From Undaria pinnatifida (taxonomy: Eukaryota; Sar; Phaeophyceae; Laminariales; Alariaceae), in assembly GCA_012845835.1 (NCBI GenBank), contig JABAKD010000026.1, forward strand, positions 706,983 to 770,982: a stretch of 64,000 bases of DNA. Reading direction: 5' to 3'. Shown piece after piece: positions 1 to 64,000 of the stretch (its first letter is position 1; every line of letters begins with the position of its first letter). The notes beneath the pieces were generated by a model. The model did no database searches, was not told the DNA's origin, and saw nothing but the letters and a program-made list of their open reading frames with translations. Made by a program: the position numbers and the translations under genes.

Positions 1-1550
1 TCAACATTTGAACGGTTGAATGGACGCGATGAGATCGGGGTTTGATGGTCTCAAGGCGGATGGAACCTATGTTGAGGTTTCTGAACTTCCCGCAGATAGC
101 AACGACGCGGAGTCAAAGGGGCTGATATATTGGAAGGGCGACACGCAAGGCTTGGTAGAATAAGAACTGAGGCACGGTTGGTAGTTAAGGGTCATAGTCA
201 GGTAAAGGGAGTTGAGAATTTCGAACACTTTTTCCCACCGCCTCGACCACGTCTAACCGGCTCATTGCAGCAATGGCGTGCAAGCCGTACTGGGACTTGA
301 CCCGCTAGGACGTTGACCAGGCCTTTATCCCGGCAGAGGTGGATACCTAGGTTTTCTCCCTGGGTGTAGAGATATATCGGGTAAGGTAGTCCTACTCAAC
401 AATGACCTTTACGGGCTGAAGAAGAGTGATCGAGCATGGCACAAGCTACTGTCATCAACAACGGTAGAGTGTCGATATGAGCAGTGCTTGGTAGACCCGT
501 ACGTGTTTCGATGGATGTCGAATGACGCCGTTGTACGCTGCTGGTGGTCCACGTAGACGACACCAAGGTCACAGCAACCAGCGAGAGAACTGATACGATA
601 GTGGCTGACCTCAACAAGAGATTTCCGACAAAAATATCTAGGCGACGTTAATTGGTACATGGGTAGCGAGTCAAGGAGGGATCGTGAGAAGGGAATACTG
701 GATATTTCGCAGACTCAGTTAATCAGAAACGTTGTCGACCGTTTCGGTATCACTACGACCAGTCCAATCCCTGCTCCGCCGTCGCTGTATCTCAGGCACG
801 TAAGTGATGAACCAGCGGTGGACGCGAATTTCCGAGAAGTTGTGGGGATTCAGATGTGGATCGCAATCCAACGCAGTGCGAGCGATGGCGCAGTAATAGC
901 ACGATCGTAAGGAAGTACACCTAAAGGCTGCTAGGAAGACTCTCCAAAACTCGACAGCTACTCTGCACTTCCACTTGACTTTCAGAGAGAGTAAGTTGGA
1001 GGATGTACAGTAGGAGTACGACCTAGAGACGTGCGTATACAAAGACTACGCGCACCGAGCCGAAGACAGGGTTTCGGTACCTGGTGTATCCTGTTTTTCT
1101 AGGACGCAGATTAGCGTTATAATCTCCACCACCGAGGCCGAGAACGTGGCGATGGCCGACGGGGTGAAGGAGGCCTTGTACGTGCGATGAGTGCTGGTTT
1201 TCTTGGTCCCTGGTTCTGGGTCGCCGAGTATTGAAGTGTTTGAAGACAACAAAGGGGCAATTGATATCGCCAAAACCCCGCTGAGCTCGTCCAACAGCAA
1301 GCCCATCGATGTGAGGTATCACATTTTGCGCGAGTTGGTGGCGGAAGGAGACTTGTCTGTGAAGTGGCTGAGGGCGAAGTACCAACAATCGGATATTCTC
1401 ACGATAGCGGTCGCTCGGGAGAGGTTTGAGAAACACCGCGCTTTTTGTTGGGGATATAGGTTTTCCTTTCGTTGTAGAATGTTTCTAGTAGATATTTCAG
1501 AGGCTTGTTGGTTGATCAAGCGCCAGGGAAGGTGTTCGATGTAGATTGAC
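1..1550 (+). pseudogene. Decayed Ty1/Copia pol relic (RT to RNase H)
   Basis: Translation in shifting frames gives Copia-type reverse transcriptase pieces: ARLVVKGHSQVKGVENFEHF near 175-230, then DVDQAFIPAEVDT near 310-350. A Copia RNase H end lies near 1190-1440, with EDNKGAIDIAKTP, DVRYHILRELV and QSDILT matching the usual EDN-GA, HID-RYHF-RE and ADILTK blocks. Many stops and frame changes break it, and no YVDD active site is readable. No LTR was recognised on either side, and the 5' part lies outside the window. It is an old, dead copy, distinct from the minus-strand Copia element that follows. Confidence 0.75.
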
Positions 1551-4500
1551 CCAACGAACAATAGTGGAAACATACGGTGGTTGCGCCGAGGTAACCGGCA
1601 GAATATTGCGCGATATTGTTGTGTGGGAAAGACTGCGTGGAACATTCCTTTAGGTCCTCGATGCACTTCTGAGAACAGCCCGATGGACTTTCTGGTGTTA
1701 TTAATGTGGAATTTTAAATGCTTCGAAAGAGTACCCCGTAGTACATAGAGCAGAGCACGTGTGAATCGTGTACCGGCGCCAACTAGTTGCCCCTATCTCT
1801 TCCCCTCTGATCAGCTTCCGGGACAAGTTAATAAAGCCATAGTCTATACATAACCCATTATTCACACTGTGTGTTGCAGTGAAGCTCACACCCCGAGAGT
1901 AGGGTGCTGGAATCACGTTAGAATTGCATAACTGATCTATTTCAACAAGTTGTGCCTGAGCTACAGGTAAAACATCACATGTGGAAAGGGTTCCAGATCC
2001 ACTCTCTCATTAACTCAACTCTCATATTGATTTAAGTGCTATCGTGGTCATTGCGTATGTTTTCGCCTCCAACCGAACCTTTAAACGGCGTTCCCAGGCC
2101 TCGTTTCTTGTTGCAAGTGAACAACCTGTCGCCCGAATTGTGGCTGTTGGGACTGTTAAGCAAGGCCACCTGAGCTGGCAGCCAAATTAGATGAAGGTAC
2201 CAAGATAGAGTGTGCGGTATTCCGTGCCATCGTCGTGGGTAACATGCTGACAATCGTTGCTGCCGTTGTCGTCATACGGCGGGGACCTTGACTACCTCCC
2301 CGTCACGCTGAAACTCAGCCGTTTGATGACAATGGGGACAAAGCCGTTGGACGAACTCATCCGGGCCGGCCAAACACCAATGGTTGTTCTCGCATTTTCT
2401 TGTTTTTTCCAGCGGGGATGCCGGTGCTCATCGTACCGCCTTGTATTTTGTCGTCGTGTACAAATCGAAGCCACAACCGAGACAAATACACACAAGCAAG
2501 GAGTCACACTACGCTAGGGGTGCGGCAGAGGTTTGGAGCTCCTAACATGATGGGCTCAATGTCTCACCTAAAAGATTACTTCGAAGGGCTTTCGTTTTAC
2601 GCAGCCCCACTAACGTATCTGCTGTAGCCCTAAAGCAACCATACATGTAAAACTATCATGCTAGGCCAGTTCTACAGTTGAAGAGTCCAGACTGTTTGAA
2701 ATGTTTGGCCTAAAAAGTGCAACCATCGACGTGGGATGACTACAACACACTGAAACGTTCGTCATGTATGACACCCTAACATCGTATTTTCCACGGTTGC
2801 GCTTACAGCCGTTCCAATACACGGGGGGAAATATTACCATCGTCCTCTTCCTTTCATCGCTGCCTGGCTTTACCACCGCAATGTCTCCATACCGAGCGAC
2901 TACAATATCGATGCCGTATGGCCCGTCAACCCGCTAATGTGCTGGTCAACACCACGGTGTCCCGTTGCACAGCAAGTTCAAGTAAACAGTACCATCGGCT
3001 TGCGGTACAATCCTGACCGCTACTGCGGTGTCTCGATGCCGAGAATGTTAAAGACCCGGTGCCGTCATCTGGCGCTACCGTAACCGAGGACGTTAAATCA
3101 ACAATACCGGCGTCTTCCATTACCGCCCGGTCCATTCTTGCGGTGTTCCATTGCCAAACAGAGACTAGGTAAATCGAGAGTGGTATGTCGCCGTCGTCCC
3201 GACCGTTATCAAGATTTCTCGTTCATGAGCAAGTCCAAAAACTAAACGATTACCACCATAATACACCGTCCCCGGTGTGGTCACCGTGGTCATGTCCATT
3301 AACACATGATGACCGGTCGAGTACATCGAAGAAAAGAAGCATGTCTTCCAAGTTCCGTTATAAGGACTGGAGTGGTAGGTATAGTATCAAGTAGTCCAGA
3401 CCATAAACCTTGTGCGTGGTGGAGCCTTGTCCGAGAATTTTCATCTGCTCACGGCGCTTGCTAGCATTCATGGCTCGAGATAACATCGTCTATCTTCTTC
3501 CCGGCTGTTTTAAAAATGATCACACCTGCCGAAAACCTAGCAAGGTTTCAAAATAATTTATCAATTCCAGTAGATCTGCTGTCAACTCCAATGCATATCA
3601 CATTTTTCGCTAGGTCGTCTCTAGCCCAACGATAAGACTCAAGAATGTGAAGAAAACACCAATAATTGCGATATGGGTTACACATTCGAGGAGCGCGTAC
3701 ACGAAGGGCTTTCGCCGGCATGAAGAACCACCCTGCGTTGAGGATAGGAGTTTTGTACTACCACCTATCGAGGCAACGTTCATTTGCATTGGTCTTTCAT
3801 TGCTGTACTCGTAGTCGTAGCAGACGTACCGTAAAAAATATCACATGAGCGCTACAGCTGAAACGGAACGTCTTGGAGGAAATGGCGTTCTAGAAAAGCG
3901 GCGGGATTGTCACCTGCTGTGTTTTTGTTCAAGAAGATTGTATCGTACCAGGGAGTCGAGTTATCGAGTTCAGAGGCTTCTGGAAGAAGTAGTGCTCTAG
4001 ATGCTAACATGGATGATGCAGGTGGCCCCAACCCTTTCACTCCTCACTTTTCTCTCATCCCTCCATTCTTCCTCGTCAGTTTTCAGTGTCGCCTGAACTC
4101 TGGACACAGCAGTCCATATATTTTTCTCATGTATTTCTTTTGTTGGCAGAAAGCGCCTGTTAAAACATAAAATATACCAGGTATCTCTGGCCCGTGCATC
4201 TTGCACGATTTTTCGGATAGCTTAATTGCTGCCAGCGCCAGCCTCTGCGACCGCGCCAGTTCGTATCGCCACATACGTCAATACCTTGCAGATATGCCAG
4301 ACGAGAGAGGCGCGTTTCGAGCTGATAAATACACGTAAGAGCGTTTTTTTAAAGATAGATGGGGGTTCACAACGGGGTAAAACGAAGGAAAGGGTTGAGG
4401 ACCCCCGTACAGGCAAGGGTGATTACGCACCATGCAGCGCAGACGTTTTGGTAAAGGTAAGCAACTGACTGACCGGAAGCAATCGCCCCCAAAACAATGG

Positions 4501-5316
4501 ATGGGCTGAAAGCTAACATAGCCCCTGATCGGGCCCTTCTCGTACAACACCTCGGCCAGGATGGGGGCCAGAACTCATGAGACCCGACAGAGAAAAGGAT
4601 GAAGATGGCGTAAATCCAGAAGACGTCAGCATTACACCACGCGTATGAAAATACGTGGAAGTGTGGTGAGCTAAAGTTTTTTTTTTCCCCATCTGCCGGA
4701 GAATAACGAAAACAATAAAAACGTCAGCATTGTGGTGTGTCGGAATACAACAGCCGCGTGCAAAGTATGTCTGATCCACAGCCTCTGACACGCTCCCTTC
4801 CCCTTCGTACATACGAATTCTTTGTTCGTGGATATACAAACAGAAGGGCAGGGGGTGTTTGTTTCACGCACAGCCGAAGCCATGTGACTATAGGCTTTTG
4901 GAAGCGGGGGGGGGGGGGGTTAGTAAGGCCAACCAACAAAGTCAACCTGTTGGATGCCGCCTTCGGATCGAACGTGGCCTTCCCCACTAATAGACAGAAG
5001 GCTTTGGAAAAGCAAAAGTTACAATGCAGCACATCATTATTTTTTGTTTTTTGTGGCCTACAAGCTTGATGACCAACGAACCGATCAAGCCGACAACAAG
5101 AGAGTGTTCACAGCGTGTCCATAGACGCTGGCCACTCTGCCGGTATGTTACTGCGCCCAAAGACAAATTCACTTCCGATCCTTGATAAGATTGCTCGCGC
5201 TAGCCAAAGCCTCTACACGGTGCTTGGTGGAGAATTTCTCCGGCGTGCCGATTTATGTCATTTTCATCGACACCGCTGTCGCTTCGAAAACGGGCAATAT
5301 GCATAAGTGTTGACAC
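1551..5316. other. No recognisable gene
   Basis: I see no conserved protein domain here. Scattered short hydrophobic reading frames (for example near 2200-2280 and 2780-2880 on the plus strand) are broken and match nothing I know. Homopolymer runs occur near 4677 (T) and 4905 (G). The only assignable item is a copy of an A-tailed repeat at 4640-4716. Confidence 0.5.
4640..4716 (+). repeat. A-tailed dispersed repeat, copy A
   Basis: This shares the block CGCGTATGAAAATACGTGG, then GTGTGGTGAGCTAAAG, a T run and CCCCATCTGCCGGAG with copies at 34660-34800, 41123-41217 (minus) and 60045-60172. In the other copies the block runs into a long A tail. Here the tail is short and mixed (aataacgaaaacaataaaaa). 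A hairpin CGTAT-GAAA-ATACG with a GNRA-type loop can form. Confidence 0.6.
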
Positions 5317-5759
5317 TGTATTATGTATACTGTGGTATACCCCAGCACGGTGGCGGAGAGGCGGTGTCCCCGACGCTAGTCGGGTTGGTGACACTGTGCA
5401 GGGGATAGCCTGGAAGACTCGAGTGCTTCCGTGTTGAGGAGAAGATGTAAATTTGTTATAAACACTGGCGCTTATGTGGCCAACAAACACAGATCAACCG
5501 CAGACTGTGCAGGAGTCCAGAAGTTGGCTGGGTACTGGAGATGACCAGGATGGCTATGATGCTGGACAATCCTCAAGGATCCACACAAGAGAGTGAGCTA
5601 CTCGTAAAGGCAACAGAGAATCCTACAGAAGTAATTCCTCCGCATATTCGTACGCACGTTACATACCAACCGACACATAACAGATCTTCGATGATCTACG
5701 ACCAACAAGTGCGGTGCTACTGAGCATTGACTCATCCTGGCTATGTGCTAACATTTCCA
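5317..5759 (-). repeat. 3' LTR of the old Copia element
   Basis: Matches 11730-12169 throughout with scattered substitutions and small indels. On the minus strand it begins TGGAAATGTTAGCACATAGC. The edge near 5317 is uncertain by several bases because the two copies differ there. Confidence 0.75.
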
Positions 5760-5939
5760 TACCACTCCTCCTCATTGAAAGTTGCTATGAATTGTACTAA
5801 AACTAATGATGATATATTGTTGCAAACAAAAACGTGTCACGCGTGTTTTAACCAAATGATTTTATTCAATGTTTCCCACACAACCAACTACAATCTTCAA
5901 TCCTACAAAATAAATCAAAAGTATGTAAGCTAATTCCAA

Positions 5940-6413
5940 CCAGACAGAGTCAAACAAGCAAATTATTAGTTTTACTTTAAATTCGACGGTGGTGAGCTTG
6001 TTGACGTCAAACTTGTTGATGGGGAACTTGTTGATGGGGTCCATAAGGTGCTTGAACCTTTGCTTGTTGAAGTGCTTTGTCCCGATGTCGGCGAGGTTGT
6101 CCTCCGTCGGGACGTGATAGATGGAGATTCTTCCCTCCGTTACCAGTTCTCAGATGAAGAAGAAGCGCAAAGCGATGTGGGTGGTCCTCGAGCTGAAGGA
6201 CCGGTTCCCCAATGAATGTAGGGTAGCCGTGTTGTCGCAGTACACTGGCATTTGCGCAATCTTCTTTCCGAATCCAAGCTCCGTCAGTATGTTTGAGCAA
6301 AACACTGCTTCCATCAACGCCAGGGCGGACGCGACCAGCTCCGCTTGCATGGTGGACATCGCAGTCAGACCTTGCAGCCCCGGCCTGAAGCTTATCGGAG
6401 CGTTTGCCAGCAT
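5940..6413 (-). pseudogene. Copia RNase H, broken
   Basis: The minus strand reads STMQAELVASALALMEAVF, then CDNTATLHSL and SSRTTHIALRFFFI. These are the Copia RNase H blocks STMEAEYVA, DN-A-L and RTKHI. A frame change follows, then ADIGTKHFNKQRFKHLMDPI, the usual C-terminal ADIGTK block. RNase H would remove the RNA strand after reverse transcription. The frame break shows it is inactive. Confidence 0.75.
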
Positions 6414-7789
6414 CGTCGCGTAGCTTGAGGTCGACCTCCCGTTGTCAGGGTTGTTTGCCCAGTTCGAGTCCGAGAAGGTCGCAGCTTTAAACCAGCTTTC
6501 CTTGGGGTGATGCTGAAGTTGGTCGTTCCTGCTAGATAGCGAAGAGTATGCTTTGCCGCCACCTTATGCACCTTGCTAGGTTTCGCCATCGGGCGAGCCA
6601 GTTGGCCTGTCGCGTACATGATGTCATACCTCAGCACTTGCGCAATGTACATGAGCGATCCAACGATCCCTTGGTACTTGCGCGTCTCCTCCTCGTTGAG
6701 AAGTGTGTCCTCGGGCTGGTTGTTCAAGATTTGGGAGCCATAACCAGTTGTACTAGTCTGCTTGCAGTCCGACATCTCGAACCGTTCAAAGATTGGTTTG
6801 CAGTATGCCTCTTGGAAAATAGTCAAGGTACCTGCCTCGCGATCCTTCTTGATACCCATTTCGAGTACGAGAGATGCTTCCCCTATGTCGGTCATATTGA
6901 AGCGCTTTTGCAGCTTCCCTTTCACCATTGAAACGGCGTTAGAGTCGTTGCCGGCCAGAAGAATGTCATCGACGTAGAGAGTCAGGTAGATCTTGGCCCC
7001 GTTGTTATCGTACAAATACAGGCACGGGTCTGACTTGAGTGCGACTAAGCCAATCTCGACAAGCACGGAATCTATGGTGTTGAACCAGTTGCCTGGGCTT
7101 TGAGCAAGTCCGTAGAGGCTCTTCTCCAGCTAATTTACTATGCCACCTCCATCCTTGTCCTTTACCTCGAAACCGGGTGGTTGTTCAACGAACACTTGTT
7201 CTTGGATGTCGGCGTAGAGGAAAGCGGTAGGAGCATCCATCTGGTCGAAGATGAGGTTGAACTCCACGGTGATGCACGCCATCATTTGCACGCTCTGGAT
7301 CCTGCACACCGGAGCGTAGGTGCTGCAATCAAGCCCGGGAATTTGGTTCCAGCCCTGGGCCACGAAAGGACCCTTGAAGGAGCCGTCGGCCTTGCGTTTG
7401 AACACCCACTTGGACTTGATGCGCCTCCTTCCCGGAGGGACGGCCAAGCGCGGAACGAGTTTGTAGACCTTGCGGTTGTTGAGGCTTTTCATCTCGCGTT
7501 CGGCAGCTGCGTTCCATTTCGCTGCGTCCGGTGAGGCCCGTGCTTCCTGGATGGTGCGTGGAACGTCTGGTTGCACTGCCCCTACGGCGTATGCGTATTC
7601 CGTGACTCCCAATGTGGCGTCCATGTGCGCGACGTCAGAAAAGTCCCCCTTCGCGGGAAACGCGTACAAAAGCCGACGAAGCTTGCTGAGGATCTTCTGG
7701 TTGGGCACGCGTGATATCGCCCGGGTAATCCTGGTGTCAGGAGGGGCTGATATGGAGCCGTGACCACCACGAGAACCACGCCCACTCAC
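6392..7789 (-). pseudogene. Copia reverse transcriptase (RVT_2 type), frameshifted
   Basis: The N-terminal half (7130-7789) contains AAAEREMKSLNNRKVYKLVP, KSKWVFKRKADG and APTAFLYADIQEQVFVEQPP. The C-terminal half (6392-7066) carries the active site YVDDILLAGN near 6976-6947 and the thumb/connection motif GSLMYIAQVLRYDIMYAT. A frame change between 7067 and 7130 separates them. The enzyme would copy element RNA into DNA in the virus-like particle. The catalytic aspartates remain readable but the frame is broken. Confidence 0.85.
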
Positions 7790-8242
7790 CTAATCACGTC
7801 CACCACACGTCGCGATCCCTCCCCGCGCAGATGCACCACACAAAGAGCTACCGCGGGTGTCACTCCCACTACGAGATGAACCACGCCCACACGCGGTACG
7901 ACTCCGCGATGCAGCACCAACTGGAGCAGAACCAGTACCCGACGTACCAGGCGGCGACGCAGGACCAGATGATGAACCGGCCAGAGCAGGACCGGAAGGT
8001 GATGCAGCAGGAAAAGGGTCAGCGGAGCTAAGCCCAAGGTCACGGTTGTTGACGGTGGAGATGTCATCGAGAAGCTCGAGAACAGACGGGTCCCCGACGG
8101 CATGATTGGAAGAAAGCGCATCGGCCTAGTGGTTGGTGGTGTAGTTGCGCACATCTCGGATCATGTCGTTCCGGTCGGCGTAAGTGAACTCCCCGTCGTC
8201 AAAACCACGCTCGTCCGACGAAAGCGGCGCGGGAGTCGTTTT

Positions 8243-9176
8243 TCATGAAGATAACGTTGCGACTTTCCCGCACCCGTCTCGTCTGAGCGTTGTAGAGACG
8301 GTAGGATTTGCTGTCCAGCCTGTAGCCCACCAACCGTCTTCTCCACGCACGGCTTTCCAGCTTCTTGGTGTGCGTCTCTTCATGCACAAACGCCGTGCCC
8401 CGACCATCCGAATGTGTCCAAGGTGCGCATCTTTGCCGTAGAGCGCCTGGTACGGTGTCCTGTTGTGCAGGGCTGCATGAGGAGTCCGGTTGCTCGGGTA
8501 GATTGCCGTGTGCATCAGTTCTCCCCAAAGAAGGCTCGGCAGCGTAGAATCAGCGAGCATGCAACGCACGATGTTCATGATCGTCCTGCCTGCACGCTCA
8601 TTTGCTCCGATCTGCTGGGGGGTGTTCGGCGATGCAAATTGTAGCTGGATGTCAATGTCCAGGTAGTACTGTCGGTAAGCCGCGCTCGTAAACTCGGTTC
8701 CCTTATCCGCACGAAGCACGTGGATACGCTCGCTGCGGGGGATGACGGTCCCTTTGTTGAACAACTCGAGGGCGTCAGTGGAGCAAGTCTTATCCTTCAT
8801 GTGGACGACCTCATTCCACTTGGTGTGATTGTCGACAAACTTGGCGGTGTTTTCGAAGCCGCCCAACGGTAGGCGTGAAGGGACCAAGGGTATCGACGAA
8901 TACGATCTGAAAGGCGCGTGAAACGCCGTAAACGGCCTGATTTGGGTGCGTCTGTTGAGAGCTCTTACCAAGAGCGCACGCACTGCAGTCCTGCACGTCG
9001 CCGGTGTAATCGATGCTGTTGGCTGCCTCCTTTCTCATCACATCCAAGGTCTTGCTGTTGATGTGCCCCACGCGCCGGTGCCAGAGACTAGCAGTCCCCA
9101 CCCGCAAGGCAAGTCCGTCAGGATCTTCCCCCAGGGTCTGCCGACTGCCATCCCCATCGCCGAGCTTCACGGTCAT
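8243..9176 (-). pseudogene. Copia pre-integrase zinc region and integrase core
   Basis: LWHRRVGHINSKTLDVM and DCSACALGKSSQQ give the HHCC zinc region. The catalytic core follows: FVDTLGPF carries the first Asp, LRADKGTEF the second (near 8707), and GANERAGRT the Glu (near 8599), with exactly 35 residues between the second Asp and the Glu. A frame change between about 8811 and 8980 separates the zinc region from the core. It would insert the cDNA into host DNA; this copy is broken. Confidence 0.85.
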
Positions 9177-9286
9177 GGATCAAGTGATCTTGCCGGTGTC
9201 ATCCACTCCTCAGATTTTCATCGGGACGACTACGTCCCCCGACTCCAGCCTGGGGTTGTCCGGTTAGAAGAGGGAGGCCACTCCAT

Positions 9287-9655
9287 TCAACAGCGCAGCG
9301 GTGACGGAAAAGAGGTCGCGGAGACGAGGTTGGTCCCCAGCCCCGGTACTAAGACGACACGGAAGGAAACTTGCCTATCGTGGCCGCTGTCGTCAGCGAC
9401 CGTGCCAAAGAGAACCCCCGTCGTAACGTCGTGAATAACGTGCTGCCCAGTGGCAATGATCGGGAGCGGGATCCGAAGGTCTTCAATGTCACGCATGTGA
9501 GCCCGCACGCCAGGCGTAAGCGTAGGATCTAGGTAATTGTCCGTCGCTCCGCTATCCACCCACATCGGGTTGGACGATCCGTCGGAGCGAAAAGGAGCGA
9601 GCGACGACTCCGCCGCAAAAGAAGCCATGAAAGCACCGAAGTACTCGGAAGGCAA
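9287..9655 (-). pseudogene. Copia aspartic protease
   Basis: The active-site motif MWVDSGATDNYLDP lies near 9565-9524 (DSGA in place of the commoner DTGA). It is followed by IPLPIIATGQHV and a hydrophobic strand before VPGLGTNLVS, which matches the Copia protease end (VPGL--NLLS). It would cut the Gag-Pol polyprotein. The frame is open across the domain but disconnected from gag and integrase. Confidence 0.8.
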
Positions 9656-9964
9656 GTGGTGGTTCCGCGAAGACGACGCGGATGAGGCAGACGCGGAAGC
9701 CGCCGGCGAGGCGGCGGGAGCTGCAGAGGCGTCGAGAGCGTTGAAGGAACACCCGAACGTCGTTGGTTCCGAAGGGGCCTAAGACGCCTGGGGCGCCGCC
9801 GCCTGAAACGGCTGCGGCAAGTGGGAGAAATCGGCCAGACCGGCTGCCTGAAGCAGTACCAGGTTCGCAGCCAACCCTCAAAGCTCCTTTCGCTTCTTCT
9901 TGTTCCGGTTGTCCTGCTGAGCCTTGCACTCAGCATCGTCGTGGGTCCTCGTGCGGTGAAAGGA

Positions 9965-10797
9965 TCACCACTTAGACTGTCCACTCCCCCCACTTCCGTG
10001 CTTCTTGCCTGGCTTCTTCCCTTTCGTCAGTCGGGACGTCTGCATAGACGTCGGACAACCTCGCTGGAAATGTCCAAACTCCTTGCAGCGGTGGCACTGG
10101 TCGCTTCTGGACGCGGCCATCGCGGCCCCCCTGCCCGAGACCGCGGGCCCCGCCGCCTTGCGCGACTGCTCGTCCACAAATAAGCGGTTGGCCGTGTCCT
10201 GAAGACAGTCGACCGATATAAATTCGTTTCGGTAGTGCATCTCCCGGATAAAGTGGAATTCCGGGCAGACGTCAGGCCCGAAAGCATGACATCCAGGTTG
10301 AATTCGTCTGATACTTTCTCCCCCAGAGTCTCAAGGCGGAGCTTGAGCTCGCATCCCTTGGAGAAGAAGTCAACAGGATCACCACCCGAAACGTGCGTGA
10401 GGACGATGAGCTCGTTGTGGCACGCCCACCGTTCTTCCTGGGTGTGGGCGTCGAACCGCGAGTTCAGAGCCGCCCAAGCCAACTGTCTGTTGCCTTCGGC
10501 GCTAGTGCCCGCCTTTCGGTGAGCCTGAACGGTGATCCGCGCCGAGCCGGTATTTGCGAAGAATAGGAGGGAGTAGAGTCGGCTGTCGGCCTTATCCCAA
10601 GCGGTAACATCGGCCAGAGTAGCAGCCAGAGGGTCTGGCCGGGTCGATTCGCGTAAGACCGTGAGAAGCTCCGTCGCATGGATGTTGATGACGTGCTCGA
10701 AGCTCTCCTTCCACACGCGAAAGGTAGACCCAGAGCATTGTCCAGTGGAATCTAGTAAACGGTGGAGCCCAGAACTAGAGCTTGATGAGTTCGCCAT
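9965..10797 (-). pseudogene. Copia gag with CCHC zinc knuckle, frameshifted
   Basis: I chose the Met at 10797 because a serine-rich start (MANSSSSSSGLHRLL) opens the conserved part; upstream in-frame sequence looks like leader. The body has a Gag-like helical stretch (ELLTVLREST, WAALNSRFDAH, FNLDVMLSGL). After a frame change near 10200-10240 it continues into CHRCKEFGHFQRGC, a classical CX2CX4HX4C knuckle, and a basic tail (KGKKPGKKHG). It would form the particle shell and bind RNA. Confidence 0.75.
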
Positions 10798-11729
10798 AGC
10801 TTGGAGACAGGAACACGCGATGGGTGTGATTGAAAAGCGCTGCACCCGCAAGACGCCCCGATCACCTGAGACGGGCCAGTGCGCCTGAAATGTGTGGGGA
10901 AGCTCTACGCAGAGGTATGGTGAAAGGTAGGTCCCAGAGCCGTAGTTGGCAACCCGAGTCCGCCGGAAGCTCGTAAGCCCCCCGCTCGGACGACTGCGCT
11001 CCCGTGAGCACAGCTGTGACCAACCGCAGTTGACGCGGCTGCGGTGATGTGGCGAGTAGTCAGCTCCGGCCACTTAACTGGTCCTGCAGGTACTCAGCGT
11101 GGTGCACTGCGTATTGTTACGCGTCTTTAAGCGCAAACTTACGTGAGCTAGCACGTGTGAGTAGCTGTAGCAGCGGCCGGCTACCAGCTAGCAGTCGTAT
11201 CCTCAACCTACACACGAGATCAAGCCGGCAACAAGGTATGGGGAAGATGTCTTGGACAGACTACGCCTCGCGAAGAATCTAAGCGCAGGTGGTTTTGGTA
11301 TTCGGAAGTCAGTTGCAAACACACGGAACCGAGTATAAGAAATAACGATAATCCGCGCGCAGAACCAACAACCCGCACAACTCTATTCACCGACCGGAGT
11401 CAGCGCCTAGGAACTGCGCCCCCGAATGCTTTACACAGACAGTTGCGTACCGAATATGCAGCCGAGAGCCCAGGTGATCAGTCCGGGCCTAATAAGCAAG
11501 CGGGTTAAATCAGTGTGACCTCCAGCAGAAAGCTGCTTCCAGCAGTAGCTCCGCGCAGAAAAATATCCGAGATATCCAAATGCTGCAGAATCCAAAAAAA
11601 AAAAAAATCCTGAAGGGTTCAAAAATTGCGAATCCTGGAGGACGGGTGTGCCCTCCACAGCACTCGGCGACAGCAGTCGACGCGCAGTCGCCGCAGGCCC
11701 CCACTCACACACACGAGGCTATAACAACC
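10798..11729 (-). other. 5' leader of the old Copia element
   Basis: About 930 bp between the 5' LTR and gag. It holds no recognisable domain; a run of A lies near 11588-11600 on the plus strand. The primer-binding site should abut 11729 on the minus strand, but I could not match it to a tRNA end by eye. Confidence 0.5.
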
Positions 11730-12169
11730 TATTATGGATATTGTGGTATACCCCAGAACGGTGGCAGAGAGGCGGTGTCCCGATGCTAGTCGGGTTAGTG
11801 ACACTGTGCAGTGGATAGCCTGGAAGACTCGAGTGCTTCCATGTTGAGGAGAAGATGTAAAGATGTTGTAAACACTGGCGCTTATGTGGCCAACACACAG
11901 AGATAGACCGCACACTATGCAGGAGTCCAGAAGTTGGCTGGGTACTGGAGATGACCAGGATGGCTACGATGCTAGACAATCCGGAAGGATCCACACGAGC
12001 GAGTGAGCTACTCGTCATGGCAACAGAGAATCCTACAGAAGTAATTCCTGCGCATATTCCTCCGCACGTTACATACCAACCGACACACAACCGATCTACG
12101 ATGATCTACGACGTACAAGTGCAGTGCTACTGAGCATTGGTTTATACTGGCTATGTGCTAACATTTCCA
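11730..12169 (-). repeat. 5' LTR of the old Copia element
   Basis: Partner of 5317-5759. Blocks such as GTGGTATACCCCAG, GCCTGGAAGACTCGAGTGC and AGTCCAGAAGTTGGCTGGG are shared exactly, separated by substitutions. Confidence 0.75.
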
Positions 12170-12379
12170 TAACACACTGTTTTTTCACGATTATTTCGAC
12201 ACCAACTAAACGAGACACGTATTGACGCTCCCATATATGGACAACGACGGGTTGTTCAATAACGCTTGCAACCATGATTTTAAATAATCGAATGAAAACT
12301 CGATCTCGACTTGTGCCCGCGTCCTTGAACAAGTATCCTGTTGCTAACTTCGAGCACCGGTGACAACAAAGGTGCTGGG

Positions 12380-13560
12380 GGTTACGACATGCCCACAGTT
12401 ATAATGCGCACTTGGTTGGTCCAGATGTTTGGATCCTTTGAATTTAAGTCACTGTTCCCGGGACCAGGTGCCAACAATGGTACATGGCGTGGTCCGCCGC
12501 TTTGAACTCTGCCTTGTAAAAACAAACACATTTGTGTGTGTCGCGTACTGTTCCTGTCCCGTGCAGGCTTGGGATAGACCGGTACAACTCGCAAACTTGT
12601 CAAGTGCGCCACGAACGCGATCTCCAATACCCAGATTGTCCACAACTGTACTTACAGTACGACGCTCACCATTAACGAGGTAAGTCGACATAGACACTGA
12701 AAAGAAGAGGGCCGTGGTGTCTATCGGCACGACCATGCTCAGTAGTAGCACCACAGAAACCAAGAAAACCACTTCAAGGCGCCCACCCAACCGAGTCTGT
12801 CTTCCGTTCAAATCATAACTTGGTAAACGCGACTAGAGGGAATGTGAAGGAGAAGGAAGAGAGGGCAGGAGCTGTGTTTTACTTGAGATGTCTTCTTCGA
12901 CGAGCTTCTGGGATAGTGATTCAGACACTGGTTTACGGGTTTTCAGTCGTCAAAGACTTTGATTTGTTTTTAAGCAGGTAATGTTCTCTCGATGGTAATG
13001 ATCGTTTTGGGTTCTCCTTTCAAAGTAGGAAGAGAGGCCGCTGCTGCGGATAGAACCCAGGCATCCCGCCTTCAAGAAATCGAGATCTTACTGTTTCCTC
13101 TTGTTCCCGCCCGTCGACCCAGTATATTATCACTTACCTGGAACATACGCAATTCCAAGCACGACGCTGACGATGTACATGGAGTTGTCCAAGTCACCGG
13201 AGATCGACTTTACGTGCCTGAGCAGCAGGAACGACATGCCATAGTAAGTGGACACAAGGAGGCGGACGAAAGGCGCAGAGCAAGCGGACATGTTCAAACC
13301 TTGCTGCCCTCGCACATTGCGGTGAGGTTGTCGTAAACGAAACTTTCTACGTTGCATACCGTGTACGTGAACCAACGGCAACGTCTCTGTCGTCCGAACA
13401 AATATTTTAAAGCGGGATTGCCCATCGGTTCCTGCGTGGCCTCCACAAACGCTCTCTTGAATTGTAGCGTAGAGGGAAACATCTAAACTGCATTTCTCAG
13501 GGAGCATATATTTTATGTATGTGCTACACCTGCCACCCCGCAAGGGGAAAACATGGCAAC
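12380..13560 (-). pseudogene. Possible decayed spliced host gene, hydrophobic product
   Basis: On the minus strand a hydrophobic reading frame (LEVVFLVSVVLLLSMVVPID, near 12770-12710) ends close to a GTAAGT donor-like site near 12660. A second stretch (LLVSTYYGMSFLLLRHV and MYIVSVVLGIAYVPG, near 13280-13145) ends at CCAG followed by GTAAGTG, a strong donor. Frames shift within the second stretch. I do not recognise the family. It may be the remains of a multi-pass membrane protein gene, or chance. Confidence 0.25.
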
Positions 13561-14739
13561 CGTCTACCGTCTACCGTCCCGCCGAAACGAAACACCAGTA
13601 GCGATAAGGAAGAAGCATGTACAAAAATTTACCAGCAAATATGCGAGCAAAAAAAGAAAAACCAAAAACATTCGCAAACTGGAAACGGGGTACTTCCCTG
13701 GCACCTTGTGTCTACCTCCTGCAAATGAGCATCGATACCTCAACCAGAGGAGAGCACAAAAGAGCTCTCCTGGTTACGGGGTCTTTGAGGGGTCACAGGG
13801 ATCGGGTCGTTTGTGTACTAATGTATCTTGGGGTTCGGGTACGCTTGCGGGGTGTCGAGCCTACTACTGCTGTAGTGCGACGACAAGAAAGAAGCCGGGA
13901 GATACATCCCGTACTGAATGAAAGGCATGTATGTACTGATGTACACACGTCGTGCAAAAATCGAAAAACGTGAGATCGTTTGCACTAATATGGGTGCTAT
14001 ACCTACCTACGAGGGGGGGGGGGGATTACGAGATAGAGTAGAGGCGACTGCCTACAGCCCCATACTACTGGTACTCGAGTCTATACTGTGACCGGGCAGT
14101 GCAGCCGGTAGTTCAGCTCGTTTGATTGACGCATTGGGGCTCGATTTACGAAGACAAAACAAAGTACAAGATGGAGAAAGACAAAACAAAAGACAAAAAA
14201 ATGAGCTCTGTCCTGCCCGCCATAGCGAGGAGCGGCTCACGTTGGTCTCAAGAAATGGAGAAGAAGAGGCGGGGTGGTCGTCCTACGCTGGAAGTTCACG
14301 CGTAATCGCTACCGACGAAGTCAAGTGTGATACGTCGAGGTACCGGGAGGTATGAGGGAAAGGACGCAGGGGCATCAGCTTCTCTTGGAGACAGCACTGA
14401 TCTCTCCTGGTAGATTTCTTATTACTGGCGTGGAGCCATGAGAATCTCGAGGAGACAGGAAAGGGGTGAGAGCCTGGGGGCGAGGCTCACGCAAAGTTCA
14501 GTTCCTACCAGCTCAGCGGTTGAGCTCTCTCCTTGGCATAATTCTATAGAACGTACAAACAACGTTCTCCTATATATATGTTCTTTTTTCTATTGCCGCA
14601 TGAGGCGCTTACATATGTATCTGTCTTGTCCAGAGTAAGAAGGTTCCATCACCGAGAGCACTCTTTCTTGTAATGTGAGCTATTAATAGCTAGATTCTCT
14701 GGGTTGCGTTCTCCACTCAGAATATTTCGTTCAACAAGT
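13561..14739. other. No recognisable gene
   Basis: Nothing conserved was seen on either strand. A G run lies near 14014 and a short A/G-rich stretch near 14150-14210. No splice-linked reading frame could be assembled. Confidence 0.45.
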
Positions 14740-14930
14740 ATCCTGCCCTTTCCCCCCCCGGTCCTACTTGTTCAATCGCCCCACGTAAAATCAAAACCAG
14801 CCTGAGAGTACTTAACACTACCAGCCAGCTGATATCACCCCATTATCTTTCTAGCCATCCATACCGTAGCTCCAATTCAACCCCCCCCCCCCCCCGCCTG
14901 TTGTATTTGCAATATGTATCTCTTTCATAT
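14740..14930 (+). repeat. C-tract interspersed repeat
   Basis: Belongs to the family at 27600-28950 and 33480-34540: ACTACCAGCCAGCTGATATC, then CATTATCTTTCTAGCCATCC, then a run of about 17 C. The Ty3 element starting at 15034 sits beside this unit, and the same family resumes at its other end, so it probably inserted into a block of these repeats. Confidence 0.6.
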
Positions 14931-15033
14931 AGTAAGCGATGCCAGAAAATAATGGAAACTACATGGTGGTTACTCTACCTTGCGATCCATGTACACCAAC
15001 AAATTTTGAAGCTTTAACAAGTTCTTTGCCGCA

Positions 15034-15302
15034 TGTTAAGATACGGCCTCGGAAGGCCTGAGAGTATCCGAATTTGAGATCATTTGGATGGGTTTCGTAT
15101 GATAAGGTTGGCGGTTTATATTCGGGGAAGTTAGGAATTAGATCGGAGGCACGCGCCTCCGATCTCAGAAGCTATCCCGGGCTCTGGTGGAAACGAATAA
15201 AGCTACATCTCTACGAAGGAACGAAAGTGAGTACTCTCCGAGGACCTGCTCAATTGGCAGACCTGCAGGGGGCACTCTGTGTCCCCCACCCTTAATTTCA
15301 CA
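15034..15302 (+). repeat. Left (5') LTR, 269 bp
   Basis: Identical in length to 27330-27598 with a single visible difference. It contains an inverted repeat GATCGGAGGCACGCGCCTCCGATC that can form a long hairpin, and a GTGAGT donor-like site near 15228 that could serve splicing of element RNA. Confidence 0.93.
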
Positions 15303-15304
15303 TG

Positions 15305-15321
15305 TGGCGTCGTCGAGCTTG
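15305..15321 (+). promoter_or_regulatory. Primer-binding site
   Basis: TGGCGTCGTCGAGCTTG starts with the TGG that pairs with a tRNA CCA end, 2 nt after the LTR, as is usual for Ty3 elements. I cannot name the tRNA. Confidence 0.6.
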
Positions 15322-15493
15322 ATACGCTATTGTGGCAGCGTTCTTCCGGTCTCTCCGATTTTTTTTTGTAGCGATTTTGCTTTTGCTTTCCATCGAGCCC
15401 ACAACCCCTGTTCCTTCTCGGGTGGCTTCTCAATGGAGGGAGCGCCCTTCCTCCTACAACGGTGACCACAACAGCAGTGAGATGGCAGGGGCC

Positions 15494-15697
15494 CCTCCTG
15501 TTGGTCGCCGCGCACGTACCACACGGACGACACCTTCCAAGTACGTGCGGACGACACTGCTCTGCGGAGCACACTCCTCGTCTCGAATTTTGGTCCCTCC
15601 TGTTGGTTGCAGGGCACGCACCACACAGAGGACACTTTCCGAGTGCGGGCGGACGACACTGCTCTTCGGAGCACACCCCTCGTCCCGGCCTTTGGCC
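15494..15697 (+). repeat. 102-bp tandem duplication in the leader
   Basis: CCTCCTGTTGGTCGCCGCGC at 15494 recurs with changes at 15596, and CGGACGACACTGCTCT-CGGA recurs at the same spacing. The two units keep register throughout. The period of 102 is a multiple of three, so plus-strand frames stay open, but no coding role is evident. Confidence 0.7.
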
Positions 15698-17380
15698 GCA
15701 TCAGTTCACCGCCAGCTGGTCATAGACCACTCCGCAGGGAACTGCCCGAGCCCCACCCATCAGACTTGTTTGCTCCGCGCTCTGCGAGCATGTTGCACAG
15801 CACATATCCGCGAGTTGCCAGCACAAGCCCCAAGATCGGCCATCGACTCGTACTTTTTTTTTCGCGCTTTGGGGCTCGGAGGCATATGCACGACATGCCA
15901 CGGACAAGCATGCTGGAATCAACCCTTCGAATGACATTCGAAGGGGACTTCGCTCGCTGAGAGAGCCCATCGCCCAGCACATCCTTGCTGTCGGTGCCAG
16001 ACCGTCCTTCGCGGGACCCCCTTGGACTAAGGGCACCGTGCTCTAGGAGCTCATGTCGGGGCTCCTTCCTTGTGATCTACCTGGGAAGAAACAGGCGGTG
16101 CTCGTGGAATGTTTGGGCTTTTTCGTTTGGCGAATTTTCCAGTACACGCGTTATCGTATGGGTTTCAGTACATACGTCGATCATTCTGGTGCGTCGAACA
16201 AGAAGCTGTCCTTGTGCCCCTTTCTGCCGAAATTAGTACAAGCTACGAATTTGGCACCTCGGACCCCTCTCCGATCTTTCTCGATCAACAGCGTTCCACT
16301 ACTGCTGTCCGTCGCGTAGCTTTAACCACCATCATTTTTGCAGAGGTGTCAACTACAGTGCAGCGCAATGGGCTCGCTGTCAATGCCTGCCATATACCGC
16401 CAGATTCTCTGCTGTAAAAGTCACTGTACAGCAGCCAAGCCGCCTACTTTGCTCCTGCTCATACACCACATAGCTCGACCCTTCACTGCCCCAGCGTCCA
16501 CAGTTACAGCACCGCAGCTCTGACACCCCCCACTGCTGTGCGAGTGCTCCTTGCAAGTTCGATTCGAGAGGTTTTTGTTTCGTCCTGGCCCCTCCGTGAC
16601 TAGAACTTGAACCTAGTGAACGCTGAAGCTCTGTGCTGGCTTTTTGGGCAAGGCTGTTGGTGTGTGCGATGCCCTATATTCTCCCATTCATGGGTACGCG
16701 GCGACTACAATACCACTTTCTGTGTATGCACAGCTGTGACCGTGCGGCACTCCGCACTGCTGTCAACGTAACTGTCCCTTTATCGGTGGGAGTGGGTACG
16801 GATTTTTTTTCCAGCTGTCCGGGCATTAGGCCGTCTTCCTGCCCGTACATGTGCTGCCCTTCACGATATTGCTAGGGTCTACGCTGGAATTTTTTTTTTT
16901 TCTTCTCTGCACATGTTCGGACAGCTACTGCCCGTTACAGAGCGCTTACTACACAGTTCGCGGAGATACTGCGCTTCACAGTTGTTACCAGTGCAGTGGA
17001 GAACAGCCCGTTTAATGCGGTACCTTTGGGGGCAAACAGCCTTTCTATTCGACTGTGGGCGTGCACATTTTTCTACAGCTGGTGTTGGTACTACACTACC
17101 CATCTTGGTGCGGTTGAAATTACCGTTACCTGTGAACACAGCAGTGATACTGCAGCAATCAGCACTACTGCAGGCGCGACCGTTCCCCTTCAGTGCGGTC
17201 GGGGGAAACTACTTTGTTTGTGGGGGTTATACTGCCCGTTTTTTTTTTAATATACGGTTGGTGCGCGAACGTATACTGTCCCACCCCCCACCACACTACT
17301 GCTGTGGGGGCAGATGCTGCCCATTTTTATACGGTTGGCTGCGCGATTCTTTCACTGTGTTCCACCCCTACACTACACCT

Positions 17381-17795
17381 AGGGTAAATGCTGCCTGTTT
17401 TGGTGCGATGAGTGTCAGCGTGTTGGGTGACCTTTCACTGTGCTCCCCCCCTACACTAAACCTAGGGTAAATGCTGCCCGTTTTGGTGCGCTGAGTGTCA
17501 GCGTGTTGGGCGATCTTACACTGTGCTCCACCCCTACACTACACCTAGGGTAAATGCTGCCTGTTTTGGTCCGATGAGCGTGGGCGTTTTGGGCGACACT
17601 TTCCTGTGCTCCCCCCCTATACTACACCTAGGGTAAATGCTGCCCGTTTTGGTGCGCTGAGTGTCAGCGTGTTGGGCGATATTACACTGTGCTCCACCCC
17701 TACACTACACCTAGGGTAAATGCTGCCTGTTTTGGTCCGATGAGCGTGGGCGTTTTGGGCGACACTTTCCTGTGCTACCTCCCCCCGCCTAGGTT
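17381..17795 (+). repeat. 83-bp minisatellite, five units
   Basis: The word AGGGTAAATGCTGCC falls at 17381, 17464, 17547, 17630 and 17713, each exactly 83 bp apart. A sixth, degenerate unit (AGGTTGAATGATGCC) lies at 17791. Alternate units share variants (CTGTTTTGGTCCGATGAGCG versus CCGTTTTGGTGCGCTGAGTG), suggesting that a two-unit, 166-bp block was duplicated. Confidence 0.9.
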
Positions 17796-18191
17796 GAATG
17801 ATGCCTGTTCAAGTGCGATGGTTGCAGACGTACCCTTACCGTGTTGCACCCCCTGCACTGCGGTTAGGGTCAGTGCTGCCCAGTTTTGGCTCCTTGTACT
17901 GCGGTTCATGCGGGCGTTACCCATATACCCTACGGTCAGACTGGGCGCTGCTCTTATGTTGCGGTTATGATGATTGGTACCTTGTTACTGCTGTACTCCT
18001 CTTATACGTCTAGTTGACGTGGCTTCTACCATCACTGAGGCTGGACGGAGTCAAGGCCCATATTGTTGCTGTTTGCTGAAACACAGATATACCGCTCCTT
18101 GGAGCAGGAACACCACAACAATTTATCTGTCTCCATACCTTCTTCACGTGTCGTTCCTATCCCCCCCCCCCCTTCACTACACCTAGGCACC

Positions 18192-20294
18192 ATGTCCACC
18201 AGTGACGATGGGGGCTACTCGGGGCAGGCTGAGGTCTTCCACGAACCCCAACCTGGATGCCCACGAGACAGGGAGAGCTCGCTCGAGATCCCGCGACTCG
18301 AGACAGGGGGAACCACCGGAGGCGGGTTCCGGTGACGAGAGAGAAGACGGAGCACCATACCTCCACCCATTCCCACCAACCAAGCGGGTCGATTCGCTGG
18401 TTCGCGCTGAGAAGAAGACTGACCAACCCCCACCGGACTCGGGGGCGTCTCGACGCTAGCTCTCGCCAGCCCCGGGGGAGCGCCACCAGCTGCCCCCCCC
18501 GCGCTCGACAGGGCACCACCGCCGCCACCTGGGCTCTCCGTGCTCGACAGAGCGCCACCCCCAGGGCTTCCGGGACCGGGGCGCCCATCCCGCCCCCTTG
18601 GACTTGGCATACGCGGCGGCGCGGGCCCAGCGGGCGCTCTTCGACGCCAACCAGACGATAGCACGCCGACGTCGGTTTTACGAAGATATCGAGCAGGCGA
18701 AGACCGCTGCGCGGGGGTCGTCCCTGTTTGCGAAGAGGGCGCAACAAGCTCTCGCTCAATCAGTTGCGTCGGCTGCGGCGGGAGCTAACGCGGCCTCCTT
18801 GCCTTCGTCGCGCCCGCAGGGTGTCGCATCCCATCGACCACGACCCGGGAACGACGCCTTCTTCAAGGGCATCGTCGCGTGCATGGCGTCTGCACCGCGG
18901 GTAGACTTCTCCTCAGCGTTGGCGACCTGCGGTGGTGGAAACGGCCTACGCCCTCCTCCCGTCAGAGAGGCCGGCGTCGCGGCAAGCGGACGTCCTCAAT
19001 GGAAGCGGCCTGGGCTCGCGTGGATTGTACGCCCTATGCTAGACAGACGAGAGCCGCCCCGACCCTTGCCCTCGTCAAGGCCCTGCTGATAGCCCACGAA
19101 GAGGACCCCAACCCTGTCTTTTGGCCGGACCCCGGAGGATAAGTTGGCAGAACGAAACCGGGGAAAATGTCGCGACAGTCGCGACCGCGGGGACCGCAAC
19201 CGTAAGGGTGGCAGCAAAAATGGTGGGGGTGGCGACCACCACCACCGCCGCGGGGGTGACCGCGCATCGGGTGCTGGTGTGCCTGAGGGCGCCGCCGCGG
19301 GGGCAACTTCGGTCCAACAACCGGGGCAGTTGGCCGCCGCTCTGGCGGAGGAATGGCGCGAGAGGACGTTCAGCGTGGGACGGCTCGTCAACCTCCTCCC
19401 GCTCGTCTTAGTCCTCGAGCACGGATCACAGCGAGGTTGTCGTGGTAGCAGGCAACAAGTGTCAAAAGCCATGGCAGGTTGAGCATCTGGGCCTGAGGCT
19501 TTCACCGTCCTGTTGCGTCTGCTGATCACGCACTTCGACGGGGTTGACACGGAGGAGGGCTACACTAAGTTGCATACTTTTGGAATGTGTAACGGCATGC
19601 CTTTCTCTGATTTCAGTGGAGTTTCGCGTACTTATGCCGACCGCTACGCGGAGTGAGCGTGTTTTGTCTCCGGGAACGGATGTGGTGTTGGAGGTGGTTC
19701 GGGTGGCGGCGAATGAGCAATTTCCGGCTCTCCTGCCTGCGTTGTACCCTGGTTCAAAGGCAACAAACCCGCGGCCATACGCCTCGTTGGATGCTATGTG
19801 GCGGACTTTTAGTGACTAATAAGACACCTGCCGTCAACGGCGAAACATTTTTTTCTCTCCCTGTTTCTTCGACGGGAGCGCGGTCATGCGCCCTGTCGGG
19901 GCCCCGGCCCGCAGATCATGGGCGCGGCCAGGCCCGAGTGCCGTCCCAGTCGCTTTCGTGGCAGACGGGATCGAGCCATCATTCAACTGTCGTGCCCATC
20001 GATGATTCATCTGACCCTTGGCTTGACCACACATCGAACTGCTGGCCACTAGAAGAGCATCATTATGCCGAAGGTTTCGCCGTTAAGGCCTCGTTTAAGA
20101 CAGACGACCCTCCCCTTTGGAGCGGCCTCATTTCACCTCGCGCTGGTGCCCTCCGAGAAAACCGAGGGCTTTGCCTCAACTGCCACGAAGACAACCATTC
20201 CTTCAAGCAATGTAGGCATCCTTATATTACTGCGAGTGGCTGCTTGAGCCCTGAACTAGGCCAACTTCGCGACGATGACGCACACCGACGTTGA
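18192..20294 (+). pseudogene. Ty3-type gag with zinc knuckle, frameshifted
   Basis: The ATG at 18192 is the first in good context (CACCATGTCC) and opens MSTSDDGGYSGQAEV, but a stop falls at 18335. Further Gag-like pieces follow in other frames: ARAQRALFDANQTIARRRR (from 18616), HFDGVDTEEGYTKLHTFGM near 19530-19590, VVLEVVRVAANEQFPALLP near 19685-19740, and DSSDPWLDHTSNCWPLEEHH near 20005-20060. The last piece ends with CLNCHEDNHSFKQC (near 20170-20212), a CX2CX4HX4C knuckle. This is a capsid plus nucleocapsid protein broken by at least four frame changes, which contrasts with the near-identical LTRs. Confidence 0.7.
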
Positions 20295-20478
20295 CAAACA
20301 CGCATGGTCTGCTACCGCCGAGACGACAAATCCTCTCGCACAAACAACCACAAGAAAAATCGTCGTCATCTTTCAGGATCAGGGCCAGGTAAACTGTTAC
20401 AACGATACCACATACACGTTGGATCACCATGGTATCCTGCGCTAGCCCGCCTCTTCGGCCCCCGCTCCCGCTTCTCGA

Positions 20479-21498
20479 ATGCGCTTTGGAGCCGCCCACA
20501 ACCCGGGCGAAAAAAAATGTGCGCGCCAACCTGGCACATTCCGTAACGGCAATCGACAGCTCGACGGCGGTACGGCACCGTCGACAACACTGTCGGGGAG
20601 TACCTATTTTGGTTTCAGAAGATGCTCGTGTTCTGTTGCTAGCCTGTCCAGTAATGCAGCAAAGATTGCCTCTGTCAAGAGCCCACGGGCTCCTACGCCG
20701 TTTGCGGACGATTCTCACGGCGTAGTACCGGCGGCGGAAACTAGCGCTTCAAGCGTGGTTTCCTCCAGCCAGGTAAGTTTTCTTCTTTTCTTGCTTTTTC
20801 GACGGCGAGAACGCGCTTTCAGCGACGTTCCCCTCGGTCATGGTCTGAGTTCGGCAACGGGAACCGCGCTTCCAGCGCCGTTTCCCTCAGCCGCGGCATA
20901 AACTCAGCAATGGGGGTACGCGCTCCAAACGCCGCCCCCATCAACCATGGCACGGGAGCCTACGCTTTGCGCGCTCCCCCTCTAGGTACGCGCCGCGCAA
21001 CAATATAGCTGCAGCGACGGCGCGTCGCCTTTTTACGCGTATGTGTGCATCCCCCCCTCTCCCTGACCAGGCGGTGGCGGTCGGTTTGAGGTTTGGGACG
21101 GTCGACCCTCGAAACACTTTTTCTGACCACGAGGTGGCGGTCGATTTGAGGTGTGGGAAGGCCAAACTAAACACCGAGATTTTTTGCGAGGCTCGATCCG
21201 GTGTTTGCTCACGATAAGAGCGGGCGCTTTGTCTTTTTTTCCATCAAGGAGGAGTCGACAAGATTAGCTACCTCGTCTCCCTTCTCCAAGAGACATAATG
21301 GAAGAGAGCCTCCTCGGGTAAAAATATTATTGCCTTGCCCGAACCCCGCTCCAGAAGACGCCCGCAGGGTTTACGGACCCTGCTTAGTCTTTTAACACGC
21401 TAACCCACGTGTTTCAGGCTACGTCTGCCCCAGTGGCACAGGAAGAAGATCCGACACTGCGCGACGGGCCAGTGGTGACTCCACGGCCTCCAGCCTGA
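20479..21498 (+). other. Candidate spliced reading frame with a 645-bp intron
   Basis: An ATG-started frame (MRFGAAHNPGEKKC) runs to a CAG codon ending at 20772 and meets GTAAGT. An acceptor, GTTTCAG, ends at 21417 with a CTAAC branch-point-like word about 15 nt upstream. Removing 20773-21417 keeps the frame and adds 26 codons (ATSAPVAQEEDPTL onward) before a TGA at 21496. The retained intron would give a stop near 20901. The product is low-complexity and I do not recognise it. It may be the region between gag and pol. Confidence 0.35.
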
Positions 21499-21651
21499 TC
21501 AGCTGGACGCTATTCCCGTAGTTTTACGGAAGAATCGCGCCTCTTGTCAAGCAGAAACAGCTCAGAGCCCCTGTCCCTTCGGGTGCAGTTAGAGCAGTTT
21601 TCTTGCGATTATTCGCTAAAGAGCGAAGAGGCCACGGCGCGAGAAACCGTG

Positions 21652-22190
21652 GGTTCGGACTCGCGTCGTGCTCCCGAGGCCTGGTGTTCCTGAGGGGGAC
21701 ACTACAGGCCCAAAGAGCCGAGGACTGGTGTTCCCAGAGGGGGACATTACAGACCCAAATGCCCAACGAGGCTACCGACGGGTTGGCACCGTCGGTGTTG
21801 GACTCTTTTTCGGGTGTAATGAGGGCGGCTTTTTACGAGTTTCCGCCAGCGAGTGAGGAGGACCCGAGGCGAGAAACCCCAGGTTCGGACTCGCATGTTG
21901 CTCTCGAGGCCTGGTGCTCCCGCAAGGGGACACTACAGGCCCAAGTAGCTGAGGACTGGTGTTCCCCAAAGGGGACATTGCAGACCCACAAATGTCCAAC
22001 GAGGCTACCGACGGGTTGGCACCGTCGGTTTTTGCCATTTTTCGGGCGCAGTTAGAGCGGATTCTCGCGCTTTTCCGCCAACGAACGAAGAAAGACCCGA
22101 GGCGAGATACCACGGGTTCGGATTCGCGTCGTGCTCCCGAGGCCTGGTGTTCCCGGACGGGGACATTGCAGCCCCAAATTCCAACACGGC
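21652..22190 (+). repeat. ~231-bp tandem repeat, two full units and a partial
   Basis: GGTTCGGACTCGC-type starts fall at 21652, 21882 and 22115 (periods 230 and 233). Each unit holds GAGGCCTGGTG, GGGGACATTACAGACCC and CCGACGGGTTGGCACCGTCG. The third unit breaks off after about 75 bp, immediately before the NADAR domain. Within each unit a shorter ~52-bp motif (CTGGTGTTCC through GGGGACA) is itself doubled. Confidence 0.85.
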
Positions 22191-22199
22191 TTTTGACCC

Positions 22200-22700
22200 T
22201 TCTCTCAAATACTCCACAGACAAAGTGGTGTTATTCTGGCAGTCCCAATCCTATTTTCCACCGTGGTGCCCTCCGTCGTTTGCCTTGGACGACGTGCCAT
22301 ATTCTTGCGCGGAGCTGGACATGATGGCCGAAAAGACCAAGCTTTTGCAAGACCATCGAGCAGTGGGGCTTATTATGTTGTCGCCTCGTCCAAGCACACG
22401 CAATCGCATCGGTCGAGGCGTGCGCAACTTTGATTCCGCTGTTGGGGACAGGGAGAAGCAAAACGCCGTGTGACCTGGCACCTACGCCAAATTTACGCAG
22501 AACCCAGCCATGAAAAATAATCTTTTGAGCTCTGACAACAAGCTTCTGGCTGATTCCAGCCCTCTGAACCCAGTGTGGGGCATTGGCCTCCGGGCGGATG
22601 GTCCCAAGGCCAACAACCCATGCCAGGGGAGAGGAAAAACTTGCTCGGTGAGGCACTTTCTGCCGTTCGCGCAGCTATTTGCGACAATGAGACTAGGTCG
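22200..22700 (+). pseudogene. NADAR (YbiA-like, former DUF1768) domain inside the Ty3 element
   Basis: The plus strand reads, in order, the NADAR blocks: FALDDVPYSCAELDMMAEKT (canonical: DG-YP--E-YMMA-KA), LGR-like RIGRGVRNFD, YAKFTQNPAMKNNLLSS (canonical: AKFSQNP-L---LL-TG), DSSPLNPVWGIGL (canonical: EASP-D-IWGIGL), and NLLGEALSAVRAAI (canonical: NLLG-ALM-VR). The Glu of the E-YMMA block is kept. A TGA at 22471-22473 interrupts it, and a frame change near 22620 moves the NLLG block to another register, so this copy is inactive as read. Known NADAR proteins are N-glycosidases acting on riboflavin intermediates or on ADP-ribosylated guanine. Any role in the element is inference. Confidence 0.85.
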
Positions 22701-23957
22701 GCGCACCAGGCCTCCCCTAGTCGGTTCCGCACCTGCACTGCGAGTGCAAGAACCAGGAAATCTCGTCCGCGCCGCAACCGGACCGTTAACAGCGGCCAGC
22801 GCTCGCAAAGCTTCCCCTTCGGCGTTTCCGACCTATTTCTCGGGCGCGTTGGCCAATGAAAAGCCGTGAAGTTGTGGAGATAGCTTCTAGCGTCGGCCCT
22901 GACCTTGCGATGTCAGAACACTGCCCTTGTTTCGTCGAGGGTACTGTGACGCTGGACGACGTTTTGTTCACGTATGAAAGTCGCGTATATCAGTCGAGCA
23001 ACGCTCGCTCGGAGAGGCACTGAACTCCTATAGATTTGGGGACCGGCAGCATTGCTTGGGTTCCCAAACGCCTCCGAGGATACTGGGGGGAACAAAGTTC
23101 TGCATATCCTCCGGCCACAAGCCATAGGAGAGCATTGGCAAAGTGGGGACCCTCAATGCACAAGTCCAGCGGTAGCTTGAGTTCGTCACCGCGTTCGATA
23201 GCACACTCGAGTACCGCAAAGGCAGCGCCAAGGGCATCGCCGATTTTTCCGGCCCGTTTTCCAGAGCCCGCTACGGAGTACAACCGCAGTGGCTTGAAAG
23301 AAATCAACCTCGTGGGGTTAACAAGCCCCAACCCCGTTGGAGATAGCGGTATCTACCTCCTTCGGACCCGCGGGCTGCGCGCTCCCTCCTCGCCGATGCC
23401 AGGAGTCGGTTCGGGTGGACTCGCGCCCCTCGCTAAAAGCACTGTCTTGGGTGGGCTCGTGCCCCACACCGAAAGCACTGCTTTGGGTGGACTCGAACCC
23501 CTCGCCGAAAGCACTGTCTTGGTTGGGCTCGTGCCCCGCATTGAACATGCTGCCTTGGGTGGGCTCCTTCTCACCTCTACCGCGTTTCACGATTTTCACA
23601 CACACGAGCCACGTATAAGGATTGACGGCCTTCATGCTTCCCCGGGGAGATTCGTCGCTCGTGTTTCTGCCTCCGTCGCCACTACCGAAGGCTGTACCGG
23701 CCGCGGGTCGATTTCACCTGCCGCCGACACTGTTTGCGCTTCGGTTTTTGCCATACCCATCGAGGGTGGCACGGGCTCTGCAGAAGCCCTGGCTGCAGCG
23801 ACGCCCATCGCACAGCCGACTTATCTATCCCGGAGTTCTTTACAGGAGACGGCCCCCGCCGCGACCACCGGTTCGACTGTGTCCGTCTCCGCCATGCTTG
23901 GCACTCCAGCCCCTCCGTCGTCGACGACGTGCCGACTAACAGCGACAACAACAGGAA
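22701..23957 (+). other. Region between NADAR and integrase, low-complexity frame
   Basis: A plus-strand frame is open from about 23036 to 23974 but is rich in S, P, A and G and shows no catalytic motif. I searched it for reverse transcriptase (YxDD), RNase H (TDAS) and protease (DTGA/DSGA) signatures in all plus frames and found none. It contains the 36-bp repeat at 23414-23557. Confidence 0.5.
23414..23557 (+). repeat. 36-bp tandem repeat encoding a 12-residue unit
   Basis: Four units read GGLAPLAKSTVL, GGLVPHTESTAL, GGLEPLAESTVL and VGLVPRIEHAAL. The period is a multiple of three and the differences are often amino-acid-conservative, which hints that the frame was once translated. Confidence 0.8.
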
Positions 23958-24239
23958 ATGCACCCCCGCTGTAGATTATGGATTCGGGCTCGGCTGGGCC
24001 CCTCGGCCATCTTCCAGACGAGGTACAACCCCGCCGCGAGTCCCACGGCCGCGACCGACCCCGTCGACTGCCGCGACCCCTGCTCTTGCCGACTCGCCGG
24101 TCCGCACGGTGCCACTACCGTCCGACCGCGACCACGCAGAGCCTACACGGAAACTCCTCTCTTACGGCTCACGCCTCCTCCTGGTGACACGCCGACTGCA
24201 TATACAAGGTCGGACGCCCTCGGCGACGCTGCTGAGTTG

Positions 24240-26104
24240 CGTTTCGCGGATTCCGTCGCGCGTTATTCACATGCCGATTGGAAGCGCGAACAACACGCAG
24301 AGCCGACGTGCCACGCGACGATACGTTACATCTCTATCGGCCGGCCGTCGGCCCCGCCACCCGACTTCTTAGCATGCTACCCCTCGCCCAAGCGTCCCTT
24401 CCACTCGGACATCCAGGAACTGGCGGGTGAGGGTCGACTACATACAACCGACGACGACATCGTCCTATTCGTCCGTCACCCGACACTCCCGCCAGCAAGA
24501 TCTGACAAACCGAACTCTGTGGGACGAGCTGCTTGCTTGCTAAACGACGAGTTAGCTCGCATCTACGTTCCCCTACTCATGCGCCCTTGGATCATGCAAG
24601 CTTGCCACTCGACGGCCTCCCGCCACCTTGGCACCACGCGCACGTTGCGCATGCTGGAGCGTTTTTATTGGTGGATTGGCATGAGTGTGTGCACCCGGTG
24701 GTGGCTTCGCCACTGCTTGAAGTGCCAAGCGCGGAAAACCGCACGGCTGACTGTCCGCTGGCCCATCATCACAATGCCTTTGCCGGAAGGTCCAGGTATC
24801 GCCGTCAGTGTTGACTACTTTGGCCCCTTCCGGCCACACCACGAGGCAACACCTACATCCTGCTGTTTACCGATCGCTTCAGTCGTCGGGCCGACATGTT
24901 CCCCGTCACTGCCGCTGAGTTCACCGCGGAAGGTACAGCCAATATCCTGGTGAACCAATACATCCCCCTGTGGGGGTGCCCGCGCACCATACTCTCGGAC
25001 AACGGACTGCAGTTCTGCTCCAAGCTTTCACAAGCTGTATATCAGCTGTTAGGTGTACACAAGCTTGCTACAAGCTCCTACCATCCCAACTGTAACGGGG
25101 GCGTTGAGCGGGTAAATCACACTATGGCACAAATGCTGGCTATGGTCGTCCACGAGCGACAAGACGACTGGGACTTGCATCTGCCCCACGTCGAATTCGC
25201 TTACAACAACTCTGTCAGCGCGGCGACGGGTTTAGCGCCCAACGAGGTCCACATGGACAGACTTCCACGGCTCCCCCTGACGATTTTCGACCGCAAAGGT
25301 GTCGTGGGACACCAGAGTCTGGCCCGTGACCACCTGGCCTATTGCGATTTGGCCACCGACCGGCATAAACGCGCGAACGACATTGTCCGCGCACACCACG
25401 CCCTCACCGTTTCCCGTGTTAACCGCAGAAACTCCGCCCTCGCCGAAGCGCTGCGTCCAGCACCTAACTTCACTGTGGGTGGTTGGGCATGGGTATACAA
25501 CTCTGCCTCTACCATCCGCCAGGGTGTGAAGGCGAATACCGAAGCCAATGTACTCAAGACCAAACTCGCGCTTAACTGGACGGGCCCATACAAGGTCCTG
25601 GCCGTCGGTCCCTGCTCCGCCGCCGAGACCCCGGACGGCTCGCCGCTCGGGAGCAACCTCCTTTATTTGGATCTCCCTTCCGACCTGCCTGGTTCGGACG
25701 CTCGTCGGCGTGTGGCTATCGAGCGCTGCAAACCCTGTGCCAACCCCCACGACAGCGGGGATATGCCCAAATACCTACCGGCGGGGCTGACACAGTATGT
25801 GCTCAACAAATTCTCCAAGAAGTCCCCGCCGTACCACGTCACTCAAGACGACGTTTCTACTCCCCTCCAACGGCTGGAGGTGGAGCAGATCACTGGTCAT
25901 CAGTCGGTACGGGGGCGAGGTGGCGTCATCGCGGTGCTATACAAGACGCATTGGGCGGGACTCTCCGAACCGTCCTGGGAGCGGGAAATGGACCTTCACC
26001 TTCTCCCGCTCCCACATCTTGCGTTATTGGGCCGGAACCCCGGACCAGCACCGCCAAACCAACCGCCTTTACCGCCGAATGCGGATCGGGGCGGCACAGC
26101 GTGA
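24240..26104 (+). pseudogene. Ty3 integrase (HHCC, DDE) with chromodomain
   Basis: The H2C2 zinc region is at CHSTASRHLG and RHCLKCQARK (about 24600-24740). VSVDYFGPF gives the first Asp (24813). A frame change near 24840-24895 follows. The second Asp is in TILSDNGLQFCSKL (24998), with exactly 35 residues to the Glu of GGVERVNHT. From 24896 to 26104 the frame is open for 402 codons. It includes the GPY motif (NWTGPYKVLAVG) and a chromodomain-like stretch QRLEVEQITGHQ to YKTHWAGLSEPSWERE near 25870-25985. It would insert cDNA, and the chromodomain would direct it to marked chromatin. The single break is in the core. Confidence 0.88.
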
Positions 26105-26384
26105 GCTCTCCCGCAACAACGGGGAACGTTTCCTAGCGCCGGGCTACGCCTGTGTTCCCCGCACCGATTGGCTCCGTCGCTACCACGACACCGTACTTCC
26201 TAAGGGAGCCCACTTTTGCTACAAGGGAGACAATGGTTTATGGTGGCTAGGAAAAATCAGCGCGAGCACTACCGAGGACAAGGTATACCTGGTCCGCTTT
26301 CTGGACGACCCGGGACCGATTAAACTCTTTCTTCCCCCGGCGCGCTACACGACTTCAACAGGAGCCGTACGAGGCTCTTGGTGA
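25990..26384 (+). pseudogene. C-terminal Tudor-like module of the Ty3 polyprotein
   Basis: After a frame change close to 26000, another frame continues the protein: SHILRYWAGTPDQHRQTNRL, then GERFLAPGYACVP, then YKGDNGLWWLGKIS (26235-26258 for GLWWLGKI) and VYLVRFLDDPGPIKL, ending RGSW before a stop at about 26382. The pattern of a small residue, WW-GKI, a variable turn, Y-VRFLDD resembles Tudor/agenet-type barrels that bind methylated tails. That assignment is by pattern only. Confidence 0.5.
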
Positions 26385-27329
26385 TTGCAAGTTCACATCG
26401 CCAGTGCATTTCCTTGGGGAATCCAACGTAACGTAGACGAATCTCGAGGCGCGGCCGTGGCCAGTTGACTTCCAAACCACCACCGCTTCTCGATAGTTCT
26501 TCTTTTTTTTTTAGGTATGAGTTTTGCGTCTTTGTCTTTAAGTCGTTCGTAGTGTCCTGAGGGTCTCCATCGAGTTTTGGGGCGGTTCTTTCCATTTTTT
26601 TCTTTTCTGTCCTGCCGAACCCCCTACTCAGTGCCGGGTCAGGGTTCGGGTAAAACGCCGCTATCTGAGGCGCAGGGCTGTCGCCTTTTTGTTATTGTTC
26701 AAATTTGCCCTGCCGACGCCCTCCTCAGCCCAGAGCCGGGGGGCGACCAGTGTACGGGTCTGTGTGTCTTCTTTTATGTTTTGTGTGTTGTATTTGTTCT
26801 GCTTTGTTTTTTTTTTTTGTCCAAACACTTCCTCCCCTAGCGGGGCTGTAGGTGTTGACACCTTCCATCCCGGGTATTCGTCGTTTCCTCGTCTAACCCC
26901 CCGCCTTGCCGATGGCCCGGGGGAGGTTTTTTGCATGACTTCTCCCTTGTGTTAGCGCCTGTGTTCCTCTCCATATCGACGAGGGCTCGCCTCGCCATAG
27001 TACCTTTTATGTGGTTGGTTTGCCGTAGAGCCTTTCCTGCCCCCCCCGCCACACCGGCGGCATGCGGCAGATTCTAGAGTCTTTTCTGCCCCCCCCGCCA
27101 CACCGGCGGCATGCGGCAGGTTTTTGATGGGTGACTATTGCTTTGCTGTAGGGTTTGCTTTTCATTCTACTGCTTTTCATCGCGTGTTCCTGGCTCCGTA
27201 GCCAGACGGTTAGAAGTGTGGGGGTGGGTTTTGAGGAGCCGCATCTTCGGCTCATGGTCTAGTTCGTAGAACCGGAGTTTCCCCGAATCTCCCATATTTC
27301 TGCATATGCGGCTCATCAGGGTGGGCTAG
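26385..27329 (+). other. 3' non-coding region of the Ty3 element
   Basis: T-rich and C-rich sequence without a gene. A 49-bp direct duplication (CTGCCCCCCCCGCCACACCG at 27037 and 27086) carries a palindromic GGCGGCATGCGGC core. The sequence CAGGGTGGGCTAG just before 27330 is the likely polypurine tract. Confidence 0.55.
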
Positions 27330-27598
27330 TGTTAAGATACGGCCTCGGAAGGCCTGAGAGTATCCGAATTTGAGATCATTTGGATGGGTTTCGTATGATA
27401 AGGTTGGCGGTTTATATTCGGGGAAGTTAGGAATTAGATCGGAGGCACGCGCCTCCGATCTCAGAAGCTATCCCGGGCTCTGGTGGAAACGAATAAAGCT
27501 ACATCTCTACGAAGGAACGAAAGTGAGTACTCTCCGAGGACCTGCTCAATTGGCAGACCTGCAGGGGGCACTCTGTGTCCCCCACCTTTAATTTCACA
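27330..27598 (+). repeat. Right (3') LTR, 269 bp
   Basis: Partner of 15034-15302, with one visible substitution near the end. C-tract repeats follow directly. Confidence 0.93.
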
Positions 27599-28960
27599 CA
27601 CAAGTAAAGATTGCGTTACATACAACATCTAACATCAAATCTTCTAGAATAATATACAATACCAGGAAGGTGATAGAAAGGGATGTCTTCTCGCTACAAA
27701 CGTCAGATTTGTCCCTTTTATGATTTGTAGTTGCCGCGCACATATTTGAGTGTCCCCCTCGCCCCCCACCACCCCCTCCGCGATCCCGCTTGTTCAAACG
27801 CCCTAACTAAAATTAAAATCTGCCAGAGTGGCACTACCAGCCGGCTGGTATCACCTCATTAACTTTCTGTCCATCTAATATCAAATCTTCAAGAATAATA
27901 AACAACACCAGGCAGGTGATGTAAATAGAAGTCTTCTTGCTACAACGGTCCGAATTCTCCCCAATAAGGATATATATTTTCCGCGAACATTTTGAAGTGC
28001 CCCGCCCGGCCCCCGCTTTCCCTCTCCGATCCCTCTTGTCCAAACGCTCCACCTAGAATCAAAAACTGCCCGAGGTAGTAAACACTACCAGCCAGCAGCT
28101 CCAATTCATTCCCTCCCCCCCCCATTTTGTTTTCTCCCTTTTTGTTCAAACTCCCCACCTACAATCGAAATCGGCCACAGTAATAAACACTTATACGAAA
28201 ATGATATCACGTCATTACTTTTCTAGCCATCCACGACGTACTTGAATTCATTTCACCCCCCTCCCCCCCCCCTCCTCCCCCCGCCAACGCGCCCTCCTTC
28301 CCCACCACCCGCACCATCGCGTAGACCTAGTACCACGCGTATAGCAAACCCCTACATTTGTGCGACCTAAAGATGTTTGTATAAAAACCCTTTCTGCACC
28401 CCCCAACCCCCACCCCCACCCCCTCCAACGCTCCTCCCCCTGCTCACTGCTTATACGACTTACTGGGTTCGATTATTAGTTTCCACGCACCGAATGAGCT
28501 GCCGCCCAGCTCTCCCCCCCTCTTGATCAAACCCAGCCCCCCACGTCTGTGAAACCTCCTCCCTCCCCTCACCGGTTATTCGACTTACAGGGTTCACCTG
28601 ATAAACTGATGCATTTCCTTCCACAGCAGTCAGATTTTGTCTCCCTCAAAAACGGGTTTTGTAGTCTCCGCGCAAATACTGCCTAACATCACCCTGTTGA
28701 CCCTGATAGCTACACTGTAGTTGCAAGGGGAGTCGCCGACCTATAATCTTGATGAGAACACGCAACACGTAATACGCGCGATCGGAGTATCACACAAAGC
28801 TTTCAAAGATGAGGTTCGACGAAATACTCGATCTCGCCAAGGGCGCACAAAAAAACATGTTCTGGACCCTTACTCCAAACTTCTCATTTTGGGCCTGGCG
28901 GGGGGGGGGGGGGGACCGGTTCCCACCACACTAATTCCTTTAAAAACCATGACACACTAA
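27599..28960 (+). repeat. Block of C-tract interspersed repeats
   Basis: Successive degenerate units of about 110-170 bp. They carry TCAAACGCCCCACCTA, AAACACTACCAGCC, TCAC-TCATTA-CTTTCT-GCC and a terminal C run (27750, 28015, 28105, 28255-28280, 28400). A second unit type (GTTCACCTGATAAACTGATGC, then CCCTGTTGACCCTGATAGC and ATACGCGCGATCGGAGTATC) fills 28580-28800. No gene was seen; a G run lies near 28900. Confidence 0.65.
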
Positions 28961-28989
28961 TTCCTATATTAAACAAAGTGACTTAGTTA

Positions 28990-29832
28990 TAGAGTGGCGG
29001 AGAATGTGCTTAGTCGAACAACAGACGAACCTCGACAGCGTACGTGTGAGGCCAGTGACATTTGGTGACGTCACCTGCTACAAGCTAAGTGCATCTTCTT
29101 CGAGATCGCAACACCACGAGCTCGACGTCAGTACAACTTGGTACCTACAAGCTCACACGCAGCGCGGCAAGGCGCGGCGAGATTGTGTGAAACCGTCGAA
29201 ACGCGGCGAAATTGATATTTTCGACGTCGAACTTCCTCGTTCCGACCAGTTCTGCCGCATGCCACGCGTGTTTTGGCGTGTCTACTCGGTAGTGTCAATG
29301 CCCAGAACATCTTGATCCAAGCTTTGAGTGGAGCGGGTGGGGGCGCACGCGTAAGAGTTGTTACGTCATGGTCAAATGAGGCAAAATTATCGGCTGCGAT
29401 ATCGAGTTTCTTGTCGGCGGGAACCATGGCTGCGAAGATTGCCATATCATGTTGCACAACTTTTGTATGCAAAAAGCTTTGAATATCAATGATGAGCCGG
29501 CCAAGTGGAAGTGTGGTGTCTCCATGTGCCGCTTAGAGCTACCTAGTGGAAGTGGGGCATCTGCTACCGCTGGGTTAAGGGCTGGGTCTGGGGCTGGGGC
29601 TGCTAGCCCAACTGCTGCAGCTGCTGCTGGGAGTGGTGGAGGTTCTTCCGGTCCAAGTACTTCGACTACTGTTCCGAAAGCCACAGCTCGCGCGAGCATA
29701 CCCATACGGCCCAGGATTTCCACCGACGGTGGACCGGTGACGGCTGCAGGCACAACAGCTTCATCGTTCAAGCAGCGGGAATGGTTAGATGAGCAATGCA
29801 GGGAAATAAGCCAACGGACGCGAGAAAGGTGA
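28990..29832 (+). pseudogene. Possible transposase-derived fragment
   Basis: The plus strand contains MLHNFCMQKALNINDEPAKW near 29449-29508, which resembles the C-terminal VLHN-C helix of PIF/Harbinger-type DDE transposases. An Ala/Gly/Ser-rich linker and a charged end (EWLDEQCREISQRTRER) follow. Upstream pieces (29004-29315) do not show the DDE triad. The resemblance rests on one short block, and the linker may be unrelated. Confidence 0.25.
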
Positions 29833-30439
29833 GCCCTGTTTAGGGCGGGAGAGAAGAGGATAGTTTCTGCAAAACGCCCGTCTCGCGCATGAACGCAGCG
29901 ACTATTAGATAATAGTTGCAAAGGCCGATCCTTGGCTAATCTTGGTCGATCAGGCAAAAAGAGGACGGGGGGTAAGGGAGGGGGGGCAAGCTTGGACGGG
30001 AGTCGGGGGAGCAACGATAACTAGCAGCAAGGTCATCTGCTTGAAATATACCGTCTGTCCTTGGCGTCGATTTAATTCAGTTTGATACAACATACATACC
30101 CGAGGCCTTTTCCCAAATTTAAATTGAACAGCAGTCACACGACTTGAACACTACAATGTTGTGCACGGCAACAGAGAACTCGGTCGATCGTGCTCAAGGG
30201 CGCCTCCTTGCTGACCAACAAGCGACGACATGACGTTCAACGCCCCCACCAGTGTCCAAATCAACGATAAACTTGAGGAAAAAAAAAACACTTTTTTTTG
30301 TGTCGGAGAAGGGGGGAGGGGGTGCGGTGAGGGTCGAAAAAAAATATTCTTGTGCGCCCTTGATTTCGCAGCTGGAGTGTATTTTTCAATTTTATAATAT
30401 TCTTGGAACCGATAGACCCAACGCTGTGGACCATCTCAC
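29833..30439. other. No recognisable gene
   Basis: No domain was seen. Short A and T runs at 30280-30300 and an A-rich stretch near 30338 precede the 3' end of the minus-strand LINE fragment. Confidence 0.45.
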
Positions 30440-30743
30440 CGAATCTATTGCTATGGAGGGTATCAATAGCATCAATGGCACTGGGGGGAGTCCGCAACAA
30501 GGCGAAGAAGTAATAGCGGCCTTACGCCAACTTGCGCGGCTACTGGAAAGCCCACAAACGTCAAGACGACGATGGACAAATGCAGACTTCAGTCTCTACG
30601 GCAGGGCGTCCCCCCTCCACCCCCCCCCCCCTCCTCCGCCACCCTCTCGCCCCTCCCCCCTCATCCACTCGCCCCCCTCCCTAAGCCCGCTTAGAGATGC
30701 CGACGGTGGACGGCGCTACCATGGCTGTTCCGTCTCGGAGTCG

Positions 30744-30985
30744 TTCTACGGTAGCCCCCCCAACACCCTTTTCTTAAACGAAATCGCCGGTTTTGAAACC
30801 AGCTCCAGGCCGTATCTTCTCCTTAAATATACTGCCCCTTGCCACCCCGACGTCGTCGTTCGATAGTCCTTCGCAAACAAGAACATGTTTGAGGATTTTT
30901 TTTCATAGCATCCTTCCTCGTGTCGAGCAGACATGAAACGGTCGTTAAAGAAAATCGCCGGTTTTGGGGGGGGGCTATCGTAGAA
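30744..30985 (-). mobile_element. MITE, copy 1
   Basis: Begins TTCTACGGTAGCCCCCCC and ends GGGGGGGCTATCGTAGAA on the plus strand: a terminal inverted repeat of about 17 bp with one difference. Subterminal sequences are also inverted (TTAAACGAAATCGCCGGTTTT against GTTAAAGAAAATCGCCGGTT). It lies within the 3' part of the LINE fragment. At about 240 bp it encodes nothing. Confidence 0.75.
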
Positions 30986-31634
30986 TCAGTCCTCGTTCTG
31001 CAGGTTTGCATCACTCCGCGTCATGCCATTTCCGCATGGATGAATCGGCTCCCTTCTCTACCCGTCAAAACCATCTGCCGGCCTACTGTGCTGCCTTTCG
31101 CCACTTTTCGATTTTCATTGCTATTGACGACTTACCCACCTTCAGTTGTCTCTCCCTTTCCCCACTTAAAATCCCTTACCCCCAACAAGCTCCCTAAACA
31201 TCACGCTCTGTGGCAGACGCTCCTCGCCTATATGCGCTACGAATCCCGCAAACATTATCCTCCATTTGCGCACTATCGCCTCTATGCTCTCTGAAGCTGT
31301 CTTGGCATACACGTCGGCGTACGTTAGAGTGTGGTGGTCGCCCTTCCGTTTCTGCCGTTCGAGGCATTGGAGGAGAATGGAGTGGTGACCCCGTCGTAGC
31401 CTGTCATAGTAATGCTTGTTCGAGCTGCACGTCATGCATCCGTAGAGTAGTGTCGTGATCACCTCAGATTTTAGCAACCGCACCTTCAACGATACGCGCA
31501 CACCCTGGCGATCGTAAATTTCCTTCGTGTACCGCTGGAAGCACGGCCAGGCCCTCTAAATACGCCGCGTTATTTCGATGCTGAGTTATCTGTCTGTGCT
31601 GATAGCCCCGCCCAAGTACACCAACTCGTCGTCG

Positions 31635-31868
31635 TTCTACGGTAGCCCCCCCAACTTTTTGTTAACGAAATCACCGGTTGTGAAACCAGTTCCCGGCCGT
31701 ATATCCTGAAATACGGTGCCGCTTGCCCCCCGACGTCATAGTCGAAAAAATAATTTGACGATTGTCTTGTCAATAGCATCGTTCCTCGTGTCGAGCAGCC
31801 ATGAAACGTTCGTTAAACATAATCGCCGGTTTAGGGGGGGGGGGAGGGGGCGGGGGGCTATCGTAGAA
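31635..31868 (-). mobile_element. MITE, copy 2, inserted in LINE coding sequence
   Basis: Same termini as copy 1. The LINE text is interrupted between its GATCGAG and TTGGTGTACTTGG words, which are adjacent in the LINE copy at 60731-60750, so the insertion point is visible. CTCG occurs on both sides, consistent with a short target duplication. Confidence 0.8.
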
Positions 31869-32950
31869 TCTGTCCTCGATCGCTTGTTTGTATACTTGGC
31901 CGGCGGCATTGAGGGTGACCGACATCTTCCTCCAACCTGTAGTTTTCAGGCGCACCATCTCCGTGTTGGCCTCGGAGACCGTAAGCCCGAATGCCGAGCA
32001 CGCAGTCACGATCACCGACATCATCCTCTCCAACCCTCTTAATGACCGCGATTCGGTGCCCGCATCGTTAGTGTTCAGCATGCCCCGCAACCTCTGCACC
32101 TACGTCGTTCTCCTCCTTCCACCCCCGCCCATCGACTTCGTCTGTGCGTAATTTTTCCCACCTTTTCCACGTTCCCCTTCTTTCGTTTAAGCTGCACCAT
32201 GTTGTCTGTGATGGCTGCATCAGAGAGGAAACGTTTCTCGGCCACACACAGTACCGCTGTGGAAAAAGTGTTGAACAGCAATGGCGCGAGCACGCACCCT
32301 TGTCTAAATCCTTGCCCCACGTCGAACGTTTCCGAGCACTCTCCACATCATCCAACCGCACGCATTCTTCAATGCCGTCATGGAATTGGCGGATTACGAC
32401 TAGCATTTTTGGTGGCACTCCCCAAAGAGCAAGACAATCCCACAGAAGGGTTCGGTAGGCGGAGTCAATGGTTTGGTGAGGTCGGTGGGGTCGATAAAGC
32501 TCACGTACTAGGGGGTGTCTTTCACCCGCCCACGTTTCTGCAGTGGTCGGATTTTTAATAACGAATATTCAAAAATCATGTCAACCGTCGAGCGCTGGGG
32601 TTTGAACCCACGACGTTATTCCAGCAAAATATCGCAGTAGTCACTATGTACGGCGACCCATGATAACTTTGAGGAGTACCTTTGCCTGCATGAGCCACGA
32701 GTAACATGTCACCATAGTTGCCACTCTCCGTCCGATCTTTCTTCTTGTGCAGTACCTTAATCGCTGCATCTTTCGATTGTTGCGGCACGCCACCCCCCGT
32801 CCACATAGCGACGATGATATCGTGGAACGTTCCGATATCCCCTTCCTGTCGAGATGTTTGTATTAGCCAAACTGATCGCCTTCTCGGATACGCCCCTCAC
32901 GTTGGCTAACGTACTCCTCGAAGAAACTCAGTACAGCTTCCGCCCGCGTG

Positions 32951-33479
32951 CGTTTAGGCTGTTTGCTACAAGTAGTCATAGATTCAAGGCTCGTGGTAGA
33001 CTACGATGTTAAGAGCAGTGCGACACCGTTTTCTCGCGTCTTCGATGACGTCGGTCACTCAGGAATCTCTGATTTCCTTTTCATGGTCGAACATCAACCC
33101 CCTGCTTTCGCCGAACAAGGAGCCCTCTGTCGGCCACAGGCAACAGTAGGGTCTTGGTGGGCATGATGGTCATTTCAAGAACGCTACTGGTAGTAGTGTG
33201 CGAAGTGACGGGGACACCCTGGTGGCTATCACATTATTGAAGTCCGCCCGGAGAACCAGGTCCGCAGATCAACAGCCCGCCGGTCCTCGCTGACTCTGTT
33301 TTTCGTCTGTTAGTCTATACTAGATCGTTTGCTTTTTGTTTTTTTATTCCCAAGACGTAGTTCCTAAGCTGCCCACACTACCAGGTATTCTCGTACCAAT
33401 TGTGTGTCTATAGTCTATATCTAAATTTTATTCTGAATCGAGCTCTAGCTTGCGCACCCCTCAGTTCCGGTGGTAGTGA
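32951..33479. other. No recognisable gene
   Basis: Nothing conserved was found. It may include more of the 5' part of the LINE, too decayed to read. Confidence 0.4.
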
Positions 33480-34540
33480 TAGCGCTTCAGTGCAACGCTA
33501 TATATACCCCCCCCCCCATTTCTCGCTCTCTCTTGCTCAAACGCCCCACCTTATATCGAAATCCACCAGATTAATGAACACTTTACGCACTGGATATCAC
33601 CTCATTATCTTTCTAGAGCCATCCATGCCGCTGCTCCCCCCCCCCCCCCCGCCCCGAACGCCCCCTTCTTCCCCACCACCCGCACCAACGCCTAAACCTA
33701 GCCCCACACTTATAGCAAACCCCTCACCTAAAACCCTTCCCTTCCCCCCCGCCTCCGCAACCCTGCCGCCCCCCCCCCCCGCGCCCCCGCCGCCACCCCC
33801 CACCTCCCCAACCCCCCCACTCCATCCCACCCCCACCCCCTCGAACACTCTGCCCTCTCTCTACTCACTGATTGTACGACTTACCCCAGGATATACATGA
33901 TAAACTGATACATTCTTTCCAAAAACGTCACATTTATCCCCTCAAAACAATGTACAGTTTCCACGCACAGATTGAGCTGCCCCCCTCGCCCCCCCCCCGC
34001 CCAACCCCCCCCCCTATAATAAACTGGTGCATCATTTTTATTTTTTTTCATTTTTTTCCCCCAAAACCGTCAGATTTATCCCCTTGAAGGATTTATAGCT
34101 TCCACGCACAAATTGCCCGGCCGTCCGCCCACCCCCCCCAGTCGCCCCCCCTCCCCCCCCCCTCCAACCCCGCTCGATTTTGATCAAAACCAGGCCCTCA
34201 CGTCCTTCAAAACTCCGCCCCCCCCTCACCGGTTTTTCGACTTACAGAATTCACTTGATAAACGGATACATTGTCCTCCACAGCTGTCATATTTTGTCCA
34301 CCTCAGAAACAGGTTTTATAGTTTCTGCGCACAGACTGACTGACATTACCCTGTTGACCCTGACAGCTACACTGTAGTTGCAACGTGGATCGCCGACCTA
34401 TATCCTTAATGAGGACACACAACCCGTAATACGCGCGATCGGAGTATCACACACAGGTTGCAAAGACGAGTTTGGACAAACTATTCGACCTCCAGCTGGA
34501 GTGTATTTTCATTTTCTAATATATATTCCGAAGACGGCAT
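33480..34540 (+). repeat. C-tract interspersed repeats
   Basis: At least five C runs (33504, 33637, 33768, 33995, 34145) are embedded in recurring units: TTTCCACGCACAGATTGAGC, GTCAGATTTATCCCC, GATTTTGATCAAAACCAGG, CGACTTACAGAATTCACTTG and TACGCGCGATCGGAGTATC. The same order in reverse complement appears at 57050-57960, so the whole string is one composite repeat rather than random C runs. Confidence 0.75.
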
Positions 34541-34659
34541 TGCTCTCTGACTCTGCTTTTTTCTTGGATGGGACTTGCATCATTGTTGTAATATTACGGG
34601 GTTGTAACGAAGACCACTGATAGGGACAGCTTACGCTATACCTACAATGGGACCCGAAG

Positions 34660-34800
34660 GGTGCGCCAGCTAGCGTTGGGCTGCGAAAGCAACTGAGTTA
34701 AATCGACACACGACGCGTATGAAAATACGTGGAAGTCTGGTGAGCTAAAGCTTTATTTTTGCCCATTCGCCGGGGAGGATAGAAAAAAAAAAAAAAAAAC
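34660..34800 (+). repeat. A-tailed dispersed repeat, copy B
   Basis: Begins GCTGCGAAAGCAACTGAGTT, contains the CGTATGAAAATACG hairpin and GCCGGGGAGGATAG, and ends in a run of about 17 A at 34799. Colinear with 60045-60172. Confidence 0.8.
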
Positions 34801-34818
34801 GTCACACACGCCCACCAT

Positions 34819-35170
34819 TGTTGTGGTTGTTGTTCTCTCATTAACTCGCATAAAAATCAATCAAGTCCGTGGTCACAGGACAGGCTCCAGTCACCCTGGC
34901 GCTGAGGAATGCCCAAAGGAAAAAACGCAAACAAATCAAAGGTGGCACACGCATGTATCACAGCTGACGCAATTCATGCTTCCACCAGAAACATATAAAA
35001 GTGAAGTCGGGAGTCAGCCCACGACGTGCAAGGTCCATACTGGTGCATACGTCTTACTACTCGCGCCTGGACAAAACGACTCTTATACCGCTTTCCACCC
35101 AAGAAAGTCTACCACGTATATATTGCATGTAGTACCTATCACTACGCATACGCACGAAAGACGCAAGTCA
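34819..35170 (+). repeat. SINE-like unit with GTT head, copy 1
   Basis: Starts with GTT repeats followed by CTCATTAACTCGCATA, then GTCCGTGGTCACAGGACAGG, CTGACGCAATTCATGC, TCCATACTGGTGCATACGTC and AGACGCAAGTCATTTGG, and leads into an A-rich tail to about 35260. It is colinear with 36013-36390, 54795-55500 and 61030-61385. It encodes nothing. The A-rich end suggests reverse transposition, but I see no Pol III A/B boxes, so SINE is a working label. Confidence 0.65.
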
Positions 35171-35289
35171 TTTGGAAAAAAGAAACGAAGCAAAAAAAAA
35201 GAAGATAAAGGAATTGAAAGAAAAGGAAATAATAAACAAGGAAGCAAAAAAAACAGGGTGGTGTTCTTGTGGTGTTCGGTAACGATATT

Positions 35290-35640
35290 TTAGGCGGTCT
35301 CAGAAGCGGCGGTAATGCCACTTGCCGGTAGTTTTGCTGACGGTAGTCTGTATTTCGTTATTTGACAGTAACTACCTTGACGGAAACGGTAAAATCAAAA
35401 GAAATCGGTAATTATGTCAGTGGTGATAGGATACGACGGTAATTTTCGACGCGGTAGACGGTATTTCGATATCTGACGGTAACTGCCTTGACGGAAACAG
35501 TAAAACTAAAATATGCCGGTAATATTTCGGCTGGACTAATGCAACACGACGGTAATTTCTTGACGGTTGACGGTATTTCGCTTTCCGGCGGTAGCGCTCT
35601 TGTTGATAAACGGTAACACGAGAAACAGAGTGAGTGCGTA
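35290..35640 (+). repeat. ~111-bp tandem repeat with ACGGTA words
   Basis: Three units begin near 35341, 35452 and 35564 (periods 111 and 112), each with CGGTA-rich blocks, a GGTATTTCG word and, in the first two, CCTTGACGGAAAC-GTAAAA. No coding frame is conserved between units. Confidence 0.75.
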
Positions 35641-35649
35641 GATCAAATT

Positions 35650-36010
35650 ATGTTTTTGTCTTGCGAACAAGGCTTTTCACCATGTATGTTCAAAACCGAA
35701 TCCGATATGAAATCGCTTGCGACGTACAGAATAATCCACAATCTCTGCACCTCCTCCCCCTCCTTTTTCTTCCCCATCCGTCCGTCGACTTTGCCTGTGC
35801 GTGAAGTGCCCTGTTTTTCGCCTTTCTCCTTTCGTTGGAGCTGCACCACGTTGTCCGTGATGGCTGCATCAGCGAGAAAGCGTTTCTCGGCCACACGCAG
35901 TACCGCCGTGAAAAAAGTGTTGAACAGCAGTGGCGCGAGCACGCATCCTTGCCTGAGACCTTGCCCCACGTCAAACTTATCCGAGCACTCTCCATCATTG
36001 ACCCTATGTA
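35650..36010 (-). pseudogene. LINE reverse transcriptase fragment 2
   Basis: The minus strand reads ECSDKFDVGQGLRQGCVLAP, LLFNTFFTAVLRVAEKRFLA and DAAITDNVVQLQRKEKGEK, the RT block GLRQGC-L-P-LF. It ends downstream at CRDCGLFCTSQA before the active site and is cut at about 36010 by a SINE-like unit. Only about 120 codons remain. Confidence 0.8.
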
Positions 36011-36012
36011 AC

Positions 36013-36390
36013 GCATGATCAAGTCGGTGGTCACAGGACAGGCTCCATTCACTCTGGAGCTGAGGAATACCCCAGGGAGAAAATACAAACAAACCAAAGG
36101 TGGTACACGCATATATCGCAGCTGACGCGATTCACGCCCCAGCCAGAAACATACCTGGTACTGCTGTATACAAAGTAAAATAGGGAGTCAGCCTACGATG
36201 TGTCAGGTCCATACTGGTGCATACGTCAGCCTACGATGTGCCAGGTCCATACTGGTGCATACGTCTCACTACTCGAGCCAACCCGACTATACCGCTTGCC
36301 ACGAAAGAAAGACTACCACGTATATATTAGAGACGAAATACCTACTACTACCCATACGCCAGTCAGACGCAAGTCAATTGCAATGAATAA
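36013..36390 (+). repeat. SINE-like unit, copy 2, with a 38-bp internal duplication
   Basis: Lacks the GTT head and starts at GATCAAGTCGGTGGTCACAGG. The segment CAGCCTACGATGTG-CAGGTC is present twice, at 36189 and 36227, exactly 38 bp apart with one difference. Otherwise it is colinear with copy 1 up to the A-rich end. Confidence 0.7.
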
Positions 36391-36908
36391 AAATCGAAAT
36401 GTATGTCGTTGTTATTAGACTAGACTATACACACGGCTAACGCTTGTCATTTTCAATAAAAAAACAAAATGTGGTCATCAGACTGTGAACTAGATGAACC
36501 ACAACAACAAAAAATCGCGAGTGAACAGCCGATAACAAGTGAAATATCAGCGTACCGGACACGAACAGCAGGGAAATTCAACCCAATAAAGATACAAGGA
36601 GTCGTACACAAGTAAGTACATATATTAGGCTAGACAACTATATACGCATGCATGCTACCAGGTATACATGCATTTTACCAGGTGGAGCATGTCACAAAAT
36701 ACAATGAATATAACAAAAACTTCAGGACGGGGATACATACATGTACAACTGCTGTCAAAAGTAGCACGGAAGAAACTACGTAGACTTGCTAGCAGTGCGG
36801 GGGCCGGTGGCAAGCCAAAGACAATCTACACAGCGCTACCAAAACGCACGCGTCTGATACAGCCTACATACAGTCGTACGCGAAGAGGGTGTGAGAGGAT
36901 ACAGGGCT
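36391..36908. other. No recognisable gene; possible upstream region of the SV2-like exon
   Basis: A/C-rich sequence (CACAACAACAAAAAATCGCG near 36490) without a domain. If the exon at 36909 is real, its promoter and 5' UTR would lie here. No TATA box can be singled out. Confidence 0.35.
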
Positions 36909-37013
36909 ATGACGAAGACATATGAGAGTCCAGACCTCCCCTCGTTTTCGGATGCAATCGATGCGATCGGCATGGGACCGTTTCAGTCTCGGCTTGGACT
37001 TGTCTGCGGATTG
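36909..37013 (+). CDS. First exon of an SV2/SVOP-like MFS transporter (orphan)
   Basis: ATG at 36909 opens 35 codons containing SFSDAIDAIGMGPFQSRLGL then VCGL, ended by TTG and a GTGAGT donor at 37014. The block DAIDAIG-G-FQ-RL---CGL is the conserved cytoplasmic entry to the first membrane helix of SV2-related and other organic-ion MFS transporters, normally followed by GWMADAME. I looked for that next exon in the following 1.3 kb and did not find it before the LTR element at 38331. Either the rest lies beyond the 16-kb insertion or this is a fragment. The product would be a 12-helix plasma- or vesicle-membrane transporter. Confidence 0.55.
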
Positions 37014-38330
37014 GTGAGTTTTTCACGAACTGGATGGTCAGCTCTGCATGGTTGCCAATAACTCGCGAACGTTTTTTTTAGGTGAGCATTGATCATCGAG
37101 CATGTTGACTGGGAGTTGAGTTTTGTTGGTGGTCTACGAACGGCTGACAACCCGCCAGTTTGTTGCCAGTGCCACGTATGTCATTTGTGAGCGATGGTTT
37201 TTGCGATGGATGCTTGCAGCTCATGTCCACAGCGCACAGTGGATGTTTAGGTCAATTGCTGTAGAGCCTGCGGTAGAATGCTTACCTGAGGTATAGATCC
37301 GACGGAGATCTACAGTCTATCTGTATCGTCGTAGAGTACCATCACTACTACGTGCTGCTGCTACTACTTTTAATTATACTACAACTACTACGAAGGAAGT
37401 GTGTTCATGCTGATGATTGACGCAAACGCGCATACTGGAACAAGGGTGGGACAAGAAGATATTCGCGATTGATTGTTTGGATAATGGGAACGCGATGATG
37501 AGCCCAACGGCATTGACAAGCGCCTGCTGGCGTTCACGACGGACACAAAGCTTGCTCTCACGAAAACGATTTTTTGCCCATTGAAGGGAGAAATTCTGCA
37601 TACCAGTCAGTGTTGTTTTACTCTAGACTAAAGTCTAGTCTATATATACTTGAAATGCAGCGCAATAACACCTGATGGTGCGCAGCTACAATGGACATTG
37701 TGTCGTGTTGTGAGGATGTCCAGGTAGCCATTGGCGACGGGGTGCCCGTGGACCTAAACAAGTAAGCTCTGCGACGACGTGGCGTGATGCGCGAGCAACA
37801 TGACATATGTACGTGTATGATGATCCCGAGCGGTGCCATTGGAGGTTTCCGAAAACTATGTGTGTTTCTTTTCTCTGGGACGCCCGTCTGACTCAAACCC
37901 CTCTCCATCACCACAGACACCGAATTCGATGTAGCGGAGACCCCCGTTAGGGATACTGACCGAGACTTCCGAGAGAGGTGTCGGGTGTCGAGCTAGTGGT
38001 GCCTACCCCGTTTATGGTACGTGAACGCCCGCGACCAAACCTTCATGTGCTATCCAAACCGGTGAAGAAAAGTTGCAAATATTTCATAAAGCTGTGTCTT
38101 GGATCTCTTCACCGTCGCCACTACGGCATGCTTAGCGTCAGTATTATTCAAGCGCGAACCGAGCAGGCGCGACCCCAAGTCGCTTGTAGGCACTCGGTCA
38201 AACCTCGTTGTCTCTCGATGCCCCAAGAGAAATCTTCATCAACATTGACCCAATAAACAATCTAATTCGAGCGGCGTCAACAACTGCGGCTCAGCGTTAA
38301 CCGTCAGCAGCCTGTTAACTCCTGTGCTGC
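37014..38330. other. Region after the orphan exon; possible short exon pair
   Basis: No conserved coding sequence. One stretch (DVQVAIGDGVPVDLNK near 37713-37761) ends at GTAAGC, and a good acceptor (CATCACCACAG, ending 37917) follows, with TEFDVAETPVRDTDRDF in another phase beyond it. The two phases do not join cleanly, so I do not call a gene. CTGC just before 38331 matches the flank at 54487. Confidence 0.3.
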
Positions 38331-38785
38331 TGTTACGGTTACATTGTTACGGTTGATAGGAGTTGCACTTTTGGGAATGCGTTAGTCCCAATAGGTACTA
38401 GCAGTATGGTCCGTCTTGCAGGGTCCCCGTCTGGGAGGGACTGGTTCCTCGCCTCCCTCTGCTCTGTACTCCTTTGCTTGCCCTGAGTTAGCAATAATCC
38501 ATAAAGCGAATACCGTATCCACGACCGGAGACCTTCTACTCCTTCTCACAAGCCACTTTCAAGGCTTACACTACCGCTGTTCAGGCTCAACCACCGAACT
38601 CGGTACCGATCGGGAGGCTGCTATCATCAGGTCGGTAGCAGTGCTTTGTAGGCTGGGTCCCTGGCACCTTCCTCTCTGTACAATGCACACAAAACTTAGG
38701 GTCCTGCCGCATGAATGGCTAGAGACCACTCAGACTCACATAGACATCGGATCCGCCTCTATCCCTAGCCTCCCCTTCCGTAATA
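38331..38785 (+). repeat. Left LTR, 455 bp
   Basis: Identical by eye to 54032-54486. It starts with a short direct repeat (TGTTACGGTT at 38331 and again 15 bp later). A 134-codon open frame starting at 38416 is shared with the other LTR and is not considered a gene. Confidence 0.93.
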
Positions 38786-38803
38786 TGGTGTCCAATCCGA
38801 GAC
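38786..38803 (+). promoter_or_regulatory. Primer-binding site
   Basis: TGGTGTCCAATCCGAGAC starts immediately after the LTR with the TGG that would pair with tRNA CCA. The tRNA is not identified; it is not the usual initiator-Met sequence of many Copia elements. Confidence 0.5.
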
Positions 38804-41122
38804 CTCCGTGCTGTAGATGAACCGTAGTTGCGCTTTCCATGCTGTAGCCGCGTGGCTTGTAAGCTCTTTCGCGCCTTTCTGTTTTTTATTGCCCGCTGGC
38901 ACGTGTTGGCGCTTCTGTTTTTTTTTCCATCCGCTTTGTCATACGCACTTGTAGGGGAAGGCAGAGTGCTTGGGTGTGTTCGATTTTTTTTCCTTTGCCC
39001 GTTGCCGCCACCACAATAGCTGTTCCTGTACCCGCGTGGATAGCTGGTTGCCACTGGACAGTTGAACTACCAGGTTGATCGGATTGAGTGATCATTGATG
39101 GGTCGTGTCTCTCGCACTTGCGGCTCCACAGCAGCAGACTCACCCGTGCGGCAGCCAGAAACGATGATGAGAGTGTGAAAAGTGCGTAAGACCGAAGACC
39201 CCGAGTCGAGCTGCGTGCTAGTGTTTGAACCTCGTGCATGTTTGGGATCATCCTCGTGACCTCTCCCCCCTGGACTAGTCTCACATTTGGCAGTGACCTG
39301 TCGACCACCGTGGTGTCAGAGCGCTATTTTGGTGTGGGTTGGGCCTCTCTGTCTAGTAAAACCTCTCCTTCCCACCCTACCTACTAGTGACGCGGCGCTT
39401 GATGCTCGATCACTCCTCAAAAATAAATAAATAAAAACGTCTGGATTCCCGCGCGCCTGTGGGTTGTGTATCGTGCTGTGTTTTTTAGTTATTTGCTTTG
39501 CCCTGTGGGTGGGTATACTGTAGCTTGGGACCTTAATCCCAAAAACAAAAATGCACCGAACTGTTACTCGCTTGGTATACGCCTGGTATACCACTCCTCT
39601 CTCTCCGTGCTGTCTCATCAGCCCACCTACTGTTTGCTCGAGCCCATCGTTCTCGTCGTTTTGTATAGCGCACAAAAAACAAGCACCACGCTGTTTCTGA
39701 ATTATTTTGTCACCTTGTCTGCATTCACATGTGTCCATCCGGGATACGCGCTTGCCCTCGCGGGTGATCACCCTGTGTATTTCCCTCTGGTTTCGGGTTT
39801 CTCGTTGTGGTTCTGTGTGCTGCTTTTTCTGCGGCTGCTCCTCTTGTGCCCCTCTGCTGCTATATATTTTTTGTGCTCCGAGCGCATGGCATCATCACTC
39901 ATTTTGTTCCTCTTTTTCGGAGCGCGTGAGCGCGACTTTTAGCGCGCGCTCCTGGGAGCCCAGCCTGTCCAGCAGCAGTTAGGTGGACACGGTGCCGCCT
40001 TTGCACGCGTCCCGCGTCGATACCCAATCGCGTCGCTTTCAAGATGCTATTTTCTCGTCCTTTTTTGTGTTTTTTTTTGTTTTGTTGTTTTTTTTTGTTC
40101 ACTTGAACATTGTGTCGACCTTTTTCGCGAGTGGATCCCATATTACAACGCAGAAGTATTGCTGCTGTAGACTAACTATTTCGACTGGTATCCGCTGATC
40201 TTTTGGGTCCACGACACACCCAGGGGAGCACGCTACCCTGGAGTGTGTCTGTATCGTTGCTCTCACCATGGCTCCCTCCAGTTCCCATTGCCCTCTCTGT
40301 CGTTGTCGGATGGCACAGGTGGAAGTTAAACAGCAGTACACCCGGTTAGGCCCCCGCCCTAGACTTTCCGGCAGCCAGCTCAAAAATGATGAAAGAGAAG
40401 CAAAATCATAAGTCCGAAGGGATGCGGGATAGTGGTTTGAGTGCGCGCCACGGGTGTACTGGCTGCGGAAACTCCCAGGCCTTTTATCCGCACGTGTGTC
40501 TCTGCTGTCGCTGCCGTTGCTGTTGCCGCGCGTTGTTGCCTGCGTTGCTTGTTCTCCACTGTTTGGGGTGCCCCGGGAGCACTGCCTACAGCAGGAGAGG
40601 CCCAAAGTGGTACGATGTTCGAATTTTTACACTCGCAACAACAGCAGTTCCTTGCGCTGAGAAATTGGACAGCAGTGATGTATGTGTCTTGTGTTGATAA
40701 GAGGGGAGCCTCGCGACTTTTGAAATTACTGAACCCATTCCTGACGTACTTGAGTTGTGTTCCCCAGCCACAACGGCACAATGGGAGGGTCTTCGCCTGG
40801 TTGAGCCGTGTTGTTGTCTCCTATGTTGGGGGAGACGACAACCAGTCTCCTCTGGGTCCGCGCCTTTCTGGGTCGTATCGCTACTATACATTCTGCTACT
40901 GCTGTATTTCACATGCCCCATTTCCCATTACTGTTATTTAGCCTGCAATGGGAGGGTCTGCGCCTGGTCGAGCCGTGTTGTTGTCTCCTATGTTTGGGGG
41001 GACAGCAACCAGTCTCCTCTGGGTCCGAGCCCTCCCGCGCCATCATGTCACCTGATATATTTCCACTGCTGTATTGCTAACATGCTACTCGTCTTCCCAC
41101 TTTAGAAGCTGTGTCAATCAAT
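38804..41122 (+). other. Left internal part of the non-autonomous element
   Basis: T- and G-rich, with no recognisable Gag, protease or integrase. Open frames here are rich in L, S, C and F and look like chance. A 157-bp tandem duplication begins at 40791 and 40948 (ATGGGAGGGTCT, CGCCTGGT-GAGCCGTGTTG, CCAGTCTCCTCTGGGTCCG). Confidence 0.6.
40791..41100 (+). repeat. 157-bp tandem duplication
   Basis: ATGGGAGGGTCTTCGCCTGG at 40791 and its near copy at 40948 begin two units that stay alignable to CCAGTCTCCTCTGGGTCCG and beyond. Confidence 0.8.
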
Positions 41123-41217
41123 TGATTAATTTTTTTTTATTTTTTTATTTTTTTTCTCCGGCGGATGGGGAAAAATAAAGTATTAGCTCACCACACTTCC
41201 ACGTATTTTCATACGCG
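41123..41217 (-). repeat. A-tailed dispersed repeat, copy D (interrupted by Ty3)
   Basis: On the minus strand it reads CGCGTATGAAAATACGTGG, GTGTGGTGAGCTAATAC, CCCCATCCGCCGGAG and then an A-rich tail. Its upstream end meets the Ty3 element at the TATA target site (41218-41221). Confidence 0.75.
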
Positions 41218-41221
41218 TATA

Positions 41222-41712
41222 TAAGATTCGTAGTCAAAACCGTCGGTGGGTCGTGATCCCACTTCTCTCTGCGTGAGCAGAGTGTTCTCACTGTTGAACT
41301 ACGACGGCAGAGTGTGAGACAACACGGGCTGATACAGCAGGCCGTTGACAGAGGGAGAGACAGGACAGGTTGAGATGGACTCACTCCCAGAAGTGCAAGG
41401 AGAAGGAGTAGTAGTTGTTGTTGTGTTGTTGTGAGAGCGGTGGGCGAGCAGTTGTCGGTGCTCCCTCAGCTCTCGGATAAAAGGAACAATCCAGCGGGAC
41501 CTTCCAACGTCCCGCTGCGGAGAATCCGCTAGGCGGTGTATCCGCCGCGGAGGATCCGTCAGCGGAACGTGGAGGGGAAGGCTCCGTGGCGTGTTCCAGA
41601 CATGACAATCTCCCGTGTTCCCCAAGCGATCCTTCCAGAAACGACGTCTGGAAGGTTGAAGGGGTTTCGACATTTTCCCTAGGCGTGTTGGTTCGGGGAC
41701 ATGGTATCCACA
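41222..41712 (-). repeat. 3' LTR, 491 bp
   Basis: On the minus strand begins TGTGGATACCATGTCC and ends CGAATCTTA. No difference from 49533-50023 was found by eye. It contains paired GCGGAT/ATCCGC words near 41518-41556 and the tRNA-like sequence at 41239-41308. Confidence 0.95.
41239..41308 (-). ncRNA. tRNA-like sequence in the 3' LTR
   Basis: Seventy nt on the minus strand fold as a tRNA. The acceptor is GCCGTCG with CGACGGT (one G-U), then T8 A9. The D arm is GTTC-AACAGTGA-GAAC, the anticodon stem CTCTG/CAGAG with a 6-nt loop (CTCACG) instead of 7, the variable region AGAA, and the T arm GTGGG-ATCACGA-CCCAC. TAGTTCAACAG fits the Pol III A box fully and GATCACGAC fits the B box except one base. 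The short anticodon loop and altered T loop argue against a working tRNA. An identical copy lies at 49550-49619. Confidence 0.65.
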
Positions 41713-43513
41713 TCACCCCCCAGTTTTAGTGGTGATAGAGCTCGAACTCCACCAAAACTCAAAAGTAACGGGACCATAGACAAGAGTAACAACACGTCTA
41801 GTTGATATACAAACTTCCAGTGGCGATTCGCTAACGCTCGGCAGTTTGTACACTCCTTTGGACAAGATGGACAAGACAGCATGACAAACTGACAAACTGC
41901 TGTAGTACCGTAGACATGTGGATAAAAATCCGGACATAGGATCGGACATGATAAAATATAGCGAATGACAAGAGCATAATCCTTTCGCATGCGGTATGTT
42001 CAAATACATATCGCGGACATTGCGGCTGGCCAGCTGTGGATTACGACAAAATATAGAAAAATGATCCTGGACAGGGGCGTGCGAGAGCAACGACAATAAA
42101 TAAATAACCCGGGTTTATTAGCAAAAATATGCTAATTAGACGCACGCTACACGAAACGAGTGTGTATACTCATCGTGTGGACAACATGGCTGAAGGCTCA
42201 ACAGGCGTGACATGAGTCGTATATGCTGGAAAGCAAAACGACTTACCTGACGGAGACAATAAATTATACACCAAACATGTTATACTGCGACAAGGACATT
42301 TGGCTGATCACACTACACTTGGCATCTGATGGGTGTTCGAGACCGAATCAGAAGTCAATTGTGGTACACATCAGTTGGCATCTGATGGGTGTTCGAGACC
42401 GAATCAGAAGTCAATTGTGGTACACATAACAGCCTGGGCGGTGACCGAAGTCGACACGAGACAACCGCCAACAGTATACATTTCAGGGTCGCATCCATAT
42501 AAAAAATACTAGAAAAAAAAAATGGATAAAAGGCGACAAGTTGACTGACAGTAATCGTGCTTACGGGCATTATGCCGCAGATGTGCAACGATATTGGAGT
42601 GTGCAGTGGGAGACATACAAACGTTCGACAGACAGACACATAATGTATGCCGTAGTTCATCTGTGTCTGTATCAAATACAGATCGCAACAGAATGAGGCA
42701 TTTTTCAAAGACAAATGGTGTGCGCGAACGCTGGATATTTATTATCAATCCAACCACTGGTGTGCTACGGTGCCAAGTACTTTCCAGTACTGAAGAGACA
42801 AGTGCCCAACGACAACAGAAGCCATGAGATCGACCCCCCATAAAGCGATGGGAATCGGGTCTCTTACGACTATACATCGCGCCAATAAGTGCTAACCTCA
42901 GGTTGTACGATACTTACAGTGCATACAGAAGGCAATGCGCAAGAAACCAAACTGCTGAAAATCAAAAGAAAACAAACGAAACCAACAAACTACGCAGGGC
43001 ACTGCGAATGGCGACATAACGAAGTCACGAGAATGCTCGTGTGACAGGACGCCGAAGACATTGACAAGTTGGCACACACACTAGACACATGCTCCTTTTG
43101 GCTATGCTAGACCTGACGGTCACCCCCCCTGCAATTGAGGTGATTTGGTATTTACCATTGCAGGCCTAATGGTACTAGTCAAACTAGTACAGTGGACAGT
43201 CTCAATCGCGGGATCAAAACATGCCGCTGAGCTGGAAGCCAAAATACAGGAAAGTCAACAAAAAGACATAAGGTGCTAAGAATACAGTTCACCACGGAGG
43301 GCGAGGACAATACTTTAGAGTGCGCGGTACTCGCACTGGACAACAGACAAGCCATGAGGTGACTACACCTTAAAAGAAAACAACTCCTGAAGGAGCTTGA
43401 CACATATGATGGAACAAATAGCACAGGGCTGACATCAGTAGTTGCTCAGTCTGATGTGACAAAATAAAGCGCTAAAACAAGACAAGACGATACAAGAAAA
43501 GCCCATTAAAGTG
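41713..43513 (-). other. 3' non-coding region between pol and LTR
   Basis: About 1.8 kb, unusually long, without a recognisable envelope or other gene. It contains a 56-bp direct duplication starting at 42319 and 42375 (TTGGCATCTGATGGGTGTTC). The polypurine tract is at its LTR end (41713-41724). Confidence 0.65.
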
Positions 43514-46500
43514 CTATGGGACATCCGCGGGGACAGAATGAGACTTCCGCGTAGGAGGGTTAAAAGCTGAAGAGTCCGTCGACAATACTGCAGCACGGTA
43601 GGAAGCAATCATATCTCTGCATTGAGGAATGGCGTTGACATGACGCCAGATACCCATCTGGGTAGGATAACCTTCCAACTTGAGATGATATTGGAAGTTG
43701 GTGAGAGATGCTGCTCCTACTCCCCTTTTATGTCCATCAATACTCTCAACCTTGAACGCACCGATCATAACTTTCGACAATGAGCCTTCGAGATCGGGCA
43801 CGGGAAGAGTGGTCCCTAAAAATAAATCGTCGAGCGCATCAAGGTCAGGGGCAGGGGACGACTTAGGGACATAGTATTTTTTCATCCGGCCAAGGTGAAC
43901 AGTAATCTCGGCGGGGTTGCCATCTTTAGTGACGCGATAAATTACGGGTGACGTTTGCGCTCGTACGGTATATGGTCCACGCCATGGGCTGATCAATTTT
44001 GGATTGGGACCATCAGCTTCAGTGTATGGGCGGTGGATTAATACTTGTTCTCCAGGTTTGAAACTGGGAAACGACAGGGTCTCATTTGCGACCGCTTGCT
44101 TATCCGCTCGCTCTTTAAGATTACGGCGGGCTAGCTCGTATGCAAATTGCAAGTTTTCGACAGTCTGTTTAGAATAGTCGAGCTGTGATTGCGGTGCGGA
44201 GGTGGACGGTACTCCAAGAATGAGATCGACAGGTAGTACAGCTGCACGTCCAAGCATCAGGAAATGAGGAGTTTCCTGGAGCGTGGTAGAGTAAGCTGTA
44301 TTGTGAGCTAACTGGACAGAAGGCAACAGCTCTGCCCAATTATCGCAGGACAAGTTGCTGTACATAGCCAACATATTGTGGACAGTGCTGTGTACACGTT
44401 CTAAGACAGAGTTGCCCTGAGGGCGAAAAGCGGCTGTACGCGTTTTCTTACATCCAAAAACTGATTGTAATTCCTTGACCAATTCGTTATCAAATTCTTT
44501 TCCTTGGTCGGAATGAAGTGTTTCTGGAGGGCCAAACACCGAGAACACGCGTTCGATTAGATGACGAACGATCGTGCAAGCCGCCTTATTTTTGATGGCT
44601 ATCAAAATGACAAATCGAGTAAGATGGTCGATGACAGAAAGGATGAAGCGATTTCCTTGTGATAAGCTTTTATACTCGACAAGATCAACAGCGACGCATT
44701 GGAACGCGCGCGTGACAGGGCGGTGTCCCACAGGCAACTTGGGCGGGCGGTGGGATGACTTGCGGTGTTGGCAAGACAGACACACTTCAATATGAGTACG
44801 GACATCCGTGGACATGGTCGGCCACCAAAATCTATCACGAATGGTATCGAATGTTGCTTTAAAAGCTAAATGACCTCCAGACGCTGGTAGATCATGACAC
44901 GAATTAATGACAATTTTTCGGAGAGCTGTAGGCACTACCAATTGATCGCGGAAAGTGCTACGCTTCCGTAAGTGACCAGGAAGGTACGACCGAAATAGCA
45001 ATCCTTCATTTAAAAAGAAGTAGCTCATCGTGTATTTAGATTCTCCACTAGGGAGTGGGGCCGATGTTGGTGCTCGGAGGTACTCAAAATACTGACAAAA
45101 TTCCTCTTTCTGTAGATCGACGAGTTTCGCGGGGTCTACAGTAGGGAAGACAGACACAGCGCTCATGAATAATTCACGGTCGCTTTCTACAGGTGCTACG
45201 TCGTGCAAATTAGAAGCGGAAAGTTCGTACTCGCGGGGCCCAGGTGGATAGTACGGTCCCTCAATCGGTACATTGCGACAAATGGCGGCTAATCTGGGCT
45301 CGGATGGGATGGGTTCCCCATTGACTTCGCTAAAAGCACGAGACAACATATCAGGCACGACATTTAATTTGCCTGGGACATGTTTGACAGTGAAATCGTA
45401 ATTCTGAAGTGCGATCGCCCATCGGGTGAGCATGTTAGAGGTGTCCTGCATTTTATACAGGTACGTTAGTGCTTGGTGGTCGGTACAGCATGTGAAATGC
45501 TTGCCCCATAGGTACGGACGCCAGTGGGTGACAGCCCAGACCACAGCACAACACTCTTTCATGGTGGCACTATAATGACGCTGGCTTTTTGAAAAGCGGT
45601 GACTATAATACGCGATGATATCAAGATCGGAATCGGAGCTGCTTTCGCGTGAGCGTTGAGCGAGAAATGCTCCTACTCCTGCTTCTGAGGCATCGGTATG
45701 GACAATAAATTCCCGAGTAAAATCTGGGTATTTAAGGACCGGTGCGGAACTAAGGGCACGCTTTGCGCGAGCGAATGCTTCACGTTGCGCGGGCCCAAAA
45801 GCCTTCTTGAAAGCGGTCTTTTTGACATAATCCTTACGAGTGAGTTCAACTAGCGGTGCTGTTATTTCAGCATAACCGTCTATAAAACGGCGGACATAGT
45901 TGAGTGTACCTAAGAATCCGCGATTATCTTTGATACACTCAGGCTCAGGCAGTGCTAAAATGGCTTTGACACGGTCGGCACTGATTGAAATACCTTTTTC
46001 CGAAATGACATGGCCAAGATACTCGATTTCTTTCTGACCGAATTGAAGTTTGGTCGGTTTCAAAGTTAAGCCAGCTGCCTGTAACGCTGAGAACATTTGC
46101 TCGAGGGATTTCAGGTGAGCTTCAAACGTAGAATTAAGACAAATAATATCGTCCATGTACGTAAGAATACCCGACTCAGGACCAAGGTGGCCGAAAGTGA
46201 CAGACATCATGTGTTGAAACAACCATGGGGCATTACAAACTCCAAAAGGCATACGTTTAAAACAAAACTTGCCGGTCGGAGTGACGAATGCTGTCCGGTC
46301 GATGTGCTCTTCTGCGACGGGTAGCTGCCAGAACGCACTGAGGACATCGGCTGTAGAGATGAATTTGACGCCTCCGACTGCATCCAGACAGGAATCTAAG
46401 TTCGGGAGGGGCCAGCTCTTGCGGACAATGTTACGGTTGAGGGTATGACGATAATCAACACAGAAACGAGGGCTACCGTTCTTCTTTGCGACAAGCGTAC

Positions 46501-47449
46501 ACGGGCTACCCCACGGGCTGGGACGTTCTTCGATGATGCCCCATTCAAGCATATCGTGAACACACTTATCAATGACAGCTTTAGCTCGAGGGTTGGCGCG
46601 GTACGGGGGACGATCGATAGGTCGGGTGTCAGGAGGCAAAGGAAATGTTGCTTCTGCATTGGTGCAACGACCTAGCTCTGACATTGACAAGGCAAAGACA
46701 GGACGGTATCGAGCGCACAAATCTAGGACAGAGACTTTCTGGTCAGATGAGAGCTTAGTGTTAGTAAAAGCTTTGGACAGGGGACCTTCAATCTCGGATT
46801 TGGCTTGAGCGATTTCATCAACTGATGTAGGAGTTTTCGCAACGGCATTAACGTGCAATTGATCAGGCGTCACTACGGACACAGTGAATAACTGACCAAG
46901 ACATAAATCAATAGGTAGCGCAACCCCATCAGAAGACAGGTTTGCAATTTGCACGGCTACTGAACCATCAGCAGCATGCCAAGTAGCAAGAGTGCGAGCG
47001 ACAATAATTTTCTCGAACACTGACGAGCTACTGGACTCCAAAAACTCAAGCTCAGACATTATTAGGGGTTCTACGACAACAGTAGAATCGTGCGCGGGAA
47101 GACAATCAGTAAAAGCTACGACAAGGGCCTCGTGTCTCGGTTTAAGATCAACACGTTCACGCAACCTGACATCGACTCCTTCTGCATCATGGTGGACAGC
47201 AGCGACTGACAGGTTAGAGTCGCTAGAGACAGTGGAGGGATCGGCGGGGCGGGAGGCGGGGTAGCTAGTACGATGAACTGCTGGTATAGAATCACCAGTA
47301 GAAGGAAAAGACATTAATTGGTTTTCCCAATCAAGAATAGCTCCAAAAATAGACATGACACTGTTATCAAGGAGTATTGAATCGGGACCAAGAGACGGTA
47401 CAACTAATGCTTCGACAACGTGCGTAATCGTACCAAGGGTGAGTGAAAA
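43514..47449 (-). CDS. pol: Ty3 Pol: end of protease, RT, RNase H, integrase, chromo-like tail
   Basis: The open frame extends 5' to 47563, but coding homology begins near 47449, where it takes over from the protease frame (about 1,310 residues). Numbering from the 47563 end: protease end ILLDN at 63-67; RT block CVDYRHTLN at 368 and active site YMDD at 469-472; RNase H HTDAS at 622, Glu 670, Asp 695; integrase zinc residues His 890, His 898, Cys 928, Cys 931; catalytic Asp 960, Asp 1019, Glu 1055 (35 residues between the last two); GPY motif SPWRGPYTV at 1192. The C-terminus (about 1266-1325: FKVESIDGHK to LKLEGYPTQMGIWRH) resembles a chromodomain with altered cage residues. No stop or frameshift lies inside. 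Confidence 0.95.
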   Translation of the reverse strand, partial: FSLTLGTITHVVEALVVPSLGPDSILLDNSVMSIFGAILDWENQLMSFPSTGDSIPAVHRTSYPASRPADPSTVSSDSNLSVAAVHHDAEGVDVRLRERVDLKPRHEALVVAFTDCLPAHDSTVVVEPLIMSELEFLESSSSSVFEKIIVARTLATWHAADGSVAVQIANLSSDGVALPIDLCLGQLFTVSVVTPDQLHVNAVAKTPTSVDEIAQAKSEIEGPLSKAFTNTKLSSDQKVSVLDLCARYRPVFALSMSELGRCTNAEATFPLPPDTRPIDRPPYRANPRAKAVIDKCVHDMLEWGIIEERPSPWGSPCTLVAKKNGSPRFCVDYRHTLNRNIVRKSWPLPNLDSCLDAVGGVKFISTADVLSAFWQLPVAEEHIDRTAFVTPTGKFCFKRMPFGVCNAPWLFQHMMSVTFGHLGPESGILTYMDDIICLNSTFEAHLKSLEQMFSALQAAGLTLKPTKLQFGQKEIEYLGHVISEKGISISADRVKAILALPEPECIKDNRGFLGTLNYVRRFIDGYAEITAPLVELTRKDYVKKTAFKKAFGPAQREAFARAKRALSSAPVLKYPDFTREFIVHTDASEAGVGAFLAQRSRESSSDSDLDIIAYYSHRFSKSQRHYSATMKECCAVVWAVTHWRPYLWGKHFTCCTDHQALTYLYKMQDTSNMLTRWAIALQNYDFTVKHVPGKLNVVPDMLSRAFSEVNGEPIPSEPRLAAICRNVPIEGPYYPPGPREYELSASNLHDVAPVESDRELFMSAVSVFPTVDPAKLVDLQKEEFCQYFEYLRAPTSAPLPSGESKYTMSYFFLNEGLLFRSYLPGHLRKRSTFRDQLVVPTALRKIVINSCHDLPASGGHLAFKATFDTIRDRFWWPTMSTDVRTHIEVCLSCQHRKSSHRPPKLPVGHRPVTRAFQCVAVDLVEYKSLSQGNRFILSVIDHLTRFVILIAIKNKAACTIVRHLIERVFSVFGPPETLHSDQGKEFDNELVKELQSVFGCKKTRTAAFRPQGNSVLERVHSTVHNMLAMYSNLSCDNWAELLPSVQLAHNTAYSTTLQETPHFLMLGRAAVLPVDLILGVPSTSAPQSQLDYSKQTVENLQFAYELARRNLKERADKQAVANETLSFPSFKPGEQVLIHRPYTEADGPNPKLISPWRGPYTVRAQTSPVIYRVTKDGNPAEITVHLGRMKKYYVPKSSPAPDLDALDDLFLGTTLPVPDLEGSLSKVMIGAFKVESIDGHKRGVGAASLTNFQYHLKLEGYPTQMGIWRHVNAIPQCRDMIASYRAAVLSTDSSAFNPPTRKSHSVPADVP

Positions 47450-48090
47450 ACAACAAACCCTAAGACATCCAACGGCGAACCATTCGCTGCTTGCAAGGCA
47501 ACGGCGGTTGGCGGGACAGGTTGGATAATGACAGAATGCAAGGTTGGGTGTGACTTTAACCATGCATGAGAAACTACAGACACATCAGTAGCAGTATCCA
47601 CAGTGATTGCGGGTACTGGATAGTCTTCTACAGAGCCAGAAATCTGCACTCTGCGAGACGAAAAGAACAAAGAAAAAGGATGGCGTTTGCATGCCAGCAT
47701 CGAGCTTTGCCACGCAGTTGTCTTTTTATTATTATTTTCTGGGCGAACATCACCCATGACACTCAGGCTCATGTGGCGTGGCCGCTGAGTACTACGACTA
47801 CATTCGGACACGCACGCAGACACAGGGGTATCATCAGCAAACGTCACCCGCTTGCGCGGACGGAGTGAGCTGGATACCTGACTACTTCGTCCTGAGACAA
47901 GGACACTCTTAACAGACAAACCACGGTCGACTCCGTGACTGCTTCTACCATCGACAAGGACATTCGGTACGGGACACTCAGTACCTACTGCTACTGTTGC
48001 GATGAGTTTCCTCTTCGCGCTAACCTCGCCTACCGGACAGGTAGCAAGGTGGGTCCCAACTGCAGGTAGCGCTGCAACAGCTGGGCTCTG
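47404..48090 (-). CDS. Ty3 protease region, in frame after gag TGA
   Basis: The frame is the gag frame, continuing without a further stop from the gag TGA (48093-48091) to a stop at 47404. A linker of about 140 residues leads to VPAITVDTATDVSVVSHAWL, where DTATD replaces the usual DTGAD active site, and on to ALQAANGSPLDVLGFVVF. The rest of the protease fold (LTLGTITHVV, ILLDN) lies in the pol frame, so a -1 shift is needed within the protease, near 47446-47450 where the minus strand has TTTTT. There is no ATG in a position to start protease independently of gag. Confidence 0.8.
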   Translation of the reverse strand, partial: QSPAVAALPAVGTHLATCPVGEVSAKRKLIATVAVGTECPVPNVLVDGRSSHGVDRGLSVKSVLVSGRSSQVSSSLRPRKRVTFADDTPVSACVSECSRSTQRPRHMSLSVMGDVRPENNNKKTTAWQSSMLACKRHPFSLFFSSRRVQISGSVEDYPVPAITVDTATDVSVVSHAWLKSHPTLHSVIIQPVPPTAVALQAANGSPLDVLGFVVFHSPLVRLRTLSKH

Positions 48091-49473
48091 TCAGTTGTCT
48101 TCGCCACGTGTGCTGCTCGCCTGGCTCCTGCGGTCGTCTTCAACATCGTCGTCGTCGTCGTCGTCACGGTGGTGGCGGCGGAAACGGCGAGAGTTGCCGC
48201 GGGGGGAATTCGACCTGTCGCGCTTTGAAAGGTGGCGTGACTTAATGTCGCGTGCCTTTTGCAGGCACGTGGACTCCCAGTGCCCTACGGGTTTGTCGCA
48301 CTTATCATAGGTGCAGTGGCGGCGGGGTTTGCGATGGTTATTGCTTCGCTGCGTTCCCCGTTGGCGCGGCTGCTGGCGAATGCCTTGCTGCTGACGACCC
48401 TGCTGACGTTGCTGCCTTCTCGGCGACTGCAACTGACGGACAGCAGTGCGGTTTGGGACGGGCGTAAATGACATGGCGCTTATAGTGGTGGCCCCACCAG
48501 TGAGGCGTGCGGCCTCGTGACGGCGAGCACGCTCGACAGCTTCCTTAAAAGAAGTTACTGGTTTTTCCCCACTTTGCAACAATTGCAATGCGGGTGGCAG
48601 ACTGTGTTGCCACAGTGTGACAGTTATCGCTGCCCAAGGCGTACGACCTTTGGCATGACGTTCGACAGCCGATTCGAATCGGGACATAAGCGCGCGGAAA
48701 CGTAGCGCAGAGGCGGATACAGTCTCGCCTTTTTCGGTCTTAAAAGTCGCTAGTTTAATGGCGCATTCCTCTACCGAATTAGAGGGCATGAGTATATCGA
48801 GAAGAGCTAATTTGAGCTCCTCCCAGGTGGAAGGAGGGACAAACGAACCGGGATTACTCATGTTCTCGGCATTGACAACGTTGGCACACCCATCAATCCT
48901 TCCTGACATTAGTTGTTGGTATAGCGTAAGACAAGGACCATCGCAGATGAGTGACAGATGCTCAAAGGCAAGATTATCCGCGAATTTCTCGTCGTGCGGA
49001 GCTACGGCTTTCGCTCGGAAACCAACAACGAGGCGAAACTGAGACCAGACCTCTGCGACATCAACATCGGCGCTACCAGTTAAGCGCGGTAAGCTACGTA
49101 CGTCATTGGGCGTGAAAGTGACAGCTTTCGGTGCGGACAGCACTCCTGCGTACGTGGGAACTGGTTGGACAGGGAGAGGGTTCGAGGGGTCAGTTTCGGA
49201 CGAAGCAGCAGACGAACTACCTGAGACACTCATACTTGCCAGTTGTTGAAGCATAGTGTTGTGCTGGTCGGAGAGCTGGTCGATCTCACCGTTCTCCATG
49301 CGCTCGAGTTGGTAGTTGACGATGCGAGCTAGGCGCTCGCGGATGGCGACGATGGGTTCGGAAGAAGTCGGTGCAGGGGTTTCCGATGCACCCCCTTTGT
49401 GCTCCAGGACGCCCTCCGATCGTAGCGGGTTTTTTTCTCCCGCTGCGGGGTCAGCGTACTCTCCAGTTGACAT
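48091..49473 (-). CDS. gag: Ty3 Gag (capsid, nucleocapsid)
   Basis: The first ATG of this frame is at 49473 (MSTGEYADPAAGEKNPL), 43 nt after the primer site, giving 460 residues. The capsid-like core includes LPRLTGSADVDVAEVWSQFR, TWEELKLALLDILMPSNSVE and ALRFRALMSRFESAVERHAK. A Gln/Arg-rich stretch precedes a variant knuckle CTYDKCDKPVGHWESTC (CX4CX5HX4C rather than CX2CX4HX4C). The tail is basic, then acidic (seven consecutive Asp, then EDD). It would form the particle and package RNA. It ends at TGA followed by CAG. Confidence 0.9.
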   Translation of the reverse strand: MSTGEYADPAAGEKNPLRSEGVLEHKGGASETPAPTSSEPIVAIRERLARIVNYQLERMENGEIDQLSDQHNTMLQQLASMSVSGSSSAASSETDPSNPLPVQPVPTYAGVLSAPKAVTFTPNDVRSLPRLTGSADVDVAEVWSQFRLVVGFRAKAVAPHDEKFADNLAFEHLSLICDGPCLTLYQQLMSGRIDGCANVVNAENMSNPGSFVPPSTWEELKLALLDILMPSNSVEECAIKLATFKTEKGETVSASALRFRALMSRFESAVERHAKGRTPWAAITVTLWQHSLPPALQLLQSGEKPVTSFKEAVERARRHEAARLTGGATTISAMSFTPVPNRTAVRQLQSPRRQQRQQGRQQQGIRQQPRQRGTQRSNNHRKPRRHCTYDKCDKPVGHWESTCLQKARDIKSRHLSKRDRSNSPRGNSRRFRRHHRDDDDDDDVEDDRRSQASSTRGEDN

Positions 49474-49515
49474 CTCCAAAGACTTGGAATCAACACGAAC
49501 AAGTTGATTTTTCAA

Positions 49516-49531
49516 CTGCCGTCAGACGCCA
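49516..49531 (-). promoter_or_regulatory. Primer-binding site of the Ty3 element
   Basis: The minus strand reads TGGCGTCTGACGGCAG, one base after the 5' LTR. It would pair with a tRNA ending CTGCCGTCAGACGCCA. The isoacceptor is not identified. Confidence 0.7.
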
Positions 49532-49532
49532 G

Positions 49533-50023
49533 TAAGATTCGTAGTCAAAACCGTCGGTGGGTCGTGATCCCACTTCTCTCTGCGTGAGCAGAGTGTTCTC
49601 ACTGTTGAACTACGACGGCAGAGTGTGAGACAACACGGGCTGATACAGCAGGCCGTTGACAGAGGGAGAGACAGGACAGGTTGAGATGGACTCACTCCCA
49701 GAAGTGCAAGGAGAAGGAGTAGTAGTTGTTGTTGTGTTGTTGTGAGAGCGGTGGGCGAGCAGTTGTCGGTGCTCCCTCAGCTCTCGGATAAAAGGAACAA
49801 TCCAGCGGGACCTTCCAACGTCCCGCTGCGGAGAATCCGCTAGGCGGTGTATCCGCCGCGGAGGATCCGTCAGCGGAACGTGGAGGGGAAGGCTCCGTGG
49901 CGTGTTCCAGACATGACAATCTCCCGTGTTCCCCAAGCGATCCTTCCAGAAACGACGTCTGGAAGGTTGAAGGGGTTTCGACATTTTCCCTAGGCGTGTT
50001 GGTTCGGGGACATGGTATCCACA
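49533..50023 (-). repeat. 5' LTR, 491 bp
   Basis: Same sequence as 41222-41712 at an offset of 8311, including the tRNA-like segment at 49550-49619, which here ends 17 nt before the LTR edge and 18 nt before the primer site. TATA (50024-50027) follows. Confidence 0.95.
49550..49619 (-). ncRNA. tRNA-like sequence in the 5' LTR
   Basis: Exact copy of 41239-41308. In this LTR it lies directly upstream of the primer-binding site, in the part of the RNA that is copied first during reverse transcription. Confidence 0.65.
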
Positions 50024-53000
50024 TATAATTAAATTTAATTTCATTTAATTCAATTCAATTCAGTTGTTGGCGCTGTGGTACGCTGAGCTTACTGCAGTTT
50101 TTGTCATTGTTGTTTTGCTCGATATGCTCTCTGGTATCGCTTGCGGATTCATTATTAATAGTGAACCGGGTACACATGACTGGATGCTGATAACGGTTTT
50201 CTGGTGACGTTTTCACCTGCTGCCCCGCTAATAATGTTGATGTTTCCCTGTTTTTGCATCCACTTCGTTCGTGATCAAACCGGTGATGTTTGACCCGAGC
50301 AAACACGTTCACCCATGATCACGCACGCTTTGCCTGTGATCAAACCCAACTCCACGTTTGCTCGTGATCAAACTGGAGGTGGTCGCTGTCGATCAATCTT
50401 TGTAAATTTGTTACGTACGCTATGCATATGCCTACCTTCATCTGTCATTTCATTTTGCCGGGAAGGGTTCCACTGTTGTTACTGCTGTGTCGTCGGGTTG
50501 TTGTTGCGGTTGTGGCTACCGCGACATCGTGTGATGCAGTAGTTGCTGAACCGCCCTCCTGTTTTTCCATCCCTGCCTTGTTTCCTTTGCCCCATTACTT
50601 TGTGCTCTGTTTTGGATGCAGGCGATGATTGCGGTGGGGACATCGCTGTCGTCAGACACAGCAAGCAGTAACCACATAGTTGGCTCTCTTTAGGATGAGG
50701 CAACGACACGGATACTAGAGCCGCTTGATGATGTATCTTTTTCTTTTTTTTATTGAACCGAATGTCATGTGCGCACGAATAGTTTCGTTTCTTCGTATAT
50801 ATTGAAAGGCTCGCATGTTCCGCTGCATTTGTCAACTCCCTCCCGTTTGCACTCATCTCTCAAGCAATGTATTCTGCTGCTAGGCCGCTGTTTTCTGCTA
50901 TTGTTGCTGTCTGACCGCCTCCGCCTGTCTCTACTGCTGCTGTTTTCTGCTATTGTTGCTGTCTGACCGCCTCCGCCTGTCTCTACTGCAGGTGGTTTTG
51001 GTTCGCATGTCCTTCTCAGGATAGCATGATTGCGCACATACCTTTGCGCTCCTTTGTTTGTACAAAGACTCGCATACTGCGCCATATTCCTCAGTTACCT
51101 CGTTCACTCATTTCTTGTGTTGCTTTCCGCTGCTGTTCTGCTGTTGCCTTTTGCCGCGGTTGCTGCCTTGCTATGCGACCTTCGTTTGTTTCTCTTTTCG
51201 TTTTTGTTTTTTCATGGTACATCCAGTTGGTGGCAGATGTTCGATTTGGAGTGGAGTAGTTCGGTCAAAAAAATATTACGATGCTTTGTTGCGATAGCGG
51301 GGTGAACGTTATGTGTGGGTATCTGTATCTAGAAAATTACTCTGGTGTGCGAGACGTATGTTCACGTGTTTGGTCATAGTAATTGGTCAGGCCGCCGGGG
51401 CAAACACATAGATGTGCGGTTCCATTTCGTCCGAGAGCTACTTCGTGCGAAGAAAATTGATATTCAATTTGTAGCTTCGGAAGAGCAGCACGCGGATATT
51501 TTGACGAAATCCCTCGCTGCGACCCCTTTTAATCTCACCGTAAGTTTTTGTTGAACCTACCGTTGGGTGATGAGTAAAGGGTGTGAGCATTATTCGTACC
51601 ATGTTTTGAGTTATGCGAGGAATAATTTGTCAGGCCGCCACCCCACGCTACTTTGAGGGGCATGGGTGAGTAGGGCGCTACTTGGCATTTTAGGTTCTGG
51701 CCATGGTAATCGTTTGAATGCGGCCATTGTTGCAATCACAATGGTTTGGATTATATAAGACATACAGGGGGTTTTGACCCGGTGGCCAGGTTTCCTCCTG
51801 CGGGACTGTCGTTAGCTGTCCGTTGGGCCTAGCCTTTCGTTTTGGATGAAGTGGGGTCGGGGGGGAATGCCGTTTTGTTGTGGGTTAAGACGGGAATCAC
51901 CCGGGCACCGGTCGGCCGGGTGTAAAACAGTATGGGGCAGCAAGATGTGTATTATTTTACAATAGTGCGACAACGTTGTCAACGCTGTTGTACTTGGGTT
52001 GGGTGCGAGTGTTGGAGTTGAATTCCTTTTTTTTATTTTTTTTATTTGCACTACTTAATGAAGGGTGCGAGCTACTGTTGGTATGAAGTATCTTGAACAG
52101 TGACGAGTTTGTAATCAGTGGTTGGATAGGGCTTGATTTTGACAGGCGAACAGGTGGTTGTTCGTCAGGAGGCTGCATACTACGTGCCGTTGTAGTCCTT
52201 CGATTTCAGGCCACTTGCCGGTCTTGGTTTGCCAGTCTAAATTCTTCCTTTTTCTGGTGTTGGTTACTGTTGGCCGTGTTATTTCGTTTTGCTTTCTTTT
52301 TTATGTTCGGCAGCCGTGTTGGCTGCTATGTTTTGTTTTTGTGTTGGTTGTTGTTGGCCGTGTTGTTTCGTTTTGCTTTTTGCCTTGTTTGACTTGCTTT
52401 GGAGGCTCAACTGTGTTGCTACAATCTTTCTGCGATTGTAATGGCTTCGTTTCGGAGTTACCAATGGGATTTTATCGGGCTCGTGCTCGTTGTATGGGTT
52501 TCCCCTGGGCATCTGCGTTGATTTTATTTCACAGCTCATGGGGGGTATGCCCTGTTTCTAGGATCGGCACTGCTTTAAGAGTCGGATAGGCTGTTGGTAC
52601 AGTCTCTTGAGAAGCGACGGGGTCGTGTTTACTATTTGGGTATGAGTTGAATTTAAATAGACTATTCAGTGGTTGTGTGGTGAGGGCTTCATACTTATCC
52701 TCGACCTTCAGCCGTTTATTTTGTTCGCGGTTTATGGTGTCACATTTTTCCTTCTTGTGCTTTGATACCTGGCATCGGAATTCCACTATTGCCAAAGGTT
52801 CAGGATTTCTTTGCCAGTCGTGCTTTTCTTCTTTTTGCGGTATGTTATTGAGCTACCGACATGGCGTTTTGGTGGAGGATTATATTGTATGCCGTTTATT
52901 GTGTTTGAGGTTTATTGTTGTGTCAGATTCTTCTTGTTTTTGTGCTTGGATGCCTGGCATCGGAGTTCCGCTTTTGCCGAAGATTAATAATTCTTTGCCC

Positions 53001-54020
53001 GTCGTGCTTTTGTTCTTGTTGCGATATGTTGCTGAGTTACCCACGTTGCATTCTGATGGAAAACTATATTGTATGTGGGCAGACTCAAAAAAAGAATAGA
53101 CGAGTCAGTTCCGTGGAGTTTCGTGCTGCTTTCATGCACGTCAATTTTGTTCACATACGGACTTTGAGCCATTGAATGGTGGTCAGGCGATCAAATACGC
53201 AGTGAAAAGGCAGGGGGGAGGGTTTTTATCGAGGATTTCCCTCTTATGGCCCCTGTGTTTTCGGTTTGTTAGCCTATCCTCGAGGTCATTATTTCGGTAA
53301 AAAGTTTTGCGGCTCTGTACCCTTGGCTATACAGTCACAGTATTGCTATAGCATATGGCTCTTGTCATCGCATTATGCTAGGGGGGAAGTTATGGTGTTG
53401 TCGATTTTCGAGCGTGCCCCCAGTTGACAGCCAGTTAAAGTTTGAATGTTTGGAGACGGGCTGATTAGATGTTCTGGTCTGATTGGTAGTCGAAGGGTGG
53501 CCCTGCGCTCGGTAGCACCCAAGTGGGTTCGTGCGGTGTGCCGTGGCGTTTGTGTGAGTTTGGTGTTGTAGGGCTTTGCGCTATGGGTTTTTTCCTGGAT
53601 GGCCAGGTTTTTCCCGCGCTGTAGGTGTTGAGAGCCGGGCAGCAACTACAGTGGGAACACCAAGCGAGGGACGGTTTTTTTTTAGAGTATTTTACGTCCG
53701 AGTGTCACTTGATGTTTTCGGTTGTTGTCTAAATTCTAGGGCTCTCGGGATGGGGAGCGAAGGGTTTTTCCCGGGAGCCGGTTTTACCTTCGCGCAAGTC
53801 GATGTCGGGCCGCGAGCCAACGCGCAGTGAGAATTATGAAGAGCAGTGGATTTTATTTGAGTTTTGCCACTTTTTGCCTCTTGTAATTTTCGGTTGGCCG
53901 CTCGACCTACTCAAAGACATCACCGGTAGTTTTCGCCAAAGGAAGTGTGTCACCTCGCGGTTGTCACTATCCCTGCTACCGTTAATTAGTATGTTGCAGC
54001 TGACAAACAGCTGTTCATAC
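50024..54020 (+). other. Right internal part of the non-autonomous element
   Basis: Mostly T- and G-rich non-coding sequence. It holds a 52-bp duplication (units from 50888 and 50940, CTGTTTTCTGCTATTGTTGC), the RNase H remnant at 51330-51560, and a ~180-bp duplication (units from 52711 and 52891, GCCGTTTATT, then CCTGGCATCGGA-TTCC). No other domain was found. Confidence 0.6.
51330..51575 (+). pseudogene. Copia RNase H C-terminal remnant
   Basis: The plus strand reads KHIDVRFHFVRELLRAKKID, IQFVASEEQHADILTKSLAA and, after a one-base frame change, HRKFLLNLPLGDE. These are the closing blocks of Copia RNase H (HID-R-HF-RE, EQ-ADILTK). It is the only protein-coding trace in the element and shows its Copia ancestry. 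Its orientation agrees with the primer site and polypurine tract. Confidence 0.8.
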
Positions 54021-54031
54021 TAATGGGGGGA
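54021..54031 (+). promoter_or_regulatory. Polypurine tract
   Basis: TAATGGGGGGA immediately precedes the right LTR and would prime plus-strand DNA synthesis. Confidence 0.75.
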
Positions 54032-54486
54032 TGTTACGGTTACATTGTTACGGTTGATAGGAGTTGCACTTTTGGGAATGCGTTAGTCCCAATAGGTACT
54101 AGCAGTATGGTCCGTCTTGCAGGGTCCCCGTCTGGGAGGGACTGGTTCCTCGCCTCCCTCTGCTCTGTACTCCTTTGCTTGCCCTGAGTTAGCAATAATC
54201 CATAAAGCGAATACCGTATCCACGACCGGAGACCTTCTACTCCTTCTCACAAGCCACTTTCAAGGCTTACACTACCGCTGTTCAGGCTCAACCACCGAAC
54301 TCGGTACCGATCGGGAGGCTGCTATCATCAGGTCGGTAGCAGTGCTTTGTAGGCTGGGTCCCTGGCACCTTCCTCTCTGTACAATGCACACAAAACTTAG
54401 GGTCCTGCCGCATGAATGGCTAGAGACCACTCAGACTCACATAGACATCGGATCCGCCTCTATCCCTAGCCTCCCCTTCCGTAATA
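54032..54486 (+). repeat. Right LTR, 455 bp
   Basis: Copy of 38331-38785. The next bases, CTGC, match those before the left LTR. Confidence 0.93.
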
Positions 54487-54794
54487 CTGCTGCGGGAACT
54501 CGGTCGCGCGATGTCGTAGACCCCTTCCCGCCGAGCGTGCGCTAACTGTCTGCTGCCCCGATTTCGAGCTCGAACGCAAGAAAGTTTTGTTTTTTATCTT
54601 TTTAGTTTTTTTTTCAAGTACCCGACACTTTAGTTGAGTTGCACTTTTGGCGTGTCGTGGAGGGTTAAGGGAATCCCCATGCGGCGTGACGTGCCATTAG
54701 ACTTTCATGGGCTGTCATCAAGTCCCATATATGTTTTTTTTGTTCAAGCTCGCTGTCATGGCATATTATGGCACTAACACCATACGTAGGCTCC
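54487..54794. other. No recognisable gene
   Basis: T runs near 54590-54615 and 54735. Nothing conserved was identified. Confidence 0.4.
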
Positions 54795-55500
<706 letters not shown>

Positions 55501-56210
55501 ATAGTTTCAGGACGTCAGCCGTGAGTTTGACGAATTTCGGGTCAATATTCATCTTTGCTTGCCAAGCTGCGTTGTTGATACTTGTAATTTACTATATGGG
55601 TAAGTTTTTTTTTGGGAGGGGGCCTATTTTTTGTCAACTATTATAATGGTTAGTTGTGGTATTTTTACTATTGTTATAGTAGGTGGGTAATGTTGAGCTA
55701 GATCTAACATATCTATTTCATAAATTTATTTCTGTATTTCCCATTATAATGCCCTGCCATATGTACAGTAGTTTTTTTTTTCTTGTATTTTCTTTCCCCC
55801 CGCTTCAACATGTAGAGGATTGCGAATACAGAGTATCATTAGTTATCGAATATGTCAATATTAATACTTGTACAAGCAGCTTGTTGGAATTTGTAATATA
55901 CTAATGTAGGCAAATTCTTCTTAATGGGAGGGGTCCCATTCTTTTTTACAAAAGAAATGTTTTCCTCCATTACAATGGTTAGTATTGGTATTTTTACTTC
56001 TCTTGGGGGATTTGAAGTAGCTCTTACATCGTACCGGTATCTATTTTATATTTTTCTTTTCTGTGGTTTCCAGTATATTTCTGCGCCATATACAAATAAA
56101 AAAAAGAATCCACTCCAGCTAGCTGTGAGATCGAAGATTTCGTCGAAACTCATCTTTGCAAGCTGTGTGTGATACTCCGATGGGATTTGAAGTAGCTCTT
56201 ACACCGTACC
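55501..56210 (+). repeat. ~318-bp imperfect duplication, T-rich
   Basis: CTTGTAATTTACTATATGGG (near 55572) and TTTGTAATATACTAATGTAGG (near 55890) open two units that share GGGAGGGG-CC, ATTATAATGGTTAGT-TGGTATTTTTACT and ATCTATTT. The second unit ends in CTCCAGCTAGCTGTGAGATCG, a block that recurs at 57062 and 62612. Confidence 0.5.
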
Positions 56211-57049
56211 GGTATCTTGTTGTTGTTGTTTTCTTACATTAACTCTTGTCAAAAATCTAGAGTCCGTGGTCACACAAAGGTGCTGGAGCCCTAGGAAGAT
56301 CCGAAAAAACCAAGTCAAATCAAAAGTCGTCAGGGAAATACTACTCTTTCCCGCCTAAAAACGCACGATACGGGAAATTGCGCACAAGTGAAAAGGTCAA
56401 ATGTGCAAACTTGACTCACATGGCCGCGGGTATCCACTCAACTACAGCATAGAGTTCCCCCGTCCCCACAACTAACCAACTCGCGACTACAAACTACAGC
56501 GGTTGGGCTGCCTGCACCGTACGAACCGCACGGTAATAGTGAGTTTAGACGAACGCGCCTGCTGTCTGGAGTGCTGTCAGAGTGACGACCCGCGGGCATG
56601 CAGTGAAACAAGAGCAATGGAACCAAAAACCACGGTACAGATATCAATGATCGCCCCTCCTTCCCGAGTTATTTGACAGGTTGCAGCGCAGCTACGACGC
56701 CCGTGCCTGAAAATTGAAAATTGCGACGGGTCGTTCCCGGTGAAGGGTATACAACTCTTCTACAAACTATACAAAAATCAGTGACGTAAGTAACATGTTG
56801 TACTACTGCCTCGTAATAATAACCCTTGAAAAAACGACGATCGCTGCTCTCATGATGATGATGTGCGTGCCGGTCGTGGGTCTCCGTGTGCCATCCTCCT
56901 GCTGTGGTTCCCCGTGGCCGCCTCATCGCCTTAGCTTACTCGGCCAGCTCCTTCGCACTTGCTCTCGTTCACGCTCAATTCCTATTTTATACTGGGGTAT
57001 TTTTTTTCTGTGGATTCTACTATGTTTCTCCGCCATATATTATGAAGAA
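56211..57049. other. No gene; SINE-like head at the start
   Basis: 56217-56290 carries a GTT head and TAACTCTTGTCAAAAATCTAG, matching 55225-55280. The rest has no recognisable feature. Confidence 0.4.
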
Positions 57050-57422
57050 ATAAAAATACACTCCAGCTGTGAGATCGAAGATTTCGTCGAAACTCATCTT
57101 TGCAAGCTGTGTGATACTCCGATCGCGCGTATTACGAGTTGCGTGTCCTCATTAAGGATATAGGTCGGCGACTCCCCTTACAACTACCTGGTACAGTGTA
57201 GCTATGAGGGTCAGCAGGATGATGTTAGTCAGTCTGTTCGCGGAAACTTTAAAACCCGTTTCTGAGGCGGACGAAATCTGACAGCTGTGGAGAAAAAATG
57301 TATCCGTTTATCAAGTGAATCCTGTAAGTCGAATAACTGGTGAAGGGGGGGCGGAGTTTTGAAGGACGTGGGGGCCTGGTTTCGATCAAAAGCGAGCGGG
57401 GTTGGAGGGGGGGGGGCACTTG

Positions 57423-57467
<45 letters not shown>

Positions 57468-57960
57468 ATTCGTGCGTGGAAGCTATAAATCCTTTCAAAG
57501 GGACAAATCTGATGGTTTTGGAAAAAAAAAAAAAAAATGCACCAGTTTATCATAGGGGGGGGGGTTGGGGCGGGGGTGGGGCGTGTGGGGCAGCTCAACC
57601 TGCGCGTGGAAACTATACAATATTTTGTGGGGATAAATGTGACGGTTTTGGAAAGAATGCATCAGTTTATGATATATATCCTGGGGTAAGTCGTACAATC
57701 AGGGAGCAGAGAGAGGGCGGAGTTTTCGAGGGGGTGGGGGTGCCATGGGGTGGAGGGGATGGGGGGGTGGAGGGGATGGGGGGGGTGGGGTGTGGGGGCG
57801 GGGGGGGGAGGGGGGGGGGGGGAAGGAAGGTTTTTAGGTGAGGGGTTTGTATACGTGTGGTGCTAGGTCTAGGCGATGGTGCGGGTGGTGGGGGAAGAAA
57901 GGGGCGTTCGGGGCGGGGGGGAGGGGGGAAGCAGCGGCACGGATGGCTCTAGAAAGATAT
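57050..57960 (-). repeat. G-tract repeat block with a 42-G run
   Basis: The reverse complement of the 33480-34540 string: CTCCAGCTGTGAGATCGAAG, ATACTCCGATCGCGCGTATT, GACAGCTGTGG, TATCCGTTTATCAAGTGAATCC, then G runs at 57403, 57424-57465 (42 G), 57556 and 57800-57830, each at the place where the other copy has C runs. No gene was seen. The region should form stacked G-quadruplexes. Confidence 0.75.
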
Positions 57961-58389
57961 ATGGTGGATGGTTTGCGGATATATGGCTTATTACTACGCA
58001 TACGCAAGTCAGACGCAAGTCAATTGGAAAAAAGAGACGAAGAAAACAAAACAAAGATAAATTCTGGACTCACAAAACACCAAATCCGCTGATATGCCTG
58101 GCCTCGATTATTTCTGAACCCGGAAATAACGATGGTTTCTGGTCCCATCGTGGGTGGTTTTTATTTTTGGGATCGGAGGTCCCTGTCAAAGAGAAGAATG
58201 GTCGCTGAAAGTATTGCCCATAATAGTTGGTTTACAAAGAGAAAGAAAAGAAAAGGAAAGAATAGAAAAGAAAGCAACAAAGACAAGGAAAGAAAAAAAA
58301 AAGGCAAGAAAAGCAAGAAAAGACAAGACAATGTGAGGAAGCTAGGAAAGGAACAGAGGAAAAACGTCATACAAGCAAACCCTAGGAAC
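57961..58389 (+). repeat. SINE-like 3' end and A-rich tail
   Basis: TATTACTACGCATACGCAAG and AGACGCAAGTCAATTGGAAA match the end of the SINE-like family. A-rich sequence (AAGAGAAAGAAAAGAAAAGG near 58240) then extends to the 3' end of the minus-strand LINE. Lysine-rich frames here are composition artefacts. Confidence 0.55.
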
Positions 58390-59315
58390 TGGCAAAAGAC
58401 GATATTGGCCTCATGGAGGGTATTGATAGGGATAGAACGCAACAAGCCGAAGAAGTCAGGCGGCCATACGGTCACTTGTGACGGCCATTGGAACGCCCAC
58501 AAATTTGAAGACGATGATGGCAAGGCCCAGACATCAGTCTCTTGAGCAGGACGCCCCCCCTTCCCCCCCCCCCCCCCCTTCCCCCCCCTTCACCCTCTTC
58601 CCCCCCTCTCTCGCCAGCCGCTTAGGGATGCCGTCGGTGGATGGCGTAGCCGCGGCCCTTGCGTGTCGGTCTGCAGCTTCGCGTCTCTCTGTCTCTTGCC
58701 ATTTTCGCATGAAAAACTCGGCTCCTTCCTCTACCCGTTAAAACCATCCGTCGGGCTCCTGACAGCCTTTCGCTACCCTTCGAATGTCATTCCGAAGACC
58801 GCCATATCCTCCTTCAAGTACACCAACCAGTCCTTCCCTTGCCCCCCTGAGTAGCCCCTACCCCCAACAAGCTCCCCAAGCATCACCCTCAGTGGCAGAC
58901 GCCATTCCCTCATATGTGCTACGAATCCTGCAAACAATAGCCTCTGCTTGCGCACTATCGCCTCTATGCTCTCGGGAGCTGTCTTGACCAGCGCGTCGGC
59001 GTACGATAGGGTTTGGTCGTCGCCCTTCCGTTTCCGCCATCCTAGGCACCAGAGGAGCATGGAGTGGTGAACCCGTCGTAGCCTGTCATAGTCAAGCTTG
59101 TTCAGGCCCCACGTCATGCAACCGCAGAGTAACGTCTGGATCACCTCAGCTTTCAGCATCCGCACCTTCAATCTTAAGCGCACACCTTGGCGATGATAGA
59201 TTTCCATCTTGTACCGCTGGAAGCACGCCCAGGCCCTCTGTAGACGCCGCAATATTTCAAAGCAGAGTTGTCTGTCTGCAGTGATAGCCACGACTATATT
59301 ATACTCCAGTATCAA
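58390..59315 (-). pseudogene. LINE reverse transcriptase C-terminal fragment 3
   Basis: On the minus strand: RRLQRAWACFQRYKMEIY, RLRLKVRMLKAEVIQTLLCG, RRVHHSMLLWCLGWRKRKGD, ESIEAIVRKQRLLFAGFVAH, YSGGQGKDWLVYLKEDMAVF. This is the region after the RT active site, open for about 180 codons. C-rich sequence (58555-58590) and the 3' UTR follow towards 58390. It is 5'-truncated, as is usual for LINE copies. Confidence 0.8.
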
Positions 59316-60044
59316 GTAGTGTGATGTCGTTTACCACTCTTGTCGCAACTGCACGGGTAAAAGGGTCTCAAATGTAAAGTCCAAACGGCCCTTACGTTTC
59401 CATCCGTAGTGGCTGAGTCGTGGTACTGTTAACGCTTTTACCACTGAACACCTTTTTTTTTTACAGTTTTACTTTGAAGATAGCACGGGGAGGGATTCGG
59501 GGGCTCTAGAGGGGGTGAGAGGGAGGTGCTCTGTTTGCTGGGGAGGTCTTACGAGTGCAACGGCCTTTGGCGGTGGTCGCCAATGTTCTCGCGTGAGACA
59601 CAGCATCAGGACGGGGAAGCGTGGTTAGACACTCGCACGTATTTCACCCGTGACTTGAGCTCTGCTGATGGGGAACACCCTGGAGTGTAGACCACGTAAA
59701 CCACGTAAACGACCTTCGGCGGGTGACATGAGGTCCGCTGGCGGGGGACCCGGCGCCTCGAATCGGAAGGCATACAGCAATAGAGACCCGGGGCAGGTTA
59801 CATGGGATCCGCTGGCGGGGGATACAGCGCCTCGCAGCGAAAGACATGGACTCTCGGAGACCATCGGCAGACCACAGCCTACGTAGCTATACCAGGGTCA
59901 TCTAGCAGTAACCTTTGCGCTGTTCCCAACCCACAAATCATACCAGATAATGTACCAAATGTATATCGATAGTTGAGGTGGTCCGCACATTTTCTAACAG
60001 TTTTTCCGACACGCGCGGCGAAGCCGCACTTAATTCCGAGCACT
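59316..60044. other. No gene; ~75-bp duplication
   Basis: TCCGCTGGCGGGGGA occurs at about 59733 and 59808, each within ACATG-G-TCCGCTGGCGGGGGA and followed by GCGCCTCG, a 75-bp period. No conserved protein was found. Confidence 0.45.
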
Positions 60045-60172
60045 AGCCTTGCTGCGAAAGCAACTGAGTTAAATTGACACACGACGCGTATGAAAATACG
60101 CGGAAGTGTGGTGAGCTAAAGCTTTATTTTTCCCCATCCGCCGGAGGATAAAAAAAAAAAAAAAAAAAAAAA
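60045..60172 (+). repeat. A-tailed dispersed repeat, copy C
   Basis: GCTGCGAAAGCAACTGAGTT, ACACGACGCGTATGAAAATACG, GGTGAGCTAAAGCTTTATTT and CCCCATCCGCCGGAGGAT, then about 24 A ending near 60173. This is the most complete copy, closely colinear with 34660-34800. Confidence 0.85.
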
Positions 60173-60177
60173 ACTAG

Positions 60178-61012
60178 CCTGGCTTAGTGTTCGACATGTT
60201 TTCCACGGCGGTACTGCGTGTGGCCGAAAAACCCTTCCTCGCTGATACAGCCATCACGGACAACATGGTGCAGCTCCAACGAATAGTGAAAGACTGATTC
60301 TACGATAGCCCCCCCCCAAAACCGACGATGTTCTTTAACGAACGTTATATGGCTGCTAGACAAGAGGAAGGATACCATGAAAAAGCATCCTCACACATGC
60401 TCATGTTTGCAAAGGTCTATCGAACGATGACGTCGGGGTGGCAAGGGGCACCGTATTTCAGGAGATACGACCGGGAGCTGGTTTCAAAACTGGCGATTTC
60501 GTTAAAGAAAAGATGGGGGGGCTACCGTATCACGACTGGAAAGGCGAGAAGAAGGGCATTTCACGCACACGCAGAGTCGACGGGCGGAGAGGATGATGTC
60601 GGTGATTGTGATTTCGTGCTCATCACTCGGGCTTACGGTCTAGGAGGCAAAAACGGAGATAGTGTGCTTGCAAACCAAAGGCGGGGGGAAGGTGTGCTTC
60701 ACAATCAATTCACCTGGCCAGGTATACAAACGATCGAGTTTGGCTACTTCGTCGGGGCTATCACAGCAGACAGAGACATTAGCGTTGAAATAGCGCTGTG
60801 TTTTCAGAGGGCCTTGGCGTGCGTCCAGCGGTACAGAATGGAAATCTATGATGACCGGGGTGTGCGCTTAAGGTTGAAGGTGCGGTTGGTGAAAGCTGAA
60901 GTGATCGAGACACTGCCTTACGGTTGCATGACGTGGAGCCCAAACAAGCCTGACTATGACAGGCTACGACGGGTTCACCACGTAATGCTCCTCCGATCCC
61001 TTGGATGACGGA
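60178..61012 (+). pseudogene. LINE reverse transcriptase fragment 4, with MITE
   Basis: The plus strand reads TAVLRVAEKPFLADTAITDN before the MITE (60298-60529). It resumes with the region around FGYFVGAITADRDISVEIA (near 60738), RALACVQRYRMEIYDDRGVR, KVRLVKAEVIETLPYGCMTW and RRVHHVMLLRSLG, ending at a stop near 61006. The active-site part is missing or scrambled. This is the only LINE piece here in plus orientation. Confidence 0.78.
60298..60529 (+). mobile_element. MITE, copy 3
   Basis: Starts TTCTACGATAGCCCCCCCCC and ends GGGGGGGCTACCGTA. Subterminal CGATGTTCTTTAACGAACG pairs with GGCGATTTCGTTAAAG. Its internal sequence is colinear with the reverse complement of copies 1 and 2 (for example GACGTCGGGGTGGCAAGGGGCA). 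Confidence 0.75.
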
Positions 61013-61029
61013 AACGGGAGCGCGACGAT

Positions 61030-61540
61030 CACGCCCTTGTTGTTGTTGTTCTCACATTATCTCGCATAGTCAAGTCCGTGATCACAGGACAGGCTCCAGT
61101 CACTCTGGAGCTGAGGAATACCGCACGAAAAAACATGAACAAATCAAAGGTGAATATCACAGCTGACGCAATTCATGCCTCCACCAGAAACTTATAAAAG
61201 TGATATCGGGAGTCAGCCCACGCTGTATGTACCACTTCCATACTGGTGCGTACGTCTCACTAATCGCGCCTGGAAACAATGATTACACCGCTTGCCACCC
61301 AAATAAGACTACAACGTATACATTGTACGTACAGTAGTACCTATCAGTATGTATACGCACGACAGACGCAAGTCAGTTGGAAAAAGAAAAAAGAAAAGAA
61401 AAGGCGCTAAAGAAAAAGAAGGAAAAGACAAGGAGGCGAAAAATAAAAAAAAGAAAGCAAATAAGAGAAAAGACAAGAAAAACAAGAAAATAAAAGACGA
61501 AAAGAGGAAGCAAGGAAAGGAAGAAAGAAAAAAATGTCAT
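61030..61540 (+). repeat. SINE-like unit, copy 4, with A-rich tail
   Basis: GTTGTTGTTGTTCTCACATT, then GTCAAGTCCGTGATCACAGG, CTCCAGTCACTCTGGAGCTG, TCCATACTGGTGCGTACGTC and AGACGCAAGTCAGTTGG, followed by about 150 bp of AAGAAA-type tail. CTCCAG-TCACT-CTGGAG is a short palindrome kept in the family. Confidence 0.7.
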
Positions 61541-61544
61541 ACTA

Positions 61545-62230
61545 GCCGGCATTGGGGTCGTAGAGGGTATCAAGTGCATCACCAATGGCACCTGGGAGAG
61601 AACGCAACATGGCGAAGAAGTCAGGGCGGTCTTCCGCTATCTTGTGACGGCCATTGGAAGGCCCACAAGTTTCAAGACGATGATGGCCAGACCCAGACTT
61701 CAGTCTCTCGGGCATGACGCCCCCCCTTCCCCCCCCCCCCCCCTTTCCCCCTCCCCTTCGCCCCTTCCCTACCCCCTTCCCCTCCCCCCCCCCCCCCCCC
61801 GCCCTCCTCCATTCCCCTCCCCCCCCCGGCCGTTTAGAGATACCGACGGCGGATGGCGCTGCCGCAGCCTCTGCGCGTCGCACTGCAGCTTTGCGTTTCT
61901 CCGTTTCATGCCAATTCCGTAGTAACAACTCGTCTCCCTCCTCTGCTCGTCGAAACCATCTGCCGGCCTTCTGAGCAGCCCTTCGCCACCCTTCGAATTT
62001 TTTTCCAAAGACCGATATATCCTCCTTCAGATGAGCCATCCAGTTTTTCTCTTGCCCCCTGAGTAGCCCTTACCCCCAACAAACTCCCAGAACATCACCC
62101 TCTGTGGCAGACGCTACTCCCCCATACGTGTTACGAATCCTGCAAACAATATCCTCCGCTTGCGCACTATCGTATTTATGCTCTTGGAAGCTGTCTTGGA
62201 AAGCGCGTCGGACCCCCCGAGGAACGTTGA
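61545..62230 (-). pseudogene. LINE reverse transcriptase C-terminal fragment 5
   Basis: The minus strand reads MAHLKEDISVFGKKFEGWRR, AAQKAGRWFRRAEEGDELLL, RNWHETEKRKAAVRRAEAAA and SAVGISKRPGG, then a Gly/Arg-rich C-run translation and the 3' end near 61545. This is the extreme C-terminus of the same LINE family, downstream of the part seen in fragment 3. The piece before 62039 (62040-62230) continues in another frame. Confidence 0.75.
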
Positions 62231-62579
62231 CACCTCACCAAGGGTTTGCTACATATGAGTAAACATTTTGGTTCAGGGAACGAAGTCAGTTACATGACCC
62301 TCGAGTTATAGTGGTGTTGGGATCCTCACTCCACCAAATCTAAAGAAGACACGTGACCTGGATACGCTACTAATAGCATGACTATGTGATAGACTCTTAT
62401 AATGACAATATGGAGTTTATCAGCAAAGTATAGCCTGTCCTGGGACTATAGATCACAGAACATGTAAACAAAGAATGTGACATGTACCGTTGATAACAGC
62501 CCGACACCCTACATATTGTATGGACGTGCTCAGACCGGCTAGGTCACACGTAGGTACTAGGCTAGGATGTGACTTGTGG
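62231..62579. other. No recognisable gene
   Basis: AGTGGTG...CACCAAA words near 62310-62340 loosely resemble the 3' non-coding region of the Ty3 element at 41728-41756. The match is too short to assign. Confidence 0.35.
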
Positions 62580-63300
62580 ACATTGACATATACTAATATA
62601 ATAAAAAATGTACTCCAGCTGTGACATCGAAGGTTTTCTTGAGACTCATCTTTGCAAGCTGTGTGTTCAATATATATCCTCGTTGCCCAGATAACACCAC
62701 AGCAAACGCTGCTGAACGCTTTTGCTGGTGGTGGTGGGGATGCTGCTGCCTGCAGGGCTCGAGATATGTGACAGATATGCAAAACATAGGGGCTTGCTAT
62801 ACACGTGGTGCTATGTCTAGGCGATGGCGCGGGTGGTGGGGAAGGAGAGGACCTTAGGGGGACGTTTGGGGGGGGTGGGGGAGGGGGGGGAAGTTACAGC
62901 ATGGATGGCTGGAAACATCATGAGGTGGTATCAATTGCCTGGTATTCTTCATTGCTCGGGCCTATTTGCTTTTAGGTGGGGCGTTTGAACGAGAGGGAGC
63001 GGATGAAAAAATAAGGGGGGGCGTGGGGGGGGGGTACAGCATGGATGGCCAGTGGGGCAATGAGGTGATGCCAGCTGCCTGGTAGTGTTTCTTACTCAGG
63101 CAGAATTTGATGTTTAGGTGGGGCTTTGAATAAGAGGGATCGCGGGGGGGGGGGGGGGGGGGGGGGGCGGGGGGGGCGGGCGGGACAACTCAATATGTGC
63201 CCGGAAACTATATATCCTTATTAAGGGGACAAACCTGACGGTTGTAGAAGGAATGCATCAGTTCATATAACCTGCTGCCTGGTAGTGTTCACCATTCTAG
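62580..63300 (-). repeat. G-tract repeats
   Basis: CTCCAGCTGTGACATCGAAG (62612), then units with GGTGGGGCGTTTGAACGAGAGGG-type starts, GTACAGCATGGATGGC, AATGAGGTGATGCCAGCTGCC and GGTAGTG. G runs lie at 62871, 63020, 63144-63167 (24 G). This is the reverse complement of the 14740 and 27600 families. Confidence 0.65.
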
Positions 63301-63421
63301 CGGGTTTGGCGTTATCATAGGGGTGGCATACCAAATATTTTTTAGGTGTGGTATACGATGTGTTATAGCTTCGAGGTGTGTACTGTGCATGTATCGCAAG
63401 ATAAAATATTTCAAACGATAG

Positions 63422-64000
63422 GTGTAACCATGTAGTTAACATGATTGTACCGTGCCGAGGTGAGGATCTGAGCTCGCTAATTTCAAGACAGAGATACATA
63501 TTGCAAAATACAACAAGCGAGGTGATGCGGTAATGCAATGCCACCACCATTCATTGAGCACGAGGGGGGGGAAAGGAAAATCGTCAGTGTTTAAGTGGTT
63601 ACACCTATGATTTGACATGATTTTACGGTGCCGATGTGGGGCTCTTAGGTTGCTGATTTTACGACAGAGATGAAATTCAACAGGCGAGGTGGTGGGGTCA
63701 TGCTTTGACACCATCATTGAGCACAAGGGGCAGGAGTGCAAATCGCCAGTGTATCGAAAGGAAAGCTTGATGCACCCGCGCTCAATTACGTTACTTCGTT
63801 AGGCATACTTCGTTTCGCAGAGGTTAGGAGGCGATCATGCAGACGGTAGGTAGGTAATACCCTAACTGCGTGATAGGGTGGAAGTGTGGTTTATCGCAAT
63901 GTTAACATACCTGCCTATACTTAATTTTCTCATTATTATTGGCTAATACCAGGTATACGATTATACGCCCATTATTTTTACCGTGTCGATGTGGGGCTGT
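63422..64000 (+). repeat. ~176-bp tandem repeat running off the window
   Basis: ACATGATTGTACCGTGCCG (63439) and ACATGATTTTACGGTGCCG (63615) open two units that share GACAGAGAT, GGCGAGGTG-TG, CATTGAGCACRAGGGG and TCGCCAGTGT-type ends. A further start, TTTTACCGTGTCGATGTGG, lies near 63976, about two periods later. The unit between is too diverged to read. Confidence 0.65.

Follow-up and report, generated by a model that had tools for sequence, protein, structure and literature searches.

A NADAR domain in Pol of Ty3-type retrotransposons of Undaria pinnatifida, and a derivative set without reverse transcriptase

What does a NADAR domain do between the gag and integrase regions of an LTR retrotransposon, and is it a lasting component of such elements or a passenger in one damaged copy? 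The question is raised by a locus in Undaria pinnatifida (GenBank assembly GCA_012845835.1, contig JABAKD010000026.1, positions 706,983 to 770,982 of the forward strand). The whole stretch of 64,000 nucleotides that was analysed is called the window here, and positions are counted from its first letter. The original prediction, made from the letters alone, placed a NADAR domain with an in-frame stop codon and a frame change inside a Ty3 element bounded by 269-bp long terminal repeats (LTRs), and held that a functional version, if any, must be elsewhere in the genome.

The NADAR element of the window

All features of the element are on the plus strand. The 5′ LTR (15034–15302, 269 bp, starting TGTTAAG) and the 3′ LTR (27330–27598, 269 bp) are direct repeats of each other with one mismatch, and the former shows 95–96% identity to the LTRs of a complete relative (type I, L009/L010). 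No exact target-site duplication flanks the two LTRs (CGCA on the left, CACA on the right). Since the LTRs differ at one base in 269, this defective copy moved and inserted recently. Identity to L009/L010 is 95% in the first 2.8 kb and 92% in the final 4.1 kb; between these it is 73% in the gag region and 80% in the NADAR region.

Repeat analysis of the leader shows six in-register copies of an 83-bp tandem repeat (17272–17866). The copy number of this array varies; in the L009 leader (L009 3429–5241) an 84-bp unit occurs 19 times in register. A degenerate gag region (18460–20294) follows, which at the 73% identity given above aligns with L009 4749–8711, the segment that holds a gag-like open reading frame with a CCHC knuckle. 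The zinc-knuckle motif C-x2-C-x4-H-x4-C is readable in the window open reading frame 19611–20294, and the motif is also present in the matching open reading frame of the complete relative. Just upstream of NADAR there are approximately three copies of a unit of about 230 bp (21578–22178); a single L009 stretch (about 9136–9365) matches all three.

The NADAR domain (PF08719) occupies approximately positions 22234–22680, as delimited by profile matches and by alignment to a NADAR that is intact elsewhere in this genome, and is broken. The translated piece 22474–22869 matches PF08719 with E = 6.9e-9 and 36.6 bits, above the cut-off of 35.1. Independently of it, the piece 21949–22473 yields E = 9.6e-8 and 32.9 bits, just below the cut-off when taken alone. 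A chance match is ruled out by these E-values. Positions 22234–22644 share 66% identity with the intact domain, and a final piece is found in another frame at 22605–22679. Both predicted lesions are present, a TGA in frame at 22471–22473 and a frame change near 22635. A PF08719 match at E ≤ 0.001 is found in 40 of 40 aligned protein relatives.

Residue numbers used here are those of the P. nicotianae NADAR as given in the accessible part of PMC11543638, mapped by motif using the structure-match alignment. The equivalents of E43 and K50 are both kept in the window copy, but the W89 equivalent is Gly, the D130 equivalent is Asn and the E125 equivalent is Asp. With Asp in place of the Glu that defines the YbiA subfamily at the E125 position, the window copy itself would fall outside that subfamily. 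Compared with one type I copy, the window NADAR shows dN = 0.152 and dS = 0.539. Thus its ancestors were probably under constraint for most of the divergence from the type I copy.

Downstream of NADAR the element has no reverse transcriptase (RT), and this the original prediction overlooked. A deletion junction at 22971–22981, placed by alignment to the complete relative, marks the loss of approximately 2.09 kb (L010 129–2218), which removes a spacer with the protease motif, the RT and the beginning of RNase H. A tblastn search of the element with the Pol sequence of another Ty3-type element of the window (43514–47584, minus strand) did not find an RT, whereas the same query does match the integrase (E = 1.7e-23). 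A remnant of the RNase H region with the following spacer is present at 22981–23457 (71% DNA identity to L010 2219–2672). The integrase shows a zinc-binding H2C2 domain (24567–24740; PF17921, E = 1.3e-12; open reading frame 23940–24953) and a core domain, rve (24833–25087; PF00665, E = 1.9e-7, 31.7 bits where the cut-off is 32.6; open reading frame 24815–26104). The location of NADAR between gag and integrase of a Ty3 element is borne out by the PF08719 matches, the two integrase domains and the zinc-knuckle open reading frame.

The integrase tail displays a chromodomain-like stretch at approximately 25900–26030, a position transferred from L010 through the 92% alignment. In this intact relative the chromodomain profile (PF00385) gives E = 0.026 at L010 4702–5160, below the cut-off. 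A conserved segment of the tail (25998–26384), with 704 protein relatives at E ≤ 1e-5, is possibly Tudor/Agenet-like (Agenet E = 0.17, not significant). Over the whole tail segment, L010 4702–5595 and about 25900–26384 in the window, the chromodomain-like stretch thus precedes a conserved part whose resemblance to Agenet/PWWP domains (E of about 0.17–0.18) is not significant. If the chromodomain-like and Agenet/PWWP-like stretches are real, there may be two chromatin readers in one integrase.

Further elements, or their remains, are seen in the window. The second Ty3-type element, from which the query above was taken, extends over 43514–49521 (minus strand); by eye, its Pol frame is open for 1,356 codons and a gag-like frame for 476. 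Ty1/Copia-type remains were recognised by eye from translations at 6392–11073 (minus strand), and the open frame 60298–61008, also judged by eye, resembles the last part of a non-LTR reverse transcriptase protein.

Complete relatives and conservation of the domain

A search of the genome (511,146,479 bases, 68 contigs) with PF08719 gave 1,454 first-look candidates. All 150 of the 150 that were scored match the profile (best E = 1.4e-49), and such counts are lower bounds and come from the top-ranked candidates. At twenty of the 150 places the open frame around NADAR has 2,300 codons or more, with 2,473 codons in nine of them and 2,371 in five. When every seventh of the 150 ranked places is sampled with 10 kb of sequence each, 18 of the 20 stretches contain NADAR, RT, RNase H and integrase in that order, and the remaining two yield NADAR alone. 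The domain order proposed as a check thus does repeat.

A one-off chance capture of a host or bacterial NADAR gene, now decaying, would be in keeping with the broken state of the window copy. The 150 matching places, 20 of them in long open frames, the same Pol position of NADAR in two element types and dN/dS values well below 1 (below) put this explanation practically out of the question. The original prediction had named two outcomes as adverse to it, no significant profile match and a one-off host pseudogene. The profile E-values exclude the former and the genomic matches the latter.

The two element types with long open Pol frames, I and II, have NADARs that are 49% identical. The complete type I element, L009/L010, is 15,460 bp long and its 267-bp LTRs are identical to each other. 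A gag-like open reading frame with a CCHC knuckle is followed by Pol, with the order NADAR, LLDTG protease motif, RT (E = 1.3e-24), RNase H (E = 2e-30), H2C2 and rve. A YLDD motif is also present in this Pol. Protease profiles yield E = 0.12 or worse, and the protease is recognised by the LLDTG motif. LTRs, a zinc-knuckle gag and the protease, RT, RNase H, integrase order of Ty3/Gypsy elements are all found in the complete relative; the window copy is without RT. Type II (L011/L012) has the same domain order, with identical candidate LTRs of 92 bp and no evident target duplication. NADAR is situated at residues 408–557 of the 2,473-codon frame in type I and at residues 319–469 of the 2,371-codon frame in type II, and the intact relatives score 172.7 and 167.1 bits against PF08719. 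NADAR is a stable component of this Ty3-type family, encoded inside Pol upstream of the protease motif.

The junction of gag and Pol differs between the types. In the complete type I element a single TGA (L009 8174–8176) separates gag and Pol, which are in the same frame, and this suggests stop-codon readthrough between the two in type I. The two long frames of type II differ from each other, unlike type I gag and Pol.

Sixty-five of the 150 scored NADAR copies were read. Nine contain stops, four are short and 52 are full-length and stop-free; intact copies elsewhere in the genome, which the original prediction made the condition for a functional domain, do exist. The positions equivalent to ADP-ribose-binding and catalytic residues of the P. 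nicotianae structure (PMC11543638, accessible part) are largely conserved. R79, V81, W89, D130 and W133 are kept in all 52 intact copies, K50, G78 and E125 in 51, and E43 in 48. Of these, E43 and K50 (48/52 and 51/52) bear on catalytic competence, and the Glu at the E125 position (51/52) is that of the YbiA subfamily. The D86 equivalent is not conserved, Y84 is replaced by Phe in 52 of 52, and at R93 there is Lys in 35 copies and Arg in 17. The element NADAR is likely an active hydrolase. The Glu of the NLLGEAL motif was considered as the catalytic residue and rejected, since type II has Arg there and E125 is the residue named in PMC11543638.

Catalysis would not be needed if NADAR were a binding module, either a reader of ADP-ribose or a structural component of Pol. 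The stretch of Pol that precedes NADAR does evolve fast (24.5% identity between types I and II over 277 aligned codons), and Pol ends in possible chromatin-reader domains (not significant), which would make recruitment modules plausible in this family. However, binding alone probably would not require the catalytic Glu, Lys and Glu, which are kept in 48, 51 and 51 of the 52 copies, and a pure binding role is considered unlikely.

Pairwise NADAR dN/dS in the 52 intact copies is 0.38 for type I (35 copies) and 0.42 for type II (17 copies); most of these copies belong to the better-scoring half of the NADAR ranking, and dN is biased downward by this choice. The 20-place sample gives NADAR values of 0.35 for type I (14 copies, 5 stop codons) and 0.41 for type II (6 copies, 2 stops). 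Corresponding values for types I and II in that sample are 0.27 and 0.37 for RT, 0.36 and 0.25 for RNase H, and 0.30 and 0.26 for integrase; the type I integrase tail, with 23 stops, gives 0.37. NADAR dN/dS is below 1 in both sets, as anticipated. In the 20-place sample it lies near the values of RT, RNase H and integrase or a little higher, and in type II it exceeds the other three. The copies of both sets were taken along a ranking by NADAR score, and NADAR dN is lowered by this. Between types I and II, with synonymous sites mostly saturated, protein identity is 49% for NADAR, 81% for RT, 76% for RNase H and 69% for integrase. NADAR is under purifying selection with most active-site residues kept, and between the types it is less constrained than RT.

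Derivatives without reverse transcriptase

A 240-bp stretch across the deletion junction is found at 40 scored genomic places (750 candidates), the window itself at 100% and 39 others at 97–98% identity. Since the junction recurs at these places, the window copy is a member of a multi-copy RT-less set and not merely a damaged complete element. In the 20 sampled NADAR places the two halves of the junction are both present and about 2.1 kb apart in 7, one half is present in 4, and neither is found in 9 (including type II).

Four other RT-less copies were read at two 56-base sites, and three of these align. The NADAR frame change is common to all three readable copies and the TGA is present in none. 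The frame change of the window copy is, by this comparison, inherited. The fourth copy with the RT-less junction (L203/L204) carries unrelated sequence at the NADAR position, showing that further rearranged forms exist.

The frame-change site is reached by 45 of the best 120 of 278 protein relatives, 25 of them in frame and 20 shifted (three sorted by eye). Programmed frameshifting at this site was considered, but 52 type I and II copies read the whole domain unshifted and it is the RT-less set that shows the shift, so that inherited damage is the simpler account.

As in non-autonomous LTR derivatives, both LTRs are kept (these were read in the window copy only), RT is absent and the junction is multi-copy. 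Because the insertion is recent and RT is absent, the window copy presumably used an RT from elsewhere, with complete relatives as the presumed source. The set as a whole spread while lacking RT and carrying a damaged NADAR, presumably in trans. Since this set has multiple copies, the domain is apparently not required in cis; its product may come in trans from elsewhere, or its function may be dispensable. In the former case the set would move with the proteins of complete relatives, and NADAR would be no more needed in cis than RT. The set reveals the Pol functions that an element can apparently obtain in trans.

Origin, possible function and known systems

The type II NADAR shows up to 55–56% identity to bacterial NADARs (55% over the full domain; best 80 of 500 relatives). 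The best bacterial matches, from a collection of bacteria and archaea, are in a Planctomycetota genome and in Myxococcota genomes. Among solved structures the best match is the P. nicotianae NADAR, 8bau (E = 3e-23, 32–33% identity), followed by E. coli YbiA (E = 4e-8). Types I and II appear in the free trees as two supported clades that lie apart among NADARs labelled bacterial, where metagenome P rows were counted as bacterial by assumption. A single clade for the two types is not rejected (p-AU = 0.435, in a run with 41 of 80 bacterial and 7 of 30 viral loci; the other tree had 34 and 20). A single acquisition by types I and II is taken as the default, with independent acquisition as the alternative. 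A search of viral contigs with the window NADAR gave no relative, and a search with a NADAR alignment gave 30 loci. The sequence relationships point to a bacterial origin of the element NADAR, in agreement with Dinatale et al. (2025, PMC12477816, as available).

Assayed NADARs hydrolyse ADP-ribosyl-guanine in vitro (PMC11125620), and the P. nicotianae NADAR does so as well (PMC11543638), according to the accessible parts of both papers. In the best explanation, to which we give an even chance, the Pol-borne NADAR clears guanine ADP-ribose from element RNA or cDNA. Delivered with Pol into the particle, the domain would be an active ADP-ribosyl hydrolase of the YbiA type. A host or rival transferase would place ADP-ribose on guanines of the element RNA or cDNA, and its removal by NADAR would let reverse transcription and integration go on. 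That NADAR strips ADP-ribose from element cDNA is a best guess, drawn from the enzymology of other NADARs. E. coli YbiA and a phage NADAR cleave guanine-ADP-ribose in vitro but in cells fail to rescue DarT1 toxicity (PMC11125620, accessible part), and thus sequence does not fix the biological substrate. Counting against the clearing of guanine ADP-ribose are the lower conservation of NADAR between types compared with RT and the deviations at D86, Y84 and R93. The multiplication of the NADAR-damaged set also fits a dispensable function.

The domain might instead act on RNA ends or on small ADP-ribose or NAD derivatives, as in RNA repair, NAD-capped RNA or cyclic ADP-ribose signals. Residue conservation and dN/dS fit such a role equally well. 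Dinatale et al. suggest that NADAR has a role in processing of the RNA intermediate of these elements (PMC12477816), and NADARs embedded in polymerase polyproteins of RNA viruses are proposed to counter host ADP-ribosylation or to join in RNA processing (PMC9503650; both as available). However, guanine-ADP-ribose is the sole nucleic-acid substrate shown for NADARs in the accessible parts of PMC11125620 and PMC11543638, and the RNA-end or small-molecule role is held to be possible, short of probable. Bacterial and plant NADARs are also described as N-glycosidases of riboflavin-pathway intermediates (introduction of PMC11125620), and a domain that destroys these reactive compounds would be a metabolic passenger in the element. 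There is no evident reason for keeping an enzyme of this kind inside Pol, and a Pfam scan of gag and Pol pieces from two elements gave no riboflavin-pathway domain; we regard this as quite improbable.

Returning to guanine ADP-ribose as substrate, a more extended reading is offered tentatively. NADAR would be a conserved Pol domain of bacterial derivation, an active guanine ADP-ribosyl hydrolase that shields element RNA or cDNA from a host defence based on ADP-ribosylation of nucleic acids, and the RT-less derivative would parasitise both the RT and the counter-defence of complete copies. If NADAR is an active ADP-ribosyl hydrolase in the particles, this would suggest that algae defend themselves against retroelements by ADP-ribosylating nucleic acids. 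To our knowledge such a defence has not been shown in any eukaryote. The presence of two diverged intact types and many copies makes the question of NADAR function testable with isolated domains.

A YbiA-family NADAR is reported from one Gypsy lineage of Ectocarpus (e.g. Gypsy-12_Ec32; Dinatale et al., 2025, PMC12477816, as available). The arrangement of NADAR in a Gypsy element is thus already published for Ectocarpus; here it is found in a second genome, with the RT-less derivative set as the particular feature of the window. Apart from PMC12477816, no paper on NADAR in retrotransposons was found by title or abstract in a literature coverage that mostly leaves out subscription papers. By published description the Ectocarpus lineage and the present elements share the Ty3/Gypsy type, a NADAR in the N-terminal part of Pol and bacterial NADARs as near outside relatives. 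A putative chromodomain fused after integrase is described for the Ectocarpus lineage; here one intact relative gives a chromodomain match with E = 0.026, below the cut-off. The present elements differ in being from another genome (511 Mb) with two types whose NADARs are 49% identical, and in that the copy of the window is a derivative without RT whose NADAR is broken.

The P. nicotianae NADAR (8bau; PMC11543638, accessible part) shares with the element NADARs the family, by profile, and most of the ADP-ribose-contact and catalytic residues. Unlike the element NADARs, however, it is a separate protein of 189 residues, and its GIG motif is followed by an insertion that they lack. The YbiA-type NADARs of Planctomycetota and Myxococcota (e.g. 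L069–L074) are bacterial genes outside any retrotransposon Pol. The Tx1 LINEs of Crassostrea gigas are also retrotransposons with a NADAR, but they are non-LTR elements and carry it in ORF1 (PMC12477816, as available). In the polyproteins of animal RNA viruses the NADAR is likewise found beside the replicating polymerase, but these are positive-strand viruses with an RNA polymerase of their own (PMC9503650, as available).
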